A stretch of DNA of 64,000 nt from Actinomycetota bacterium (GTDB taxonomy: Bacteria > Actinomycetota > Thermoleophilia > Solirubrobacterales > Solirubrobacteraceae), in NCBI GenBank assembly GCA_018268595.1, contig JAFDWH010000017.1, positions 62,001 to 126,000 on the forward strand, given 5' to 3'. Made by a program: the position numbers and the translations under genes. Below the pieces are notes generated by a model, which saw nothing but the letters and a program-made list of their open reading frames with translations, made no database searches and was not told the origin of the DNA. Within the stretch, counting starts at the first letter, position 1. Each line of letters begins with the position of its first letter. Shown here piece after piece: positions 1-64,000 of the stretch.

Positions 1-376
1 CGGGCGTCAGCAGCGCGCCGCCGACGCCCTGCAGCAGCCGCGCGGCGATCAGCACGCCGGCGGTCGGGGCGAGCGCGCACAGCGCGGAGGCGAGCGTGAA
101 CCAGGCGACGCCGACGGTGAAGATCGCGCGGCGGCCGTAGCGGTCGCCGAGCGAGCCGCCCAGCAGGATCAACGACGCGAGCGACAGCAGGTAGCCGTTG
201 AGCATCCACTGCAGCTGGCTCGTGGTCGCGTTCAGGTCCTTGCCGATCGCCGGCAGCGCGACGTTCACGACGGTCCCGTCGAGGAACGCGATCCCCGAGC
301 CGAGCACCGCGATCGTGAGGATCCAGCGGCCGGGACCGCTGTCGAACGCGATCGTCCCGGCGCCGTCTGCGCTCAT
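1..376 (-). CDS. MFS drug:H+ antiporter, DHA2 type (partial)
   Basis: Only the first 125 residues are present; the rest lies beyond the left edge. The visible part has a first transmembrane segment with an [12 protein letters not shown] signature, the loop motif A ([11 protein letters not shown]) and at least three hydrophobic segments, which fits the 14-helix DHA2/EmrB-QacA efflux family. These membrane proteins export drugs or toxic compounds in exchange for protons. The ATG overlaps the stop of the upstream luciferase-like gene (ATGA), so translation is probably coupled to it. The substrate cannot be told. Confidence 0.85.
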
Positions 377-1407
377 GCTGCGACGGCCAGCGCCTCGCGT
401 ACGCGCGGCGCGACCTCGGTCCCGAGCAGCTCGATCGCGCGCAGCACCTGGTCGTGCGCGAGGCCGCCCATGCCCATGTGCGCGAGGAAGCGCGTGTGCC
501 CGAACAGCTCGTGCTGGGCGACGATCTTGTCGGCCACCTGCTGTGGGTCGCCGACGAACAGATGTCCCCGCGGCGTGCGGCCGGCCTCGAACTGCTGGCG
601 CACGAGCGGCGGCCAGCCGCGCTCGCGGCCGATGCGGTTCATCATCGCCGCGTAGGCGGGGAACAGCTCGTCGGCGGCCTGCTGCGCGTCGGGTGCGACG
701 TGCGCGTGCGAGTTGATCGCGATCTGCGCCTGCTCGGCGTCGTGGCCGCCGCGCCGCAGCGCCTCGCGGTACAGCTCGGCGAACGGCGCGAAGCGGGCCG
801 GCTCGCCGCCGATGATCGCGATCACGAGCGGCAGCCCGAGCAGGCCGGCGCGCGCGACCGACTGCGGGGAGCCGCCGACGCCGATCCACACCGGCAGCGG
901 GTCCTGCAGCGGGCGCGGGTAGACGCCGGCGTCGGTCAGCGCGGCGCGGTGCCGGCCGGAGCCCGACCAGGTGACGCGCTCGGACGCGCGCGCCGCCAGC
1001 AGCAGCTCGAGCTTCTCGGCGAACAGCTCGTCGTAGTCGTCGAGCGCGTCGCCGAACAGCGGATAGGACTCGGTGAACGAGCCGCGCCCGGCGATGATCT
1101 CGGCGCGCCCGTCGGAGAGGCCGTCGAGCGTCGCGAACTGCTCCAGCACGCGCACCGGGTCGTCGGTCGAGAGGACCGTCACCGCGCTCGTCAGGCGGAT
1201 CCGTCTGGTGCGCGTCGCGGCGCCGGCGAGCGCGACGGCCGGCGCCGAGACGGCGAAGTCGGGGCGGTGGTGCTCGCCGACGCCGAACACGTCGAGCCCG
1301 ACCGCGTCGGCCAGCTCGATCTCCTCGACCAGCTCGCGCAGGCGCCGCGCGGGGGAGATGCCTGCGGCGAGGTCCGCGAAGCTCGTGACGCCGATCTCCA
1401 TCGCCAT
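373..1407 (-). CDS. LLM-class flavin-dependent oxidoreductase (luciferase-like)
   Basis: The 344-residue protein has the TIM-barrel pattern of bacterial luciferase-like monooxygenases: an N-terminal GVTSFAD strand, a GVGEHH segment near residue 43, [12 protein letters not shown] near 70-80, [11 protein letters not shown] near 103 and a [10 protein letters not shown] segment near 175. Such enzymes use FMN or F420; which one is not decided by the sequence. It is the first gene of a two-gene operon with the MFS pump at 373-376. A detoxification or modification role linked to efflux is an inference from that pairing. Confidence 0.85.
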
Positions 1408-1472
1408 GCACCCTACGCGCTGCCCGTCGATCTGCGCGGGGCGCGGAGCGGCGCGCTACCGTCGGGCACGCG

Positions 1473-2408
1473 ATGCACGTCTTCCTCGCGGGTGCGAGCG
1501 GCGCGATCGGCCGCGCGCTGGTCCCGCTCCTGATCGGCAACGGGCACACGGTCACCGGCACCACGCGCAGCGCCGCGAAGGCGGAGCGGCTGCGCGCGCT
1601 CGGGGCCGAGCCCGTCGTGCTCGACGGCCTCGACCGCGACGCCGTGCTGGCCGCCGTCGCGGCCGCGAAGCCGGACGCGATCGTCCACCAGATGACCGCG
1701 CTCGCCGGCCTCGGCGACATGCGCCACATCGAGCGCGCGTTCGCGCAGACGAACCGGCTGCGCACGGAGGGCACCGACCACCTGCTCGCGGCGGCGCGCG
1801 CGAGCGGCGTCGAGCGCGTGGTCGCGCAGAGTTACGCCGGCTGGCCCTACGCGCGCGTCGGCGGGCCGGTCAAGACGGAGGACGATCCGCTCGACCCCGA
1901 CCCCCCGCGCGAGCTGCGCACGACGCTCGCCGCGATCCGCCACCTGGAGTCCGCCGTGAGCGAGGCCGGCGGCGTCGCGCTGCGCTACGGCGGCCTCTAC
2001 GGCCCCGGCACCGGGATGACGCCCGGCGGCGAGCAGTGGGAGTCGGTGCGGCGCCGCAGGGTGCCGCTCGTCGGCGACGGCGGCGGCGTGTGGTCGTTCT
2101 GCCACGTCGCCGATGCGGCCTCGGCGACGCTCGCCGCGCTCGAGCGCTGGACGCCCGGCGAGCTCTACAACGTCTGCGACGACGAACCGGCGGCGGTGCG
2201 CGAGTGGCTGCCCGCGGCCGCCCGCGCGGCGGGCGCGAAGCCGCCGCGCCGCGTCCCGCGCTGGGCGGCGCGGCTGCTCGCCGGCGAGCACGTCGTCGCG
2301 CTGATGTGCGAGATCCGCGGCGCGTCGAACGCGAAGGCGAAGCGCGCGCTGGGCTGGACGCCGAGCTGGCCGACCTGGCGCGAGGGCTTCGCGGCGCTCG
2401 CGGGCTAG
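1473..2408 (+). CDS. NAD-dependent epimerase/dehydratase family protein
   Basis: The 311-residue protein opens with a Rossmann nucleotide-binding motif (GASGAIG, residues 8-14) and continues as an extended SDR fold, with RYGGLYGPGTGM near residue 172 and a C-terminal LGWTPSWPTWREG motif common in this family. I do not see a clear YxxxK catalytic pair, so it may be an atypical SDR. The stop codon shares a CTAG palindrome with the stop of the convergent nitroreductase-like gene. The substrate is unknown. Confidence 0.8.
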   Translation: MHVFLAGASGAIGRALVPLLIGNGHTVTGTTRSAAKAERLRALGAEPVVLDGLDRDAVLAAVAAAKPDAIVHQMTALAGLGDMRHIERAFAQTNRLRTEGTDHLLAAARASGVERVVAQSYAGWPYARVGGPVKTEDDPLDPDPPRELRTTLAAIRHLESAVSEAGGVALRYGGLYGPGTGMTPGGEQWESVRRRRVPLVGDGGGVWSFCHVADAASATLAALERWTPGELYNVCDDEPAAVREWLPAAARAAGAKPPRRVPRWAARLLAGEHVVALMCEIRGASNAKAKRALGWTPSWPTWREGFAALAG

Positions 2409-2932
2409 GCGGACGCCGGCTCGAGCGGCGAGCAGACGACGACGGCGATCGTGCGCTCGTCGCTCGTGCGCCGCTCGTAGTCGGCGTACGCGCGCGTGAG
2501 CTGCTTGGCGAGCCCGAAGAGGCGGTCGCGCTCGGGGCCGTCGGCGACGACGCGCGCGCGGTAGCGACCGCCGCGGCCGCGCGCCTGCAGGCGCACCTCC
2601 GGGTTGGCGCGCACGTTCGCGAGCCACGCGGGGTGGCGCGCGCGGCCGTAGTTCGAGGCGATCACGACGACGTCCTCGTCCGGGCCGTCCGTGAAGTAGA
2701 GCAGCGGCGTGACGTACGTCCGCCCGCTCTTGGCGCCGGTGTGCGTCAGCAGCAGCATCGGGATGCCGGGCAGCGACGTCAGCCGGCCGCCGCTCGCGCG
2801 TCCGATCGTGCCGTCGATCCGCGGCGCGACGTTGATGACCCACCAGCGGCCGGCGCGCGTGAGCGCGAACGGCTCCAGCAGCGCCTTGCGCAGCCGGCGC
2901 GGCGCGAGCGGGTCGACGGGCGGGACGCGCAT
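2405..2932 (-). CDS. Nitroreductase/deazaflavin (F420)-dependent family protein
   Basis: The 175-residue protein matches the small split-barrel Ddn-like family, with the typical order LLLTHTGAKSGRTYVTPLLY, VVIASNYGRARHPAWLANV and NPEVRLQARG. The family binds F420 and reduces quinones or nitro compounds. The start at MRVPPVDP (2932) is preferred because the longer reading frame adds 23 residues that do not look like the family. The 3' end overlaps the convergent epimerase gene by three bases. Confidence 0.8.
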   Translation of the reverse strand: MRVPPVDPLAPRRLRKALLEPFALTRAGRWWVINVAPRIDGTIGRASGGRLTSLPGIPMLLLTHTGAKSGRTYVTPLLYFTDGPDEDVVVIASNYGRARHPAWLANVRANPEVRLQARGRGGRYRARVVADGPERDRLFGLAKQLTRAYADYERRTSDERTIAVVVCSPLEPASA

Positions 2933-3101
2933 CGAGCGCAGCCTATGCGACCCGCGGCCCGCCCGTATCACTGCATCTTTGCCCTCGCTATGAGGGGTCA
3001 AAGTGACATTCGTGAATCCGGTGCATGGGGCCGGCGGGGATCGGGGACGCCGAGCGGCGCGGCGGTCGCGCCCTCGGGCGCGGCGCTATGGTCCGCCCGC
3101 G

Positions 3102-3695
3102 ATGCTCCGCCTCGTCGCATTCCTCAGAGGGATGAACCTCGGCAGACGCCGGCTCGCGAACGAGGACCTGCGCGCGCACGTGGAGGCGCTCGGCTTCACC
3201 GACGTCGCGACCTTCCGCGCGAGCGGCAACGTGATCCTCACCGCGCCTGCACGGGAGCGCCTGGCCGACGCGGCCCGCCGGCTCGAGGCCGGGCTCACCG
3301 AGCGGCTCGCCTACGACGTGCCGGTGTTCGCGCGCGACGCCGAGCAGATGCGCGCGATCGCCGCCTTCGCGCCGTTCGCGGAGGACGAGCTGGCCGCCTC
3401 GAAGGGCAAGCCGCAGGTCGTGCTGCTGCACGACGCCCCCGACGCCGCCGCGCGCAGCGCGGCGCTCGCGCTCGCGCCCACGGGCGACCGCTTCGTGTTC
3501 GAGGGCGCCGAGCTGCACTGGCTGCCGTGCGCCGGGCTGGCCGACACGACGCTCGACCTCAAGCTGCTCGCGACAGCGCTCGGCCCCACGACGGTCCGCA
3601 CGAAGGGCACGATCGAGCTGATCGCGGCGAAGTGGTTCGCCCCTCAGTCGCCTCTCCAGACGACGCCGCCGGGCACCTCGCCGCGCCACAGATAG
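3102..3695 (+). CDS. DUF1697 domain protein
   Basis: The 197-residue protein begins LRLVAFLRGMNLGRR and contains FTDVATFRASGNVIL, the hallmark of the DUF1697 family, whose biochemical role is unknown. I placed the start at the ATG at 3102 because it gives the conserved N terminus; a longer frame from 3003 adds an arginine-rich, non-conserved stretch. Its last 52 bases overlap the convergent membrane-protein gene. The C-terminal tail after KWFAPQ is not conserved-looking. Confidence 0.75.
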   Translation: MLRLVAFLRGMNLGRRRLANEDLRAHVEALGFTDVATFRASGNVILTAPARERLADAARRLEAGLTERLAYDVPVFARDAEQMRAIAAFAPFAEDELAASKGKPQVVLLHDAPDAAARSAALALAPTGDRFVFEGAELHWLPCAGLADTTLDLKLLATALGPTTVRTKGTIELIAAKWFAPQSPLQTTPPGTSPRHR

Positions 3696-4552
3696 GCCGT
3701 CGCACGCGCGCCGGCCGCCAGCTCCTCCGCCGCGCTCGCGGGCAACGGCCAGCGCAGCGACCTGTAGAGGTCGACCCGGGCGACGTCGAAGGCGGCTTCG
3801 AGCAGGTCGCCGTACGCCTCGGCGGGGTTGCGCGCCCACAGGTAGGCGGCGCAGGCGACCAGCAGCGACAGCGGCACCGCCCACCACTCCCACACGACCC
3901 ATGGCAGGAAGGCGACGCCGAGCAGCCATACGTCGATCGTGCCGTCGAGCGCCGCGCGCGACTCCTGTAACGGCGTGCGCCGCTCCTCGGAGAGCACGAG
4001 CCACAGGCGCGGCCAGACGATGATCGGATCGAGTCCGTAGCGCTGGCGCGGGCGGTCCTCCGCCGCGCGCAGGATGTTCCCGAGCCGCGTCGGCATGCGC
4101 CGGTCGGGGTCGACCGGGAAGCGGCGCAGCCACACGTCGAGGCGCGCAGCCTCCGACTGCTGCGCGGCGGACAGCGGCATCTGCGCGAGCAGCGCCTCGT
4201 ATCTCGCCCCCTTGCGCTCGATCCGCTTGCTCCACACCCACACGAGCAGCGTGCGGAGCGGTCTCGCGACGCGCGGCCAGTAGCCCTCGAGCACGCGCAG
4301 CACGGTCAGGCGCAGGCGGTGCACGAGCAGCATCGTGGCGACCACGACGAGCGCGGCGGCGACGGCGAGCGCGACCAGCTCGGCCGACGTGCGGCCGTTG
4401 ATGTACGTCTTCACCGTGCTGACCTTGGCGTGCGCCTGCTGGAGGTAGGCGAGCAGGACGGCGGCCCAGTACAGCAGTGCGGGCGACAGCACGAGCGCCA
4501 CCCATCTCTCGCCGACGCTGTCGGCCACGCCCTCCCAGAACTTGGCGAGCAC
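3644..4552 (-). CDS. Hypothetical membrane protein
   Basis: I do not recognise this 302-residue protein. It has hydrophobic segments near residues 17-38 and 58-77, a basic middle part with RRFPVDPDRRMPTRLGNILRA around residues 144-164, and a second hydrophobic pair near residues 206-243. The arrangement suggests an inner-membrane protein with a cytoplasmic central domain. It lies four bases downstream of another hypothetical gene in the same direction, so the two probably form an operon. The 3' end overlaps the DUF1697 gene on the other strand. Confidence 0.65.
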   Translation of the reverse strand: MLAKFWEGVADSVGERWVALVLSPALLYWAAVLLAYLQQAHAKVSTVKTYINGRTSAELVALAVAAALVVVATMLLVHRLRLTVLRVLEGYWPRVARPLRTLLVWVWSKRIERKGARYEALLAQMPLSAAQQSEAARLDVWLRRFPVDPDRRMPTRLGNILRAAEDRPRQRYGLDPIIVWPRLWLVLSEERRTPLQESRAALDGTIDVWLLGVAFLPWVVWEWWAVPLSLLVACAAYLWARNPAEAYGDLLEAAFDVARVDLYRSLRWPLPASAAEELAAGARATAYLWRGEVPGGVVWRGD

Positions 4553-4556
4553 GCGA

Positions 4557-4985
4557 TCAGGGGCCGATCGGCTCCAGTTGCACCTGGTGCAGCGAGCACT
4601 GCGGGACGGGCTGTGCGGCGTCGCGGCGGAACCACGTCTCGTCGCCGGCGACCGGGCACGTGTACGCCTGCGGCATGCCCGGCACCGGATCGCCGGCCGG
4701 CGCCTGCACCGCGAGGAACATCGCGGTGCTCCAGCTCAGCGCGTTCTGCGTCCATCTCCAGGTGCTCTTGCGCTCCGCCAGCACCTCCCGCACGGCCTCG
4801 CCGCGATCGGCCTCGGGGCGCCGCAGAGCGTCGGCGAGCGCCTGCTCCACCATCGCGGCGCTGCCTGCCGCAAGGCGCCCGAGGAACGGCTGGATCGCGA
4901 GCGCGATCAGCGCATAGCGAATGCCGGAGTCGACGGCGATCTTCCGTCGGTCGATCTTCAGGTCGACGTCGTCGTCGAGGCTCAC
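4557..4985 (-). CDS. Hypothetical protein
   Basis: The 142-residue product is not recognised. It is acidic at the N terminus (MSLDDDVDLKID), has one hydrophobic stretch near residues 25-45 and two cysteines in the C-terminal half (YTCPVAGDE and VPQCSLHQ). A periplasmic or membrane-anchored partner of the downstream membrane protein (gap of four bases) is plausible, but no function can be assigned. Confidence 0.55.
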   Translation of the reverse strand: MSLDDDVDLKIDRRKIAVDSGIRYALIALAIQPFLGRLAAGSAAMVEQALADALRRPEADRGEAVREVLAERKSTWRWTQNALSWSTAMFLAVQAPAGDPVPGMPQAYTCPVAGDETWFRRDAAQPVPQCSLHQVQLEPIGP

Positions 4986-5223
4986 CTGCGCATCTTGTTC
5001 GATCGCGGCGGCGCCGTCCGGAGGCCGGCAGGACGCCGGACAGCCGGGGGCGGTGCGTGACCGGAGACGCCTTAAGTCCTGTTTCCGGTCTGACAGGAAG
5101 CGCGCGACCGCGCGGCGGCTTCACGCGCTGCGCGTCGCTACGTGAGCGGCGGGGAACCCCGGCCGCCGAGCGGTGGTTCCCCCGGATGAACGCGGCGGCG
5201 CGGCGTGCGATCCTCCCGCCACG

Positions 5224-6705
5224 ATGAGCGTCGAGGGGCACGGGCGGATGCGCGAGGTCGCCGTGCAGGCGATCGACGCGGCGCGCCTGGAGCCGCTGAT
5301 CGGCGCGGCGCGAATGGAGCAGTACCTGGCCGAAGCCGAGCGCGCGCGGGAGCTGTTCGCAGGGCGCGCGGTCGTCAGCGTCAACTCGACGGCGGCCGGC
5401 GGCGGCGTGGCCGAGCTGCTGCAGTCGCTGCTCGCCTACGCGCGCGGCGCGGGCGTCGACGCGCGCTGGCTCGTGATCGACGGCGACCCGGCCTTCTTCG
5501 CGATCACGAAGCGGATCCACAACTGGATCTACGGAACGCCGGGCGACGGCGGTCCGCTCGGCGAGACGGAGCGCGCACACTACGAGGCGGTCGCGGCGCG
5601 CAACGCGCAGGAGCTGCGCGCGCTCGTGCGCCCGGGCGACGTCGTGCTGCTGCACGACCCCCAGCCGGCCGGCCTCGCGCCGGCGCTGCGCGCGCTCGGG
5701 GTGCCGGTCGTGTGGCGCTGCCACATCGGCTGCGACGTCGCGAACGAGTGGACCGAGCGCGCGTGGGCGTTCCTGCGCCGCTACGTCGAGCCGGTCGACG
5801 GGATCGTCGTCTCGCACGCCGGCTTCGCCCCGCCGTGGGCCGACCCGGCGCGCGTGCACGTGATCCCGCCGTCGATCGACCCGTTCTCGGCCAAGAACCA
5901 GCCGCTGGAGCCCGCGCAGGTGCGCGACGCGCTCGTCTATGTCGGCGTGCTCGCCGGCGAGGCCGACGGTCCCCACGTCGGCTTCACGCGCCGCGACGGC
6001 TCGCCCGGCCGCATCAACCGCCACGCCGACGTGCTGCAGACCGGCCCGCCCCCGCCGCCCGACGCGCCGCTGGTCGCGCAGGTCTCGCGCTGGGATCGCC
6101 TCAAGGACATGCCCGGCGTGATGGAGGCGTTCGCGCACCACGTCGACCCGTCGCTCGGCGCGCACCTGCTGCTGGCCGGCCCCGTCGTGACGGGCGTCGC
6201 CGACGACCCCGAGGGCGGCGCCGTGCTGCGCGACTGCATCGACCGCTGGCGCCGGCTTCCGCACCACGCGCGCAGCCGCGTGCACCTCGCGTGCATGCCG
6301 ATGGCCGACCCGGACGAGCAGGCGGCGATCGTCAACGCGCTCCAGCGCCACGCCTCCGTCGTCGTGCAGAAGTCGCTCGCGGAGGGCTTCGGGCTGACCG
6401 TCTCGGAGGCGATGTGGAAGGAGCGGCCGGTGGTCGGCAGCGCGGTCGGCGGGATCGTCGACCAGATCCGCGACGGGGAGGACGGGCTGCTGCTGCCCGA
6501 CCCACACGACCTCGCCGCCTGCGGCGCGGCGATCGAGCGGCTGCTGCGCGACCCGCTGGAGGCGGCGCGGCTGGCGCGCAACGGGCACGTGCGCGTGCGC
6601 GACGAGTTCCTCGGCGACCGCCACCTCGAGCGCTACGCGAGCCTGTTCGCGCAGGTCGTCGCGGCGCGCACGGGCGGGGGCGACGCCGCTACGGCGCCGC
6701 GTTGA
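5224..6705 (+). CDS. treT: TreT-like trehalose synthase, GT4 glycosyltransferase
   Basis: The 493-residue protein is a GT-B glycosyltransferase close to TreT, which makes trehalose from NDP-glucose and glucose. Visible signs are an N-terminal VVSVNSTAAGGGVAELLQSL segment, GDPAFFAITKRIHNWIYG, WRCHIGCD near residue 165, a VSRWDRLKDMPGVM hinge near 290, and the nucleotide-sugar motif EGFGLTVSEAMWKERPVVGS near 396. The start at 5224 gives the family N terminus. Trehalose would serve as compatible solute or stress protectant. The 3' end overlaps the convergent GGDEF gene by 17 bases. Confidence 0.75.
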   Translation: MSVEGHGRMREVAVQAIDAARLEPLIGAARMEQYLAEAERARELFAGRAVVSVNSTAAGGGVAELLQSLLAYARGAGVDARWLVIDGDPAFFAITKRIHNWIYGTPGDGGPLGETERAHYEAVAARNAQELRALVRPGDVVLLHDPQPAGLAPALRALGVPVVWRCHIGCDVANEWTERAWAFLRRYVEPVDGIVVSHAGFAPPWADPARVHVIPPSIDPFSAKNQPLEPAQVRDALVYVGVLAGEADGPHVGFTRRDGSPGRINRHADVLQTGPPPPPDAPLVAQVSRWDRLKDMPGVMEAFAHHVDPSLGAHLLLAGPVVTGVADDPEGGAVLRDCIDRWRRLPHHARSRVHLACMPMADPDEQAAIVNALQRHASVVVQKSLAEGFGLTVSEAMWKERPVVGSAVGGIVDQIRDGEDGLLLPDPHDLAACGAAIERLLRDPLEAARLARNGHVRVRDEFLGDRHLERYASLFAQVVAARTGGGDAATAPR

Positions 6706-8365
6706 GCAGCTCCTGCGCGCGCTCGCCCTCGCGGTCGAGCACGGCCAGGAACGCCGCGACGACGTCGGCGTCGAACTGTCTGCCGGCGTGGCGGCGCAGC
6801 TCGTCGCGGGCGCGCGCGTGGCCGATCGCGTCGCGGTAGGAGCGGTCGCTCGTCATCGCCTCGTAGGCGTCGGCGACGGCGAGGATGCGCGCCTCGAGCG
6901 GCAGCGCGTCGCCTGACACGCCGTGCGGGTAGCCGGCGCCGTCGGGGCGCTCGTGGTGCGCGGCGACCCAAGCCTGCACGTCGGCGAGCGACGGGTGCTC
7001 GAGGATCTGCGCGCCCAGCTCGGGATGGCGCAGGATCACGGCGCGCTCCTCGTCGGTGAGCGCGCTGGGCTTGCGCAGGATCGCGTCCGGCACGCCGACC
7101 TTGCCGACGTCGTGCAGCAGCCCGGCGAGCCGCACGCGCCCGACGCGGCCCTCGGGCAGGCCCAGCTCGCGCGCCATCAGCTCGGCGTAGCGGCCGACCG
7201 TCTCGGAGTGGCGCGCGCTGCCGCTGAAGCGCACGTCGACCGCCTCCGCGAGGTCGAGCACGACCGCGAGGTAGCGCTCGGCTTCGACGTCGCGCGCGTC
7301 GCGCTCCTCGCGCGCGAGCTGGCGCAGCGCGGCGCTGTGGATCACGGTGCGGTTGCGGCCGCTCGCCTTCGCGCCGTAGAGCGCCTCGTCGGCCGCGCGC
7401 ACGAGCGAGGCGGCCGTCTCGCCGTGCTGCGGATGGCTGGCGATCCCGAAGCTGATCGTGAGCGGGACGGTCGCGTCGGCGAACGCGTCGCGCACATGGC
7501 AGCGCAGCCGCTCGGCGACCGCGAACGCCGCCTGCGCGTCGCTGCCGGGCAGGATCACGGCGAACTCCTCGCCGCCGATGCGCGCGGGCGCGTCGATCTG
7601 CCGCAGGCCCTCGCGCAGCAGCGTCGCGACCTGCTGCAGGACGGCGTCGCCGACGTGGTGGCCGGCGCGGTCGTTGACGTCCTTGAAGTGGTCGAGGTCG
7701 CCGGCCAGCACGCTCATCGGCGTGCCACCGCGGCGCGCGCGCTCCAGCTCGAGGTCGAGCAGCTCGCGGAAGCCGCGGCGGTTCGGCAGCTGCGTGAGCG
7801 CGTCGGTGCGGGCGGCGTCGGACAGCCGCGCGATCAGCAGCTCGACGTGCGCGCGCATCACGCGCACGACGATCGCGGCGATCGCCATCGTCGCCATGCC
7901 GACGATCCACCACGCGCCCGCGCCCGCCTCCGGCGGCCGTGCCAGCAGCAGCCCGCCGTAGAGGAGCCCGACGAGCGCGATCTGCGCGAGGCCGGTGCGC
8001 GTGTCGAAGAAGTAGGCCGAGTAGAGGAAGACCCACAGGTAGAACAGCACGAGCGGGCTCGGGTGCTCGCCCGAGCACCAGGCGACGCCGGTGACGAGCA
8101 CGCTGCCCCACGCGAGCGCGGCGACCAGCGTCCGGTGCGGCACGCGCCGCGCCTGCCACAGCAGCAGCGCGCCGATCGCGTACGCGTTCAGCGCGATCGC
8201 GAGCAGCCCCGCCTCGCTCGCCTGTGGGGAGCGCGGCAGCGCGAGCGTGACGAGCACGAGCGTCGCGCCCGCGAGGTAGAAGCTCGCGAGCACCAGCACG
8301 CGCACGCGCGCCTCGAACGACGTTCCTCCCTGCGATGCCTGGAGCAGCCTGAAGACGGCCGGCAT
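6689..8365 (-). CDS. Membrane GGDEF and HD-GYP c-di-GMP enzyme
   Basis: The 558-residue protein has about five to six membrane helices (residues 22-170), a diguanylate cyclase domain with an intact GGEEF active site (264-268) and the inhibitory RxxD site (256-259), and an HD-GYP phosphodiesterase domain with HDVGK (418-422), HHERPDG (470-476) and GYP (478-480). It could therefore both make and break c-di-GMP. The start at 8365 is chosen because AAGGGA lies just upstream; an in-frame ATG at 8410 is the alternative. It is divergent from the NlpC/P60 gene. Confidence 0.88.
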   Translation of the reverse strand: MPAVFRLLQASQGGTSFEARVRVLVLASFYLAGATLVLVTLALPRSPQASEAGLLAIALNAYAIGALLLWQARRVPHRTLVAALAWGSVLVTGVAWCSGEHPSPLVLFYLWVFLYSAYFFDTRTGLAQIALVGLLYGGLLLARPPEAGAGAWWIVGMATMAIAAIVVRVMRAHVELLIARLSDAARTDALTQLPNRRGFRELLDLELERARRGGTPMSVLAGDLDHFKDVNDRAGHHVGDAVLQQVATLLREGLRQIDAPARIGGEEFAVILPGSDAQAAFAVAERLRCHVRDAFADATVPLTISFGIASHPQHGETAASLVRAADEALYGAKASGRNRTVIHSAALRQLAREERDARDVEAERYLAVVLDLAEAVDVRFSGSARHSETVGRYAELMARELGLPEGRVGRVRLAGLLHDVGKVGVPDAILRKPSALTDEERAVILRHPELGAQILEHPSLADVQAWVAAHHERPDGAGYPHGVSGDALPLEARILAVADAYEAMTSDRSYRDAIGHARARDELRRHAGRQFDADVVAAFLAVLDREGERAQELLNAAP

Positions 8366-8518
8366 GGGTCCCTTGTCGGCGCTCGCGACGGATCGCATGA
8401 GCGCTGGCATGCCAGCTCCGTTCGGGGCATGACGGCCGGGCAGGAGCGCGCGCGTCCGCGCTGAACGGCTTCGTGCAGGGCTCGACCGACCGGCGCGCCG
8501 CGCCGATCCATCCGACAG

Positions 8519-9190
8519 GTGTCGCTTCCCGCTCGCATCCGCCCGCTGGCGCCGGCGCTGATCGCCGCGCTGGCGCTCGCCGCGCTGCCGGCGCCGGCGC
8601 ACGCCGCGACCGGCGGCGCCGCACCGGGCGGCGCGGCCGCGGACGCCGTCGCGCCGGCCGCGACCGCGAAGCGCACGGGCGGCGCAGCACCCGGCGCGCG
8701 CGCGACGAGCAGACCGCGGCGGCATCGCCACCGGCGCACGCGCCCGCGTCCGCGGCGCGCGCCCGTCCCGGCACCGCTCACGCCGACCGGGACGGCGACG
8801 CTGCTGGCCGACGGCACCGCCTCGCCGCCCGCCGGCGCCCCGGCGCAGGTGGCGGCCGTGATCGCCGCCGGCAACCGCATCGCCTCGCTGCCCTACCGCT
8901 GGGGCGGCGGCCACGCGAGCTGGGAGGACAGCGGCTACGACTGCTCGGGCTCGGTCGGCTACGCGCTGCACGGCGGCGGCCTGCTCGCGGCGAGTGCGAC
9001 GTCGGGGGACCTGATGTCCTACGGCGAGGCCGGGCCCGGCACGTGGATCACGCTGTACGCGAACCGCGACCACGTCTACATGGTCGTCGCCGGGCTGCGC
9101 TTCGACACGAGCGGCGCGCGCCCGTCGCGCTGGCAGGCGGCGCCGCGGCCGGCCGACGGCTTCACCGTCCGCCACCCCGCCGGTCTCTAG
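8519..9190 (+). CDS. Secreted NlpC/P60-type peptidoglycan hydrolase
   Basis: The 223-residue protein starts with GTG. It has a signal peptide with a likely cut after AHA (about residue 29), an alanine/glycine-rich linker with a very basic RPRRHRHRRTRPRPRR patch (65-80) and a small cysteine-peptidase domain. Cys142 (YDCSGSV) and His185 (RDHVYMVV) are the likely catalytic pair, with YRWGGGH preceding the cysteine as in NlpC/P60 endopeptidases. The basic linker could hold the enzyme to the anionic cell wall. It probably trims peptide stems in peptidoglycan. Confidence 0.75.
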   Translation: MSLPARIRPLAPALIAALALAALPAPAHAATGGAAPGGAAADAVAPAATAKRTGGAAPGARATSRPRRHRHRRTRPRPRRAPVPAPLTPTGTATLLADGTASPPAGAPAQVAAVIAAGNRIASLPYRWGGGHASWEDSGYDCSGSVGYALHGGGLLAASATSGDLMSYGEAGPGTWITLYANRDHVYMVVAGLRFDTSGARPSRWQAAPRPADGFTVRHPAGL

Positions 9191-9279
9191 CGGCCCAGAA
9201 AAAAGTTCCTCAGCACTCAGGTTTCTGGTACAACAGATGTAGCGAGCGTCGGAGTGCCGCTCGCAGGAGCGCTGCGTTT

Positions 9280-9328
9280 GGGGCCGTCCCTCGGGGCGGC
9301 CCCGTCCGCGTCCCGGCGGGAGGGACGC
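9280..9328. terminator. Two tandem hairpins between convergent genes
   Basis: Stem 1 pairs 9280-9286 (GGGGCCG) with 9297-9303. Stem 2 pairs 9308-9314 (GCGTCCC) with 9322-9328. They lie between the ends of the NlpC/P60 gene and the P450 gene and lack a T-tract, as is common in high-GC genomes. A bidirectional terminator role is inferred from position. Confidence 0.5.
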
Positions 9329-9340
9329 GGCGCGGCCGCC

Positions 9341-10702
9341 TCAGACCGCGACGCGCGCCGGCGAAGCGGCCGGCGCCAGGCGCGTCACGCGCACGCGACC
9401 GCCGTCGCGCGGCGTGTACGTCACGAAGCGGCGCTTGACCGGCTCGGACGCCGCGTCGGTCGTCTCGAGCTCCGCGCGCCGCAGCACCGTCTCCAGCACG
9501 ATCCGCATCTCGTAGAGCGCGAAGCTCGCGCCGAGGCAGCGGCGGATCCCGCCGCCAAACGGCAGCCACTCGTACGTGCCCGGCGCGTCCTCGCCGAGGA
9601 AGCGCTCGGGGCGGAACGCGTACGGCTCCGGGTAGACGTCCGCGCGGCGGTGGATCAGGTAGATCGAGGGGGAGACGTGCACGCCCGCCGGCAGCTCCAT
9701 CCCGCCGATCCGCAGCGGGCGCTGGAGCTGGCGGATCACGCCCGGCACGACCGGCCGCAGCCGCAGCGCCTCCTTGATCGTCGCGTCGAGGTAGTCCGTG
9801 CCCTCGCCGCTCTCGACCTCCTCGCGCAGCCGCGTCAGCACGCGCGGCGTGCGCACGAGCCGCTCGACCGTCCACGCGAGCGCGGTCGCGGTCGTCTCGT
9901 GGCCCGCCAGCAGCAGCGTCATCAGCTCGTCGCGCAGCTCCGCGTCGGTCAGCGCGTTGCCGTCCTCGTCGCGCGCGGCGAGCAGCAGCGAGAGGATGTC
10001 GTCGCGCGGCTCGGCGTCCGCGCGCCGCGCCGCGATCTGCTCGTGGATCAGCGCGTCGACCGGCGCCATCAGCGCGTACACGCGTCCCCACGGGCTGCGC
10101 GGCTTCGCGTTCGCCGAGCTGGTGAACTGGAGCGACAGCAGCCGCAGCGGCTGGTCGGTCGAGTTCAGCAGCCGCTTCATCGGCTCCGCCAGCCGCTCCA
10201 CGTCCGCCCGCTCCTGCACGCCGAAGACGGTCCGCAGGATGATCTCGAGCGTGATCGCCTGCATCGTCGGGTGCACGGCGAAGGCGCGTCCGACCGGCCA
10301 GCGCGCGACGTGGCGCTCGGCCACCTCGCGCATCGTCTCGCCGTAGGCGCGCATCCGCTCACCGTGGAACGGCGGCAGCATCAGGCGCCGCTGGCGCAGG
10401 TGCTCGGGCCCGTCCAGCAGCAGCACCGAGCGCGCGCCGAGGATCGGCTTCAGGACGACATTGCCGGCGCCGGCGTAGAGGTCGTCGGCGCTGCCCTGGA
10501 AGACCTCCTTCGCGATCGCCGGGTCGCCCGCGATCACGACCGTGCGGCCGGTGTTGAGGCGGATCGTGAAGACCGGGCCGTAGCGGTCGCGGCAGGCCTC
10601 GAGGAAGTGCGGCCCGCGCAGCAGGAAGCGCATCGCGACGAGCGCGCTCGGCCCGGTCGGGCCGGGCGGGAGCCGGCTGAGGTCGATCTCGGACGCCGCC
10701 AT
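9341..10702 (-). CDS. Cytochrome P450
   Basis: The 453-residue protein carries every P450 landmark: the I-helix AGHET motif (266-270), the K-helix ExxR (Glu311, Arg314), a PERF motif near residue 365-368 and the heme loop FGGGIRRCLG with the thiolate Cys389. It looks like a soluble bacterial class that needs separate ferredoxin and reductase partners, none of which is adjacent. The start ATG at 10702 gives the usual LPPGPTGP proline-rich N terminus. The substrate is unknown. Confidence 0.93.
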   Translation of the reverse strand: MAASEIDLSRLPPGPTGPSALVAMRFLLRGPHFLEACRDRYGPVFTIRLNTGRTVVIAGDPAIAKEVFQGSADDLYAGAGNVVLKPILGARSVLLLDGPEHLRQRRLMLPPFHGERMRAYGETMREVAERHVARWPVGRAFAVHPTMQAITLEIILRTVFGVQERADVERLAEPMKRLLNSTDQPLRLLSLQFTSSANAKPRSPWGRVYALMAPVDALIHEQIAARRADAEPRDDILSLLLAARDEDGNALTDAELRDELMTLLLAGHETTATALAWTVERLVRTPRVLTRLREEVESGEGTDYLDATIKEALRLRPVVPGVIRQLQRPLRIGGMELPAGVHVSPSIYLIHRRADVYPEPYAFRPERFLGEDAPGTYEWLPFGGGIRRCLGASFALYEMRIVLETVLRRAELETTDAASEPVKRRFVTYTPRDGGRVRVTRLAPAASPARVAV

Positions 10703-10747
10703 CGCACCGGAAACGCTAGCGCTCGCCGGGCGGGTAGGCTCCGCACC

Positions 10748-11329
10748 GTGTCGAGCGGCGCGCCAGCGGCCGGCTTCCCCGCCGCGATCTACCGGCCGGA
10801 GGCGCCGCGCCGCGTCGTGCTGCTGCCGGGCGCGCGCTACCCGACGCGCGCGCCGCTGCTGTGGTTCGCGCGCGAGGTCGCGGTCGCGCGCGGCTTCGGC
10901 GTGCTGGAGCTGCTCGACGAGCCGCCGGCGGGGGAGGACCCGTTCGCGTGGGTGCGCGACCGCGCGACGCGGGCGCTGGACCACGCGCCGCCGTCCGAGC
11001 TGGAGGTGGTGATCGGCAAGTCGCTCTCCAGCGACGTCGCGGACCTCGCCGCCGACCGCGGGCTCCCCGCGATCTGGCTGACGCCGCTGCTCGACCGCGC
11101 GGGGATCGTCGCGGCGCTCGCGCGCACGGCGCGCCCGACGCTGCTCGTCGGCTCGACCGCCGACCCGACGTGGAGCGCGGACGCGATCCCCGACAACGTC
11201 ATGCTCGACCGCCTCCAGCTCGACGGCCTCGACCACGGCCTTCAGCAGCCCGGCGACCCGCAGGCGTCGCTCACGGCGCTGAAGCGGGTCGTCAAGCGGA
11301 TCGACCGCTTCCTCGGCGCGCTGCGCTGA
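10748..11329 (+). CDS. Small alpha/beta-hydrolase-like protein
   Basis: The 193-residue protein starts with GTG, 45 bases from the divergent P450. It has a VVLLPGARYPTRAPLLWF segment, IGKSLSSDVADLAAD around residue 91-105 in the place of a nucleophile elbow (GxSxx-like) and a C-terminal GLDHGLQ with a candidate catalytic histidine. This fits a compact alpha/beta-hydrolase fold without a lid. Its substrate and partners are unknown. Confidence 0.6.
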   Translation: MSSGAPAAGFPAAIYRPEAPRRVVLLPGARYPTRAPLLWFAREVAVARGFGVLELLDEPPAGEDPFAWVRDRATRALDHAPPSELEVVIGKSLSSDVADLAADRGLPAIWLTPLLDRAGIVAALARTARPTLLVGSTADPTWSADAIPDNVMLDRLQLDGLDHGLQQPGDPQASLTALKRVVKRIDRFLGALR

Positions 11330-11392
11330 GCTTTTCGGCTGCGCTTAGGCGCGCTTGGGCGGCCTTTCAGGGTCGGCGCGCACGATGCGTCC

Positions 11393-12466
11393 ATGCACGC
11401 ACCCAGAGCCCTCCTGACGCTCGGCGCCGCGGCCCTGCTCGGCGCCGCCGGCGGCGCCGCGGTCGTCGCAGTCGCCGGCACCGGCAGCCACACGACGACC
11501 ACGACGATCGAAGCGAGCCCCGCGCCGCGCGTCCCCGTCGCCGCCGGCCGCGGCGGCGCGCTCGACGCGACGCAGGTCTACGCGCGCGCCAAGGGCTCCG
11601 TCGCCTTCATCTCGGCGCAGACGGCGCAGGGCGGCGCGTCCGGCTCCGGCTTCGTCGTCTCGAAGGACGGGCTCGTCGTCACGAACGCGCACGTCGTCAA
11701 CGGCGCGAGCGCGGTCACCGTCAAGCTCGGCGACGGCGCGACCCACCAGGCCATGGTCGTGGGGCGCGACGAGTCGACCGACCTCGCGCTGCTGCGCGTG
11801 CAGGGCGCCGGCGGGACGCGCTTCGCGCCGCTGCCGTTCGCCGACTCAGGCCGCCTGCAGGTCGGCGACGCGACCTACGCGATCGGCAGCCCGTTCGGGC
11901 TGCAGGAGAGCCTCACGAGCGGCGTCGTGTCCGCGCTCGACCGCCAGATCGACGCGCCCAACGGCTTCACGATCGCGCACGTGATCCAGACCGACGCGCC
12001 GATCAACCCGGGCAACTCCGGCGGCCCGCTGCTCGACGACCACGGGCGCGTGATCGGCGTCAACTCGCAGATCCTCAACGGCGGCAGCTCCTCGCAGGGC
12101 GGCAACGTCGGGATCGGCTTCGCGATCCCGTCCGACACCGTCAGCGCGATCGTCGCGCAGCTCGCGGCGACCGGCCACGTCGCGCACGCGTGGCTCGGCG
12201 TCCAGCTCGCGCCGGCCGAGAGCGGCAGCGGCGCGCAGGTCGCCGGCCTCGCGTCCGGCAGCCCGGCCGCGGCCGCGGGGCTGCGCGCCGGCGACACGAT
12301 CGTCGCGCTCGACGGCACGCGCGTCGACGGCGCCGGCGCGCTCGCCGCGGCGGTCGCCGCGCACAAGCCCGGCGATCGCGTGCGCCTGACGGTCGCGCAG
12401 GGCGGCGCCCAGCGGACGCTGACCGTCACGCTCGGCACCCAGCCCCAGCAGCCGACCGCGAACTGA
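11393..12466 (+). CDS. HtrA/DegP-type serine protease with PDZ domain
   Basis: The 357-residue protein has an N-terminal signal anchor (residues 6-29), a trypsin-like domain with catalytic His100 (TNAHVV), Asp130 (DESTDLALL) and Ser209 (PGNSGGP), and one C-terminal PDZ domain (about 262-350) with the ligand loop AWLGVQL. HtrA proteins handle misfolded proteins outside the membrane. The gene stands alone between a hydrolase and a GroES-like gene, a loose protein-quality neighbourhood. Confidence 0.92.
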   Translation: MHAPRALLTLGAAALLGAAGGAAVVAVAGTGSHTTTTTIEASPAPRVPVAAGRGGALDATQVYARAKGSVAFISAQTAQGGASGSGFVVSKDGLVVTNAHVVNGASAVTVKLGDGATHQAMVVGRDESTDLALLRVQGAGGTRFAPLPFADSGRLQVGDATYAIGSPFGLQESLTSGVVSALDRQIDAPNGFTIAHVIQTDAPINPGNSGGPLLDDHGRVIGVNSQILNGGSSSQGGNVGIGFAIPSDTVSAIVAQLAATGHVAHAWLGVQLAPAESGSGAQVAGLASGSPAAAAGLRAGDTIVALDGTRVDGAGALAAAVAAHKPGDRVRLTVAQGGAQRTLTVTLGTQPQQPTAN

Positions 12467-12519
12467 CGCCCGCGCGCGGGGTCCGCGCCGCCGGTGCGGC
12501 GCCGTATCCTTCGCGCGCC

Positions 12520-12837
12520 ATGCGCCACGAGCTGCGTCCCCTCTTCGACCGCGTCGTGATCAAGGAGCTCGAGCCCGACCGCGTGCGCGAGTCCGGGCTC
12601 GTCGTCCCGCCCGGCACGAACGAGCCGCCGCCGCAGCACGGGATCGTGCTGGCGGTCGGCGAGGGGCTCGACTGGTGGGGGCACGTGGGCGTGAGAATGC
12701 CCGTGCGGCCGGGCGACCACGTCGTCTTCCCGGCCTCCGCCGGCGCGTGGGTCGAGGTCGACGAGGAGCGCCTGCTCGTGTGCCGCGTCGGCGAGCTGCT
12801 CGGCGTCCTCGCCGACGTGCCGGATGAGCGCGCCTGA
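12520..12837 (+). CDS. GroES-family co-chaperonin (lone paralogue)
   Basis: The 105-residue protein has the GroES fold signature: LRPLFDRVVIKELEPDRV at the N terminus, then ESGLVVPPG, a mobile-loop-length insert, GDHVVFPASAG and a C-terminal EERLLVCRVGELLGVL. No groEL gene is next to it, so it is probably a second copy rather than the main groES. It overlaps the next gene, a TauE-type transporter, by 14 bases, which suggests co-translation. Confidence 0.75.
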   Translation: MRHELRPLFDRVVIKELEPDRVRESGLVVPPGTNEPPPQHGIVLAVGEGLDWWGHVGVRMPVRPGDHVVFPASAGAWVEVDEERLLVCRVGELLGVLADVPDERA

Positions 12838-13582
12838 CGCGCTGCTCGTGGTCGTCGCCGGCGTGTGGGCCGGCGCGATCAACACGCTCGTCGGCTCGGG
12901 CTCGCTCGTCACCTTCCCGGTGCTGTTGGCGGTCGGCTTCCCGCCGCTGACGGCGAACGTCTCGAACAACGTCGGGCTCGTGCCGGGCAGTGTGTCCGGC
13001 GCGTACGGCTTCCGCCGCGAGCTGCGCGGCCAGCGCGCGCGGCTGCTGCGCTTCGCGCCCGCCTCGCTGCTCGGCGGGCTCGCCGGCGCGGTGCTGCTGC
13101 TGGTGCTGCCGGCGTCCGCGTTCGAGGCGATCGTGCCGGTGTTCGTGGCGCTCGGGGTCGTGCTCGTGATCGTGCAGCCGCGCGTCAACCGCTGGCTCGC
13201 GCGCCGCCGCGCCGCCGACGCGCACGGCCACGGCGGCGCGCCGGCGCTGCTCGCGACGTGGCTGACGGGCGTCTACGGCGGCTACTTCGGCGCCGCGCAG
13301 GGCGTCCTGCTGCTGGCGATCCTCGGGATCGCGATCGACGACGACCTGCACCGCGTCAACGCGCTCAAGGTCGTGCTGGCGGGGCTCGTGAACTTCGTCG
13401 CGGCGGTCGTGTTCGCGCTCGCTGCGCACGTCGCGTGGGAGGCCGTCGCGCTGATCGCGGTCGGCTCGGCGATCGGCGGCCAGCTCGGCGCGCGCGTCGG
13501 CCGGCGCCTGCCGGCGCCGGCGCTGCGGGCGGTGATCGTGGTCGTGGGGCTCGCGGCGATCGCGAAGCTGCTGCTCGACTGA
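12824..13582 (+). CDS. TauE/SafE-family sulfite/organic-anion exporter
   Basis: The 252-residue membrane protein has a repeated arrangement of hydrophobic segments with the paired motifs GAINTLVGSGSLVTFPVLL (residues 16-34) and GVYGGYFGAAQGVLLLAIL (about residues 147-165), typical of the TauE/SafE family. Members move sulfite, sulfonates or other small anions across the inner membrane. It starts inside the GroES-like gene. The transported ion cannot be deduced. Confidence 0.85.
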   Translation: MSAPDALLVVVAGVWAGAINTLVGSGSLVTFPVLLAVGFPPLTANVSNNVGLVPGSVSGAYGFRRELRGQRARLLRFAPASLLGGLAGAVLLLVLPASAFEAIVPVFVALGVVLVIVQPRVNRWLARRRAADAHGHGGAPALLATWLTGVYGGYFGAAQGVLLLAILGIAIDDDLHRVNALKVVLAGLVNFVAAVVFALAAHVAWEAVALIAVGSAIGGQLGARVGRRLPAPALRAVIVVVGLAAIAKLLLD

Positions 13583-13593
13583 GCGCGGGAGGG

Positions 13594-13887
13594 CTACTGC
13601 GGCGGCTGCTCGCTGAGCATGAAGCCGACGCGGGTGCCCTCGATCTGCGCGTCGAGCAGCTTGTCGTCCAGCAGTGGGACGGCGTCCGCCTCGACGAACA
13701 CGCGCGCGCCCGACTCCGAGACGACCTGGTCGGTCTCCGCCGGCGTCTCGGCGACGGACACCTCCAGCGTGCTGGCGTCTCCCGCTGAGGGCGCGGTCGC
13801 GATCCGCAGGCCGGCGCCCTCGGGCAGCTCGGGCGCGGCGACGATGCCGCGGATCGCCTCCGCGGCGGTGTCGGTGATGGTGAGCAC
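13594..13887 (-). CDS. IscA/HesB-like protein lacking cysteines
   Basis: The 97-residue protein resembles the A-type iron-sulfur carrier fold: LTITDTAAEAIRGI at the N terminus, GAGLRIA, and a C-terminal DAQIEGTRVGFML segment. Normal IscA has three conserved cysteines; this one has none, so it cannot bind a cluster the usual way. Cysteine-free relatives are known in actinobacteria without a clear role. The GTG start at 13887 has a strong GGAAGGAG site. It lies 11 bases from the end of the convergent TauE gene. Confidence 0.65.
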   Translation of the reverse strand: MLTITDTAAEAIRGIVAAPELPEGAGLRIATAPSAGDASTLEVSVAETPAETDQVVSESGARVFVEADAVPLLDDKLLDAQIEGTRVGFMLSEQPPQ

Positions 13888-13952
13888 GGGTGCTCCTTCC
13901 GGTCGCTTGCGTCGCCCCCTGCCCACCGACGCGCCGGCGGAAACCCCGCGCG

Positions 13953-15467
13953 TCAGCGGGCGGGCGGGGCGGGCGAGATCCAGTTCAGCGAGCGCTCGAC
14001 CGCCTCGCGCCAGCGCGCGTAGCGGCGCGCGACCTCGTCGGGGTCCATGCGCGGCTCCCAGCGGCGCCCGGCGCGCCAGTTGGCGCGCACGTCCGCGGGC
14101 GAGGACCACACGCCGGTCGCGAGCCCGGCCGCGTAGGCGGCGCCGAGCGCGGTCGTCTCGCTGACCTGCGGGCGGATCGCCGGCACGCCCAGCACGTCGG
14201 CCTGGAACTGCATCAGCAGCTCGTCGACGGTCATGCCGCCGTCGACCTTCAGCTCCTCGCACGCGATGCCAGCCGCGCCGCGCACCGCGTCGAGCACCTC
14301 GCGCGTCTGCCACGCGGTCGCCTCCAGCACCGCGCGCGCGATGTGCGCCTTCGTCGTGTAGGCGGTGAGGCCGACGATCGCGCCGCGCGCGTCCGCGCGC
14401 CAGCGCGGCGCGAACAGGCCGCTGAAGGCCGGCACGACGTACACGTCGCCGGTGTCGGGGACCGACGCGGCGAGCGCCTCGACCTCGTCCGCGCTGCCGA
14501 TCACGCCGAGCTGGTCGCGCAGCCACCGCACCGCCGCGCCGGCGACCGCGATCGAGCCCTCCAGCGCATACGCCGGCGGCGCCTCGCCGAGGCGGTAGGC
14601 GACCGTCGTCAGCAGCTCGCGCGAGGCGACCGGCTCCGCGCCCGTGTTGACGAGCAGGAAGCAGCCGGTCCCGTAGGTGTTCTTCGCCTCGCCCGGCTCG
14701 AAGCAGGCCTGCCCGAACAGCGCGGCCTGCTGGTCGCCCAGCACGCCGGCGATCGGCACGCCGTCGAGCGCGGTCCCGGCGCGCAGCTCACCGTAGACCT
14801 CGGAGGAGGAGCGGATCTGCGGCAGCAGCGCGCGCGGCACGCCGATCAGGTCGAGCGCCTGCGGTGACCAGTCGAGCGTGCGCAGGTCCATCAGCAGCGT
14901 GCGGCTCGCGTTCGTCACGTCGGTCACGTGCACGCCGCCGTCCGGGCCCCCGGTCAGCTGCCAGATCAGCCAGCTGTCGATCGTGCCGAAGCACAGCTCG
15001 CCGGCCTCCGCGCGCGCCCGCAGCGCCGGGTCGGCGTCGAGCAGCCAGCGCACCTTCGGGCCGGAGAAGTAGGTCGAGAGGGGGAGGCCGGTCGTCGCGC
15101 GCAGCCGGTCGGCGTCGCCGTCCGCCAGCTGCGCGACGAGCTCCGCCGTGCGCACGTCCTGCCACACGATCGCGTTCGCGACCGGCGCGCCGCTCGCGCG
15201 CTCCCACACGACCGTCGTCTCGCGCTGGTTCGTGATCCCGACCGCGGCCACGTCCGCGGCCGACGCGCCGGCCGCCGCGACCGCCTCGTCGATCACGGCG
15301 CGCACGTTCGCGACGAGCGTCAGCGGGTCGTGCTCGACCCAGCCGGACTGCGGGTGCAGCTGCGCGTGCTCGCGCTGCGCCGCCCCGGCGACCGCCCCGT
15401 CGCGGTCGAACAGCAGGCAGCGGCTCGACGACGTCCCCTGGTCGATTGCAGCCACGTAACGCGACAA
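13953..15467 (-). CDS. glpK: Glycerol kinase
   Basis: The 504-residue protein is a FGGY-family glycerol kinase that makes glycerol-3-phosphate. It shows [11 protein letters not shown] at the N terminus (phosphate 1 motif), [53 protein letters not shown] and [18 protein letters not shown]. The start is the TTG at 15467, eight bases after AGGAG; no ATG fits the conserved N terminus. It is divergent from glpD with only 38 bases between start codons, and the two enzymes act in sequence. Confidence 0.95.
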
Positions 15468-15505
15468 CGTCCACGCTCCTCCTACGATTGGAGGGCGGGA
15501 GACTA
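15468..15505. promoter_or_regulatory. 38-bp divergent glpK-glpD control region
   Basis: The start codons of glpK and glpD are separated by only 38 bases, and both ribosome sites (AGGAG on the minus strand, GGAGGGCGGGAG on the plus strand) lie in this gap. There is no room for two full promoters between the genes, so the promoters should reach into the opposing coding sequences and may overlap each other. Confidence 0.5.
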
Positions 15506-17176
15506 ATGCGCGCACCCCTGCCACCACGCACCTTCGAGCGACCGTTCGACCTGATCGTCGTCGGCGCCGGCATCAACGGCGCCGGCATCGCGCGCGACGC
15601 GACGCTGCGCGGCCTGTCGGTGCTGCTGGTCGACAAGGGCGACGTCGGCGCCGGCACGACGAGCCGCTCGACGCGGCTCGTGCACGGCGGGCTGCGCTAC
15701 CTGGAGCACTTCGAGGTGCCGCTCGTGCGCGAGTCGCTGCGCGAGCGCGAGACGCTGCTGCACATCGCGCCGCACCTCGTGCACCCGCTGTCGTTCCTGC
15801 TGCCGATCTACGAGGAGCACAAGCGGCGGCCGGCGCTGATCCGCATGGGGATGATGGCCTACGACGCGCTGTCGCTCGACAAGTCGATGGAGCGCCACCG
15901 CATGCTGAGCCGCGACGAGGCGCTGCGGCGCGAGCCGGGCCTGCGCGCCGAGGGGCTGCGCGGCGCCGCCGCCTACTACGACGCGCAGGCGGCCTACCCG
16001 GAGCGGCTCGCGTTGGAGAACGCGCTCGACGCACGCCGCCTCGGCGCCGTCGTGCTGCCGTACATGCGCGTGACGGCCGTCGAGCGCGCGCACGACCGCG
16101 TGATCGGCGTGGCGCTGCACGACGAGCTGCACGAGCGCGACTACCGCGCGCGCGGCGCGCTCGTCGTCAACGCGTCCGGCCCGTGGGTCGACGCCGTGCT
16201 GGCCGGCGTGGCGGCGCGCGAGCGCCCGCTGATCGGCGGCACGAAGGGCAGCCACCTCGTCGTCGAGCCGTTCCCCGGCGCGCCGCGCGAGGCTGTCTAC
16301 GCCGAGGCGGCCGGGGACGGGCGGCCGTACTTCGTGGTGCCGTGGAACGGGCTGTACCTGATCGGCACGACCGACACGCGCTACGACGGCGACCTCGATG
16401 ACGTCGTCGCGACCGACGAGGAGATCGCCTACCTGATCGAGGAGACCAACCGCCTGATCCCCGGCGCCGAGCTGACCGCGGAGCGCGTGCTCTACACGTA
16501 CGCAGGCGTGCGGCCGCTGCCGGCGCCTGGCGTCGGCGCGAAGGAGAAGGAGCGCGACGAGGCCACGATCACGCGCAGCCACGTCGTGCACGACCACGCT
16601 GGCAGAGACGTGCCCGAGGGCGAGCGCGTCGAGGGGCTGGTGTCGATCGTCGGCGGCAAGATCACGACGTACCGCCGCCTCGCGCAGGAGACCGTCGACC
16701 TCGCCGTGCGCAAGCTCGGCCGCAAGGCCGACAAGTGCCGCACACACCAGCTCCCGCTGCCGGGCGGGACCGCCTACCCGTTCGACGGCTTCCGCGAGCG
16801 CTTCCGCGTCACCAGCGGGCTGGCGCCCGAGACGGCCGACCGGCTGCTGCGCATCTACGGCACGCGTGCGGCCGAGGCGCTCGACTTCGCCGACGGCGCG
16901 CCCGCGCTGCGCGAGCCGTTCGACCCGGACAGCGGCGCGATCGGCGCGGAGGTCGTGTTCGCGCTGCGCACCGAGCTGGCCGAGACGCTCGCCGACGTCG
17001 TGCAGCGCCGCACGCTCGTCGGCTACGGCGCGCACGCCGGGCTCGAGGCGGTCGACGCGGCGGCCGAGCTGGCGGTCCGCCACGCCGGCTGGAGCGACGA
17101 ACGCGCCGCGCGCGAGGCGGCCGACTTCCGCGCGCAGGCGGAGGCGACGCTGCGCCCGCGCGCGGCCGTGCGGTAG
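15506..17176 (+). CDS. glpD: Glycerol-3-phosphate dehydrogenase (FAD)
   Basis: The 556-residue flavoprotein oxidises glycerol-3-phosphate to dihydroxyacetone phosphate at the membrane. It has the dinucleotide motif [58 protein letters not shown] and [17 protein letters not shown], all GlpD/GlpA hallmarks, followed by a C-terminal DAO-C domain. The ATG at 15506 has a strong GGAGGGCGGGAG site. Divergent glpK supplies its substrate. Confidence 0.95.
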
Positions 17177-17184
17177 CGGCGCCG

Positions 17185-17790
17185 CTACGCCGCCGCGTGC
17201 GCGGGCTGCCCGTTGCGGTCGGCGGCGGCCGGCGTGTCCGCGTGCGCGTCGTCGAGCGGCGGCGCCTGCTGCGGCTCGGCCTCGGCCGTGGCGCCCCGCT
17301 CGGCGAGGCGTCTGCCGGCCTCGACCGCGAGCGCCGAGCCGGCGAGCGCGCCGGCCAGCTGCGCGACGGCCCAGCCGTCGCCCCACTGCTCGCGCCCGCG
17401 CGCGGCGTCGAGCGACCAGCGGCCGGGGCCGGCCGCCGTGATCGCGAACGCGGCGGCCATCAGCACGAGGTTGTACTCGGCCCCGCCGTCGCTGTTCCAG
17501 AGGCCGTTTCTCTTGTGCACGAGCCGGATCGCCGCCGCCATCGTGCTCGACGTCAGCAGCGCGCCGAGCGGCGTCAGGAAGCCGGTCGCGAGCAGCGCGC
17601 CGCCGCCGGCCTCGGCGAGCGCGGCCGCCGTCGCATGGGCTCTGCCCGGTCGCAGCCCGAGCTTGCTCTGGAAGAAGCCGCCGGTGCCGTCGAGCCCGTG
17701 CCCGCCGAACCAGCCGAACAGCTTCTGCGTGCCGTGCCCGGCGAACAGTCCGCCGACCGTCACGCGCAGGATCGTCATTCCAAGGCGCAT
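17185..17790 (-). CDS. DoxX family membrane protein
   Basis: The 201-residue protein has four hydrophobic segments and the DoxX start pattern TILRVTVGGLFAGHGTQKLFGWFGG, followed by LAEAGGGALLATGFLTPLGALL and AEYNLVLMAAAFAITAAGPGRWSLD. DoxX proteins are small membrane proteins linked to redox or thiosulfate metabolism and stress. The C-terminal 40 residues are charged and not conserved-looking. Its start overlaps the upstream small gene by 16 bases. Confidence 0.85.
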   Translation of the reverse strand: MRLGMTILRVTVGGLFAGHGTQKLFGWFGGHGLDGTGGFFQSKLGLRPGRAHATAAALAEAGGGALLATGFLTPLGALLTSSTMAAAIRLVHKRNGLWNSDGGAEYNLVLMAAAFAITAAGPGRWSLDAARGREQWGDGWAVAQLAGALAGSALAVEAGRRLAERGATAEAEPQQAPPLDDAHADTPAAADRNGQPAHAAA

Positions 17791-17984
17791 TGGATCCCTG
17801 CCTCCGTGGGTTGCGTCGGCACGCCCAACGGCGCGCCCTCGCCCTCACGGTTCGCGGGGATCGTGCTGTCCAAACCGGGCAGGTCGGCGGGCGACCCGTC
17901 GTCGAGCAGCAGCTCGCGCAGGTAGCTCGCGATCAGCGCGTCGGCGGCGCGGCCATGGCGGGTCGGCGGGTCGCGTCGCATCAT
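17775..17984 (-). CDS. Small hypothetical protein upstream of doxX
   Basis: The 69-residue product starts at MMRRDPPTR after a GGAGAGG ribosome site and contains a short acidic helix (IASYLRELLLDDGSPADLPGLD). I do not recognise it. The 16-base overlap with the DoxX start supports translation as a coupled pair. A longer reading frame from 18086 is possible but has no ribosome site. Confidence 0.5.
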   Translation of the reverse strand: MMRRDPPTRHGRAADALIASYLRELLLDDGSPADLPGLDSTIPANREGEGAPLGVPTQPTEAGIQCALE

Positions 17985-18298
17985 GGTCCTCTCCGTCGGT
18001 AAGCAGTCGCGTTCGCCGCGCGGGTGCAGCGGCACACGGGTGTTTAGCCGCCGGGGAGTACGGCGAAACCGTCCGGGTTCGCGCACCGACCGGGCGGTCG
18101 CGTGCGCGGTCCGGCCGACCCGCAGGGCGCCGCCTGTCGCGACGATTCAGGCGCGGCGTCGCCTGGCGGCCTTCGCGCGCGCGATGCCGATCGCGCATCG
18201 GCGTCATGCAGGCGCGGTCACCCACCAACTGCGCAACTTCTCACCGCGCGCTCGTTGAATCACACGTCGCACCCCTCAACGACCGGGAGGCAATTCAG
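17985..18298. other. Divergent intergenic region
   Basis: This 314-base gap separates the doxX pair (minus strand) from the secreted beta-propeller gene (plus strand). It must hold both promoters. I see only a good ribosome site (GGGAGG, eight bases before the ATG at 18299) and no recognisable operator, hairpin or small RNA. Confidence 0.4.
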
Positions 18299-20518
18299 AT
18301 GTCGATCAAACGCGCGCTCGGCGCGGCGCTCGCTGCCGCGCTGCTCGCGGCGCTGCCCGCCGCCGCGGGCGCCAACGTGCAGGTCGGGGCGTCCGGCTGG
18401 CAGTGGGGGAACCCGCTGCCGCAGGGCAACACGGTGCGGGCGATCTCGTTCGCCGGCGGGACCGGCTACGCCGCGGGCGACTTCGGCACGCTGCTGAAGA
18501 CGAGCGACGGCGGCGCCACCTGGACCGGGCTGCCGGTCGGCACCTTCCAGGGCATGACGGTCGTGCAGGCGCTCGACGCCCAGACCGTCTTCGCCGGCGG
18601 CGGCTGCGTCGCGCGCCGCTCGACCGACGGGGGCGCGACGTTCACCGCGATCCGCTTCAGCGCGGTCGAGAGCGGCTGCAAGGTCGCGCTGCACGACCTC
18701 TCGTTCGTCTCCGCGCAGACCGGCTACCTGCTGCTCGCGGACGGCTCCGTCTTCGCGACGACCGACGGCGGCACGCAGTTCGCGCCGCGCACGGCGGTCC
18801 CCGACACGACGGCGTCCGGCAGCGGCTTCCAGCAGCCGGGCGGGATCGCCTTCCTCGACGCCTCGACCGGCTACGCCTCCAGCGGCGGCAAGCTGTTCCA
18901 GACGCTCGACGGCGGTGTCTCGTGGAGACTCGTCGCCTCCGACGCGCGCACGATCGCCGCGATCTGGTTCGCGAGCGCGAGACGCGGCTTCGCGGTCGGC
19001 AGCGGCGGCCTCGTGCTGCGGACCGATGACGGCGGCGCCACGTGGACGCCCAAGGACCTCGGCGCCGGCGCGCCCAACTACGCCTCGATCCGCTGCGCCG
19101 GCGAGCAGCTGTGCCTGCTGACGACGGGGGCCGGCACGCAGCTCGTGCGCACGACCGACGCGGGCAACACGCCCGGCACGGCGGTCACGCCCTCGAGCGA
19201 CCCGATCTACGCCGCCGCGTTCGCCTCGGCGACGCGCGTCGCGGCGGCCGGCGAGCACGGCGCGACGGTCGTCTCCGACGACGCCGGCGTCAGATTCGCG
19301 CCGGTCGGCGGGCGCGTCGGCGGCAGCTTCAGCGTCCTGCGCCCCGGCGGCGTGCACGGCTCCGCGTACGCGGCGGGCGCCGACGGCCGGCTCGCGAAGA
19401 CGACCGACGGCGGGCGCAGTTGGAGCACCGGCAACGTGCCGACGACGGCTGACCTGCTCGACGTCGCGTTCCCGACGACCGCGGTCGGCTACGCGCTCGA
19501 CGTCGACGGCGGCCTGTTTCGCACCGACAACGCGGGCGCGACCTGGAAGACGCTCGGCACCGGCAGCACGCGCCGTCCGCGCGCGCTGCTCGCGCCGAGC
19601 GCCGGCAGCGTGCTCGTCGTCGGGCCGCAGGGCATCCGCCGCTCCGACGACGCGGGCGAGACGTTCGGCCAGGTGCGCGCGAGCGCCGTGCTGCGCGCCC
19701 GCCTCACCGGCGCCGCCGCCGCCCGCAGCGGGCACGCGATCTTCGCGTGGGGGCCGACCGCGCTCGTGCGCAGCAGCGACCGCGGCCGCACCTGGACGGC
19801 GCTGCCGCGGCCGGTGCGGACGCGCCCCGCGATCCGGCAGGCGTCGTTCGCGAACGCCCGCGTGGGCCTGGTGCTCGACGCGAGCGGGCGCGTGTGGCGC
19901 ACGACGAGCGCCGGCAGAAGCTGGAGACTGCTGACGGCGGTCGGCACGCAGGAGGTCGTCGGCATGGCCGTCGACTCGCCGCGCGCCGCGACGCTCGTCG
20001 TGCGCAGCTTCGGCGGCCGTCAGGGCGGCAGCCTGCTGCGCAGCGAGGACGGCGGCGCGACGTGGCAGCCGCAGCTCGTCGTCGCCACGCCGGTCCAGCC
20101 GGGCGGGATCGCCGCCGGGGACGGCGTCGAGTACCTGCTCGCGGGCGACGCCGGACTGCTCTACAGCTCCACCGGCGGCGTCGCCGGCGACCCGTCGGCG
20201 CTGACGCTCGCGACGCGCCGCCGGCAGCTGCCGAAGGCCGGGCGGATCACCGTCACCGGGCGGCTGCGGCCGGCCGGCGCGAACGCGCAGGTGACCGTCT
20301 CGATGCGCGCGCCGGGCGCCGGCGCGTGGACGCACCAGACGGTCTCTGTCGCCTCGAACGGGACGTTCGTGACGGGCTGGCGCGTCCCGCGCGGCACGAC
20401 GACGTTCGTCGCGCAGTGGACCGGCGACTTCGCCTCGGCCGGCGCCGGCTCGCGGCCGCTGACGGTTGCGGTCGGCGTGCCGCGAGGAAGAGCGCACGGG
20501 CGGCGCGCTCACGGCTGA
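18299..20518 (+). CDS. Secreted BNR-repeat beta-propeller (Ycf48/Hcf136-like)
   Basis: The 739-residue protein has a signal peptide (cut near residues 22-24) and at least ten BNR/Asp-box repeats of the form SxDGGxTW, such as TSDGGATW, TDDGGATW, TTDGGRSW, TDNAGATW and SEDGGATW. The first 640 residues should fold as one or two beta-propellers like the photosystem assembly factor Ycf48, sialidases or sortilin. The last about 105 residues look like an Ig-like beta-sandwich (RITVTGRLRP). The function outside phototrophs is unknown; surface binding or glycan recognition is possible. Confidence 0.75.
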   Translation: MSIKRALGAALAAALLAALPAAAGANVQVGASGWQWGNPLPQGNTVRAISFAGGTGYAAGDFGTLLKTSDGGATWTGLPVGTFQGMTVVQALDAQTVFAGGGCVARRSTDGGATFTAIRFSAVESGCKVALHDLSFVSAQTGYLLLADGSVFATTDGGTQFAPRTAVPDTTASGSGFQQPGGIAFLDASTGYASSGGKLFQTLDGGVSWRLVASDARTIAAIWFASARRGFAVGSGGLVLRTDDGGATWTPKDLGAGAPNYASIRCAGEQLCLLTTGAGTQLVRTTDAGNTPGTAVTPSSDPIYAAAFASATRVAAAGEHGATVVSDDAGVRFAPVGGRVGGSFSVLRPGGVHGSAYAAGADGRLAKTTDGGRSWSTGNVPTTADLLDVAFPTTAVGYALDVDGGLFRTDNAGATWKTLGTGSTRRPRALLAPSAGSVLVVGPQGIRRSDDAGETFGQVRASAVLRARLTGAAAARSGHAIFAWGPTALVRSSDRGRTWTALPRPVRTRPAIRQASFANARVGLVLDASGRVWRTTSAGRSWRLLTAVGTQEVVGMAVDSPRAATLVVRSFGGRQGGSLLRSEDGGATWQPQLVVATPVQPGGIAAGDGVEYLLAGDAGLLYSSTGGVAGDPSALTLATRRRQLPKAGRITVTGRLRPAGANAQVTVSMRAPGAGAWTHQTVSVASNGTFVTGWRVPRGTTTFVAQWTGDFASAGAGSRPLTVAVGVPRGRAHGRRAHG

Positions 20519-20535
20519 CGGACGGGGCGGGGACC

Positions 20536-20568
20536 GGCGGCGCGGGCGTTGGACGCGCCCGCGCCGCC
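20536..20568. terminator. Strong hairpin between convergent genes
   Basis: A perfect 13-bp stem pairs 20536-20548 (GGCGGCGCGGGCG) with 20556-20568 around a seven-base loop. It sits between the ends of the beta-propeller gene and amtB and would end transcription from both sides. Confidence 0.65.
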
Positions 20569-20588
20569 ACCGTCCGGACCGGTTCGCT

Positions 20589-21905
20589 TCAGGCCGGCTC
20601 GGGTTGCGCGACCGGCCGCGGCCCCTCGAGGCCCGACTCGGGCGTGACGAGGATCGCGCCCTCGCCGGAGGCGTACGCCTCCTCGCCGTGCTGCGTGACG
20701 TCCATCCCGATCGCCTCCTCGCGCTCGCTCGTGCGCAGCGGCGTCGCGAGGCCGAGCAGCTTCAGCAGCAGGAAGGTCGCGCAGAACGCGTAGGCGGGCG
20801 TCGCGAGCGCGGCGAGCGCCTGCCACAGGAGCTGTCTCGCGTTGCCGTACACGAGCCCGTCGGAGATCCCGTTCCACGCTCTCTGCGCGAAGAAGCCGAT
20901 GAAGAGGATCCCGACGAAGCCGGCGGTGCCGTGCGCGGCGAGCACGTCGAGCGTCTCGTCCACGCGCGTGCGCGGGCGCAGCACGATGATCGCGTAGCTC
21001 GGCAGCGCGCCGAGCGCGCCGAGCGCCATCGCCCAGCCGGGGCTGACGAAGCCGCCCGCCGGCGTGATCGCGACGCAGCCGACGACGATCGCGGTGGCGG
21101 CGCCGATCGCCGTCACCTTGCGACCGCGGACCAGGTCCAGCAGGAACCACACGACGAGCGTGCAGGCCGGCGTCAGCAGCGTGTTCGTGAACGCCAGCAC
21201 GCTGTTGCGACCGGTGTTGAAGCCGCTGCCGCCGTTGAAGCCGAACCAGCCGAACCACAGCAGGCCGGCGCCGAGCAGCACGTAGACCGCGTTGTGCGGG
21301 AGCAGCGCCTGGCGGCCGTAGTCCTTGCGGTGGCGCACCACGAGCGCGGCCGCGAGCGCGGAGAAGCCGGACGCCATCTCGACCGCGATCCCGCCGGCGA
21401 AGTCGAGCGTGCCGTGGCCCATCAGCCAGCCGTTGCCGAAGCCCCAGTGCGCGAGCACCGGGTAGACGCAGACCGACCACAGCGCGGCGAAGATCAGGAA
21501 CACGCCGAAGCGCATCCGCTCGACGACGGCGCCGGAGACGAGCGCGACCGTGATGATGCAGAAGGTCGTCTGGAAGGCGAAGAAGACGAGGTGGGGGATC
21601 GTCATGCCGGCGCGCGGCGCGAAGCCGACGTCGTGCAGGAACGCGTTGTGCAGGCCGCCGATCAGGCTGCCGCTGCCGTCGAACGCGAGCGAGTAGCCGA
21701 CTGCCGCCCACGTCACCAGCGCGACCGCGATCGCGCCGATCGACATCATGAACGTGTTGAGCGTGTTCTTCGAGCGCACGAGGCCGGCGTAGAAGAGGCC
21801 GAGCGCGGGCGTCATCATCAACACCAGCGCGGTCGCGACGAGCATCCAGGCGGTGTCGCCCGTGTCGACCTTGGCGGCCGCCACGGCGAGGCTCAGGCCG
21901 TGCAT
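20589..21905 (-). CDS. amtB: Ammonium transporter with Glu at the first twin-His site
   Basis: The 438-residue protein has the eleven-helix Amt/Rh architecture, with MTPALGLFYAGLVR, the conserved Asp168 in LDFAGG and NTGRNSVLAFTNTLLTPA. At the twin-histidine pore site the first residue is Glu176 (GGIAVEMAS) instead of histidine; the second, His325 (LAAHGTAGF), is kept. This substitution is known from some fungal Mep transporters and changes ion selectivity and pH response. The gene follows the PII gene by six bases, the usual glnK-amtB pairing in which PII plugs the channel. Confidence 0.93.
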   Translation of the reverse strand: MHGLSLAVAAAKVDTGDTAWMLVATALVLMMTPALGLFYAGLVRSKNTLNTFMMSIGAIAVALVTWAAVGYSLAFDGSGSLIGGLHNAFLHDVGFAPRAGMTIPHLVFFAFQTTFCIITVALVSGAVVERMRFGVFLIFAALWSVCVYPVLAHWGFGNGWLMGHGTLDFAGGIAVEMASGFSALAAALVVRHRKDYGRQALLPHNAVYVLLGAGLLWFGWFGFNGGSGFNTGRNSVLAFTNTLLTPACTLVVWFLLDLVRGRKVTAIGAATAIVVGCVAITPAGGFVSPGWAMALGALGALPSYAIIVLRPRTRVDETLDVLAAHGTAGFVGILFIGFFAQRAWNGISDGLVYGNARQLLWQALAALATPAYAFCATFLLLKLLGLATPLRTSEREEAIGMDVTQHGEEAYASGEGAILVTPESGLEGPRPVAQPEPA

Positions 21906-21911
21906 CGCGGG

Positions 21912-22265
21912 CTACCTCCCGACCGGCGTGACGGCGGCGGTGTCGGCCTCGCCGGTGCGGATCCGCACCGCGCGCTCGAGCGGCACGACGAAGATCTTGC
22001 CGTCGCCGACCTCGCCCGTGCGCGCGCCTTCGCAGAGCGCGTCGATCGTCCGGTCGACGAAGTCGTCCGAGACGGCGATCTCGAAGCGCACCTTCTCGGA
22101 CAGGCCGACCTGCACGGTCGTCCCGCGATAGGTCTCGACGCGGTCGAGCTCTCCGCCGTGCCCCTGCACGCGGCTCAGCGAGACGCCGCGCACCTCGGCG
22201 CGATAGAGGGCCTCCAGCACGTCGTTGGCCTTCTCGGGCCGGACGATGCCGATCACGAGCTTCAC
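21912..22265 (-). CDS. glnB: Nitrogen regulatory protein PII
   Basis: The 117-residue protein has the PII fold: KLVIGIVRPEKANDVLEAL, the T-loop with Tyr46 in VETYRGTTV (equivalent to the modified Tyr51 of E. coli), and C-terminal GDGKIFVVPLERAVRIRTGE. It senses 2-oxoglutarate, ATP and ADP and binds AmtB. The GTG start at 22265 has a GGGAG site. It is the first gene of the amt operon. Whether it is uridylylated or adenylylated is not known; other actinobacteria use adenylylation. Confidence 0.93.
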   Translation of the reverse strand: MKLVIGIVRPEKANDVLEALYRAEVRGVSLSRVQGHGGELDRVETYRGTTVQVGLSEKVRFEIAVSDDFVDRTIDALCEGARTGEVGDGKIFVVPLERAVRIRTGEADTAAVTPVGR

Positions 22266-22335
22266 AGCGAGCTCCCTTCTGTGCTGCATGACGGGTTGTG
22301 CTCCACGTGATGACGGTCGGGAGGCGGCCCGGGCG

Positions 22336-22354
22336 GCCCGGTTGCAAGCCGGGC
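22336..22354. terminator. Hairpin after the DUF5996 gene
   Basis: A 6-bp GC stem pairs 22336-22341 (GCCCGG) with 22349-22354 around a seven-base loop. It lies between the end of the DUF5996 gene and the PII start, both on the minus strand, and probably ends the former transcript. No T-tract is present. Confidence 0.4.
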
Positions 22355-22388
22355 GCGGAAGGCGCTCCCCGCGTGAGGCGCCGCGAGC

Positions 22389-23306
22389 CTAACGGACGGG
22401 TGGGACCACAGTGGCCAGTGCCGGATCCCAGCCGCAGACGGCGCAGGCGTGCACGAACGCGGAGCGCGCGAAGCCGAGCGCCGCCTCGTGCGGGTCCTCG
22501 GTCGCGGAGACGACGTCGAAGTCGAGCAGGTACTCGCCCAGCTCGACGTCCCAGCGCGCGTGCGGCGGCGCGAGCGGCGCGGACGGGAAGGCGTCGCCGG
22601 CAGGGTGCGCGTAGGCGTAGAAGGCGGGCTTCGGGTAGCGCACGTCGCCGGGCCACCAGCCGATCGCGAACTCCTGCGCGTCCATCGCGTTGCGCGTGAT
22701 GAAGTCTTCGGCCGGCGGCACGGCCGGCTCGCCCGAGAAGAGGCTGACGGCGAGGTCGAACGAGCCCCACCAGGCGTTGACGGGCGTCGAGCGGCCGCGG
22801 TATGGCGCGCGGAAGGCGGCGAGCACGAGCGCGGCGCGCGTGGCGGACTGGAAGTAGGTCGAGACCGCGTGCGGGTCGTAGGTCGCGTGCTCGTCGTCCT
22901 CGTCGAGCGGGATGCTCCAGGGGACCTCCTGCGGTCTCGGGTCGATCGCCACGGCGGGCCCGGCCAGCTCGCGCACGGCGGTGAGGACGCGGCGCGTGAC
23001 GGAGCCGACGGCGCGGTCGGGCATCAGCGCGATGCGGCGGGCGGCGCCGCTGCTGTGCTCGACGACGACGTGGTGCGTGTGCAGGTCGAGCGCGACGACG
23101 AACGCGCCCGAGCGGTTGGGCGCGGGAAGCGGGAGCGTCTCCCAGCCGCGCGCGGTGAGGCGCAGCGCGGCGTGCTGGAGCTGCGGCTCGGGCGGCGCGA
23201 GCGCGACGGCGAGCTTGCCGAGCACCTGCGCGTGCGCGTGGAGCGTGTCGCACGTCGCCGCCCACTGGTCGTAGGGCGGCAGCGGCGGCCAGGCGGCGGA
23301 GAGCAT
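22389..23306 (-). CDS. DUF5996 family protein
   Basis: The 305-residue protein has the DUF5996 pattern: WPPLPPYDQWAATCDTLHAHAQVLGKL at the N terminus, GAFVVALDLHTHHVVVEHSSG, the central STPVNAWWGSFDLAVSLFSG and the C-terminal FYAYAHPAGDAFPSAPL. The family has no known function and is widespread in actinobacteria. It stands between the PII operon and a tRNA pair, transcribed away from the tRNAs. Confidence 0.8.
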   Translation of the reverse strand: MLSAAWPPLPPYDQWAATCDTLHAHAQVLGKLAVALAPPEPQLQHAALRLTARGWETLPLPAPNRSGAFVVALDLHTHHVVVEHSSGAARRIALMPDRAVGSVTRRVLTAVRELAGPAVAIDPRPQEVPWSIPLDEDDEHATYDPHAVSTYFQSATRAALVLAAFRAPYRGRSTPVNAWWGSFDLAVSLFSGEPAVPPAEDFITRNAMDAQEFAIGWWPGDVRYPKPAFYAYAHPAGDAFPSAPLAPPHARWDVELGEYLLDFDVVSATEDPHEAALGFARSAFVHACAVCGWDPALATVVPPVR

Positions 23307-23442
23307 GAGGAGACGCTACCCGCCGGAGCAAGCGGCGGACCCGGGGTGGCCGCGGCCCGGCGCGTCGGCCGGCCCTGCGCCGGCCCGCCGGCCCGCGCCG
23401 CCAGCCGGCCCCACGACCGTGTATCTTCGATCCCGATTCCAC

Positions 23443-23531
23443 GCGGCTGTGGCGGAATCGGTAGACGCGCACGGTTCAGGTCCGTGTGGGGCACACAAAT
23501 CCCCGTGGAGGTTCAAGTCCTCTCAGCCGCA
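23443..23531 (+). tRNA. tRNA-Leu (CAG)
   Basis: The 89-base gene has a seven-base acceptor stem (GCGGCTG with CAGCCGC), an anticodon stem CACGG/CCGTG around the loop TTCAGGT (anticodon CAG), a long variable arm as expected for leucine, and the T-loop GTTCAAGTC. The discriminator is A and CCA is not encoded. It reads CUG, a dominant leucine codon here. Confidence 0.97.
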
Positions 23532-23602
23532 CTCGCGAGGCCCGGCCCGGCGCGCCGCGGGCGACTCCGCCCGCGACCGGCTTGCTATCCTCGCGACCAC
23601 GC

Positions 23603-23675
23603 GCCGCCATCGTCTAGGGGACTAGGACACCGCCCTCTCACGGCGGAAACCGGGGTTCGAATCCCCGTGGCGGTA
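23603..23675 (+). tRNA. tRNA-Glu (CTC)
   Basis: The 73-base gene has acceptor stem GCCGCCA/TGGCGGT (one G-T pair), an anticodon stem CCGCC/GGCGG around CTCTCAC (anticodon CTC) and T-loop GGTTCGAATCC. CCA is not encoded. It follows tRNA-Leu by 71 bases; TATCCT at 23586-23591 is a possible -10. A compositionally different segment begins just downstream. Confidence 0.97.
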
Positions 23676-23680
23676 CTACC

Positions 23681-23709
23681 AGAAAGCCCCGCAAATCGCG
23701 GGGTTTTCT
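23681..23709 (+). terminator. Intrinsic terminator of tRNA-Glu
   Basis: A 12-bp stem pairs 23681-23692 with 23698-23709 around AAATC, with one G-T pair and a TTTT run in the 3' arm. It begins six bases after the tRNA and is the clearest rho-independent terminator in the window. Confidence 0.85.
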
Positions 23710-23953
23710 GCGTTTTGGAGAGCAGGTCGGGCGGGGTTCGTGCCGTTTTGTGCACTCAGTGTGCACATGGTTCGCGCGGCGCGCTGGCGCGGTGGGCAGC
23801 GGTCTGCGTTCCGCCCAGCCGCTATTCGCGCGAGCCGGAGAAAAGAGGACCGGGCACCCTGCGGTGCTCCGCAATATCGCCCGTGCGCTGCGCCGCGTTC
23901 CTCGAGCCGCGGCCGTCGCCCTGAAAACACCACGAGATCTTGATAATGGCCGT

Positions 23954-24976
23954 GTGCAAGACGAGCCCGGGGTCCCTCATCTTGATCGGATGCTGGCTTC
24001 CGGTGTCCCACCGGAAGCGCTCTCCTTCTTTGGCCGGTGGTGGCAGCTGGAGACGTGGCTGCGCGAGGTGATCTATGTGGAGCTTCGTGCCAAGTACGGT
24101 TGCGCGTGGAGCGAGCACCTGTCAGGCAAGACGCCGAAGCGTGCCGCTGGCGACGCAACCAACGCCTATATGGCCTCAGCGGATGCCGGCGAGCTCCTGG
24201 CCTACGCCGACGTAGCAGACCTCTTTGGTCTGATCGAAGCGCAGTGGGATCTTTTTGCGCCGCTGCTCCCACCACTGCGACGTTGGCAGGGGACGACTGA
24301 CGTGTTGCGCGAGCTTCGAAACCGCAACGCGCATTGCCGCCGGCCCCACAAAGACGACCTTGCTCGCATCGAGCAGGTGCTGCGCGACTTGGAGGACGGG
24401 GCCTGGCGCTTCTATGCGTCCTACCTCGAGACGCGCCCGATCCATGACAGCAATGACCCTCTGGCAAAGAGTTGGGTGCGGGGCAAGCATCCGACGGCCA
24501 GTCGGCTGCTGAAGCACGCCGATCGGCAATACGACGTGCGCATCCGACTTTCCTACAGCGTGCGGCCATGGGCAGCTGCGCCAAAGAGGGAGAGGATCTC
24601 CGGCACGGAGGGAGTCCTCTGGCATGCCATGTGGTTGGTCGGCGGCCGAGACTTGAACGTCGTCGACCTCTGGAACGAGATCGACCGCGATCCGGTGGTC
24701 CGCGACGGTGTCATCCACGTACTCGTGGGCCCGGGACAGGTGACTGCGACCTTTGCTGCGGTAGACGATCCAAGCGCCATTGCCGACGCGATCGGACTCA
24801 TCTTTGATGACATCCTCACGGAGAGCCACGACTCTGGCGCTGGCGACCCCGAGCAATGGGTCGAGCGGTGGACGCACGGGGCAGAGAAGCTTCCCCGACG
24901 CGTGCAGGTAGCTACGCCGCTCACGCTCGTGGATCCATACAACCCCCACGCGTTCTCGATCTTCGCTGCCGGATGA
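23954..24976 (+). CDS. HEPN-domain (Swt1-like) protein, foreign-looking
   Basis: The 340-residue protein has a HEPN-type helical domain with LRNRNAHCRR, giving the RNxxxH motif (Arg122, His127) that forms the RNase active site in many HEPN toxins and abortive-infection proteins. The segments FFGRWWQLETWLREVIYVELR and GTTDVLRELRNRNAH recall Swt1-type HEPN proteins. The C-terminal 200 residues are unassigned. GTG at 23954 or ATG at 23990 may be the start; neither has a good ribosome site. Codon and base use are clearly less GC-rich than in its neighbours, which suggests transfer. Confidence 0.65.
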   Translation: MQDEPGVPHLDRMLASGVPPEALSFFGRWWQLETWLREVIYVELRAKYGCAWSEHLSGKTPKRAAGDATNAYMASADAGELLAYADVADLFGLIEAQWDLFAPLLPPLRRWQGTTDVLRELRNRNAHCRRPHKDDLARIEQVLRDLEDGAWRFYASYLETRPIHDSNDPLAKSWVRGKHPTASRLLKHADRQYDVRIRLSYSVRPWAAAPKRERISGTEGVLWHAMWLVGGRDLNVVDLWNEIDRDPVVRDGVIHVLVGPGQVTATFAAVDDPSAIADAIGLIFDDILTESHDSGAGDPEQWVERWTHGAEKLPRRVQVATPLTLVDPYNPHAFSIFAAG

Positions 24977-25094
24977 CGGGTTTGGGTCGTCGCGATCGCA
25001 GTTTGGAATTGAGGCAGCCGTCCGACGGCATTCACGAGGATGCCTGGCCTCAGGGGCTGGGCTTCGATCTGACCGGTCACCGGAGGTGATTCGC

Positions 25095-25200
25095 ATGGCC
25101 CGTACCGGCACCCTCGCGCGCTGGCAGCCGTTCGCCGAGCTCGACGATCTGCGCGCGCGCTTCGACAGACTGTCCGCCGACTTCGGCGACGGCGAGCGCG
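25095..25200 (+). pseudogene. Hsp20 5' fragment, interrupted
   Basis: After a good GGAGGT ribosome site, the ATG at 25095 opens a frame reading ARTGTLARWQPFAELDDLRA and RFDRLSADFGDGERG, the N terminus of actinobacterial Hsp20 small heat-shock proteins. At about 25200 the homology stops and the sequence becomes an IS3-type transposase fragment on the other strand. The alpha-crystallin domain is absent, so the gene is broken. The frame continues to 25445 only as antisense of the transposase. Confidence 0.7.
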
Positions 25201-25202
25201 GC

Positions 25203-25445
25203 GGCGCGGTCGCGGATCAGCTCGGTCTTGAAGGTGTCGACGAAGCTCTCGGCCATCGCGTTCTCGTAGGCATCGCCGACGGTGCCGATCGAGGCCGGGA
25301 CGCGGTGGTCGTCGAGGACCTGTTGGAAGGTCTGAGCGGTGTATTGCGAGCCGGCGTCGCTGTGATGGGTCAGCTCGACATCAGCGCCCTGCTCGCGGCG
25401 GGTGAGCGCCATCCGCAGCGCTTGCGATGCGCTCGGGGTCGCTGA
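25203..25445 (-). pseudogene. IS3-family transposase remnant
   Basis: The minus strand encodes an internal piece of an IS3-type DDE transposase: MALTRREQG, THHSDAGSQYTAQTFQQVL, a GDAYENAMAESFVDTFKTEL segment and ELIRDR. The family continues after ELIRDR with a conserved EYVxWFNxxR tail, but here it abuts the hsp20 fragment. The N-terminal part and the other catalytic residues are missing upstream. This is a deletion remnant, not a working element; no terminal repeats were seen. Confidence 0.8.
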
Positions 25446-25562
25446 CGGCGAGCTGCCGACGTGAGCTCGTCGCCCGGAGCCCCTGCTCAGGTGGCGTCGC
25501 TGGGACGCTCCTCCAGCAATGCGATCAGCCGTGTCGCCCCTGGTCGTGGCCAGGTGGCGCGG

Positions 25563-25859
25563 TCATGCGCCGAGTCCGCGGCCGACGTTGACGATGACGT
25601 AGCCGAGGCCGGCCGCGCCGAGTGCGCGGCGCAGCAGGTTTGCGCCGTCCGTCAGCTCCTCCCACGCCCACGCCGCGAGGCCGGTGTAGAAGGTTGCGCG
25701 CCCGTATCCATGCGTCGAGCTGTCCGTGAGGGCTGCGGCGAGCCATCCGCCGAGCGCGGCGAGCAGCGGGGCGTTGGGGAGTTGCACGACCGGGTAGCTC
25801 GCCGGCCAGCCGTGCTGCCCGCGCCGCCAGAGGTCGCTCGGGGTCCGTGTGGTGCTCAC
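25563..25859 (-). CDS. Small hypothetical membrane protein
   Basis: The 98-residue product starts with GTG. It reads TPSDLWRRGQHGWPASYPVV, then a hydrophobic stretch (LLAALGGWLAAAL), THGYGRATFYTGLAAWAWEEL and a second hydrophobic end (LGAAGLGYVIVNVG). The pattern of two membrane segments with a short conserved-looking loop suggests a real small membrane protein, but I do not recognise a named family. It overlaps no other gene except the untranslated start region of the acyltransferase. Confidence 0.55.
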   Translation of the reverse strand: MSTTRTPSDLWRRGQHGWPASYPVVQLPNAPLLAALGGWLAAALTDSSTHGYGRATFYTGLAAWAWEELTDGANLLRRALGAAGLGYVIVNVGRGLGA

Positions 25860-25906
25860 CGCCTGAGAACCTAGCGGTCGCTGCGTGGATCGCGCAGAAT
25901 GGTGAG

Positions 25907-26950
25907 ATGGAGCGGGGCGGCGTTGGCGAGACCCGCGCGGAGACCGTCAGGCGACGGTTGAGCACGATTCCGCCGCGCGTGCTGGCCTTCATCGCCGTCA
26001 CGGTGTTGTTGCCCGTGTTGCTCGTGGTGGCGGTGATCGTCGACGTGGTGCGCCGGGTGGCGTTCGGCGTGCCGCCGACGGCCGCGCGGCTCGTGCTGTT
26101 CCTGTGGGTGTACCTCGCGGCGGAGGTCGTGGGCGTCGCCGCGTTGGCGGCGTTGTGGGTGGCGAGCTTCGGTGGTCGGCGCGGCGTGTGGCTGCGTGAG
26201 GTGACCTGGCGTGTGCAGCAGCTGTGGGCCGGCGCGTTGCTCGGCGCAGTGCGTGCGCTGTTCGGGCTGCGGCTGGAGGTCACTGGTGGCGAGCAGGTCG
26301 CGCCGGGGCCGGTGATCGTGCTGATCCGTCACGCGAGCATCGTCGACAACCTGCTGCCGGCGGAGCTCGTCGCGCGCCCGCACGGGATCCGCCTGCGCTA
26401 TGTGCTCAAGCGCGAGCTGCTCGCCGATCCGTGCCTCGACATCGCGGGGCGACGGCTGCCGAACTACTTCGTGCGCCGCGGAACGGGCGAGGCGCAGGAG
26501 CTCGAGCGGGTGCGGGCGCTCGCCCAGGACCTCGGACACGGCGAGGGCGTGCTGATCTATCCCGAGGGGACGCGCTTCACCCCGGAGCGCCGAGCCCGCG
26601 CGATCGCGCGCATCGCCGGGCGCGATGCGGACCTGGCCGCCAGGGCCCAGCGCCTGCGGCACCTGCTGGCGCCGCGCCTGGGCGGCGTCGGCGCGCTGCT
26701 CGACGGCGCGTCGGACGCCGACGTCGTGGTGATCGCCCATCACGGCTTCGACGGCCTGCGGCTGATCTCGGACATCTGGCGCGGCGGCCTCGTCGGGCTG
26801 CTGGTGCGGGTGCGGATCACGCGGGTGCCGCGGTCAGCGGTGCCCGAGGCAGATGCCGCTCGCGCCCGGTGGCTCTACGCGCTCTGGCAGGACGTCGACG
26901 ACTGGATCGACGAGCAGTTTGAGCGCGCCGCCGCGCGCAGACCGGGATGA
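25907..26950 (+). CDS. Membrane PlsC-type acyltransferase
   Basis: The 347-residue protein has two to three N-terminal membrane segments (about residues 23-95) and a 1-acylglycerol-3-phosphate acyltransferase domain with the catalytic HX4D motif (RHASIVDN) and the glycerol-phosphate motif YPEGTRFTPERR. It probably adds fatty acids to a lipid acceptor at the membrane. The start at 25907 is preferred over an upstream frame lacking conservation. It is followed at 18 bases by the convergent NAD-binding protein gene. Confidence 0.8.
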   Translation: MERGGVGETRAETVRRRLSTIPPRVLAFIAVTVLLPVLLVVAVIVDVVRRVAFGVPPTAARLVLFLWVYLAAEVVGVAALAALWVASFGGRRGVWLREVTWRVQQLWAGALLGAVRALFGLRLEVTGGEQVAPGPVIVLIRHASIVDNLLPAELVARPHGIRLRYVLKRELLADPCLDIAGRRLPNYFVRRGTGEAQELERVRALAQDLGHGEGVLIYPEGTRFTPERRARAIARIAGRDADLAARAQRLRHLLAPRLGGVGALLDGASDADVVVIAHHGFDGLRLISDIWRGGLVGLLVRVRITRVPRSAVPEADAARARWLYALWQDVDDWIDEQFERAAARRPG

Positions 26951-26968
26951 GCGCGACGGGCCGGGTGC

Positions 26969-27895
26969 TCACCGCGCCGGGGCTGGGAGGTCGCGATCCT
27001 CGGCGAGCGCCCTGCGCAGCGCGTCCATGAACGGCATCGGGTGGACGTCGAAGAGCCCGGCGCCCGAGCGGTCGGTGACGATCGTGGGTGTCGAGAGGCC
27101 CTCGACGAGCGGTCGGGCGACTCCGGCGTCGACCGGGGTGACGAGTCCGATCCAGAGCGAGGACAGCCGTGGCGTGATGAGCGGCACGGGCAGCCGGAGG
27201 CGGCGGCGGACGCCGAGGGCGTCCGCCATCAGGTCGAGCATCTCGCCGTAGGAGAGGATCTCGGGACCGGCGATCTGAATCTCGCGGCCGGCTGAGGCGG
27301 GGACGTCGGGCGCTGCCACGAGGTAGGCGAGCACGTCGTCGATCGCGATCGCCTGCGTGGGCGTCTTGAGCCACGCGGGGCCGATCATCGCGGGCAGCCG
27401 CTGCACCAGGTAGCGCAGCGTGCGGTAGGACTCGCTCCCGGCCCCGACGATCATCCCGGCGCGGAAGTAGGTGAGCGGCGGCCCCAGGGCGGAGAGGATC
27501 TCCGCGGTCCGGTGGCGGCTGCGCAGGTGCGCGGACTGCGGGCGGTCGCCCAGCCCGCCCAGATAGACGTCGCGGGCGACGCCCTCCCGCTTGGCCATCT
27601 CGGCGAAGTTCCGCGCGCTGCGCCGCTCGCGCTCCTCGAACCCGCTGCGGGCGGTCCCGCGCCCCATCGCGTGGATCAGGTAGTAGGCGACGTCGACTCC
27701 CGCGCCGGCTCCGCGCAGCGCTCGCGCGTCGAGCACGTCGGCCTCGTGGAGCTCGAAGCCGCGGTCGGCGAGCCGCTGCGCGCGCGACCGGTCGCGCACG
27801 AGGCAGCGCACCTCCCAGCCGCGGTCGGCGAGCGCCGCGGCCAGTCGCCTGCCCACGAACCCGGTCGCGCCGGTCACGAGCGCACGCCGCGCCAC
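26969..27895 (-). CDS. NAD(P)-binding atypical SDR protein
   Basis: The 308-residue protein starts with GTG after GGGAGGA and has the Rossmann motif VTGATGFVGRRLA (residues 7-19), VRCLVRDRSRAQRL and a DVAYYLIHAMG segment typical of NAD(P)H-binding atypical SDRs and NmrA-like proteins, some of which act on quinones or lipids. The DUF2867 domain often found C-terminally in this group is absent. It begins two bases after the SRPBCC fusion gene and is surely co-transcribed with it. Confidence 0.8.
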   Translation of the reverse strand: MARRALVTGATGFVGRRLAAALADRGWEVRCLVRDRSRAQRLADRGFELHEADVLDARALRGAGAGVDVAYYLIHAMGRGTARSGFEERERRSARNFAEMAKREGVARDVYLGGLGDRPQSAHLRSRHRTAEILSALGPPLTYFRAGMIVGAGSESYRTLRYLVQRLPAMIGPAWLKTPTQAIAIDDVLAYLVAAPDVPASAGREIQIAGPEILSYGEMLDLMADALGVRRRLRLPVPLITPRLSSLWIGLVTPVDAGVARPLVEGLSTPTIVTDRSGAGLFDVHPMPFMDALRRALAEDRDLPAPAR

Positions 27896-27896
27896 G

Positions 27897-28808
27897 CTAG
27901 GGTCCTCCCGGCTCGTCGCCCGGGCGTTCGATGGCCGCGGCGAGCCGCGCCGCCTTGTGGTCGTCGAAGCCGCCGTGCTCGCGGGCGAGGACGCGGCCCG
28001 AGCGGTCGACGAGCAGGACGCCGATCGCTTCGGTGCCGGACAGGCCGAGCTCGCGCACGACCTTGCCGACGTCGGTGTAGAGCGTGATCGTCCGGGCGCG
28101 GGCGGCGTCGGTCCCCACGCCCCGCGCCATGCCGCCGTCGATGAACCAGCGCGCCGGCGCATACGCGGATGAGAGGACGGGCAGCTCGTAGACGGCGAGA
28201 TCGGCACGGCGCTCCTCGAGGTCGACCAGCCACGGCAGCCACTCGTCGACCTGGGCCTGCTGCTCGCGTCGGAACGCGGCGAGCAGGAACGTGTGCTGCG
28301 CGCGCAGGTCCTCGGGCAGCCGGTGGTGGTGGCCGTCGAGGCTCCGGCCCGACAGGCGCGGCAGCCGGGTCGGTTGGCGCGTGCCGAGCGTCGCGCGCAG
28401 GCCCTCGAGCGCACGGTCGGCGACGCGATCGAAGGCGAGCCCGAGGAGCGGGTCGGCGATCCACAGCGGCCCCTTGAGCGCGAGGTCGGCGTCGTAGGTG
28501 ACCCGAGCGCCCCCGTCGGACGGCTCGACCGTGATCCGGTCGAGCGAGACGACCGTCGCGTTCTCGCCCCGCAACGTGACGGCCTTGCCCGGCTCGAACG
28601 CGACGATCCGGTAGGTGAGCGCGGTCTTGCGGCCGAGGAAGTCGGCCACGAGTCGGAACTCCGTCCCCTCGCCGACCGGCGCGTCGCCGATCCGCTGCGC
28701 CTCGACGACGCCCGGGTCCCACTCCTGCGTCGTGGAGAAGTCGCTCAGGTACGCGAACGTCTCGGCCGGGGGTCGTGGGGTTTCGATGCTTGCGGTGTAG
28801 TGCGCCAT
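27897..28808 (-). CDS. SRPBCC domain fused to thioredoxin-fold-like domain
   Basis: The 303-residue protein starts at MAHYTASIE after GTGAGGAG. Residues 1-150 form a SRPBCC (polyketide cyclase-like) lipid-binding fold, with PPAETFAYLSDFSTTQEWDPG and LTYRIVAFEPGKAVTLRGEN. Residues 155-303 look like a thioredoxin-like domain related to Atp10/peroxiredoxins, with ARTITLYTDVGKVVREL and IGVLLVDRSGRVLAREHGGF, but without a CxxC. The fusion could bind a hydrophobic ligand next to a redox-like domain. It sits between an SDR and an atypical SDR in one operon. Confidence 0.65.
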   Translation of the reverse strand: MAHYTASIETPRPPAETFAYLSDFSTTQEWDPGVVEAQRIGDAPVGEGTEFRLVADFLGRKTALTYRIVAFEPGKAVTLRGENATVVSLDRITVEPSDGGARVTYDADLALKGPLWIADPLLGLAFDRVADRALEGLRATLGTRQPTRLPRLSGRSLDGHHHRLPEDLRAQHTFLLAAFRREQQAQVDEWLPWLVDLEERRADLAVYELPVLSSAYAPARWFIDGGMARGVGTDAARARTITLYTDVGKVVRELGLSGTEAIGVLLVDRSGRVLAREHGGFDDHKAARLAAAIERPGDEPGGP

Positions 28809-28818
28809 CGTCGTCTCC

Positions 28819-29808
28819 TCACGGGTGCGCATGGGGAAGCGGCGGGATCGCAGGCGCGTGCCAGCCGGTGAGGCGCTCACATTCGCGCCAGAGCCGCTCG
28901 CGATCCGCGGGCGTCTCTCGCGTCCATGGCACGCGGTGCGTCGGCCGCTGCCTGCGGTCGTGCCAGAAGCCGCCGGAGCTCTGGCCGGGCTCGGCGGCGG
29001 CGCCGAGCCAGACGATCGTGTCTGCTCCCTCCTTGGGGCTGCGCAGGTAGGGGCCGACGATGCGATGGAAGCGCGGCAGCGAGGAGGCGACGCCCGGGGT
29101 GTCGGCCCAGCCCGGGTGCATCGCGTGCACGACCACCCCGGTGCCGGCGAGCCGCTGCGCCCACAGCTCGGTGAGGATCACCAGCGCGCGCTTGGTCCGC
29201 GCGTACGCCGTCGGTCCATGGAACGCCTCGCGCGCGGACTGGAGGTCCTCGACATGGAGCCGCTGCGTGTACATCCCGCCCGAGGAGACGTTGACGATCC
29301 GCGCCGGAGCGCTCGCCGTGAGCAGGGGGATCAGCAGGTTCGTCAGCAGGAACGGCCCGAGCACGTTCGTCGCGAGCGTGAGCTCGTTGCCGTCGGATGA
29401 GACGGCGCGCTCGGCTGGCAGCACGCCGGCGTTGTTGACGAGCACGTCGAGACGCGGCTCCTCCGCGGCGAAGCGCATCGCGAAGGCGCGCACGTCCCGC
29501 AGGTCGCTGACGTCGCACACGCACACCCCCACGTCGCGGTTCCCCGTCGCTGCGACCACCGCCGCACGCGCGCGCTCCCCGCGCGACTCGCTGCGCGCGA
29601 GCAGCCGGACGCTCGCGCCCAGCCGCGCGAACGCCTCGGCGGCCGCGAGGCCGAGCCCTGACGTCGCGCCTGTGACGAGGACCGTCTCGCCGTCCATCCG
29701 CCGAAGATCGCCCGCGCGCCACATGCGCCTGCGCAGCCGGTAGCCGACGTTCGTGTAGCCCGCGAGGACCGTGCGGTCGAGCAGCGTGTCGAGCAGGGAG
29801 GCGATCAC
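28819..29808 (-). CDS. Short-chain dehydrogenase (DHRS/retinol dehydrogenase-like)
   Basis: The 329-residue protein is a classical SDR: TGATSGLGLAAA (cofactor site), LVNNAGVLPAE, VNVSSGG with the catalytic serine, and YARTKRA with Tyr and Lys. Its length and the GYRLRRRMW N terminus resemble DHRS12/retinol-dehydrogenase-like members. It is the first gene of the operon with the SRPBCC fusion and atypical SDR, and diverges from the heliorhodopsin gene by 33 bases, which makes a shared control region likely. A role in retinal handling is only a guess. Confidence 0.85.
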   Translation of the reverse strand: MIASLLDTLLDRTVLAGYTNVGYRLRRRMWRAGDLRRMDGETVLVTGATSGLGLAAAEAFARLGASVRLLARSESRGERARAAVVAATGNRDVGVCVCDVSDLRDVRAFAMRFAAEEPRLDVLVNNAGVLPAERAVSSDGNELTLATNVLGPFLLTNLLIPLLTASAPARIVNVSSGGMYTQRLHVEDLQSAREAFHGPTAYARTKRALVILTELWAQRLAGTGVVVHAMHPGWADTPGVASSLPRFHRIVGPYLRSPKEGADTIVWLGAAAEPGQSSGGFWHDRRQRPTHRVPWTRETPADRERLWRECERLTGWHAPAIPPLPHAHP

Positions 29809-29841
29809 TTCCCGTTCCAGGGGGCGGGGTACCTTGGGTGT

Positions 29842-30627
29842 ATGCCCGATCGAGCGCCGGCTCAGCTCGACCCAGCGGCGACCTCACGGCTGCGGCGCCT
29901 GAACCTCGTCGTCGGCTCGGTGCACGCGCTCCAGGCGGTCGTCCTGCTGGCGATCGCGACGGGGGCCTCGCTTCCGATCACGGCGTCGTTCCTGGTCGGG
30001 CCGCCCGCGGCCGGCGACTACGGCTCTGCGAGCCTCGGCAGCGTGCGGATCGACTGGCTGGTCGCCGCGTTCCTGTTGCTCGCCGCGATCGACCACCTCA
30101 CGCTGAGCGGCGGATGGCCGCGCCGCTGGTACGAGGCGAACGTCGCGCGCGGGATCAATCCGGCGCGCTGGTGGGAGTACTCGGTCAGCGCGTCGCTGAT
30201 GGTCGTGCTGATCGCGATGCTCGCCGGGGTCAGCGAGCTCGTCGCCCTGATCGCGCTCTTCGGCGCGAACGCCGCGATGATCCTCTTCGGGCTCGTGCAG
30301 GAGCAGACGAACCTCGACCGCGTCGACGTCGACTGGCGGCCGTTCGTCTACGGGTGCGTGATCGGCGCCGTCCCATGGATCGCGATCGCCGCCCAGCTCG
30401 TCGTCTCCGCCACCGACGGCAACGGCGTCCCAGGCTTCGTCGTCGCGATCTTCATCACGCTGTTCCTGCTCTTCAACACGTTCGCGGTCAACATGTGGCT
30501 GCAGTACCGCGGGCGTGGCCGCTGGGCGGATCCGGCGTTCGCCGAGCGCGTCTACCTGCTCCTCAGCCTCGTCGCCAAGAGCGCACTCGCCTGGCAGGTC
30601 TACGCCGGCGCGCTCGCCGGCGGGTGA
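29842..30627 (+). CDS. Heliorhodopsin
   Basis: The 261-residue protein has seven membrane segments. Lys246 in TM7 (LSLVAKSALAWQVYAG) is the retinal Schiff-base lysine and Glu112 in TM3 (RWWEYSVSASLM) the counterion; their spacing of 134 residues equals that of E107 and K241 in the type protein 48C12, and His28 and His85 match its two cavity histidines with the same offset. Heliorhodopsins are inverted, non-pumping light sensors of unclear signalling. No retinal synthesis gene is adjacent, but it is divergent from an SDR. Confidence 0.9.
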   Translation: MPDRAPAQLDPAATSRLRRLNLVVGSVHALQAVVLLAIATGASLPITASFLVGPPAAGDYGSASLGSVRIDWLVAAFLLLAAIDHLTLSGGWPRRWYEANVARGINPARWWEYSVSASLMVVLIAMLAGVSELVALIALFGANAAMILFGLVQEQTNLDRVDVDWRPFVYGCVIGAVPWIAIAAQLVVSATDGNGVPGFVVAIFITLFLLFNTFAVNMWLQYRGRGRWADPAFAERVYLLLSLVAKSALAWQVYAGALAGG

Positions 30628-30749
30628 GCGGCGGCGAGGTGACTGTGCTTGAGTCGTCCACTGCTTGCGCATGCTGCGGCGTCATCGCCTCGGCGAGGCG
30701 ATCGCGCGCACTGCGCTGAACCGGTGCATGGCCCGGCCGGACTTTCGCG

Positions 30750-30865
30750 GCCGGATCGTCCGGGATCGTCGGGGCGGAGACGCAGCTCAAAATGGCGTCG
30801 AGGTGGGGCGCCAAGTCGGGATGGCCGGTCAGGATGTGCTGCCAGCGCTCGGCCGTCAGCTCCAC
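30750..30865 (-). pseudogene. Fragment resembling RelE/barnase-like small protein
   Basis: About 38 residues from a GTG at 30865 read VELTAERWQHILTGHPDL and a further APHLDAILSCV helix, like the N terminus of small phage/plasmid nuclease-fold (PBECR/RelE-like) proteins. The rest of the domain is not recognisable in any frame, so it appears frameshifted and decayed. Assignment is tentative. Confidence 0.35.
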
Positions 30866-31120
30866 CGGTGAGCCCTCGGGGTCGGTGGAGGTCTACGCAG
30901 GCCCGTGGTTTGGAATGGGAAGGCGGGTCATCAGGGTCGAGCGAACGATGCACGCGACCTCCGCTGCGGCGTCGATGCGGTCGGCGTGCTCGTGCTCGGC
31001 GAACAGGGGCCGGTGGGTCGAGAGCGTGAGCGTGAGCGCCGGCGAGTGGTCGCGTGATTATGCGAGACTGCAATAGTCAGGCGTCAGACCTTATTAGACA
31101 CAAATACATCGGAGCATGTT
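30866..31120. promoter_or_regulatory. Upstream region of the enoyl-CoA hydratase gene
   Basis: No gene is seen here. The last 80 bases are unusually AT-rich for this genome (CTTATTAGACACAAATACAT near 31090-31109) and hold a short dyad GACT-GCAAT-AGTC at 31066-31078, so this is probably the promoter and operator of the hydratase-thiolase operon. The GTG start at 31121 has a GGAG eight bases upstream. Confidence 0.45.
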
Positions 31121-31936
31121 GTGGGTGAATCCAATCGCTCCGTCGAGGTGCTGCACGACAGCGTCGGCTGGCACCTCGACGGCTCGGTCGCGCGCGTCGT
31201 CCTCGCCCGCCCGGAGGCTGGCAACGCGTTGAATCTCGCGATGGCGCGGGGGCTCGCGGAGGCTGCGCGCCGCGTCCGAGACGGCGCCGAGGAGGGGACG
31301 GTCCGCGCGGCCCTCGTCGCCGCCGAGGGGCGGGCGTTCTGCGTCGGAGGGGATCTGTCCGAGTTCGCGCGCAGCGAGGACCGCGGCGCCTGCGTGGCGG
31401 AGGTCGCGACGACCGCGCACGAGGCAATCGCGGTGCTCCAGGCTGCGCCGGTGCCCGTCGTGACGGCGGTGCACGCCACGGCCGCCGGTGGCGGCGTCGG
31501 CCTGGCGCTGTGCGGCGACGTCGTCCTGATGGCGAGCACGGCGAAGCTCCGGCTCGCCTACACGGCCGCGGGACTGTCGCCCGACTGCGGCGCGTCGTGG
31601 CTGCTGCCGCGGCGCATCGGCATGGCGCGCGCGCTCGACCTCGCACTGACGAACCGCGTCGTCACGGGCGCGGAGGCCGAGCAGTGGGGGCTGGCGAGCC
31701 GCGTCGTGGCGCCGGAGTCGCTCGGCGCGGAGGCGGAGGCGGTCGCCGTCGCGCTCGCGCACGGCTCGCGCCGCGCGCTGGCGGAGACCAAGCGCCTGCT
31801 GCGCGAGTCCTCCTCGACGTCGTTCGAGGAGCAGCTCGCCGCCGAGGCGGCGACGATCGCGGCGCTCGCCGCAGCACCTGACGGACGGGAGGGCGTCGAC
31901 GCCTTCCTGGCCAAGCGGACCCCCGAATTCGACTGA
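31121..31936 (+). CDS. Enoyl-CoA hydratase/isomerase family
   Basis: The 271-residue protein is a crotonase-fold enzyme: ARPEAGNALNLAMARGLAEA, the oxyanion segments AAEGRAFCVGGDLSEFA and ATAAGGGVGLALCGDVVLMA, and LSPDCGASWLLPRRIG. The usual catalytic glutamate position after GLSPD is occupied by a cysteine (DCGAS), as in some PaaG-like isomerases. It acts on acyl-CoA thioesters in beta-oxidation-type degradation. It is followed by a thiolase at 15 bases, so the two are one operon. Confidence 0.9.
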   Translation: MGESNRSVEVLHDSVGWHLDGSVARVVLARPEAGNALNLAMARGLAEAARRVRDGAEEGTVRAALVAAEGRAFCVGGDLSEFARSEDRGACVAEVATTAHEAIAVLQAAPVPVVTAVHATAAGGGVGLALCGDVVLMASTAKLRLAYTAAGLSPDCGASWLLPRRIGMARALDLALTNRVVTGAEAEQWGLASRVVAPESLGAEAEAVAVALAHGSRRALAETKRLLRESSSTSFEEQLAAEAATIAALAAAPDGREGVDAFLAKRTPEFD

Positions 31937-31951
31937 CCTGGAGCGAGATCG

Positions 31952-33160
31952 ATGACCGAGGTAGTGAAGTCGCGTGGAACCGGCGTGGTGATCGCAGCTG
32001 CGGCGCGCACGCCGATCGGCTCGTACGGGCGCTCGCTGAAGGACGTCCCGCCGACCGAGCTCGGAACGATCGCGGCGCGGGCGGCGCTGGAGCGCGCGGG
32101 CGTCGCGCCCGAGCAGGTCGACCACGTCGTGTTCGGGAACGTCATCCACACCGCGCCGGAGGACATGTACATGGCGCGCGTCGTCGGCATGAACGCCGGG
32201 ATTCCGAAGGAGACCCCGGCCTTCACCGTGAACCGCCTGTGCGGCACGGGCGTGCAGGCGATCGTCTCCGCGATGCACGCGATCCAGGTCGGCGACGCCG
32301 ACGTCGCGCTCGCCGGCGGCGCGGAGTCGATGAGCCGCGGCCCCTACTGGTCGCCGGCGGCGCGCTGGGGCGCGCGGATGGGGGAGACCCCGCTCGTCGA
32401 CCCGGTGATGGGCGTGCTGACCGACCCGTTCCATCACGTCCTGATGGGCGTCACGGCCGAGAACCTGGCCGAGCAGATGGGCATCGCGCGCGAGCAGCAG
32501 GACGCGTTCGCCGTCGAGTCGCATCGCCGCGCCGTCGCGGCGCAGGAGGCAGGCTGGTTCGATGACGAGATCGTGCCGGTTCCGCTGCGCACGAAGCGCG
32601 GCGAGGTCGCGTTCGCGTGCGACGAGCACCTGCGTCCCGACGCGTCGCTCGAGCAGATGGCGGCGCTCAAGCCGTTCTTCAAGCCCGACGGCGGCACGGT
32701 GACCGCCGGCAACGCGTCGGGCATGAACGACGCCGGGGCCGCCGTCGTGCTGCTGCGCGAAGAACGTGCGCGCGAGCTCGGCACGCCCGTCCTCGCGCGC
32801 GTCCTCGGCGCCGCCACGTGTGGCGTCGCGCCGGAGGTGATGGGCATCGGCCCGGTCCCGGCGGTGCGCAGGCTGCTCGACCGCACCGGCGTGGCGCTCG
32901 CCGACATCGGCGTGATCGAGCTCAACGAGGCGTTCGCGGCGCAGGCGATCGCGGTGATCCGCGAGCTCGACCTCGACCCGGCGCGCGTGAATCCCAACGG
33001 CGGCGCGATCGCGCTCGGGCACCCGATCGCCGCGACCGGCGCCGCGATCACCGCGAAGGCGCTGTCCGAGATGCGGCGCGCCGACCACGAGCTCGGCCTC
33101 GTCACCCTCTGCATCGGCGGCGGGCAGGGCATCGCGCTGCTGCTCGAGCGCGCCGCCTGA
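31952..33160 (+). CDS. Thiolase (acetyl-CoA acyltransferase)
   Basis: The 402-residue protein has the thiolase catalytic set: nucleophilic Cys97 (NRLCGTGVQA), His357 (GHPIAATGA) and Cys387 (TLCIGGGQG). Degradative thiolases cleave 3-ketoacyl-CoA to release acetyl-CoA; this is the last step after the upstream hydratase, although a 3-hydroxyacyl-CoA dehydrogenase is not nearby. The ATG at 31952 has GGAG upstream. A bidirectional terminator follows. Confidence 0.93.
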   Translation: MTEVVKSRGTGVVIAAAARTPIGSYGRSLKDVPPTELGTIAARAALERAGVAPEQVDHVVFGNVIHTAPEDMYMARVVGMNAGIPKETPAFTVNRLCGTGVQAIVSAMHAIQVGDADVALAGGAESMSRGPYWSPAARWGARMGETPLVDPVMGVLTDPFHHVLMGVTAENLAEQMGIAREQQDAFAVESHRRAVAAQEAGWFDDEIVPVPLRTKRGEVAFACDEHLRPDASLEQMAALKPFFKPDGGTVTAGNASGMNDAGAAVVLLREERARELGTPVLARVLGAATCGVAPEVMGIGPVPAVRRLLDRTGVALADIGVIELNEAFAAQAIAVIRELDLDPARVNPNGGAIALGHPIAATGAAITAKALSEMRRADHELGLVTLCIGGGQGIALLLERAA

Positions 33161-33168
33161 CGGCACCA

Positions 33169-33200
33169 CCTCCGCGCTGGAGGGTCCTTCAGCGCGGAGG
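33169..33200. terminator. Bidirectional hairpin after thiolase
   Basis: A perfect 11-bp stem pairs 33169-33179 (CCTCCGCGCTG) with 33190-33200 around a ten-base loop. It lies nine bases after the thiolase stop and includes the stop codon of the convergent hydrolase. Confidence 0.65.
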
Positions 33201-34001
33201 TCGCTGCGCGAGCAGCTCGCCGACCAGCTCCGCGACGCGCTGCGGCTGCTCCAGCCACAGGCCGTGCGACGCGCCGGCCACCTCGACGTAGCGTGCGCCG
33301 GGCAGCGCCTCGGCGAGCTCGCGCGCCAGGTACGGCGTCGTCAGCAGGTCGCGCTCGCCCGTGATCACGAGCGCCGGCGCACGGACCGCGCCGAGTCGCT
33401 CGGCGGCGTCGTGCGCGAGGCAGAAGTCGAGCTGGCGGAGGTAGGCGGCTGCGTTCGGCGTGCTCGCGCGCATCGTCGCCTCCAGCCGCTCCACCAGCTC
33501 GGCGTGCTCGCGGAACGCGGCCGGCGAGAACAGCAGGCACAGCCCGAGGTCGCGCTGGACCTCGAGTCCGAGCCCGTCGGCGACCGCGCGTCGCACGCCG
33601 AGCAGCCGCGTGAACCAGGCGTCCGCACGCGCCAGCGTCGAGAGCAGCACCAGCGAGCGCACGCGCTCGGAGTGACGGATCGCGAGCTCCTGGGCGATGC
33701 AGCCGCCCATCGACAGGCCGAGCACGTCGGCCCGCTCGACGCCGGCCGCGTCGAGGACGGCGCAGGCGTCGCGCGCGACCAGCTCGCCCGTGTAGGGCGC
33801 GTCCGGTCCGTCGCTGGCCCCGCTGCCGCGCGGGTCCACGACGATCACCCGCCGGTCGCTCGCGAGCAGCTCCAGCAGCGGTCCGAACGCGCGCCCGGGA
33901 ATGCCGAGGCCGGGCAGCATCAGCAGCGGCCGGTCGCCCGATCCGACGACCTCGTAGTGGATGTGCGTCCCGTCGCTGTCTGCGGTGCCTGTGGTGTTCA
34001 T
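33189..34001 (-). CDS. Alpha/beta hydrolase (3-oxoadipate enol-lactonase-like)
   Basis: The 270-residue protein is an alpha/beta hydrolase with LLMLPGLGIPGRAF, DPRGSGASD, the nucleophile elbow GLSMGG (serine), ALVITGERDLLTTP (acid) and a C-terminal ASHGLWLEQP (histidine). It looks like PcaD/BphD-type lactonases and esterases of catabolic clusters. The start at 34001 gives the normal N terminus. It diverges from the ThDP enzyme gene, and the surroundings suggest a ring- or ester-opening role. Confidence 0.85.
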   Translation of the reverse strand: MNTTGTADSDGTHIHYEVVGSGDRPLLMLPGLGIPGRAFGPLLELLASDRRVIVVDPRGSGASDGPDAPYTGELVARDACAVLDAAGVERADVLGLSMGGCIAQELAIRHSERVRSLVLLSTLARADAWFTRLLGVRRAVADGLGLEVQRDLGLCLLFSPAAFREHAELVERLEATMRASTPNAAAYLRQLDFCLAHDAAERLGAVRAPALVITGERDLLTTPYLARELAEALPGARYVEVAGASHGLWLEQPQRVAELVGELLAQRPPR

Positions 34002-34206
34002 CCGGGCCACGCTAGTTCCGGGTCGACGGATCGTGTAGGCGAAGAACTTCGGTGCTTGAGCCCCTCGTGCTTCGGGGTCATACCTTCTTCGGGGAGTGAA
34101 CCGGCAGGAAGGCCTAATGCGACAAGACTTCATTCTGAACTCGCTCTGAATCGCCGCTCCGCTTGCCTATCGTCGCGACCTCGTGATGTCGACAAGCAAG
34201 GACTCG
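34002..34206. promoter_or_regulatory. Divergent hydrolase-ThDP enzyme control region
   Basis: About 205 bases separate the hydrolase from the ThDP-enzyme gene. CTTCGG-type repeats occur at 34048-34053, 34069-34076 and 34088-34095 (the last within TTCTTCGGGG). No match to a known operator was recognised. An AAGGA ribosome site at 34197-34201 decides the downstream start. Confidence 0.35.
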
Positions 34207-36135
34207 ATGATGGAGCAGCAGACCGAAGAGACCACCCGCGGCCTGACAGGCGCCCGGGCAGTGGCGCGGGCGCTGGTTGACAATGGCGTGACCGATCTCT
34301 TCGGCGTGCACGGCTACATCAACCCGGTGCTCGAGGAGGCGTGCCAGCTCGGGGTGAGAATGTGGCACTTCCGCCACGAGCAGGCGGCCGGCTTCGCCGC
34401 CGACGCCTACGCGCGCACCATCCGCAAGCCGGGCGTCTTCTTCGCCTCGGCGTCCGCGGGCATGGCGAACTGCCTCTCGTCGCTCTCGCAGGGCATCGGC
34501 GCGCGCAGCCCGATGGTGCTGCTCGTGGGTCAGCACGGGACCGCGGGCGACGGGCTGGAGACGCTCCAGGAGGGTTACGCCGCCGAGGCCTTCAAGACGG
34601 TCGCGAAGTGGACGCATCGCTGCACGGACCCCGAGCTGAACGCGTACTGGATGCGCAAGGCGCTCGTCGACGCGGTCTCCTACCCGCCCGGCCCGGTGGT
34701 GCTCGAGTTCCCGCTGAACAACCAGTGGACCCCGGCGCCCGTGCCGCAGCTCAAGTACCGCGAGACCGGCGGGCTGCCCGAGCTGCCGCAGACGCAGGGC
34801 GACCCGGCGCGCGTGGACCGCGTCGCCGAGCTGCTGCGCGCCGCCGAGCGGCCCGTGCTGATCGCCGGCGACGGCGTGCACTGGTCCGACGGGGCGTCGG
34901 AGTACCAGCGGCTCGCGGAGCTGCTGCAGGCGCCCGCGGGCGCGCGGCGGACGGCGCGCGGCGCGATGCCCGAGGACCATCCGCTCGCGTTCACGAGCGG
35001 CTACCGCAAGCCGCTGTTCGAGCAGGCCGACCTGATCTGCGTCGTCGGCCTGCAGGCGGGCGAGCTCGACTCGTGGTTCGAGGCGCCGGAGTGGCCGCAG
35101 GACGTCACCTACGTGCAGATCCAGGAGACGCAGCAGGACGTCTGGTACGCGATGCCGTCGAGCGAGATCGTCGTCGGCTCCAGCCGGCTTGTGCTGCGCC
35201 AGCTGATCGATCGCCTCGAAGGCGACGGCCAGCGCGAGCGCGACGCGTGGACCGAGGTCCTCGACGGTGCGCGGACCCGCCATTGCGAGCGCCGTCAGCA
35301 GCTCGCGGAGAAGTACGCCGACCGCACGCCGATCCACACCTACGAGCTTGCGCAGGCGATCGGCGAGACCGTCGCCCCCGACGCCACGATCATCTACGAC
35401 TCCTACCAGGGGTCGCTCTACCTCACGGACGCGATCAAGGCCCGCTTCTCCGGCCAGGTGCTCGACGCCGGGCCGCGCGTCGCGCTCGGGCAGGGCGTCG
35501 GCATGGCGTTCGGCGCGGCGGTCGCGCGGCCGGGCGCGCAGGTCCTGACGCTCGTCGGCGACGGCGGCATCGGCCTCGCCGGCATGGACCTGGAGACGCT
35601 CGCGCGCTACGAGATCCCGGCCGTCGTCGTGATCCTCAACAACAGCTCGTGGGGCGGCGGCTCGCTGGTCCAGGAGGACATCCAGCCGGGCATGGCCTCG
35701 TGGGGCATCACGGAGGACACGCACTACGACCAGGTCTTCGCGCCGCTCGGCTGCCACACCGAGCGCGTCACCTCCGCGGACCAGCTGCGCCCGGCGCTGG
35801 AGCGCGCGCTCGCGAGCGGGAGAACGGCGGTCGTCGACGTCGTCGCGGACACCGACGGGCCGGCGGTGTCGGTCCCGTGGCTGCGTCTGAAGACGGGCGA
35901 GTTCTACAGCCGCGGCATCGACGACCTGCCCGCGTCGGTGCTGAAGCACTTCCACGCCGTCTCGCCGATCGAGGCGCTGCGGCTGCACAAGATGGCGCGC
36001 GACAACGGGACGCGGATCCCGGTCTCGTTCCTCGCGCAGCTCACGGGCCACGACGAGCAGCAGCTCGTGGAGGCGGCCGAGCGCTCCGGCTATCCGCTGT
36101 CGCCGGTCGGCGAGCCCGCGGGGGCCCCGTCGTGA
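34207..36135 (+). CDS. Thiamine-diphosphate-dependent enzyme (acetolactate synthase-like)
   Basis: The 642-residue protein has the three domains of decarboxylase/lyase ThDP enzymes. The catalytic glutamate lies in FRHEQAAGFAADAYAR, the ThDP-Mg motif is GDGGIGLAGMDLETLARYEIP ending in NN (about residues 454-480), and the middle Rossmann-like domain shows RPVLIAGDGVHWSDGAS. The start at 34207 follows AAGGA; a GTG at 34183 has no ribosome site. Possible roles are decarboxylation of a 2-keto acid or C-C lysis. The CoA-ligase gene starts inside its stop (GTGA). Confidence 0.85.
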   Translation: MMEQQTEETTRGLTGARAVARALVDNGVTDLFGVHGYINPVLEEACQLGVRMWHFRHEQAAGFAADAYARTIRKPGVFFASASAGMANCLSSLSQGIGARSPMVLLVGQHGTAGDGLETLQEGYAAEAFKTVAKWTHRCTDPELNAYWMRKALVDAVSYPPGPVVLEFPLNNQWTPAPVPQLKYRETGGLPELPQTQGDPARVDRVAELLRAAERPVLIAGDGVHWSDGASEYQRLAELLQAPAGARRTARGAMPEDHPLAFTSGYRKPLFEQADLICVVGLQAGELDSWFEAPEWPQDVTYVQIQETQQDVWYAMPSSEIVVGSSRLVLRQLIDRLEGDGQRERDAWTEVLDGARTRHCERRQQLAEKYADRTPIHTYELAQAIGETVAPDATIIYDSYQGSLYLTDAIKARFSGQVLDAGPRVALGQGVGMAFGAAVARPGAQVLTLVGDGGIGLAGMDLETLARYEIPAVVVILNNSSWGGGSLVQEDIQPGMASWGITEDTHYDQVFAPLGCHTERVTSADQLRPALERALASGRTAVVDVVADTDGPAVSVPWLRLKTGEFYSRGIDDLPASVLKHFHAVSPIEALRLHKMARDNGTRIPVSFLAQLTGHDEQQLVEAAERSGYPLSPVGEPAGAPS

Positions 36136-37526
36136 CGGCAGCGGAGCGCCGCAGCGTCGCGCGACGCGAGTCCGAGCACCCGCGCTTCTTCAACGCGGAG
36201 CGCGAGACGATGGAGCCGGCGCGGCGCGAGGAGATCGTCCTCGCGCGCGTCCGGCACCAGCTCACGTACGTCTACGAGCACGTCCCCTTCTACCGGCGCC
36301 ACTACGACGCGCACGGCTTCAAGCCGCAGGACGTCGCGTCGCTCGAGGACTTCACGCGCAAGGTGCCGGTGGTGACGAAGAAGCAGCTCGTCGCCGACCA
36401 GGCGGAGCATCCGCCGTTCGGGTCCTACCTCGGCGTGGAGCGCTCCGAGCTGGCGCGCATCCAGGGCTCGTCGGGGACGTCGGGCAGACCGACGCTCTAC
36501 GGGATCTCGACGGACGACTGGCAGCGCTCGCACGAGGTCTCGTGCATGGCGCTGTGGTCGGCCGGCGTGCGTCCCGACGACGTCGTGCAGATCTCGTTCC
36601 CGTTCAGCCTCTTCCTCGGCGGCTGGGGCCTCTTGCAGGCGTGCGAGGCGCTCGGCGCATGCGTGCTGCCGGTCGGCAGCCTCGTGCCGACCGACCAGCA
36701 GGTCCGCTTCCTCGCGGACGTCGGCGTCGACGTGCTCGTGGCGACGCCGTCGTATGCGCTGCACCTCGGCCGGCGGGCGGCGGAGCTCGGCGTCGACCTG
36801 GACGGAAGCCAGCTCGGCGTCGTGATCGTGGCGGGCGAGCCCGGCGGCAGCGTGCCCGCGATACGCCAGTCGATGAGCGAGTTGCTCGGGGGCGCCGACG
36901 TGATCGACCTCGGCGCCGGCTCCTCGTCGGAGCTGTACCCGTTCTACGCGAACGTCGGCTGCCGCCACACCGACGGCGGCGTCCACCTGATCCAGGACGA
37001 GAACTTCACCGAGATCGTCGCCAAGGACGATCCCAACGAGCCGGTTGCGCCCGGCACCTCCGGCGGCGTCGTGGCCACGCACCTGTGGCGCAGATCGCAG
37101 CCGATGATCCGCTTCTGGCTCGGCGACGAGGGTGTGCTCGACGACGCTCCCTGCGCGTGCGGGCGCACGTACCCGCGCCTGCCGAAGGGCGTCTACGGCC
37201 GCCTCGACGACATGCTGCTGATCCGCGGCGCGAACGTGTATCCGAGCGCGATCGACGCGGTCGTGCGCGAGACGCCCGGCACCGGCCCGGAGTACCGGAT
37301 CGTCGTGGAGCGCCGCGGCGAGCTGGACGAGCTGCGCGTCGAGGTCGAGTCGGAGGCGCCGCTCGCCGCGGAGGACGCCAGCGGCCTCGGAGCCGAGCTG
37401 GGCCGCCGGCTCAAGGAGGCGCTCTCCGTCCGCGTGGACGTGGCCGTGAAGGAGCCGGGCAGCTTCGAGACGCAGGTCTTCAAGGCCCGGCGCGTGGTCG
37501 ACCGCCGCGCGGCGGTCGGCAGCTGA
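36132..37526 (+). CDS. PaaK-like acyl/aryl-CoA ligase
   Basis: The 464-residue protein belongs to the phenylacetate-CoA ligase group of adenylate-forming enzymes: QGSSGTSGRPTLYGIS (phosphate loop), LGAGSSSELYPF, GVVATHLWRRSQPMIRFWLGD, CACGRTYPRL and YGRLDDMLLIRGANVYPSAID. It should activate a carboxylic acid with ATP and CoA. Its start overlaps the ThDP enzyme stop. It may provide the CoA ester handled by the hydratase and thiolase upstream. Confidence 0.9.
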   Translation: MTAAERRSVARRESEHPRFFNAERETMEPARREEIVLARVRHQLTYVYEHVPFYRRHYDAHGFKPQDVASLEDFTRKVPVVTKKQLVADQAEHPPFGSYLGVERSELARIQGSSGTSGRPTLYGISTDDWQRSHEVSCMALWSAGVRPDDVVQISFPFSLFLGGWGLLQACEALGACVLPVGSLVPTDQQVRFLADVGVDVLVATPSYALHLGRRAAELGVDLDGSQLGVVIVAGEPGGSVPAIRQSMSELLGGADVIDLGAGSSSELYPFYANVGCRHTDGGVHLIQDENFTEIVAKDDPNEPVAPGTSGGVVATHLWRRSQPMIRFWLGDEGVLDDAPCACGRTYPRLPKGVYGRLDDMLLIRGANVYPSAIDAVVRETPGTGPEYRIVVERRGELDELRVEVESEAPLAAEDASGLGAELGRRLKEALSVRVDVAVKEPGSFETQVFKARRVVDRRAAVGS

Positions 37527-37546
37527 GCATCGACAAGGAGAGACAG

Positions 37547-38056
37547 ATGGCCGAGACACAGGACACGAGCCGTGAGCTGATCGTCCGGGGTGGTGAGCGG
37601 ACGGGGTACTGGTTCCTCAACGATTACGTCGAGATGCTCGCCACGGGTGAGGACACCGAGGGTCGCTACACGCTGTTCGAGGTGAACGGACCGCCCGGTG
37701 ACGAGCCGCCGCTGCATCTTCACCACAACGACGACGAGGCGTTCCTCGTGCTCGAAGGCGAGCTGGAGGTGTGGATCGGCTCGACGCACACGACGTTGCG
37801 TCCGGGCGACTACGCGCTGCTGCCCAAGGGCGTGCCGCACATCTATCGCGTCTCGTCGGCGGAGCCGGCGCGCTGGCTCGTGCTGCTGGCGCCGGCGGGC
37901 TTCGACAACTTCCTGCGCGCGGTCTCCAGACCGGCCGAGGAGGCGCGCATCCCGGACCCGCCGGCGCCGCCGACGCCGGCCGACGCCGAGCGGCTCGGCG
38001 CGCTCGCCGCCGAGAGCGGCATGGACATCCTCGGACCGCCCGGGGCGCGGCCGTAG
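37547..38056 (+). CDS. Cupin-domain protein
   Basis: The 169-residue protein is a single-domain cupin with metal ligands in LHLHHNDDEAFLVLEGELEVW and PGDYALLPKGVPHIYR (two histidines, glutamate and a further histidine). It resembles quercetin-dioxygenase-like cupins, which are oxygenases, isomerases or sensors. The ATG follows AAGGAG, 20 bases after the CoA ligase, and the LinD-like gene follows at 13 bases, so all three share a transcript. Confidence 0.8.
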   Translation: MAETQDTSRELIVRGGERTGYWFLNDYVEMLATGEDTEGRYTLFEVNGPPGDEPPLHLHHNDDEAFLVLEGELEVWIGSTHTTLRPGDYALLPKGVPHIYRVSSAEPARWLVLLAPAGFDNFLRAVSRPAEEARIPDPPAPPTPADAERLGALAAESGMDILGPPGARP

Positions 38057-38069
38057 GGGGGCGAGGGCC

Positions 38070-39728
38070 GTGGCGATAGCCCACACGCGCGGAAGATGGT
38101 GGAAGGGGGCAGACGTCGAGCCCGTCGCGCTGGGCCCGGGGACAGGAGGCCGATTCGCCGGTCGCGTGCGGTCGCTGCGCGAGATCGTCCAAGGCGTGCC
38201 CGCGTTGAGCGACGAGGCGATGGGGTGGCTCGCGTACCTGCATCGCAAGGTCGGCTTCGGCGGGACCTGGTCGAAGGACGACGTTCCGCACGAGGCCTGG
38301 GACGACCGCTCCTTCACCCCGTCGGGGAACTTCCCGCGCTACGACATCTCCTGGGCGTCCTGGTCGCTCGCGCTGATGGCGGAGACGACGCCGGCTTGGC
38401 GGGAGACCTACACCGGGATCCTCGGATACATGGCCGAGCGGTACCTGGAGTACTGGGCGCTGTACGAGTGGCTCGAGCACCGGGGCGACGATCCGATGCG
38501 CGACCGGTACCCGCCGGAGTGGGCTTCGGGCCTGCCGCCCGATCTGGTGGGCCGGTACAACATCTCAGGTTGGGCCGGCAACGGGATGGGCGGCTACGAG
38601 TACGACCCCGACCCCGTGCGCGGCGGTGGGCAGAACCTCATGTACAAGGGGTATTTGAACCTCGCGCTGTCCTTGTACGCCTACGTGTCGGGCGACGATC
38701 GCTATGACCGGCCGTTCGACGTGGTCTACGACGAGGACCATGTCTTCCGTTACGACCATCGCGAGCTGAACGAGCTGATCGCAAGGCAGTGGCGCGAGTT
38801 CTGGCCCGGCATCGCCTGTGAGGCAGGCAAGATCTTCCCGTGGTGCAACAACCTGACGGGAACCGCCGTCCGGCTGTTCGACACGATGCACGGGACGAGC
38901 CTGTCGTACGCCTACGACAACTGGAAGCGCTACGCCAGTCGGCACTACTTCCAGGCCGGCACCGAGACCGGTCCGATCGAGTCGGTGACGAACTACTACG
39001 ACCCGGGGATCGACTTCCATCTCAACGCGCCGGATCTGCAGGGGGCGACGATCTACGCGCCGGTGACGTGGCACGGGATCGGCCTCGACCGTCCGCTGTT
39101 CGAGCGGATGTACGAAGGGATGCTCCGCCACTTCCTGCGCGAGCAGCCCGACGGCACCGCGTACCTCTCGCCGGTGCCCGGCATGGACGTCGATGCCAAC
39201 GCGGCCACCGGGCTTGGCGCGGCATGCGCGCTCGAGCTGGGGGACCGCGAGACGTACAGCGCCCTGCGCGGATGGATAGAGGCAAGCTACGAGCCGACAT
39301 GGGATGACGAGCACGGCGAGTTCTCCTTCGGCTTCGGCCTGGACGAGCGCTGGCCTCGCGGGCAGTACAACGGCTGGGTGATGCCGGCGTTCGTGCTGGA
39401 GCGTCCGGGTCAGTGGCAGGCGCTGCACACGCATCCGAACACCGCGAAGTTCCGCGAGCCCACGCTGGAGGGCGTGGACTATCCGACGGTCCGGGTGCGT
39501 CAGGCGTTCTACGACAGCGCCGAGCGCGTGCTGAACGTCGCCGTGACGTCCGCGGACGAGCGGGCGCTGGGGCGGCCGACGACGCTGACGATCTCGAACC
39601 TGCTCGATGGAGCGCAGTACCGGCTGCAGTTGGACGGCCAGGTCGTCGACGCCGGACCTCCGCGCGACGGCCGGATCGTCGTCGCCACCACGGTCGGCGC
39701 GCACACGCTGGTCGTGCAGCGCGTGTGA
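38070..39728 (+). CDS. Linalool dehydratase/isomerase (LinD)-like protein
   Basis: The 552-residue protein matches the alpha/alpha-barrel LinD family of Castellaniella. Its Cys250 (GIACEAG) and Cys259 (PWCNN) reproduce catalytic C171 and C180 with the same nine-residue spacing, and Met191 (NLMYKGYLNL) equals M125; LinD His129 is Tyr195 here. RLFDTMHGTS also fits. A C-terminal beta domain (about 470-552) and an N-terminal extension are additions. There is no signal peptide, unlike LinD. It likely hydrates or dehydrates an unsaturated alcohol, or the fold is recruited for something new. GTG start after GGGGGGCGAGG. Confidence 0.75.
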   Translation: MAIAHTRGRWWKGADVEPVALGPGTGGRFAGRVRSLREIVQGVPALSDEAMGWLAYLHRKVGFGGTWSKDDVPHEAWDDRSFTPSGNFPRYDISWASWSLALMAETTPAWRETYTGILGYMAERYLEYWALYEWLEHRGDDPMRDRYPPEWASGLPPDLVGRYNISGWAGNGMGGYEYDPDPVRGGGQNLMYKGYLNLALSLYAYVSGDDRYDRPFDVVYDEDHVFRYDHRELNELIARQWREFWPGIACEAGKIFPWCNNLTGTAVRLFDTMHGTSLSYAYDNWKRYASRHYFQAGTETGPIESVTNYYDPGIDFHLNAPDLQGATIYAPVTWHGIGLDRPLFERMYEGMLRHFLREQPDGTAYLSPVPGMDVDANAATGLGAACALELGDRETYSALRGWIEASYEPTWDDEHGEFSFGFGLDERWPRGQYNGWVMPAFVLERPGQWQALHTHPNTAKFREPTLEGVDYPTVRVRQAFYDSAERVLNVAVTSADERALGRPTTLTISNLLDGAQYRLQLDGQVVDAGPPRDGRIVVATTVGAHTLVVQRV

Positions 39729-39749
39729 GGCACTCCGGAGGCGAACGAC

Positions 39750-40163
39750 ATGCACCTGCCGATCCCGAACGAGGCGCTGGCCAGCCGCCTGCTGATCGCA
39801 TGGGAGCGCGGGGAGCTCCAGCGCTGGGCCACGCGCCTGTTCGCCCCCGGCGTCGCCATCCACGCCGACGACGGACATGACGTGGAGCTGCTCGGGCCCG
39901 AGGCGGTCGTCTCCGGCGTCTTCGACCCGCTGCGCGACGAGCTGGACGGCCCGTCGCTCGTGGCGGCCGTGGCGCTCGACGTCGATCGCGACGGCGCGAC
40001 GCTGTCGTTCGAGCGCGGTGGTGCGCGGCGGGAGCTCTACCTGCACGTCGGCGGCGGCCGGATCGATCAGGTCTGGTCACGCAAGGCGATCCCCTCGGCG
40101 ACGAGGGGTGAAGGCGCATGGTCGGATGGGGGGTCCTGCGGACCTCGCTGCTGTGGCGGCTGA
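39750..40163 (+). CDS. Small NTF2/SnoaL-like protein
   Basis: The 137-residue protein starts after CCGGAGG, 21 bases downstream of the LinD-like gene. It reads ASRLLIAWERGELQRWATRLFAPGVAIH and LGPEAVVSGVFDPLRDEL, then two beta strands ending in HVGGGRIDQVW, which resembles a NTF2-like cone fold that binds small molecules or acts as cyclase/isomerase. The C-terminal 20 residues are low-complexity and cysteine-rich (CGPRCCGG) and may be spurious readthrough. It ends the operon that begins with the ThDP enzyme. Confidence 0.6.
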   Translation: MHLPIPNEALASRLLIAWERGELQRWATRLFAPGVAIHADDGHDVELLGPEAVVSGVFDPLRDELDGPSLVAAVALDVDRDGATLSFERGGARRELYLHVGGGRIDQVWSRKAIPSATRGEGAWSDGGSCGPRCCGG

Positions 40164-40194
40164 CGATCCGCGGTCCCTTTGTCGCAGGCACGGA

Positions 40195-40211
40195 CCTTCG
40201 AAGTTCGGAGG
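40195..40211. promoter_or_regulatory. Palindrome upstream of the flavoprotein gene
   Basis: CCTTCGAA-G-TTCGGAGG forms a near-perfect dyad (7 of 8 positions pair) about 140 bases before the ATG at 40352. It is a candidate operator, perhaps for the PucR regulator of this cluster. No second copy with the same arrangement was found. Confidence 0.35.
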
Positions 40212-40351
40212 TCGTCACCAATCGTTCCGAAACGGCTTCGCGCCGCGGACAGCGGGACGTATGGTCCGCGAGGTCGCCCGCAAGCCCGGAAACGGGTGAG
40301 GAGCGATGGCATCTCGCCGCACCAGACCCGGACTTCCTACGAGGCAATGAC

Positions 40352-41506
40352 ATGAACGAGGCGACGAGCAGCAAGATCGACTGGATGGGACGGATCGGTG
40401 CCCTGCGGGAGCTGATCGACCGGGAGGGCCCGGTCGGCGAGGCCCAGGGGACGCTCACGGCCCCGCTCGTCGAGCGTCTGATCGAGCAGGAGCTGTTCAC
40501 GATGCAGGTCCCCGCCGAGCTCGGCGGCGGGGGGGCAGGCCTTCTCGACATGCTCGAAACCGCCGAGGAGCTCGTCTATCACAACGCCTCGGTCGGTTGG
40601 AACGTGCTGGCGATCAACGTGGCGACCGGAAACGCCGGCGCTCTGATCGCCGACGAGGACGCGGCACGCCGCATCTTCTCCAGCGACCCCCTGCCGCGTA
40701 TCGCCGGCTACGGCGCGCCGGTGGGCATCGCCACGCCGGTCGAGGGCGGCTACCGGCTCTCGGGACGCTTCCAGTTCGGGTCCGGCATCGCACAGTCGAC
40801 CTGGGTCGAGGTCGCAGCCCCGGACCCGAACGTCGAGCCCGCTCCGGGTCCGCCCGCGGTGCTCGGCTTTCTCGTCCCGATGGAGGACGTCACGCGATTG
40901 GGCAACTGGGACGTGTACGGGCTCGAGGCGACGGCGAGCGAGGACTTCGAGATCGTCGATGCGCTGATCCCGGCGGAGCACACGTACCCGCTCGACGGTC
41001 GTGCGGTTCCGCAGCGCGGTCAGTCCTACCGGCATTTGGGCATTCGGCCCGTCTCACTGCTCGGCAACGCCGCGGTGGCGCTGGGCATCGCCCGGCGGGC
41101 GCTCGACGAGATCAGCCGGCTGGCCGTCCGCAAGGCGCGCCCCGGCCGGCCGCGCGTCGTCGACCAGCAGCTCTTTCAGCATGACTTCGCCTACCACGAC
41201 GCCGCGGTGCGCGCCGCCCGCGCGCTCGCACGCGACACCGCCGTCGCGGGCGACGTCGCTGCCGCGCAGGAGGCGGTGACGCCCGAGCTCGGCCACCGCT
41301 TCAGCCAGGCGTGCGTGTACGCCCACAGCGTCGGCTCCGATGCGGTGCGCTTCGCGTACGGATGGGGCGGAACCGGTGCGCTGCGCCGGCCCGGGCGGCT
41401 GGGACACACGCTGCTCGACATGGCGGGCGCGACGCAGCACCAGGCCAACGACCCCAACCTCTTGGCGGATGCCGGTGCGGCGATCGTCGAGACGCAGGCG
41501 GTGTGA
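40352..41506 (+). CDS. Acyl-CoA dehydrogenase-fold flavoprotein/monooxygenase
   Basis: The 384-residue protein has the acyl-CoA dehydrogenase fold: LVERLIEQELFTMQVPAELGG, a helical N-terminal domain, RLSGRFQFGSGIAQSTWVEVAA in the beta domain and a C-terminal helical bundle. It lacks a normal catalytic Glu motif and resembles flavin-dependent monooxygenases of the HsaA/DszC/HpaB type, which use reduced flavin from a separate reductase. A flavin reductase is encoded at 56217-56705. The stop overlaps the GTG start of the aminotransferase. Confidence 0.75.
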   Translation: MNEATSSKIDWMGRIGALRELIDREGPVGEAQGTLTAPLVERLIEQELFTMQVPAELGGGGAGLLDMLETAEELVYHNASVGWNVLAINVATGNAGALIADEDAARRIFSSDPLPRIAGYGAPVGIATPVEGGYRLSGRFQFGSGIAQSTWVEVAAPDPNVEPAPGPPAVLGFLVPMEDVTRLGNWDVYGLEATASEDFEIVDALIPAEHTYPLDGRAVPQRGQSYRHLGIRPVSLLGNAAVALGIARRALDEISRLAVRKARPGRPRVVDQQLFQHDFAYHDAAVRAARALARDTAVAGDVAAAQEAVTPELGHRFSQACVYAHSVGSDAVRFAYGWGGTGALRRPGRLGHTLLDMAGATQHQANDPNLLADAGAAIVETQAV

Positions 41507-42720
41507 CGCCGGTGCGTCATCTCATGGAGCCGGCCTACGCGAGTCGCCGTGCGATGGCCGTGTACGACCCCGGCGCAGTCGTCGACACCTCGAAGGTCGC
41601 GGTGATGGCGGTCTCCGACCCCTTCGATCCAGACGACTGCACGCCCCAGCACGTCCGCGACGCGGCGGTCGCCTGTCTGGACGGCCACGGCGCGCACTAC
41701 AGCACGCCCTTCGGCGAGCGTGACCTGCGCGAGCTGATCGCCGAGAAGGTCGCGCGCGTGAACGGCTTGGAGGTCGATCCCGACCGCAACATCACGGTCT
41801 CGCCCGGAGCGGACCCCCTGCTGACGTTCTGCGCCCGGCCGTTCCTCGAGCCTGGGGCGGGCCACGAGATACTGACCCCGATCCCGGCGTTCAACTCGAA
41901 CCTCGAGGTGGGAGCGCTCACGGGTGGCGTCACCGTGCCCGTCCCGACCCGGGAGGAGGACGGCTTCGAGCTGCGCATGGACGAGTTCGAGCGGCTGCTG
42001 ACGCCGCGGACGAAGCTCGTGCTGCTCACGAACCCGAACAATCCGACGACCACGGTGTACAGCCGCCGGTCGCTCGAGCAGCTCGCCGAGTTCGCGATCG
42101 CCAACGACCTCGTCGTGATCAGCGACCAGGCGTTCGAGGAGCTCGTCTTCGACGGACACGAGATGACGGACATCGCGGCGCTGCCGGGCATGGCCGAGCG
42201 CACGATCGTGATCTGCTCCCTGTCCAAGGGCATGGGGCTCTCCGGGTACCGCATCGGCTACGCCGTGGCATCCGAGGACATCACCGATGTACTGCATTCC
42301 TGTGTGCCTCATGTCTTCGGTGCGCCGAACACCGTTGCTCAGGCTGCGGCCGTGGCGGCGCTTCGCGACCCGGGGTTCGTCGAGTCCTACCGGCGCGAGT
42401 ACATGGCGCGGGCGGCGCGGATCTGCGCGCTGCTCGACACCGTCCCGCAGCTCCGCTACGTCCAACCGCGCAGCGGGTTCTGCGTCTGGCTCAACGTCGC
42501 CGCCTACGGCGGAGCGTCCACCGTCGCCGAGTACCTGCTCCGCGAGGCGCACGTCATGGTCACCGAGGGCGGCATGTTCGGCAGCGAGGACCACATCCGG
42601 CTCGTCTACGCGGCCTTCGCGCAACGCGAGCGCTGCCTCGATGCCGTCGAGCGTGTCGTCGATGCGCTCCGGCGTCTCAGCCCGCAGGACCCGACGCCGG
42701 TCCCTCGACGCCGCCGCTGA
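41503..42720 (+). CDS. PLP aminotransferase, class I/II
   Basis: The 405-residue protein has the fold-type I aminotransferase pattern: HYSTPFGERDLRELIAEKV, LLTNPNNPTTTVYSR, SDQAFEELVFDG (aspartate for the ring nitrogen) and the PLP lysine in CSLSKGMGLSGYRIGY. The GTG start at 41503 overlaps the upstream stop; ATG at 41524 is the alternative. It may convert an amino acid or amine in the pathway to a keto compound. The 3' end overlaps the convergent PucR gene by 44 bases. Confidence 0.88.
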   Translation: MTPVRHLMEPAYASRRAMAVYDPGAVVDTSKVAVMAVSDPFDPDDCTPQHVRDAAVACLDGHGAHYSTPFGERDLRELIAEKVARVNGLEVDPDRNITVSPGADPLLTFCARPFLEPGAGHEILTPIPAFNSNLEVGALTGGVTVPVPTREEDGFELRMDEFERLLTPRTKLVLLTNPNNPTTTVYSRRSLEQLAEFAIANDLVVISDQAFEELVFDGHEMTDIAALPGMAERTIVICSLSKGMGLSGYRIGYAVASEDITDVLHSCVPHVFGAPNTVAQAAAVAALRDPGFVESYRREYMARAARICALLDTVPQLRYVQPRSGFCVWLNVAAYGGASTVAEYLLREAHVMVTEGGMFGSEDHIRLVYAAFAQRERCLDAVERVVDALRRLSPQDPTPVPRRRR

Positions 42721-43891
42721 GGCGCAGCAGACGCAGGCTGAGATGGAGCGCGAGCCGGTCCTCGCCGCTCTTGAACGTGACTCCCGCGATGCGCTCTGCC
42801 TTCTCGAGTCGCGCGTAGACGCTCGTCCGGTGCAGCGAGAGCTGCGATGACGTGGCCTTGATGTCGCCGCCGAGCTCGAGGTAGCGCTCGACCGTGCGCA
42901 GCAGCTCCGGGTCGCCGGTCAGCTCGCGGAACGAGGTCGGGATCTCGGCGAGGACGTCGTCGTCGGTCGAGAGGAGCGAGAGCATGCGGTTGACCCCGAG
43001 GTCGCACCATCCGACCGGACGCGGGAGCCGCGGTAGGCGGTCGGCGACGCGCAGGGCACGCAACGCCTGTTCGTGACTCGTGCTCGCGTCGACAAGGCGG
43101 GCGACCTCCGCGCCGAAGCCGGCGTCGACGCTGGTGAGCGCTCCGCCGTCCTCGTCGGCGACGCTCGTCGCCGCGCGGTGTGCGAACTCGCGGACGCTGC
43201 CGCCGAGGCGAGCGGGATGGACGAGCAGGACGGCCCAGTCGGCTCGCGCGAACTCGACGGACGATCCGGGCGGCAGCGTGCGGCGAGCACGGGCGAGGCC
43301 CCGCCTGACGGAGATCTCGATCTGCTCGAGCTGCTCCACGGGGGCCTCCCAGCACAGCACGATCGCCGCGACCGGGAGCGTCGTGAGCAGGCCCTCGCGC
43401 ACGAGCTGCTCGGACGCGCGCTCGCACGCGTCCGCTTCGCCGAAGAGCAGGTCGTGGACGAGCGTCCGCTCGTGGGCGTGCTCGACCTCGTGCAGCAGCC
43501 GCTCGCGGTAGAGGATCGCCGCCGCGATCGTGCCGGCGCTCTCGTAGACCTCGACGTCGCCGTCCGCGATCGTGCCATCGATGTCGAGGACGCTCAAGTA
43601 GCCGAGCATGAGGGCCTTGCAGCGCAGCGGAACGAACAGACGTGCGCTGAACCCGAGCTCCGGATTGTTTGGCACGAGCGTGGACCCCGCCGCACGTTCG
43701 ACGCCTCGCGCTCGCGTCCAGTCGACGAGTTCGTCGGACACGCGCCGCGCGAGGATGGACCGCTCGCGCGCCTCGTCCGTGCCGGTCGCGTGCGAGCTGT
43801 GAACGAGCAGGCGGCCATGACGATCGTCGATGGTGACGGGGCGCCCGAGCCGATCGAAGAGATCGTCGGCGACTTCCTGCAGGTCTTGCAT
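42677..43891 (-). CDS. PucR/CdaR-family transcriptional regulator
   Basis: The 404-residue protein has an N-terminal GAF-like sensory part (residues 1-135, with the segment GRLLVHSSHATGTDEARERS), a GGDEF-like middle (CdaR type) and the C-terminal PucR helix-turn-helix with TVERYLELGGDIKATSSQLS and LHRTSVYARLEKAERIAGV. Members regulate catabolism of purines, amino acids and aromatic compounds and are usually induced by a pathway ligand. It sits beside the operon it most likely controls and diverges from the response-regulator gene. Confidence 0.88.
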   Translation of the reverse strand: MQDLQEVADDLFDRLGRPVTIDDRHGRLLVHSSHATGTDEARERSILARRVSDELVDWTRARGVERAAGSTLVPNNPELGFSARLFVPLRCKALMLGYLSVLDIDGTIADGDVEVYESAGTIAAAILYRERLLHEVEHAHERTLVHDLLFGEADACERASEQLVREGLLTTLPVAAIVLCWEAPVEQLEQIEISVRRGLARARRTLPPGSSVEFARADWAVLLVHPARLGGSVREFAHRAATSVADEDGGALTSVDAGFGAEVARLVDASTSHEQALRALRVADRLPRLPRPVGWCDLGVNRMLSLLSTDDDVLAEIPTSFRELTGDPELLRTVERYLELGGDIKATSSQLSLHRTSVYARLEKAERIAGVTFKSGEDRLALHLSLRLLRLSGGVEGPASGPAG

Positions 43892-43943
43892 CGCGGACGA
43901 GTATAGGCCGACACCGTGAGGTTCCGACCTCGCATTTCGTGCG

Positions 43944-43954
43944 ACGAATGTCGG
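43944..43954. promoter_or_regulatory. ACGAATGTCGG element before the response regulator
   Basis: This 11-base element lies 49 bases before the likely response-regulator start and is matched in 10 of 11 positions at 45437-45447, in front of the hydantoinase operon. Both copies follow a CATTTC by a few bases. A shared regulator, such as the adjacent NarL-type protein, is possible. Confidence 0.35.
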
Positions 43955-43992
43955 AAGAAAGTAGGGCGTCTCACGTCTATCTTCGCATCACG

Positions 43993-44697
43993 ATGGATCG
44001 CATGGACCTGCAGGGGGCGGCGGACGGGGCGACACGCGTCCTCGTCGTCGACGACCACCCACTCGCCCGGCAGGGGCTTCGCCGGCTGCTCGATCATGCC
44101 CCGCGCCGATTCGCGGTGGCGGAAGCGGGCGATGGGGAGACCGCGCTGCGGCAGTTGCGCCGGCTCGCGCCGGATCTCGTCATCCTCGACCTGCACCTGC
44201 CGACCCCTCGCGGCACGAGCGCGCTGTGTCGTGAGATCACGTCGGTCAGCCCGACGACGCGAATCCTGATCTGCACGGCCTTCGAGGACGACGACCTGAT
44301 CTGCGAGTGCCTGGCCGAGGGCGCGCGGGGCTGCGTCCTCAAGGATGCGGAGACCTCCGACATCGCCACCGCGCTCGCGCGCGTCGAGGCAGGCGAGACG
44401 GTGATCGCGCCGCGGATCGCGGGACGGCTGGCGCTGCGCCTGACGGAGGAGCTGCGCGACGGCGACGGCGGCCGCCTGACGCGGCGGGAGCGCTCCGTGC
44501 TCGCGCTGCTGGGCGACGGACTGTCGAACCGCCAGATCGCAGACCGGCTGTTCCTCTCCGAGCACACGATCAAGGGCTATGTCACCAGCCTGCTGCGCAA
44601 GCTCGGAGCGAGATCCCGTCTCGAAGCTGTCGCCCTCGCCACGCGCGCCGGCCTGCTGAGACCGTCCGACGGTCGCCGCTCGCCGAGGGGATCGTGA
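43993..44697 (+). CDS. NarL/FixJ-type response regulator
   Basis: The 234-residue protein has a receiver domain with VLVVDDHPLARQGLRRLL (acidic pocket), the phosphoacceptor aspartate in LVILDLHLPTPRG and the VLKDAE lysine, followed by a LuxR/NarL helix-turn-helix (LTRRERSVLALL, NRQIADRLFLSEHTIKGYV). The start at 43993 gives the usual N terminus. It is followed one base later by a histidine kinase gene, making a two-component pair near the start of the hydantoinase operon. Confidence 0.9.
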   Translation: MDRMDLQGAADGATRVLVVDDHPLARQGLRRLLDHAPRRFAVAEAGDGETALRQLRRLAPDLVILDLHLPTPRGTSALCREITSVSPTTRILICTAFEDDDLICECLAEGARGCVLKDAETSDIATALARVEAGETVIAPRIAGRLALRLTEELRDGDGGRLTRRERSVLALLGDGLSNRQIADRLFLSEHTIKGYVTSLLRKLGARSRLEAVALATRAGLLRPSDGRRSPRGS

Positions 44698-44698
44698 C

Positions 44699-45412
44699 AT
44701 GGCGTTTGCGGCGCAGATGGCCGACGCGGCCCATGCGGCCGAGGAGCCCGGCTCCGAGCTGGTGCGGATCCGCGAGCGTCAGCGGCTCGGCATGGAGCTC
44801 CACGAGACCGTGGCGCAGACGCTGTTCGCCATCGGCGCCGAGGCGCATGCCGCACTCGACGGCGACGATGTGGCCGCCTACCAACGCGCGATGCGGTCGA
44901 TCAGGGCCCTGGCGGGCGACGGGCGGCGCGATCTCCACGCCACGCTCGCTCGCCTGAACCGCGTTCCGCCGTCGCTGTCGCTCCCGGCGTTGCTCGACGA
45001 AGAGGTCCGTGCGTTCCGGGCCGCGACCGGGATCGAGGCGAGGTTCGCCTGCTCCGGCGACCCGGAGCCGCTCGGCGACTTTCGCGAGCGGCTGCTGCTG
45101 GACACGCTCGTCGAGGCGCTCCGCAACGTCCGCAAGCATGTGATCGATCGCGGCGGGAGACCGACCTTGGTCGCGGCAAGCCTGCGCTACCGAGACGCGT
45201 TCGTGGACTTGAGCGTGCAGAACGATGGCGTCGAGCGCATGCCGCCCGGCGGCGGGCGCGCGGGTGGCCGCGGCTGCCTCGACCTGTTGGCGGAGCGCGC
45301 AGGTCAGCTGCGGGGCGAGCTCGAGGTGCAGCTTGCCGCGGAGTCGGGCTCCACGGTGCGGGTTCGCCTCCCCCGGTGGGGCAGCCGTCGCGTCCGACGC
45401 ACGACGTTGTGA
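44699..45412 (+). CDS. Soluble NarL-partner histidine kinase
   Basis: The 237-residue protein is a minimal HisKA_3-type kinase: QRLGMELHETVAQTLFAIG with phosphoacceptor His35, and an ATPase domain with LVEALRNVRKHVIDRGG (N box) and a GGGRAGGRGCLDLL lid. It has no membrane segments and no sensory domain, so the input must come from a partner or from a soluble cue. It begins one base after the regulator gene and should phosphorylate it. Confidence 0.85.
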   Translation: MAFAAQMADAAHAAEEPGSELVRIRERQRLGMELHETVAQTLFAIGAEAHAALDGDDVAAYQRAMRSIRALAGDGRRDLHATLARLNRVPPSLSLPALLDEEVRAFRAATGIEARFACSGDPEPLGDFRERLLLDTLVEALRNVRKHVIDRGGRPTLVAASLRYRDAFVDLSVQNDGVERMPPGGGRAGGRGCLDLLAERAGQLRGELEVQLAAESGSTVRVRLPRWGSRRVRRTTL

Positions 45413-45436
45413 GGCTGATCGCCGCCGCCATTTCCT

Positions 45437-45447
45437 ACGAATGTTGG
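45437..45447. promoter_or_regulatory. ACGAATGTTGG element before hydantoinase operon
   Basis: Matches the element at 43944-43954 in 10 of 11 positions. It lies about 100 bases before the ATG at 45550 and 24 bases after the kinase stop. A regulatory role is inferred from the repeat. Confidence 0.35.
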
Positions 45448-45549
45448 GCGACCTCCGCGAGGGCCCGGATCTAGTGTCTGTCGCGACTCGTGTGGCGGCG
45501 ATGGCTGCGTGACGAGCGTCCGGTCGTTGACGTTGAGGAGAGAGAAGCG

Positions 45550-47592
45550 ATGGCGACGCGTATCGGTGTGGACGTCGGTGGGACGTTCACCGACTTGGTG
45601 TTCTTCGATGAGGCCACTGGTGAGACGCGTGTGGCCAAGGGCGCCACGACGCCGGGTCGCCAGGCTGCCGGAGTCATGGATGTCGTAGGCAGCACCGTGA
45701 CGGGCGACGAGCTGGCCCGGACCGCGTACTTCCTGCACGCCACGACGGTCGGGATCAACGCGCTGCTGGAGCGCAGAGGCGCACGCGTCGGACTGCTCGC
45801 GACCGCCGGGTTTCGCGATGTGCTGGAACTGCGTCGCGGCACGCGCGGCGACGCGATGTACGACCTGCACTATCAGCCGCAGCCTGCACTGGTTCCACGC
45901 CGTCTGCGCCTCGGCGTGGGCGAGCGGATCTTGGCTGACGGAACGGTCGAGCGGCCCCTCGACGAGGACGACGTCGCGCGGGCGTTGGAGCTGTTCGCGG
46001 CCGAGGGCGTCGAAGCGATCGCGGTGTGCTTCCTGCATGCCTACGCGTTCCCCGCCCACGAGCTGGAGGCCGAGCGCGTGCTGCGGCGGCTGGGGTTCGA
46101 GGGCACGATCACGTTGTCGCATCGGCTGTCGCGCGAGGTGCGCGAGTTCGAGCGTACGGCGACGAGCGTGGTGGACGCCTACGTGCGTCCGGCGGTCTCT
46201 TCCTATCTGGACCGGCTCGGTGACGGGCTGCGTGACAGTGGGTTCGGCGGCGAGGGGCTGATCACGCGATCCGGCGGCGGGTCGATCACGTTCGCCGAGG
46301 CGCAGGCACGGCCGTTCGAGACCGTGATGTCGGGTCCGGTCGCCGGTGCGGTGGGAGCCGGCGCCCTGGCGCGCGCGCTCGGTCTGTCACGCGCGATCAC
46401 CGCGGACGTCGGCGGGACGAGCTTCGACACATGCCTGCTGGTGGACGGGTGGCCGCTGGTGAAGTACGAGGGCGAGGTCGGCGACCTGCCGCTGCAGACG
46501 ACGTGGGTCGATGTGCGATCGATCGGCTCCGGCGGCGGGTCGGTCGTGTACGTGGACGAGAGCGCGATGTTGCGCGTGGGGCCGCAGAGCTCCGGCGCGG
46601 TCCCCGGACCGGTTTGCTACGGCCGAGGTGGCACTCAGCCCACGACCACCGACGCCGCAGCCGTCCTGGGGATGCTGGCCTTCGGCGAGCTGGCAGGCGG
46701 CTTGCGGCTCGACATCCCGGCGGCCGAGCGAGCGATCGACGGGATCGGCGACGCGCTGGGCCTCGATCGCGACGACGTCGCGAGCGGGGTGATTGCGATC
46801 GCCGCGGCGGCGATGGCGGGCGCGGTGCGGTCGGTGTCGCTCGAGCAGGGCGAGGACCCACGCGACGCGGCACTGATCGCCTACGGCGGTGCGGGCCCGA
46901 TGCTGGCCACGGTGATCGCGCGGGAGCTCGACATCGCTTCGATCGTCGTTCCGAAGCATGCTGGCAACTTCTCGGCGGCGAGCCTGCTCGGCCAGGACAT
47001 CACCCGTGCCGCGTCGGTGTCGATGATCCGGCCGCTGGACGCCGACGCCATCGCGGCAGCTTGCGACGGCGTGGGCCATCTGCGTCGTGACCTGGAAGAG
47101 CGTTCGGAGGGCAATCGGGTCGCGGCCGGAGCGCGGACGCTGGAGCCCGCGTTGGAGCTCCGCTACCTGGGCCAGTACTACACCCTGACGGTGCCCTGGC
47201 CCGAGCCGTCTCCCGGCGACGATCCGGCCCTGCTGGCGCAGGCGTTCTCGTCTCAGTACCAGAAGGTCTTCGGCCACACGCTCGAGGCACCGGTCGAGCT
47301 CGTCGCCGTGCGGCTCACGTCGCGCGAGCCGCTGCCGGAGCGCGACGCGTCGACCGACCGGGACGCCGGCGGCGAGGCTGCGCCGGACCGCGTGCATCAG
47401 GCCTACTCCTTCGAGCTCGGTGAGCGCGTCGAGTTCGTCGTGCGCGACCGCGCCGCGTTGATCGGCCAGCCGGGCGACGGGCCGATGATCGTCCTCGAGC
47501 CGACAACCACGACCTACGTCGATGCGGGCTGGTCCGTTCGTGTCGATCCCAGCGGGGCGCTCCTTGTCGCCCGGAAGGAGGAAGGGCGATGA
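45550..47592 (+). CDS. hyuA: Hydantoinase/oxoprolinase subunit A
   Basis: The 680-residue protein is the A subunit of ATP-dependent hydantoinases and oxoprolinases. It opens with TRIGVDVGGTFTDLVFFDE, an actin-like ATP-binding motif, and contains DVGGTSFDTCLLV, RSIGSGGGSVVYVDES and AYGGAGPMLATVIAREL. These enzymes open cyclic amides such as hydantoins, 5-oxoproline or N-methylhydantoin using ATP. The start follows TTGAGGAGAG. The B subunit overlaps by four bases, and an ABC importer gene follows. Confidence 0.93.
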   Translation: MATRIGVDVGGTFTDLVFFDEATGETRVAKGATTPGRQAAGVMDVVGSTVTGDELARTAYFLHATTVGINALLERRGARVGLLATAGFRDVLELRRGTRGDAMYDLHYQPQPALVPRRLRLGVGERILADGTVERPLDEDDVARALELFAAEGVEAIAVCFLHAYAFPAHELEAERVLRRLGFEGTITLSHRLSREVREFERTATSVVDAYVRPAVSSYLDRLGDGLRDSGFGGEGLITRSGGGSITFAEAQARPFETVMSGPVAGAVGAGALARALGLSRAITADVGGTSFDTCLLVDGWPLVKYEGEVGDLPLQTTWVDVRSIGSGGGSVVYVDESAMLRVGPQSSGAVPGPVCYGRGGTQPTTTDAAAVLGMLAFGELAGGLRLDIPAAERAIDGIGDALGLDRDDVASGVIAIAAAAMAGAVRSVSLEQGEDPRDAALIAYGGAGPMLATVIARELDIASIVVPKHAGNFSAASLLGQDITRAASVSMIRPLDADAIAAACDGVGHLRRDLEERSEGNRVAAGARTLEPALELRYLGQYYTLTVPWPEPSPGDDPALLAQAFSSQYQKVFGHTLEAPVELVAVRLTSREPLPERDASTDRDAGGEAAPDRVHQAYSFELGERVEFVVRDRAALIGQPGDGPMIVLEPTTTTYVDAGWSVRVDPSGALLVARKEEGR

Positions 47593-49301
47593 GCACCGCC
47601 GACCTCTCGGCCGCCGAGCGCGGTTCGTCGATGGTGGCTGACCCCGCCACGACCGAGGTGATTCGCTACGGCCTCGAGGCTGCGGCCGACCAGATGCGCG
47701 TCAACCTCTGCCGCACCGCGTTCTCGCCGGTCATCTACGACGCGCAGGACTTCGCGGCGGCCCTGTACGACGCCGATGTCCGACTGCTCGCGCAGGCGCG
47801 CTCGATGCCGGGCTTCCTGGGCACGATGGGCTACTGCATCGAGGCGCTGGTGGAGCGGGTCGGTGGTCCGGAGGCGCTGCGTGAGGGTGATGTCGTCTTC
47901 TCGACGTATGGCTATGACATCGGTTCGCATCAGCAGGACGCGGTCGTGGTGGTGCCGGGGTTCTTCGAGGGCGATCTGGTCGGCTATGCGGTGATCAAGG
48001 CGCACCATCTCGACATCGGCGCCAAGGACCCCTACTGCACCGATACGACCGACATCTTTCAGGAGGGGACGATCTTTCCTGGGGTGCGGATCTACTCGGC
48101 GGGGGTGCGCAACGAGGACCTGTATCGGACGATCCTGGCCAACTCGCGCGCGCCTCACGCGCTCGCGGGCGACCTCGACGCGCAGATCGGCGCCGCCCAG
48201 GTCGGCCTGCGCGAGCTCAACCGCCTGCTGGAGCGCTTCGGCCGCACGCGCTTCGAGGCGGCGGTGGAGCGGATCCTCGACCACGGCGAGCGCGTCATGC
48301 GCGACTTTCTCCGCACCGTTCCCGACGGCCGCTACCGCGCCGAAGGGGCGATGGACGACAACGCGGTCGATCCGGGCATCCCGGTGCCGCTCGACGTCGA
48401 CATCGAGGTGCGCGGCGACGAGATCTCGATCGACCTCACCGGGAGCGCCGACCAGCAGCGCGGACCGGTCAACTCGCCGCGCGCGATGACCGTCTCGCAG
48501 ACACGCGTCGCGATCGTCTCGCTCGTCGGCAGAGGAGGATCGGTCAACGAGGGGTGGTTCCGCCCGATCGACATCAAGACCCGGCCGGGCTCGGTCCTCG
48601 AGCCGACCCCGCCCGCACCGATCTTCCTGTACGGCTGGGCCGGGTCCTTCGCGATGGCGCTCGTGCATCGCGCCCTCGCCGACGCCGTCCCGGACGCGGT
48701 CCCCGCCGACAACGGCGGCCACGGCGGATTCGCGACCTGGGGCGTCGACGGCGACAGAGGCTTCTGGATGGTCTGGATGGCTCACGCCGTCGGGATGGGC
48801 GCGAGCGCACGCGGCGACATGACCACGCCGCTGCTGTCGATGCCCGTGTCGGGGCTCAAGACCAATCCGGTCGAGGTGTCGGAGCTCGGCTCCCACGTGG
48901 TCGTGGAGCGGCTCGAGCTCGCGGTCGACTCCGGCGGTGCCGGGCGCTTCCGCGGAGGGCTCGGCGTAGAGGGCACGTATCGCGCACGCGACGCTCAGCT
49001 GCTGATCGGCTTGCTGGACCGCACGCAGCTGCCCCCGTGGGGCCTGCACGGCGGCCAGGATGCACGCCCCAACGGGGCGCTGCTGCGGCTGCCCGACGGC
49101 ACCGAGCGCGAGATCGTCAAGGTGACCTCGCTGCCGCTGGAGCCCGGGACGATCCTCGAGTACCGGACCGGTGGTGGCGGCGGCTACGGCCCGCCGAGCG
49201 AGCGCGACCCCGAAGCTGTGCGGGCCGACCTGCGCGACGGATACATCACCGAGCAGGCCGCGCGGCGCGACTACCCGCACGCGTTCTCCGAACCTCGCTA
49301 G
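47589..49301 (+). CDS. hyuB: Hydantoinase/oxoprolinase subunit B
   Basis: The 570-residue protein is the partner of subunit A. It has EVIRYGLEAAADQMRVNLCRTAFSPVIYDAQDF near the N terminus, KAHHLDIGAKDP, DLTGSADQQRGPVNSP and the glycine-rich end YRTGGGGGYGPPSERDP followed by VRADLRDGYIT, all family hallmarks. The A and B genes overlap in ATGA. Which cyclic substrate is opened cannot be deduced; the closely linked importer and dipeptidase suggest a product that is an amino-acid amide or dipeptide-like compound. Confidence 0.93.
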   Translation: MSTADLSAAERGSSMVADPATTEVIRYGLEAAADQMRVNLCRTAFSPVIYDAQDFAAALYDADVRLLAQARSMPGFLGTMGYCIEALVERVGGPEALREGDVVFSTYGYDIGSHQQDAVVVVPGFFEGDLVGYAVIKAHHLDIGAKDPYCTDTTDIFQEGTIFPGVRIYSAGVRNEDLYRTILANSRAPHALAGDLDAQIGAAQVGLRELNRLLERFGRTRFEAAVERILDHGERVMRDFLRTVPDGRYRAEGAMDDNAVDPGIPVPLDVDIEVRGDEISIDLTGSADQQRGPVNSPRAMTVSQTRVAIVSLVGRGGSVNEGWFRPIDIKTRPGSVLEPTPPAPIFLYGWAGSFAMALVHRALADAVPDAVPADNGGHGGFATWGVDGDRGFWMVWMAHAVGMGASARGDMTTPLLSMPVSGLKTNPVEVSELGSHVVVERLELAVDSGGAGRFRGGLGVEGTYRARDAQLLIGLLDRTQLPPWGLHGGQDARPNGALLRLPDGTEREIVKVTSLPLEPGTILEYRTGGGGGYGPPSERDPEAVRADLRDGYITEQAARRDYPHAFSEPR

Positions 49302-49314
49302 CCGGGGACGCGGA

Positions 49315-50880
49315 ATGCGGACGCTCACCACATCGCCCCGGGCCCGGCACGCGGCTGAGGAAGGCGCACCGTCCGGGGCGGCCGTCGCACTGGAGAACGT
49401 CGGCAAGACGTTCGGCGCCGTGCGTGCACTGCATCAGGTCTCCGTTCGGGTCGAGCCCGGCACGATCCACGCGCTCGTCGGCGAGAACGGCGCGGGCAAG
49501 TCGACCCTCGGGAAGATCATCGCCGGGGTCCATGCGCCGGACGCGGGCCAGGTGATCGTCGACGGCCGGCGCCGACGCTACGGATCGCCGCACGACGCGC
49601 TGCGGGACGGCGTGACGATCGTCGCCCAGGAGCTGGCCCTGATGCCGCGCCGGTCCGTCGCCGAGAACGTGGTGCTGGGCGACTTTCCGAGCCGGCTGGG
49701 GTGCCTGGATCGTCACGCGTTGCGCAGGCGCTACGACGCGCTGGTCGAGCAGGCCGGGTTCGTGCTGCCAGCCGATGCGCTGGTCGGCGATCTGCGGCTG
49801 GCCGACCAGCAGAAGGTGGAGATCCTGCGCGCGCTGGCCCGGGGAGCACGGCTGATCGTGATGGATGAGCCGACTGCGGCGCTGGCCCAGGAGGAGACCG
49901 AGCAGCTGCTCGCGATCGTCCGCGCGCTTCGCGACCAAGGCACGACGATCGTGTACGTGTCGCACTTCCTCACGGAGGTCCTGGCCGTGGCCGACACCGT
50001 CACGGTGCTGCGCGACGGCCGTCTGATCGCCACCGCGCCGGCGCGCGAGGAGACGGAGGCGGGCTTGATCGCCAAGATGATCGGGCGATCGCTCGACGCG
50101 GCGTTCCCGCCGCGGCCCGCGGTCCCCGACAAGGCGCCCGCGGTGCTGCGTGTGCGCGGGCTCAGCGCCGGCAACGCGATCCACGACGTGTCATTCGAGG
50201 TGCGTGCCGGTGAGGTGCTCGGCTTTGCCGGCCTCGTCGGCAGCGGGCGGTCGGAGGTCGCGCTCGCCATCTCCGGGGCGCTGCGGCCCGAGGCGGGCAG
50301 CGTCGAGCTCGACGGGAGGCCGATCGCGCCGCGCTCGCCCGGTGGCGCGACGCGCCTGGGGATCGCGTTGCTGCCGGAGTCGCGCAAGACGCAGGGGCTG
50401 ATCCTCGGTCGCTCGATCGCCGAGAACGTGGCGTTGCCGCACCTGCGGCATGTCTCGCGGTTCGGCGTCGTCAGCCGTCGCCGGGAGCGGCGGGTGACCT
50501 CGGAGGTCGCGACGCGTCTGGACGTGCGCGCACCCAGCGTCGCCACGCCGGTCGGCGCGCTCTCGGGTGGGAATCAGCAGAAGGTGCTCTTCGCGAAGGC
50601 GCTGCTGCGGCCACCGCGGGTGCTCATCGCCGACGAGCCCACGCGCGGCGTGGACATCGCGGCCAAGCGCGCGATCTACGACCTGATCGTCGGCTTGGCG
50701 CGAGACGGCATGGCCGTCGTGCTGATCTCGTCGGAGCTGGAGGAGGTGCTCGCGCTCGCCCATCGCGTGTGCGTGATGCGGGCCGGGCGGATCGTCTCCA
50801 CGCTCGACGGCGGCGACGTGAGCGAGCAAGCGGTGATGGTGGCCGCGTTCGGGTCGGACGAGGCAGGAGGCGGGCGATGA
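49315..50880 (+). CDS. ABC importer ATPase, RbsA-type (system 1)
   Basis: The 521-residue protein has two fused nucleotide-binding domains. The first has Walker A GENGAGKS (about residue 60), LRLADQQKVEIL as signature and Walker B RLIVMDEPT; the second has a degenerate Walker A (GLVGSGRSE), the LSGGNQQKV signature and VLIADEPTRGVD. This is the standard ribose/xylose/autoinducer-type importer ATPase. It follows hyuB by 13 bases and overlaps the permease start. It is strongly similar to the ATPase at 61019-62587. Confidence 0.95.
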   Translation: MRTLTTSPRARHAAEEGAPSGAAVALENVGKTFGAVRALHQVSVRVEPGTIHALVGENGAGKSTLGKIIAGVHAPDAGQVIVDGRRRRYGSPHDALRDGVTIVAQELALMPRRSVAENVVLGDFPSRLGCLDRHALRRRYDALVEQAGFVLPADALVGDLRLADQQKVEILRALARGARLIVMDEPTAALAQEETEQLLAIVRALRDQGTTIVYVSHFLTEVLAVADTVTVLRDGRLIATAPAREETEAGLIAKMIGRSLDAAFPPRPAVPDKAPAVLRVRGLSAGNAIHDVSFEVRAGEVLGFAGLVGSGRSEVALAISGALRPEAGSVELDGRPIAPRSPGGATRLGIALLPESRKTQGLILGRSIAENVALPHLRHVSRFGVVSRRRERRVTSEVATRLDVRAPSVATPVGALSGGNQQKVLFAKALLRPPRVLIADEPTRGVDIAAKRAIYDLIVGLARDGMAVVLISSELEEVLALAHRVCVMRAGRIVSTLDGGDVSEQAVMVAAFGSDEAGGGR

Positions 50881-51866
50881 GCGTTCCCGATACCGCGACC
50901 CCGATCGCCGCCGCCGGCCGATCGCGGACTTCGCTGCGGCTCGCGGCATTGCGCGACTACGGCATCGTCGCGAGCTTCCTGGCGTTGCTCCTGGTGCTGT
51001 CGGTCTCGAGCGACGCGTTCCTGACGACGACGAACCTGCTCAACATCCTCGACCAGTGGTCGCCGACGCTGATCATGGCCGCATCGAGCACGATCGTGTT
51101 CGTCGCAGGCGGGTTCGACCTGTCGATTGGTTCGATCTTCGGCCTCGCCGGGGTCATCGCGGCGCTCCTGGCCGACAAGGTCGGCGTCGTCCCGGCGATG
51201 CTGCTCGGCCTCGGCGCTGGCGCGACGTGCGGGCTGATCAACGGACTCCTGGCGACGTATGGGCGGATCAACCCCTTCATCACGACGCTGGCGACGATGA
51301 TGATGATCCTGGGCATCGGCTTCGTCTTGACGGGCGGCAATCTGATCTCGGTCACCGAACCGGGGTTCACCGAGCTCGGCACCGGCTCCTTCCTCGGTCT
51401 CGACTACACGATCTGGGTGGCGGCGCTGTTCGTCGGCGGCTGCGGCTTCCTCCTCTCGCGCACCTTGTACGGCCGTTACGCGTTCGCTGTCGGCGGCAAC
51501 CCCGAGGCCGCCTGGCTGTCGGGCGTGAGGGTGAATCGCGTGCGCGTGATCGCGTTCGTGCTGAGCGGCACGTCGGCCGCGCTCGCCGGCCTGCTCGCCG
51601 CCTCTCGCGTCTCGACCGGTCAGGCCGACGCCGGCGGCCTGAACCTTGCGCTCGACGCCGTCACCGGCGTCGTGCTCGGCGGTGTGAGCATCGCCGGAGG
51701 GGAGGGCGCGATCTGGCGCACCGGGCTCGGTGTGCTGCTCCTCGCCTTGATCGGCAACGGCTTCAACTTGCTGGGCATCGACGCGACGTATCAACGCATC
51801 GTCCAGGGCGCCATCATCCTCGCCGCCGTCGGCGTGGATGCGTGGGCCAGGACCGCCCGACCCTAG
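50877..51866 (+). CDS. ABC importer permease, RbsC-type (system 1)
   Basis: The 329-residue membrane protein has about eight to ten helices and the RbsC hallmarks GGFDLSIGSIFGLAGV, NGLLATYGRINPFITTLATMMM and the cytoplasmic loop YAFAVGGNPEAAWLSGVRVNRV. It makes the transport channel with the upstream ATPase, whose stop overlaps its start. Its closest relative in the window is the permease at 62584-63576. Confidence 0.95.
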   Translation: MSVPDTATPIAAAGRSRTSLRLAALRDYGIVASFLALLLVLSVSSDAFLTTTNLLNILDQWSPTLIMAASSTIVFVAGGFDLSIGSIFGLAGVIAALLADKVGVVPAMLLGLGAGATCGLINGLLATYGRINPFITTLATMMMILGIGFVLTGGNLISVTEPGFTELGTGSFLGLDYTIWVAALFVGGCGFLLSRTLYGRYAFAVGGNPEAAWLSGVRVNRVRVIAFVLSGTSAALAGLLAASRVSTGQADAGGLNLALDAVTGVVLGGVSIAGGEGAIWRTGLGVLLLALIGNGFNLLGIDATYQRIVQGAIILAAVGVDAWARTARP

Positions 51867-51898
51867 AGCCTCTCGGTTTCTCGGAAGGAGACCACACC

Positions 51899-52954
51899 AT
51901 GTATGGACGGGTTCTCGCAGGACTCTGTGCGCTCGCAGTCGCCATGACGTTGGCGGCATGTGGGAGCTCCGACTCCGGCGACAAGACGAAGGCCGCCGGA
52001 GGAGCCGGCACGACGGCAAGCACGAAGCCGCTGAACATCGGCGTCTTCGCGACACAAGCCAACGCGTTCTTCGCGAAGCAGACGGAGACCGCTCGCGAGT
52101 GGGCCGCGAAGAACGGAGCCAAGGTCACCGTCTACGACCCGGGCTTCGACCCGCAGAAGCAGTTTGCGCAGATCCAGGACGCGATCGCGCAGGGCAAGCT
52201 CGACGGCATGGTCATCGCGCCGCTGAACGGACCCTCGCTTGCGCCGCTCGCGGCGCAGGCCCACAAGGCCGGTATCGCCACGGTCGCGGTCAGCACCCCG
52301 CTCAGCACGGATTACGCCAGCACCGATCCGAAGGTGCCAGGGCTCGACGGGTTGGTCTGGGAGCCGCTGGTCAACGTCGGCGACATCCTGGCCAGACAGG
52401 TCGCCGCCGCGTGCGAGGGGATCGACCCCTGCAAGGCGGTGTACCTGTCGGTTTCGCCGACCCTGCCCGCCGAGACGGCCCTGTACAACGCCTACGAGCA
52501 GACGCTCAAGAGCCACGCGAACATCACCGTACTGCCGCAGATGGGCCCGACGATGGCGCAGCGCGGGCCGACCGTGGGCATCACCCAGGACCTGCTGCAG
52601 GCGCACCCGGACGTCAACGTGATCGCGTCCTCCGACCAGGCGCTGTTCGGGGCCGAGGTCGCCCTGAAGAAGGCCGGCAAGAGCATCGGGACGGGGCCGG
52701 GCGACGTCCGCCTGGTGGGCAGCGGAGGAACGGTGGACGGGGTGCAGCGCGTCGCGGACGGCGCGTGGGCTTCGACGCACATCGCCCTCCCGGTCGAGAC
52801 GATGACGCAGGCGCTGACCATCCTCGAGGACGCGATCTCGGGCAAGCTCACGGCGCCGAAGGGGCTCGATCCGGTGGCAGACAGCAAGTATCCGTCTGTC
52901 ATGACCAAGGAGGCCGTCAAGCAGAGCGGCTTCCGGGGCGAGTACAACGGCTGA
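51899..52954 (+). CDS. ABC substrate-binding lipoprotein (system 1)
   Basis: The 351-residue protein has a lipoprotein signal (LAAC, lipid-modified Cys21) and a Peripla_BP_4 fold: NIGVFATQANAFFAKQTETA, AQGKLDGMVIAPLNGPSLAPL and QDLLQAHPDVNVIASSDQALFGAEVALKKAG. It captures the ligand outside the membrane. The start follows GGAAGGAG. Such proteins bind sugars, autoinducer-2 or other small solutes, so the ligand is open. It is a paralogue of the protein at 58882-59922. Confidence 0.93.
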   Translation: MYGRVLAGLCALAVAMTLAACGSSDSGDKTKAAGGAGTTASTKPLNIGVFATQANAFFAKQTETAREWAAKNGAKVTVYDPGFDPQKQFAQIQDAIAQGKLDGMVIAPLNGPSLAPLAAQAHKAGIATVAVSTPLSTDYASTDPKVPGLDGLVWEPLVNVGDILARQVAAACEGIDPCKAVYLSVSPTLPAETALYNAYEQTLKSHANITVLPQMGPTMAQRGPTVGITQDLLQAHPDVNVIASSDQALFGAEVALKKAGKSIGTGPGDVRLVGSGGTVDGVQRVADGAWASTHIALPVETMTQALTILEDAISGKLTAPKGLDPVADSKYPSVMTKEAVKQSGFRGEYNG

Positions 52955-52957
52955 GTC

Positions 52958-54289
52958 ATGGACCACGCCGCCGTGATCGCCCAGGTGCGAGCGGATCTGG
53001 AGCGCCTCGTGCGCATCCCCTCGATCTCGCTCGACTCGTATCCGACCGGGCCGCTGCTTGAGGCGGCCCGGACGACGGCCGCCATCCTCAGCGCGGCCGG
53101 ATTGAGAGACGTGGAGCTGCTGGACGTCGAGGGCGGAGCGCCGGTGGTGTACGGCGCGGTTCCGCCGCCGGCGGGCGCTCCCACTGTGCTGCTGTACGCC
53201 CACTACGACGTCCAGCCTCCGGGTCCGCTCGAGGAATGGTCGAGCGATCCGTTCGACCCGGTCGAGCGCGATGGGCGCCTCTACGGTCGCGGCACGGCCG
53301 ACGACAAGTACGGCATTGCGATGCACGCGGCGCTGCTGCGCGCGTTCGACGGCCGGCCGCCGGTCGGCGTCAAGGTGGTCATCGAGGGCGACGAGGACAG
53401 CGGTCGCAGCTCGTTCGGCGCGGTGCTCGGCCAACACGCCGAGCGCCTGGCCGCCGATGTGATCGTCGTCGCCGATGCGGGGAACTGGCGCCGCGGTCAG
53501 CCCACGCTCTACAGCTCGGTGCGCGGCGGCGCCGTCCTCGACGTCGAGGTCCGTGCGCTCGCGGCGCCGCAGCACAACGGCGTGTTCGGCGGGCCGGTGC
53601 CCGACGCCCTCACCGCGCTCATGCGGATGTTGGCGTCGCTGCACCGTCCCGACGGAAGCGTGGCGGTCGACGGGCTGCGTCGGGATGCTTGGGACGGTCC
53701 GCCGGTCGACGAGTCGTGGGTCCGGGCGGGTGCCGGGATGCTCGACGGGGTCGAGCTGATCGGCAGCGGCACGCTTGCCGATCAGCTCTACTGCGCCCCG
53801 TCCATCAACACGATCGGGCTCGACGCGCCGGCGGTCGACTCGGCCGGCAACGCGCTCGTCCCTTCGGCTCGGGCGCGTCTGTGCGCGCGGTTGGCGCCGC
53901 AGGAGGATCCCGCGGCGGCGGTCGAGGCGATCGGCGCGCATCTGCGTGCCGCGGCTCGGTGGGGGGTCGAGGTGGAGGTCCGGACGCTCCAGCTCGCACG
54001 CGGCATCCGGCTCGAGTCGGGCGGACCGGCGGAGACGGCTGCACGCGACGCGCTCGCGGAGGCCTACGGCACGCCCGCGGTGGTGATGGGCGTGGGTGGC
54101 GGCAACCCGATCATCGATGCCTTCGCGACCGCGCTGCCGAACGCCGAGTTCGTCTTCTGGGGCGCGGCCGACGACGGATCGCGGATCCACTCGAGCAACG
54201 AGTCGATCGACCTCGCGGAGCTCGAGCGCGCAACGCTGGCGCAGATCAAGTTCGCCGAGGCGCTCGGCGCCCGGAGGAGCGCCTCCTGA
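52958..54289 (+). CDS. M20-family dipeptidase/amidohydrolase
   Basis: The 443-residue protein is a zinc peptidase of the M20 dipeptidase subgroup. Metal ligands and catalytic residues appear in LLYAHYDVQPPG, GRGTADDKYG, EGDEDSGRSS, VVADAGNW and the C-terminal IHSSNESID, with a dimerisation domain inserted. The sequence WSSDPFDPVERDGRLYGRG is typical of PepV/Dug1-like dipeptidases. It begins three bases after the binding-protein gene, ending operon 1. It may cleave the opened product of the hydantoinase. Confidence 0.9.
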   Translation: MDHAAVIAQVRADLERLVRIPSISLDSYPTGPLLEAARTTAAILSAAGLRDVELLDVEGGAPVVYGAVPPPAGAPTVLLYAHYDVQPPGPLEEWSSDPFDPVERDGRLYGRGTADDKYGIAMHAALLRAFDGRPPVGVKVVIEGDEDSGRSSFGAVLGQHAERLAADVIVVADAGNWRRGQPTLYSSVRGGAVLDVEVRALAAPQHNGVFGGPVPDALTALMRMLASLHRPDGSVAVDGLRRDAWDGPPVDESWVRAGAGMLDGVELIGSGTLADQLYCAPSINTIGLDAPAVDSAGNALVPSARARLCARLAPQEDPAAAVEAIGAHLRAAARWGVEVEVRTLQLARGIRLESGGPAETAARDALAEAYGTPAVVMGVGGGNPIIDAFATALPNAEFVFWGAADDGSRIHSSNESIDLAELERATLAQIKFAEALGARRSAS

Positions 54290-54298
54290 GTCACACCA

Positions 54299-54329
54299 CA
54301 GTATTCTGCATGAAAACGGCAGTACACTG
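54299..54329. promoter_or_regulatory. Paired CAGWATWCTG operator before ridA
   Basis: Two ten-base palindrome-like sites, CAGTATTCTG (54299-54308) and CAGTACACTG (54320-54329), lie with starts exactly 21 bases apart and 37 bases before the ridA ATG. The spacing places both on the same face of the helix. They match the other sites listed near 58671, 58732 and 63639. Confidence 0.7.
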
Positions 54330-54366
54330 AATGAACGGGGTGCGCCGACGTGGAACAGGAGGCTTG

Positions 54367-54759
54367 ATGCAGCGAGTCAGAAGCGGCGGCGCGTTCGAGG
54401 AGCTGGCGGCGTACTCACGCGCCGCGCGCGCCGGCGACATCGTGGCCGTGAGCGGCACGGCGGCGCTCGACGCGGACGGCGTCGCGCTCCATGCGGGTGA
54501 CGCCGGCGCACAGACCCGCACGGCGCTCGAGCGCGCGCTCGAGGCGGCGGCCGCACTCGGGGCGCGTCGCGAGGACGTCGTTCGCACGCGGATCTACCTG
54601 GCGACCGACGCCGACTGGCGCGGGCCGGCCGAGGTACACGGCGATCTGTTCGCCGGCATCGACCCGGCCAACACGACGCTGTACGTGGGCGGCTTCATCC
54701 CCGAGGGCTGCCTCGTCGAGGTGGAGATCGACGCGGTCGTCACCGAGCCCGCCGCATGA
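54367..54759 (+). CDS. RidA-family protein
   Basis: The 130-residue protein has the RidA/YjgF fold: YSRAARAGDIVAVSGTAALDADG, GAQTRTALERALEAAAALGA and TRIYLATDADWRGPAEVHGDLF, with EVEIDAVV at the end. RidA hydrolyses reactive enamines and imines made by amino-acid oxidation or PLP enzymes. The start at 54367 follows AGGAGGC. It overlaps the next gene by four bases and has an operator pair just upstream. The FAD oxidase at 57507 and the PLP enzyme downstream would make its substrates. Confidence 0.88.
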   Translation: MQRVRSGGAFEELAAYSRAARAGDIVAVSGTAALDADGVALHAGDAGAQTRTALERALEAAAALGARREDVVRTRIYLATDADWRGPAEVHGDLFAGIDPANTTLYVGGFIPEGCLVEVEIDAVVTEPAA

Positions 54760-55946
54760 CCGGCGCCTTCGACGTCCACGCTGCCCGGCGTCAGTTCGCC
54801 TCGCTGGACGGCAGGCTTGCCTTCTTCGACGCGCCCGGCGGCACGCAGGTTCCCGACGCGGTCCGCGCCGCGGTCGACGAGACGATGCGCGATGCAGCAG
54901 CCAACCTCGGCGGCAGCTTCGCGACGAGCGTGCGTGTCGCCGACGTCGTCGCGCGCGCCCGTGCCGCCGGCGGGCGGTTCCTCGGGTGCTCGCCGGACGA
55001 AGTCGTGTTCGGAGCGAACATGACGAGTCTCAACTTCGCCCTGTCGCGCGCCGTGGGACGCACCCTGCGTGCCGGGGACGAGGTGATCGTCACCCGTCTC
55101 GACCACGACGCAAACGTCGCGCCCTGGCGCGAGCTGGCCCACGACGTCGGCATCGTCGTGCGCCAGGTCGACATCGACCCATCCGACTGCACGGTCGATC
55201 TCGCGGACCTGGAGGCGCAGCTCGGCGAGCGCACGCGCATCGTCGCGTTCCCGTGGGCCTGCAACGCCGTGGGCACCGTGACGGACGCTGCGCGCATCTG
55301 CCGCATGGCGCACGATGCGGGAGCCCTCGCCTGGGTCGACGCCACCCACTACGCCGCACACGAGCCGATCGACGTCGCAGCCGTGGGGGCCGACGTCCTG
55401 CTGTGCTCGCCCTACAAGGTCTGCGGCCCGCATCTGGGCCTCGCGTTCGGCCGGGGGGATCTGCTGGCGGGCTGGCGGCCGTACAAGGTCGCGCCGGCCA
55501 GCGACACGCCCGTGGGGCACCGGTTCGAGACCGGCACGCAACCCTACGAGCAGCTCGCCGGATTCGTCGCGTCGGTCGACTACCTCGAGTCGATCGGCGG
55601 CCTCGAAGCGACGCTCGAGCACACGCGGGCGCTCGGCGAGCAGTTCCTCGCCGGCCTGCCCGCCGGCGTGCGCGTGATCGGACGCCGCACGATGGACGGC
55701 CGAGTGCCCACCTTCCTGCTCACCGCCGACGGCTGGGCGGCCGGCGCCTTGGCCGACGAGCTCGTCGCGCGCGACTTCTGCGTCGGCGCCCATGACACCT
55801 TCTACTGCCTTGGGCTGCACGAGCGCGTCCCCTACGGCGAGGCCGTGCGGGTGGGCATCTTCCACTACCACACCGCCGCGGAGGTCGACGCCCTGCTGGC
55901 GACCGTCAAGGCCCTCGTGCAGCGCCCAGCCGAGCTCGTCGACTAG
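54756..55946 (+). CDS. Class V aminotransferase (cysteine desulfurase-like, VC1184 group)
   Basis: The 396-residue PLP enzyme reads RRQFASLDGRLAFFDAPGGTQVPDAV at the N terminus, has GANMTSLNFALSRAV, VTRLDHDANVAPWRELA and the PLP lysine in LLCSPYKVCGPHLG. It fits the cysteine desulfurase-like VC1184 subgroup, whose reaction is not established. It lacks an iron-sulfur operon context, so a lyase or aminotransferase role in the catabolic pathway is more likely than sulfur transfer. It starts inside the ridA stop. Confidence 0.85.
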   Translation: MTGAFDVHAARRQFASLDGRLAFFDAPGGTQVPDAVRAAVDETMRDAAANLGGSFATSVRVADVVARARAAGGRFLGCSPDEVVFGANMTSLNFALSRAVGRTLRAGDEVIVTRLDHDANVAPWRELAHDVGIVVRQVDIDPSDCTVDLADLEAQLGERTRIVAFPWACNAVGTVTDAARICRMAHDAGALAWVDATHYAAHEPIDVAAVGADVLLCSPYKVCGPHLGLAFGRGDLLAGWRPYKVAPASDTPVGHRFETGTQPYEQLAGFVASVDYLESIGGLEATLEHTRALGEQFLAGLPAGVRVIGRRTMDGRVPTFLLTADGWAAGALADELVARDFCVGAHDTFYCLGLHERVPYGEAVRVGIFHYHTAAEVDALLATVKALVQRPAELVD

Positions 55947-55988
55947 CGGCGCGGCGACCCGGCGTCAGGTCACCGGGTCGCCGCGCCG
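55947..55988. terminator. 16-bp bidirectional terminator hairpin
   Basis: A perfect 16-bp stem pairs 55947-55962 with 55973-55988 around a ten-base loop. It directly follows the aminotransferase stop and contains the stop of the convergent small gene. Confidence 0.75.
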
Positions 55989-56210
55989 GCGGACTGCTAC
56001 CTGCTCGTCGATGTCCCAGGTGGCGTACGACGGGCGGGAGCCCTCGCCGGCGGGACGGATTCGCACGCGCCAGAACAACGTGGACGCGTCGAAGGCCGAG
56101 GCACCTCGTTGGCCGAGGAACGGCTTGCCGAGAACCTCGGCGGGCCCGTCCGGCAGCTCGATGACGTGGCCGGGTCGGAGGCTGCGCACGGGTGCGAGCT
56201 CAACGTCCAT
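55965..56210 (-). CDS. Small hypothetical protein
   Basis: The 81-residue product is not recognised. It reads VELAPVRSLRPGHVIELPDG, then AEVLGKPFLGQRG and STLFWRVRIRPAG, and ends in a basic tail, like a small beta-barrel or SH3-like fold. It follows the flavin reductase gene by six bases and ends in the terminator hairpin, so it is probably translated as the last gene of that operon. Confidence 0.5.
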   Translation of the reverse strand: MDVELAPVRSLRPGHVIELPDGPAEVLGKPFLGQRGASAFDASTLFWRVRIRPAGEGSRPSYATWDIDEQVAVRRRGDPVT

Positions 56211-56216
56211 CGTCCG

Positions 56217-56705
56217 TCAGCCTGCGCCGAGCTGCCGGAAGGACCCGTAGGCGCCGCGGCAGAACACCAGCGGCTCGACGACGGGACGCCGGGCCTCGAT
56301 GTCGATCACCCGAGCCACGACGATCGTGTGGTCGCCCGCGTCGTGCTCGTCGTGCAACTCGCAAGCCACCCATGCAACCGCGTCCGTGAGTCGGGGGCCC
56401 GCAGGGTGGGTGTCGTACGCGACGCCGTCGAACCGAGCGGCTCCCCTGGCGGCGAATCTCCGCGTGACCTCCTCATGATGCACCGCCAAGACGTTGATGC
56501 AGAACGCGCCCGCCGATCGGATCTGTGGCCAGGTCGACGACGACTTCGCCGGACAGAACAGCACCAGGGGCGGGTCGAGGGATACCGAGACGACGGAGTT
56601 CGCAGCCATGCCGACCGGTCCGGCCGCCCCGTTGGCCGTGACCACGGTCACGCCGGTCGGAAGGTGGGAGAAGACCCGGCGGAAGCTCTTGTCGTTGACG
56701 TGCAT
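56217..56705 (-). CDS. Flavin reductase (HpaC-like)
   Basis: The 162-residue protein has the flavin reductase fold: FRRVFSHLPTGVTVVTA, the FMN-binding VGMAANSVVSVSLDPPLVLFCPAKSSST and GAFCINVL. These enzymes use NADH to supply reduced flavin to two-component monooxygenases. The start at 56705 gives the conserved N terminus. No monooxygenase is adjacent; the best candidate partner in the window is the flavoprotein at 40352-41506, with the LLM protein at 373-1407 less likely. Confidence 0.88.
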   Translation of the reverse strand: MHVNDKSFRRVFSHLPTGVTVVTANGAAGPVGMAANSVVSVSLDPPLVLFCPAKSSSTWPQIRSAGAFCINVLAVHHEEVTRRFAARGAARFDGVAYDTHPAGPRLTDAVAWVACELHDEHDAGDHTIVVARVIDIEARRPVVEPLVFCRGAYGSFRQLGAG

Positions 56706-56856
56706 CGGCTGCGTGATGGTGCGTCGAGATGCCTTGCGAGCAACGATAGGCAGCGTTGCGCGGTACGCGAAGCGGGTTCCGAAGGACGTCTGACGAGCCC
56801 CGACGTTCGAGTGCTCCGGCACCCGGCAAACGGGTCGGTGATTCGCGCCGGCGCAG

Positions 56857-57450
56857 CTAGAGCGCCGGCGGGGAGTCCACGCAGATGAGCCGCAGCGAGT
56901 CGCTCGTGCTCGCGTTGCGGAAGACGTGGCGGCGGCCGCTCTGGTAGTAGGCGCTGTCGCCTGCAGCCAGCTCACGCGACTCGCTGCCCTCGACCTCGAG
57001 TCGCAGGCGACCCTCCAGGACGTGCACGAACTCCTCGCCGCGATGGTGCCCGGGCTCCGCGAGCCCGGCTCCGGGCGCGATCACGAGCAGCATCGCCATC
57101 ATCGCGCGGTCGGTGCCGGAGGCGAGGACGTACATGTCGATGCCTTCGTCGGGCGAGTGCAACAAGCGTGCGTTGTCGCTCCGGACGATGTCCGGCGCCT
57201 CGTCGTCGGGGCTCGGAAGCAGGTCGGTGATCGAGATCCCGTAGAAGTCCACGAGCCGCGTCAAGCGGCCGAGGGTGATGTCGCTGCGCCCCTTCTCCAC
57301 AAGCGACAGGAACGACGCCGAGATCTCGGTCTGCGCCGCCACCTCCCCGAGCGAGAGGCGACGTGCCTGCCGCAATGCGTGCAGCCTTCCGCCCAACGTC
57401 GGCGGTGCCGACGTCGTGCGTTCCCCGGTGGTGTCGGCAGATGACGTCAC
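56857..57450 (-). CDS. XRE-family regulator with cupin domain
   Basis: The 197-residue protein has an N-terminal helix-turn-helix (RLSLGEVAAQTEISASFLS, GRSDITLGRLTRLVDFYG) and a C-terminal cupin (PGHHRGEEFVHVLEGRLRLEV, AGDSAYYQSGRRHVFRN) that probably senses the inducer. Such XRE-cupin proteins control amino-acid, polyamine or aromatic catabolism. The start is a GTG at 57450 without a clear ribosome site. A half-conserved CAGWATWCTG site lies just upstream, which suggests autoregulation, and paired sites stand before neighbouring operons. Confidence 0.85.
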   Translation of the reverse strand: MTSSADTTGERTTSAPPTLGGRLHALRQARRLSLGEVAAQTEISASFLSLVEKGRSDITLGRLTRLVDFYGISITDLLPSPDDEAPDIVRSDNARLLHSPDEGIDMYVLASGTDRAMMAMLLVIAPGAGLAEPGHHRGEEFVHVLEGRLRLEVEGSESRELAAGDSAYYQSGRRHVFRNASTSDSLRLICVDSPPAL

Positions 57451-57457
57451 CGTTAAG

Positions 57458-57467
57458 GAGAATACTG
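57458..57467. promoter_or_regulatory. Single operator-like site before the XRE-cupin gene
   Basis: GAGAATACTG matches the CAGWATWCTG palindrome in 9 of 10 positions and lies eight bases upstream of the GTG start, in the 56-base gap after the FAD oxidase gene. Its second copy at 21 bases is not recognisable, so binding may be weaker here. Confidence 0.5.
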
Positions 57468-57506
57468 GAGGTCTGAGTGGGCTCTCCGCGGGATGCTCGC
57501 GGGTCC

Positions 57507-58655
57507 TTACACGACCTGCGCCTCGTGCACGAGCTCGTCCTGGTCGAAGCGCGCGAGCGTGAGCGAGTCCAGCGTGGGATCCGCCGTTTCGCCCAGGATG
57601 CTGTCGGCGAGCAGACGGCCCACGGCCGGCGCCATCATCAGCCCGCGGCCGTTGAGGCCCGCGGCGATCCAGAGGCCGTCGTGGTCCTGGATCTCGCCGA
57701 AGATCGGCTGGCGATCCGGCGTGACGTCGTAGAAGCCCTCGACCAGGACGGGAAACGAGACGTACTCGAGGATCGGCACCAGCTCGGTGATCGTGGCGCG
57801 CACCCGGCGGTGCCAGACCTCTCTCCCTTCGCCGGGGACCGTGCCCGCACTGAGGTCGGCGGCCAGGACCGATCCGTCGGCGAGCTGCTTGGCGGCGAAT
57901 CCGCGCTCGTGCGACACGACCAGGGGCTCGAGCAGGCGTTCGCGGATGGGATCGCTGTAGAACAGACTGCGCGATGCGCGCGTGATCGGCAGCGCGACCC
58001 CGAGCGGCGCGAGCAGAGCCGGGCTGTCGTAGGCCGCGGCGACGACGACCGCCTGCGCCTGCGTCGACTCGCCTCCGCGGAGCACGAGGCGCCAACCCGA
58101 TCCGTCGTGCTCCAGGCGCTCGACGTGACGATCGACGATGGTGGCGCCCTTCCGCTGCATGTCGTCCGCGAACGCCGCGACGACTGCCTGGGGGCGGTCG
58201 AAGTACCCGTCGCTCTCGCACCACGCGCCTCCGCTCAGCGACGACGGGTCGAGGCCCGGCACCAGCGCCCCGGCCTCGTCCGGCCCGATCAAGCGGGACG
58301 GGATCCCGACCCGGTTCTGGAGGGCGACGTTCTTGGCCTGCACGGCGAGCTCCTCCGGCGTGTGGCACGCGAACAGGTAGCCGCAGGCCTGGAACGCCGG
58401 GTCGACCGCAGGCTGCAGGCGCTCGCCGATCTCGGCGTAGAACGCGAGCGCCTCGCGTGCCATGAGGCAGGCCACCTCCGTGCCCCACTGCTGGCGCACG
58501 CCGCCCGGCTGGATCGCGGTGGCCCCCGACCCGACGCCCGACCCGTCGAAGACGCGCACAGACGCCTTGTCTGCCAAATGCCAGGCGATCGACAGGCCGG
58601 TGATGCCTGCGCCGACGATGGCGATGTCCGTTGCCCGTTGCGTCCCGTTCGGCAT
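57507..58655 (-). CDS. FAD-dependent amine/amino-acid oxidase
   Basis: The 382-residue flavoprotein has the dinucleotide motif IAIVGAGITGLSIAWHLA (residues 11-28) and DAO-fold features: FDGSGVGSGATAIQPGGVRQQW, a FAD-binding VVVAAAYDSPALL and the C-terminal GLWIAAGLNGRGLMMAPAVGRLLA. It resembles D-amino acid, sarcosine and glycine oxidases, which make imino acids and hydrogen peroxide. The ATG at 58655 has GGAGG. A paired operator is upstream; the regulator and flavin reductase genes follow on the same strand. Confidence 0.88.
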   Translation of the reverse strand: MPNGTQRATDIAIVGAGITGLSIAWHLADKASVRVFDGSGVGSGATAIQPGGVRQQWGTEVACLMAREALAFYAEIGERLQPAVDPAFQACGYLFACHTPEELAVQAKNVALQNRVGIPSRLIGPDEAGALVPGLDPSSLSGGAWCESDGYFDRPQAVVAAFADDMQRKGATIVDRHVERLEHDGSGWRLVLRGGESTQAQAVVVAAAYDSPALLAPLGVALPITRASRSLFYSDPIRERLLEPLVVSHERGFAAKQLADGSVLAADLSAGTVPGEGREVWHRRVRATITELVPILEYVSFPVLVEGFYDVTPDRQPIFGEIQDHDGLWIAAGLNGRGLMMAPAVGRLLADSILGETADPTLDSLTLARFDQDELVHEAQVV

Positions 58656-58670
58656 TCCGGCCTCCGTAGT

Positions 58671-58701
58671 CAATATTCTGCAGAAGTTGGAAGAAATACT
58701 G
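58671..58701. promoter_or_regulatory. Operator pair upstream of FAD oxidase
   Basis: CAATATTCTG (58671-58680) and AGAAATACTG (58692-58701) are 21 bases apart, starting 16 bases before the oxidase ATG on the minus strand. The first site is near-perfect; the second keeps a perfect ATACTG half-site. A repressor bound here would block the promoter. Confidence 0.65.
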
Positions 58702-58731
58702 CACAGCAGAGTTGCTTCCCGTAGTAGCGTG

Positions 58732-58762
58732 CAGTATACTGGTGGAGATCCGCAGAATTCTG
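58732..58762. promoter_or_regulatory. Operator pair upstream of ABC system 2
   Basis: CAGTATACTG (58732-58741) and CAGAATTCTG (58753-58762) are both perfect ten-base palindromes, again 21 bases apart. They lie in the divergent region between the FAD oxidase and the second binding-protein gene, 120 bases before its GTG start. Confidence 0.75.
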
Positions 58763-58881
58763 CTGCTGCGGATGGCGAGTGAGCCTTGCGGGTCTCGATC
58801 GCGATGGCTTGTCGGAGCGTCGCGACGAGGCTCGTCGTCTCCACAGGAACGACCGGCCTTAGGTCACGGAGGAGGAGAGCT

Positions 58882-59922
58882 GTGAGAGTGAAACGTCTGT
58901 TGGCGGTCCTGGGAGTGCTCGCGCTCGCCGTGAGCGCCTGGGGCTGCGGTAGCGCTGGCGAGGGAACGAAGACCCAGTCGGCGACCGCTCAAGGGGAGCG
59001 GCGCGTCGGCGTCCTCGCTTCTCCCGTGTCCCCGTACGACAAGAGCATGGTGGATGCGGCCAAGGAGTGGGGCCGCACCCACAACGCCCGCATCGAGGTC
59101 TACGACAGCAGCGTGGATCCTCAGAAGCAGTACGCGCAGGTCCAGGACATCATCGCCCAGGGGAAGCTCGACGGATTCGCGATCCTGCCGCTGAACGGCG
59201 CGACGCTCGTGCCGCTGCTCAAGGAGGCCAAGGCGGCTGGCATCGACGTCGTCGCCGTTGGACTGCCCTTTTCCAACGACTACACGGGTAGAGCTCCGGT
59301 GAACCCCGACACCGCGGGCGTCGTCTGGACGCCGCCGCCGGAAGCGGGTCGCAGCTTCGGTCAGCAGTACGTGGCGGCGTGCAGAGGCGTCGAAGCGCCG
59401 TGCAAGGTCGCCTACCTGTCGGTGGCACCCGGCATCCCGTTCGAGTCCCTCGCGATCGACGCCATGAAGAAGGTCGTCGCCGAGCATCCGAACATCGAGT
59501 TCCTGCCCGTCGTGGACGGCGGCCAGAATCGCGACGCGGGCCTCTCCGCCACGCAGGACCTCCTGCAGGCACATCCCGACGTCGATGTCATCGGTGCTGC
59601 GGATCCCATCCTGTTCGGCTCCGAGGTGGCGATCAAGAACGCTGGCCGCACCATCGGCATGGGGCCCGGGGACATCCGCATCGTCGGGTCGGGCGCTACG
59701 AAGAACGGCATCGAACGGATCCGCGAGGGGCTGTGGGTGTCCTCGATCACCTCGGTCCCGCAAGACGAGATGAAGATCGCGCTCGGCCTGCTCGACAAGG
59801 CGATGAGAGGCGAGGAAACCGAGCCGAAGCAGGTGTTCTCAGTTCGGGAAAGCGGTTACCCCCCAATTATGAATCGGGAGAACATCGAGAAGACGCACTT
59901 CGCGGGCGAGTACACCGGTTGA
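58882..59922 (+). CDS. ABC substrate-binding lipoprotein (system 2)
   Basis: The 346-residue protein starts with GTG after GGAGGAG and has a lipoprotein-like signal with Cys22 (SAWGCGS, slightly atypical lipobox). The Peripla_BP_4 fold shows RRVGVLASPVSPYDKSMVDAA, AQGKLDGFAILPLNGATLVPL and QDLLQAHPDVDVIGAADPILFGSEVAIKNAG. It is clearly related to the protein at 51899-52954 but differs in the ligand-facing segments, so it may take a related ligand. A strong hairpin follows it. Confidence 0.9.
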   Translation: MRVKRLLAVLGVLALAVSAWGCGSAGEGTKTQSATAQGERRVGVLASPVSPYDKSMVDAAKEWGRTHNARIEVYDSSVDPQKQYAQVQDIIAQGKLDGFAILPLNGATLVPLLKEAKAAGIDVVAVGLPFSNDYTGRAPVNPDTAGVVWTPPPEAGRSFGQQYVAACRGVEAPCKVAYLSVAPGIPFESLAIDAMKKVVAEHPNIEFLPVVDGGQNRDAGLSATQDLLQAHPDVDVIGAADPILFGSEVAIKNAGRTIGMGPGDIRIVGSGATKNGIERIREGLWVSSITSVPQDEMKIALGLLDKAMRGEETEPKQVFSVRESGYPPIMNRENIEKTHFAGEYTG

Positions 59923-59957
59923 CGGAGTCGTAGATCGACGCGCGATGCGAGCGATCG

Positions 59958-59993
59958 GCCGGTGCCTCGGCGGAGAGCCGCCGGGGCACCGGC
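59958..59993 (+). terminator. Strong hairpin after binding-protein gene 2
   Basis: A 16-bp stem (59958-59973 with 59978-59993) with one T-G pair and an AGAG loop lies 36 bases after the stop. Without a T-tract it may partly end transcription or protect the upstream mRNA, giving more binding protein than downstream ATPase and permease, as is common for such operons. Confidence 0.6.
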
Positions 59994-60020
59994 TTCCACA
60001 CTTGACGAGTGCGAGAGAGC

Positions 60021-61019
60021 ATGATTGTTGACGCACATAGCGACCTGCTGATCGAGCTGTGGTTGCGTGAGGACGAACCCAACCCGTTCGCCGGCCACTG
60101 GCTGCAAGCGCTGCGTGCCGGCGAGGTGGACGTGCAGGTGTGCGCCATGGGAGCGGATCCGCTGGCTCGCGGCAGTCTCCTGGAGCAGGTCCTGCACCAA
60201 GCAGCGGCCTTCCACAAGGCGTGCCGCGAGAATGCGGACCAGGTCGTGATGGTCCGCACGGCGGCAGACTTCGACGCCGCGGCGCAGTCGGGGCGGATCG
60301 GGCTCATGCTGGCGCTCGAGGGCGTCGATGCGATCGGGCGCAGCGTCGCACTCGCCGAGCTGCTGGTGGATCTCGGCGTGCGCATGGTCGGTCTCACGTG
60401 GGAGATGCGCAATGCGGCGGCCGACGGAACCGGCGAGCCGACCGGCGGCGGATTGAGCGCCTTCGGACGCCAGCTCACCCGGCGGATGATCGAGCGCGGC
60501 GTGATCATGGACGTCGCACACGCGTCCCGAGGGACCTTCGACGGCGTTCTCGAGCTGGTGGCCGACGGCGGCGGGTCGGTGATCTGCAGCCATACCGGTT
60601 GCGCCGCCTTGCGCGACATCCCGCGCAACCTCACCGACGACCAGCTGCGGGCGCTCGCAGCCGCGGGCGGCATGGTCGGGATCGCAGCCGTCCCTCCGCT
60701 GATCGATCTGCACGACCGTTCGGTGGACCGCATGGTCGACCACGTCGTCCATGCGATGGACGTGGCCGGTGAGCAGCACGTCGGCATCGGCGGCGACTTC
60801 ATGACGCGCCTGCTGCGGACCGGATTGGTGAAGCTGCCGAGGGACATCGCGGATCGCTTCCCGTCCGATCTCGACATCACTGCGCCGTTGGACGGACTCG
60901 AGGGTCCCGAGCACTACGCGCGGCTGGCCGAAGCCCTGCGGCGTCGCTCGTTGAGCGACGCTCAGATCGAGGCCGTCCTGAGCACCAACATGTCCCGATT
61001 TCTCAAGAGAGCACTGTGA
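60021..61019 (+). CDS. M19 membrane dipeptidase (renal dipeptidase family)
   Basis: The 332-residue protein is a zinc dipeptidase of family M19: VDAHSDLL (first metal site) at the N terminus, LALEGVDAIG, MDVAHASRGTF, VICSHTGCAAL and GIGGDFM near the end. Bacterial members hydrolyse dipeptides, often of L-D type, and some beta-lactams. The ATG at 60021 is favoured by an upstream GAGAGAG; a GTG at 60009 is possible. It lies between binding protein and ATPase of system 2 and overlaps the ATPase start. Confidence 0.88.
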   Translation: MIVDAHSDLLIELWLREDEPNPFAGHWLQALRAGEVDVQVCAMGADPLARGSLLEQVLHQAAAFHKACRENADQVVMVRTAADFDAAAQSGRIGLMLALEGVDAIGRSVALAELLVDLGVRMVGLTWEMRNAAADGTGEPTGGGLSAFGRQLTRRMIERGVIMDVAHASRGTFDGVLELVADGGGSVICSHTGCAALRDIPRNLTDDQLRALAAAGGMVGIAAVPPLIDLHDRSVDRMVDHVVHAMDVAGEQHVGIGGDFMTRLLRTGLVKLPRDIADRFPSDLDITAPLDGLEGPEHYARLAEALRRRSLSDAQIEAVLSTNMSRFLKRAL

Positions 61020-62587
61020 TGACGACTGACAACGGCAAGAACGCGACTTTGCTGGAGCAGGCGCGCGGAGCGTCGCAAACCGGCGCGACGGTCGTCGTGG
61101 AGCACGTCGACAAGCGCTTCGGCGTGGTGCGGGCCCTGCAGGACGTATCGGTCACGATCAGAGCGGGGACGATCCACGCGCTCGTCGGCGAGAACGGCGC
61201 GGGCAAGTCGACGCTTGGCAAGGTCATGGCCGGCGTCCATGCACCCGACAGCGGCCAGCTCATCGTCGACGGGCGGCCCCGGAGATACCGGTCGCCGCGC
61301 GATTCGCTCGCCGACGGGGTGACGATCGTCGCCCAGGAGGTGATCCTGGTCCCGCTGCGCTCGGTGGAGGAGAACGTCTTCCTCGGGCATCCGCCGGCGA
61401 GGCTCGGCCAGATCGACCGGCGCCGCCTGCGAGAGCAGTACGAGGAGCTCGTCGAGCGGGCGGGCTTCGCGCTGCCCCCGGACGCGCTGGTGGCCGAGCT
61501 GCGGCTCGCCGACCAGCAGAAGGTCGAGATCCTGCGTGGGCTGGCACGGGGCGCCCGGCTCATCGTGATGGACGAGCCGACCGCCGCGCTGACGCGCGAT
61601 GAAGCCGAGCAGCTCTTCGGGATCACGCGAGCCCTCCGCGAGCGCGGCACCACGATCGTCTACGTCTCGCACTTCCTCAAAGAGGTGCTGGAGCTGGCGG
61701 ACACGATCACGGTGCTGCGTGACGGCCGCGTGATCGACACCGCACCCGCCGGCGAGGAGACCGAGAGCGGCCTGGTCAGCAAGATGATCGGGCGCTCGCT
61801 GGACCGAGCCTTCCCGCCGCGCCGCCCGGTGCCCGCCGACGCCCCCGAGGTGCTGCGCGTGAGGGGGGTCAGCGCCGGCGGTGCGATTCACGACGTCTCG
61901 TTCGAGGTGCGCGCCGGCGAGGTGCTCGGCTTCGCGGGCCTCGTCGGGAGCGGGCGCTCCGAGCTCGCACACGCGGTCATCGGCGCGATGCGGCGCACCG
62001 CCGGCACGATCGAGCTGGACGGGCAAGTCGTCACGCCTCGCTCTCCGGCGGACGCGAAGCGATTGGGCATCGCGCTCCTGCCGGAGTCGCGCAAGACCCA
62101 GGGTCTCGTGCTCGGACGCTCGATCACGGAGAACGTGACGTTGCCGCACCTGGCCGACTTCTCGACGTGGGGTGCCATCAGCCCTCGCCGCGAGCGGCGT
62201 GCGGTCGAGGAGATCGCCGCCAGATTGGACGTGCGAACGCGCAGTATCGGGGCCCCCGTCCGCGACCTCTCGGGCGGCAACCAGCAGAAGGTGCTGTTTG
62301 CCAAGTGGCTGCTGCGGCCGCCGCGCGTGCTCATCGCCGACGAGCCGACGCGCGGCGTGGACGTCGGTGCCAAGCGAGCAATCTACGACCTCATCGTCGC
62401 GCTAGCGGCAGAAGGGATGGCGATCGTGTTGATCTCATCGGAGCTGGAAGAAGTGCTCTCGTTGTCCCACCGCGTCTGCGTCATGCGCGCCGGTCGTCTC
62501 GACGCCACGCTGAGCGGTGACGAGATCGACGAAGAGCGTGTCGTGGCGGCCGCGTTCGGGTCCGAGCCCGCGGGGGCGCAGGCATGA
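61019..62587 (+). CDS. ABC importer ATPase, RbsA-type (system 2)
   Basis: The 522-residue protein has two nucleotide-binding domains like the copy at 49315-50880. Walker A GENGAGKS, the signature LRLADQQKVEIL, Walker B RLIVMDEPT, then a degenerate Walker A (GLVGSGRSE), LSGGNQQKV and VLIADEPTRGVD are all present. Its ATG overlaps the M19 stop. By eye it shares about three quarters of its residues with the system 1 ATPase, which points to duplication of an importer module. Confidence 0.95.
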   Translation: MTTDNGKNATLLEQARGASQTGATVVVEHVDKRFGVVRALQDVSVTIRAGTIHALVGENGAGKSTLGKVMAGVHAPDSGQLIVDGRPRRYRSPRDSLADGVTIVAQEVILVPLRSVEENVFLGHPPARLGQIDRRRLREQYEELVERAGFALPPDALVAELRLADQQKVEILRGLARGARLIVMDEPTAALTRDEAEQLFGITRALRERGTTIVYVSHFLKEVLELADTITVLRDGRVIDTAPAGEETESGLVSKMIGRSLDRAFPPRRPVPADAPEVLRVRGVSAGGAIHDVSFEVRAGEVLGFAGLVGSGRSELAHAVIGAMRRTAGTIELDGQVVTPRSPADAKRLGIALLPESRKTQGLVLGRSITENVTLPHLADFSTWGAISPRRERRAVEEIAARLDVRTRSIGAPVRDLSGGNQQKVLFAKWLLRPPRVLIADEPTRGVDVGAKRAIYDLIVALAAEGMAIVLISSELEEVLSLSHRVCVMRAGRLDATLSGDEIDEERVVAAAFGSEPAGAQA

Positions 62588-63576
62588 GCACCGTCGACGC
62601 AGCGGTGGACGTCGCGGCCGAGGCCACGCCCGCGCAGTCGCGGATGCGGCTGGCCGCGGTGCGCGACTACGGCATCGTGGTGAGCTTCGTCATCCTGTTC
62701 GTCGTCCTGTGCTTCGCCAGCGACGCGTTCCTGTCGAAGACGAACCTCCTGAACATCCTGTCGCAGTGGTCGCCGACGCTGATCATGGCCGCTGCAGCCA
62801 CGATCGTCTTCGCGTCGGGTGGGTTCGATCTCTCGATCGGGTCCATCTTCGGACTTGCCGGCGTCGTGGTGGCGTTGCTGGTCGACGACGTCGGAATCCC
62901 GCTGGCGGTCGCCGCCGGCATCGGTGCGGGCGCCGCGTGCGGCCTGTTCAACGGGCTGCTGATGACCGTCGGACGGATCAATCCGTTCATCGCCACGCTG
63001 GCCACGATGATGATGATCCTCGGCGTGGCCTATCTCCTGAGCGACGGCAACCTGATCGCAGTGACGTCGACCGGGTTCAGCGACATCGGCAACGGCGAGC
63101 TCCTCGGCGTCACCTACACGGTCTGGATCGCCGCCGTCTTCATCATCGCGTGCAGCCTCCTGCTGTCACGCACGGTCTTCGGGCGCTTCGTTTACGCGGT
63201 GGGCGGCAATCCCGAAGCGGCGTGGCTCTCCGGGATCGGGGTCAACCGCGTGCGCATGGTCGCGTTCATCCTCAGCGGGGTCTCAGCGGCGCTCGCCGGG
63301 ATCATCGTCGCATCGCGCATCTCGACGGGACAGGCGGACGCCGGCGGCCTCAACCTCGCGCTCGACGCTCTCACGGGCGTCATCCTCGGAGGCGCCAGCC
63401 TGGCCGGTGGCGAAGGCACGATCTGGCGCACGGTCGTCGGCGTGCTGCTGCTCGCCCTGATCGGGAACGGCTTCAACCTCATCGGCGTCGACGCGACCTA
63501 TCAGCGCATCGTGCAGGGCGGGATCATCCTCGCCGCGGTCGGCCTCGATGCCTGGGTGCGGACCAGCCCGCGCTAG
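62584..63576 (+). CDS. ABC importer permease, RbsC-type (system 2)
   Basis: The 330-residue membrane protein has GGFDLSIGSIFGLAGV, NGLLMTVGRINPFIATLATMMM and YAVGGNPEAAWLSGIGVNRV, nearly identical to the system 1 permease. It forms the channel with the ATPase, which overlaps it by four bases. A long hairpin ends the operon just after its stop. Confidence 0.95.
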   Translation: MSTVDAAVDVAAEATPAQSRMRLAAVRDYGIVVSFVILFVVLCFASDAFLSKTNLLNILSQWSPTLIMAAAATIVFASGGFDLSIGSIFGLAGVVVALLVDDVGIPLAVAAGIGAGAACGLFNGLLMTVGRINPFIATLATMMMILGVAYLLSDGNLIAVTSTGFSDIGNGELLGVTYTVWIAAVFIIACSLLLSRTVFGRFVYAVGGNPEAAWLSGIGVNRVRMVAFILSGVSAALAGIIVASRISTGQADAGGLNLALDALTGVILGGASLAGGEGTIWRTVVGVLLLALIGNGFNLIGVDATYQRIVQGGIILAAVGLDAWVRTSPR

Positions 63577-63588
63577 CCAGGCCGTGCG

Positions 63589-63627
63589 GGATCGCCACCG
63601 GGGCACGACCTGCGCCGGTGGCGATCC
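63589..63627 (+). terminator. 13-bp terminator hairpin after ABC system 2
   Basis: A perfect 13-bp stem pairs 63589-63601 (GGATCGCCACCGG) with 63615-63627 around a 13-base loop. It lies 12 bases after the permease stop and separates this operon from the next one, which has its own operator. Confidence 0.75.
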
Positions 63628-63638
63628 GACCCGACGTC

Positions 63639-63669
63639 CAGTATACTGTGGATATAGGACAAAATACTT
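63639..63669. promoter_or_regulatory. Operator pair before the last gene
   Basis: CAGTATACTG (63639-63648, perfect) and CAAAATACTT (63660-63669, 7 of 10 positions) are 21 bases apart. The second ends 25 bases before the ATG at 63695, so a bound repressor would cover the promoter or transcript start. Confidence 0.7.
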
Positions 63670-63694
63670 GTTGATCTCGTGGTGAGGAGTTCGC

Positions 63695-64000
63695 ATGAGC
63701 CTGCAGGTGGAATCGTCCAGTGCGGCGACCCAGGGCCTCGACAGAGCGCAACTGGGACACATCAGGCGCATCGAGGCGCTGTCGAAGCAGTTGCGCAACG
63801 ACTGGTCTGGGATGGAGTCCCGTGTGACGGCGCAGGACGACTTCGGCGCGTTTCGGTTCCAGCTGGCGTTTGGTGCATGGGCGCTCGCGCTTGCCCATCG
63901 TCATCGGCTCCCGAACGCTCCGGCTGTGTTCAAGCCGACGTTCGAGCGGCTCATCGAGAAGATGCTCCTGCCCGAGGTCTGGCTGTATTGGCGCGACGTC
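63695..64000 (+). CDS. LinD-like family protein, N-terminal part
   Basis: The frame is open to the window end (102 residues seen) and starts after GGTGAGGAG. The segment FGAFRFQLAFGAWALALAHR, then FERLIEKMLLPEVWLYWRD, resembles the N-terminal barrel helices of linalool dehydratase/isomerase homologues and matches the same region of the protein at 38070-39728 (ISWASWSLALMAE, LEYW). The catalytic cysteines would lie beyond the edge, so the call is tentative. It has its own operator pair. Confidence 0.6.
   Translation, partial: MSLQVESSSAATQGLDRAQLGHIRRIEALSKQLRNDWSGMESRVTAQDDFGAFRFQLAFGAWALALAHRHRLPNAPAVFKPTFERLIEKMLLPEVWLYWRDV

Follow-up and report, generated by a model that had tools for sequence, protein, structure and literature searches.

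A gene of the Ldi family was located at positions 38070-39728 of the window, the whole stretch of 64,000 nucleotides that was analysed. It lies in a same-strand row of genes that is closed by a regulator gene of opposite orientation:

34207-36135, plus strand: thiamine-diphosphate enzyme (acetolactate synthase or decarboxylase type)
36210-37526, plus strand: PaaK-like CoA ligase
37547-38056, plus strand: cupin-domain protein, 13 bp upstream of the Ldi gene
38070-39728, plus strand: Ldi-family protein of 552 aa with a GTG start (translation, phmmer, PF18566 match, hydropathy)
39750-40163, plus strand: small protein of 137 aa with a predicted NTF2/SnoaL/ketosteroid isomerase fold, the partner gene, 21 bp after the Ldi stop codon
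40352-41506, plus strand: HsaA-like protein with an acyl-CoA dehydrogenase fold; start uncertain, open frame from 40118
41524-42720, plus strand: PLP aminotransferase, class I/II
42677-43891, minus strand: PucR-type regulator

Judged by its sequence, the product of 38070-39728 is a real, divergent and cytoplasmic protein of the Ldi family. The Pfam family PF18566 (Ldi) was matched with 100.7 bits against a curated cut-off of 26.1, LinD (5hlr and others) was the sole match in a phmmer search of the PDB (E 1.7e-10), and a profile built from 18 Ldi members recovered LinD at 1.6e-38. A scan with 19-residue Kyte-Doolittle means peaked at 0.97 and revealed no signal peptide, membrane helix or hydrophobic N-terminus. 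A preliminary description had proposed a cytoplasmic relative of LinD that lacks the signal peptide and has gained two regions. At the family level this proposal is borne out by the Pfam match and the hydropathy scan, and both additional regions are real:

38451-38609, plus strand: insertion, approximately residues 128-180, not present in LinD, common to the sister clade G602/NBC1136/G245
39462-39725, plus strand: C-terminal beta domain, approximately residues 465-552, not present in LinD, found in every non-LinD member compared

By homology, the enzyme would adopt an (alpha/alpha)6 barrel fold in which the two cysteines would face each other; an AlphaFold2 model calculated from a three-sequence alignment had a pLDDT of 35 and was set aside. 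Among the closest known systems is LinD (Ldi) of Castellaniella defragrans 65Phen (EC 4.2.1.127, PDB 5hlr and 5g1u), with which the 552-aa enzyme shares the Ldi domain, the cysteine pair C171/C180 with its nine-residue spacing, E172, M125 and the Y66 column. It differs from LinD in a tyrosine for H129, in the lack of an acid at the D39 position, of the capping disulfide and of the signal peptide, and in the presence of the insertion, the C-terminal domain and a partner gene with an SCCG tail. The capping disulfide is absent since the enzyme has only three cysteines (250, 259 and 386), and the alignment with the LinD rows offered no counterpart for the disulfide cysteines. LinD is a homopentamer active on linalool, myrcene and geraniol, in which Asp39 is provided by the neighbouring subunit. 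Lis of Thauera linaloolentis 47Lol (PMC4791888) resembles the 552-aa enzyme, according to its description, in the Ldi domain, the absence of a cleavable signal peptide and the membership in a reductant-dependent family, but has four N-terminal membrane helices where the 552-aa enzyme is soluble.

The phmmer alignment placed 'NLMYKGYL' on 'NIMYKGHL' of LinD and 'CEAGKIFPWCN' on 'CEPDNYFVQCN', thus confirming the earlier assignments of Met191 to M125 and of Cys250 and Cys259, nine residues apart, to C171 and C180. The positions concerned are:

38640-38642, plus strand: codon of Met191, column of LinD M125, Met in 22 of the 24 non-LinD members
38652-38654, plus strand: codon of Tyr195, column of LinD H129, tyrosine being the family norm
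38817-38822, plus strand: codons of Cys250-Glu251, columns of LinD C171-E172, invariant
38844-38846, plus strand: codon of Cys259, column of LinD C180, invariant

Members of the family were gathered from 396 genomes of the phylum, 399 of the class and 250 of one order as well as from plasmids, and the residue columns were counted over 24 non-LinD members aligned with LinD, i.e., 25 rows. The columns of C171, E172 and C180 were identical in 25 of 25 rows, as they had been in an earlier alignment of 18 members, and this invariance of Cys, Glu and Cys shows that the match of Cys250 and Cys259 to LinD is not due to chance. At the H129 column the 24 other members presented tyrosine (16), phenylalanine (4), tryptophan (3) and only once histidine, in Rhodococcus erythropolis BG43. 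The replacement of His129 by tyrosine, to which the preliminary description had drawn attention, is thus a true residue difference and no special feature; as far as the aligned sequences tell, the histidine of LinD is the exception in the family, not Tyr195. These counts ruled out Tyr195 as a new catalytic solution, and according to the survey H129 is no general catalytic requirement of the Ldi family.

The column of D39 falls in a stretch that is ambiguous to align: it holds Val61 in the 25-row alignment and Gly62 in the phmmer alignment, and in this hard-to-align stretch neither alignment revealed an acidic counterpart of Asp39 in the clade of this enzyme. The acid therefore seems to be missing, and catalysis in the manner of LinD may have been lost with it. 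The conservation of the thiol pair, the glutamate and the methionine together with the loss of the remaining LinD set argues for the chemistry of the family on another substrate. A homologue that is altered in its catalysis or inactive and serves in binding or regulation instead would account for the loss of D39, Y45 and H129; we regard it as very improbable, since Cys, Glu and Cys are invariant, the orthologues share 71-75 % identity across genera, the gene sits within a metabolic gene row, and nearly all members compared lack Y45 and H129 as well. Given the apparent lack of the D39 acid and a neighbourhood unlike a monoterpene cluster, the suggestion of a new substrate is plausible. Linalool is probably not the substrate.

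The genome collection contained only two orthologues, one each from Streptomyces sp. AC512 and Amycolatopsis jejuensis. The same-genus genomes searched lacked the gene, so its distribution is patchy and it was probably spread by transfer. In the Ldi tree, group A comprised the Streptomyces AC512/A. jejuensis clade with the 38070-39728 enzyme, together with G602/NBC1136; group B consisted of soluble proteins, one of them a second Ldi from the same genome, and in group C many members were membrane-anchored. LinD formed a long branch of unsure placement. The clusters around the own gene and its two orthologues (loci L005 and L006) were otherwise unlike, and the Ldi gene and the gene of the small protein alone were kept as a pair. 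A hydantoinase A gene, a PucR regulator and a two-component pair were common to the three loci as well; these genes are generic, and a guess of the substrate from the operon was ruled out on these grounds. The Streptomyces locus (L005:10774-16192) had two S-Me-THD (DUF917) genes together with a PucR regulator and a hydantoinase A gene on the opposite strand. In the window, two separate ABC transporter sets of the sugar type were observed near the two Ldi genes (49315-55946 and 58882-63576), each with a peptidase-fold gene (M20 and M19, respectively), which suggests that a peptide-like or amide substrate is taken up.

The partner gene also comes after the Ldi gene in both orthologue loci. Its product has a cysteine pair near the C-terminus:

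40149-40157, plus strand: C134-C135-G136 in the tail GGSCGPRCCGG, Cys-Cys-Gly kept in three of three

The bodies of the partner proteins have only 43-44 % identity, yet Cys-Cys-Gly is invariant in the tails GGSCGPRCCGG, GSCCGD and GGSCCG, three sequences being a thin base for tail conservation. An AF2 model of the partner reached a pLDDT of 79, with about 90 in the core and less than 50 in the tail; the tail is thus probably flexible. Foldseek retrieved ketosteroid isomerase and SnoaL folds with the model (best natural protein, E 1.5e-5), and membership in the NTF2/SnoaL-like superfamily is predicted, with a cone of curved beta-sheet plus helices. The partner had no match to a curated family, SnoaL_4 staying below the cut-off for one orthologue, and tblastn against plasmids yielded none. 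Among the usable loci of clade A, the tail protein was present in three of five; in a fourth the double cysteine is on the enzyme, the Ldi of G602 itself terminating in KSCRCC, and NBC1136 had none. In locus L036 (G245:C17, 1812/1816) the frame of a clade A Ldi was broken by an in-frame TGA near the position of the second cysteine, which points to a pseudogene or to an error in sequencing.

Many NTF2-like proteins are enzymes, and the neighbour may accordingly carry out its own reaction. Next to an ordinary Ldi enzyme with its own substrate, it would be a separate pathway enzyme, an isomerase or cyclase, and the cysteine tail would have no role towards Ldi. NTF2-like and SnoaL folds are common among metabolic enzymes, the row of thiamine-diphosphate enzyme, CoA ligase, cupin, monooxygenase-like protein and aminotransferase resembles a degradation operon, and a SnoaL gene also adjoins the Ldi gene of Variovorax. 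However, the partner tail does not vary although the body has drifted, three otherwise different clusters keep this gene pair only, and in other clades Ldi genes repeatedly have paired-cysteine proteins of unrelated kinds as neighbours. On balance a separate enzyme is rather unlikely.

The first of these other arrangements was found in the same genome:

L003 1696-3219: second Ldi gene (own2, P0002), approximately 25 kb downstream of the Ldi gene at 38070-39728

Together with a SCO1/SenC gene it occupies L003 1696-3740 (G000:C8, approximately 125695-127739), beginning near the end of the window. The SCO1/SenC protein is unanchored, and the two genes overlap by 4 bp. The second Ldi shares the domain, the cysteine pair, the tyrosine at the H129 column and the solubility with the 38070-39728 enzyme, but belongs to a different clade, has approximately 23 % identity to it and is coupled to SCO1/SenC. 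A hydantoinase A gene after this pair resembles the one at 45550-47592 of the window. In clade B, SCO1/SenC without a membrane anchor followed the Ldi gene in three of five cases (own2, G880 and Agrobacterium vitis), two of them with the 4-bp stop/start overlap. No dicysteine partner was seen beside the Ldi genes of Variovorax, R. erythropolis and G974.

Many Ldi genes of clade C overlap, or lie directly against, the gene of a small membrane protein that begins with M-x-Cys-Cys, continues with one helix and then 'FAPPAR'. Such MxCC proteins, the shortest of 36 aa, were found at L040, L041, L043, L051, L053, L054, L055, L034 and L075-L080; for most of those coupled to Ldi, no Pfam or NCBIfam match above the cut-off was obtained, and they are a candidate for a new protein family. 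In G121 the equivalent is an MCPAC-TM protein (CxxC), encoded 4 bp behind Ldi. The gene order in Rhodococcus opacus and G1222 is Ldi, CtaG, MxCC. At L041, L054, L066, L077 and L080 the protein is a fusion of the MxCC start and a longer membrane domain that contains D-x-H motifs, in L041 with a weak similarity to DUF2243 below the cut-off, and at L076 and L078 a DUF5134-like gene immediately precedes MxCC. The fetched loci contained 10 MxCC frames compared to 0-1 in resampled DNA. In 250 genomes of one order, all matches of an MxCC profile (A3) below E 1e-9 were in five Ldi genomes and none was in the 242 Ldi-less genomes, counts that are partly circular, as the nine members of the profile had all been found beside Ldi genes. 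A later family-wide search, with matches accepted at E 1e-4 or better, was a fair test of the link: six of the eight new matches fell within Ldi loci, one was located at the end of a contig and one lacked an Ldi. In G055 the MxCC gene is at a contig end, on a contig not joined to its Ldi contig. The weakest new match, L082, had no Ldi within approximately 7 kb; its MxCC-like frame (L082:7181-7438, VPCCIALTYLVECIRR...DFAPTASRP) is flanked by genes for a TetR protein and a serine hydrolase. Ldi genes thus have a genomic link to dicysteine proteins of unrelated kinds, and in the other branches the coupling is often translational. The main interest of the locus is the conserved dicysteine partner beside Ldi and the recurrence of this theme across the family.

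SCO and CtaG are copper factors, and methionine and cysteine are common Cu(I) ligands. The non-LinD proteins might carry a metal, Cu(I) being the most likely one, at Cys-Glu...Cys-Met, with SCO, CtaG, MxCC and the SCCG-tail protein as chaperones. The coupling of SCO1/SenC to clade B Ldi, the CuB factor CtaG plus MxCC after Ldi in R. opacus and G1222, the weak DUF2243 and DUF5134 similarities among the clade C neighbours and the frequency of methionine and cysteine as Cu(I) ligands agree with it. The same gene pairs are explained by a plain thiol-reductase role, the unanchored SCO proteins appear to reside in the cytoplasm, which has little free copper, and a search for metal data on any Ldi member found none. 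LinD, moreover, is described as cofactor-free (PMC6013536). We consider metal binding improbable. The literature search, which did not extend to most subscription papers, retrieved no paper linking linalool dehydratase with SCO1/SenC or copper.

LinD is oxygen-sensitive and requires a reductant (PMC6013536), its C170/C179 must remain reduced (PMC6600392), and Lis of Thauera, produced alone in E. coli, showed no activity (PMC4791888). The oxygen sensitivity and reductant demand of LinD and the inactivity of Lis alone point to a need for reduced thiols, which a dedicated thiol partner would meet in membrane-bound as well as cytoplasmic members. The partner is no family-wide need, as E. coli yields active LinD in its absence. 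We tentatively prefer, at a little less than an even chance, the view that the gene encodes a cytoplasmic lyase/isomerase of the Ldi family and that a dedicated dicysteine partner keeps the catalytic thiols of this enzyme competent. The soluble 552-aa enzyme would perform the acid/base chemistry of the family, i.e., loss of the hydroxyl group, its addition or 1,3-shift, or a double-bond shift, in the (alpha/alpha)6 barrel via the invariant Cys250, Glu251 and Cys259. The flexible Cys-Cys-Gly tail of the NTF2-like partner would hold both catalytic thiols in the reduced state or load them in some other way, and the SCO1/SenC and MxCC membrane proteins would do the same job in other Ldi branches. 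Both the thiol role of the partner and the reaction of the enzyme are what we infer from these arrangements.

The broader proposition, that the non-LinD enzymes are thiol-activated or metallo- (perhaps copper-) enzymes dependent on dedicated dicysteine partners (SCO, MxCC, CtaG, SCCG-tail NTF2-like), is more doubtful. If true, it would present an unrecognised activation system for a family now seen as cofactor-free, with the pair at 38070-40163 as one variant. The undescribed link between Ldi and dicysteine proteins may explain how oxygen-sensitive Ldi enzymes stay working. LinD has been studied as a route from alcohols to butadiene, isoprene and myrcene, and to our knowledge few members of the family have been characterised so far; if Ldi enzymes need a dicysteine partner, co-expression could open the rest of the family. 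Multiple Ldi genes in one genome were also observed in G025, with four on two contigs (L038, L039, L025) and SCP2, enoyl-CoA hydratase and thiolase-like genes nearby.
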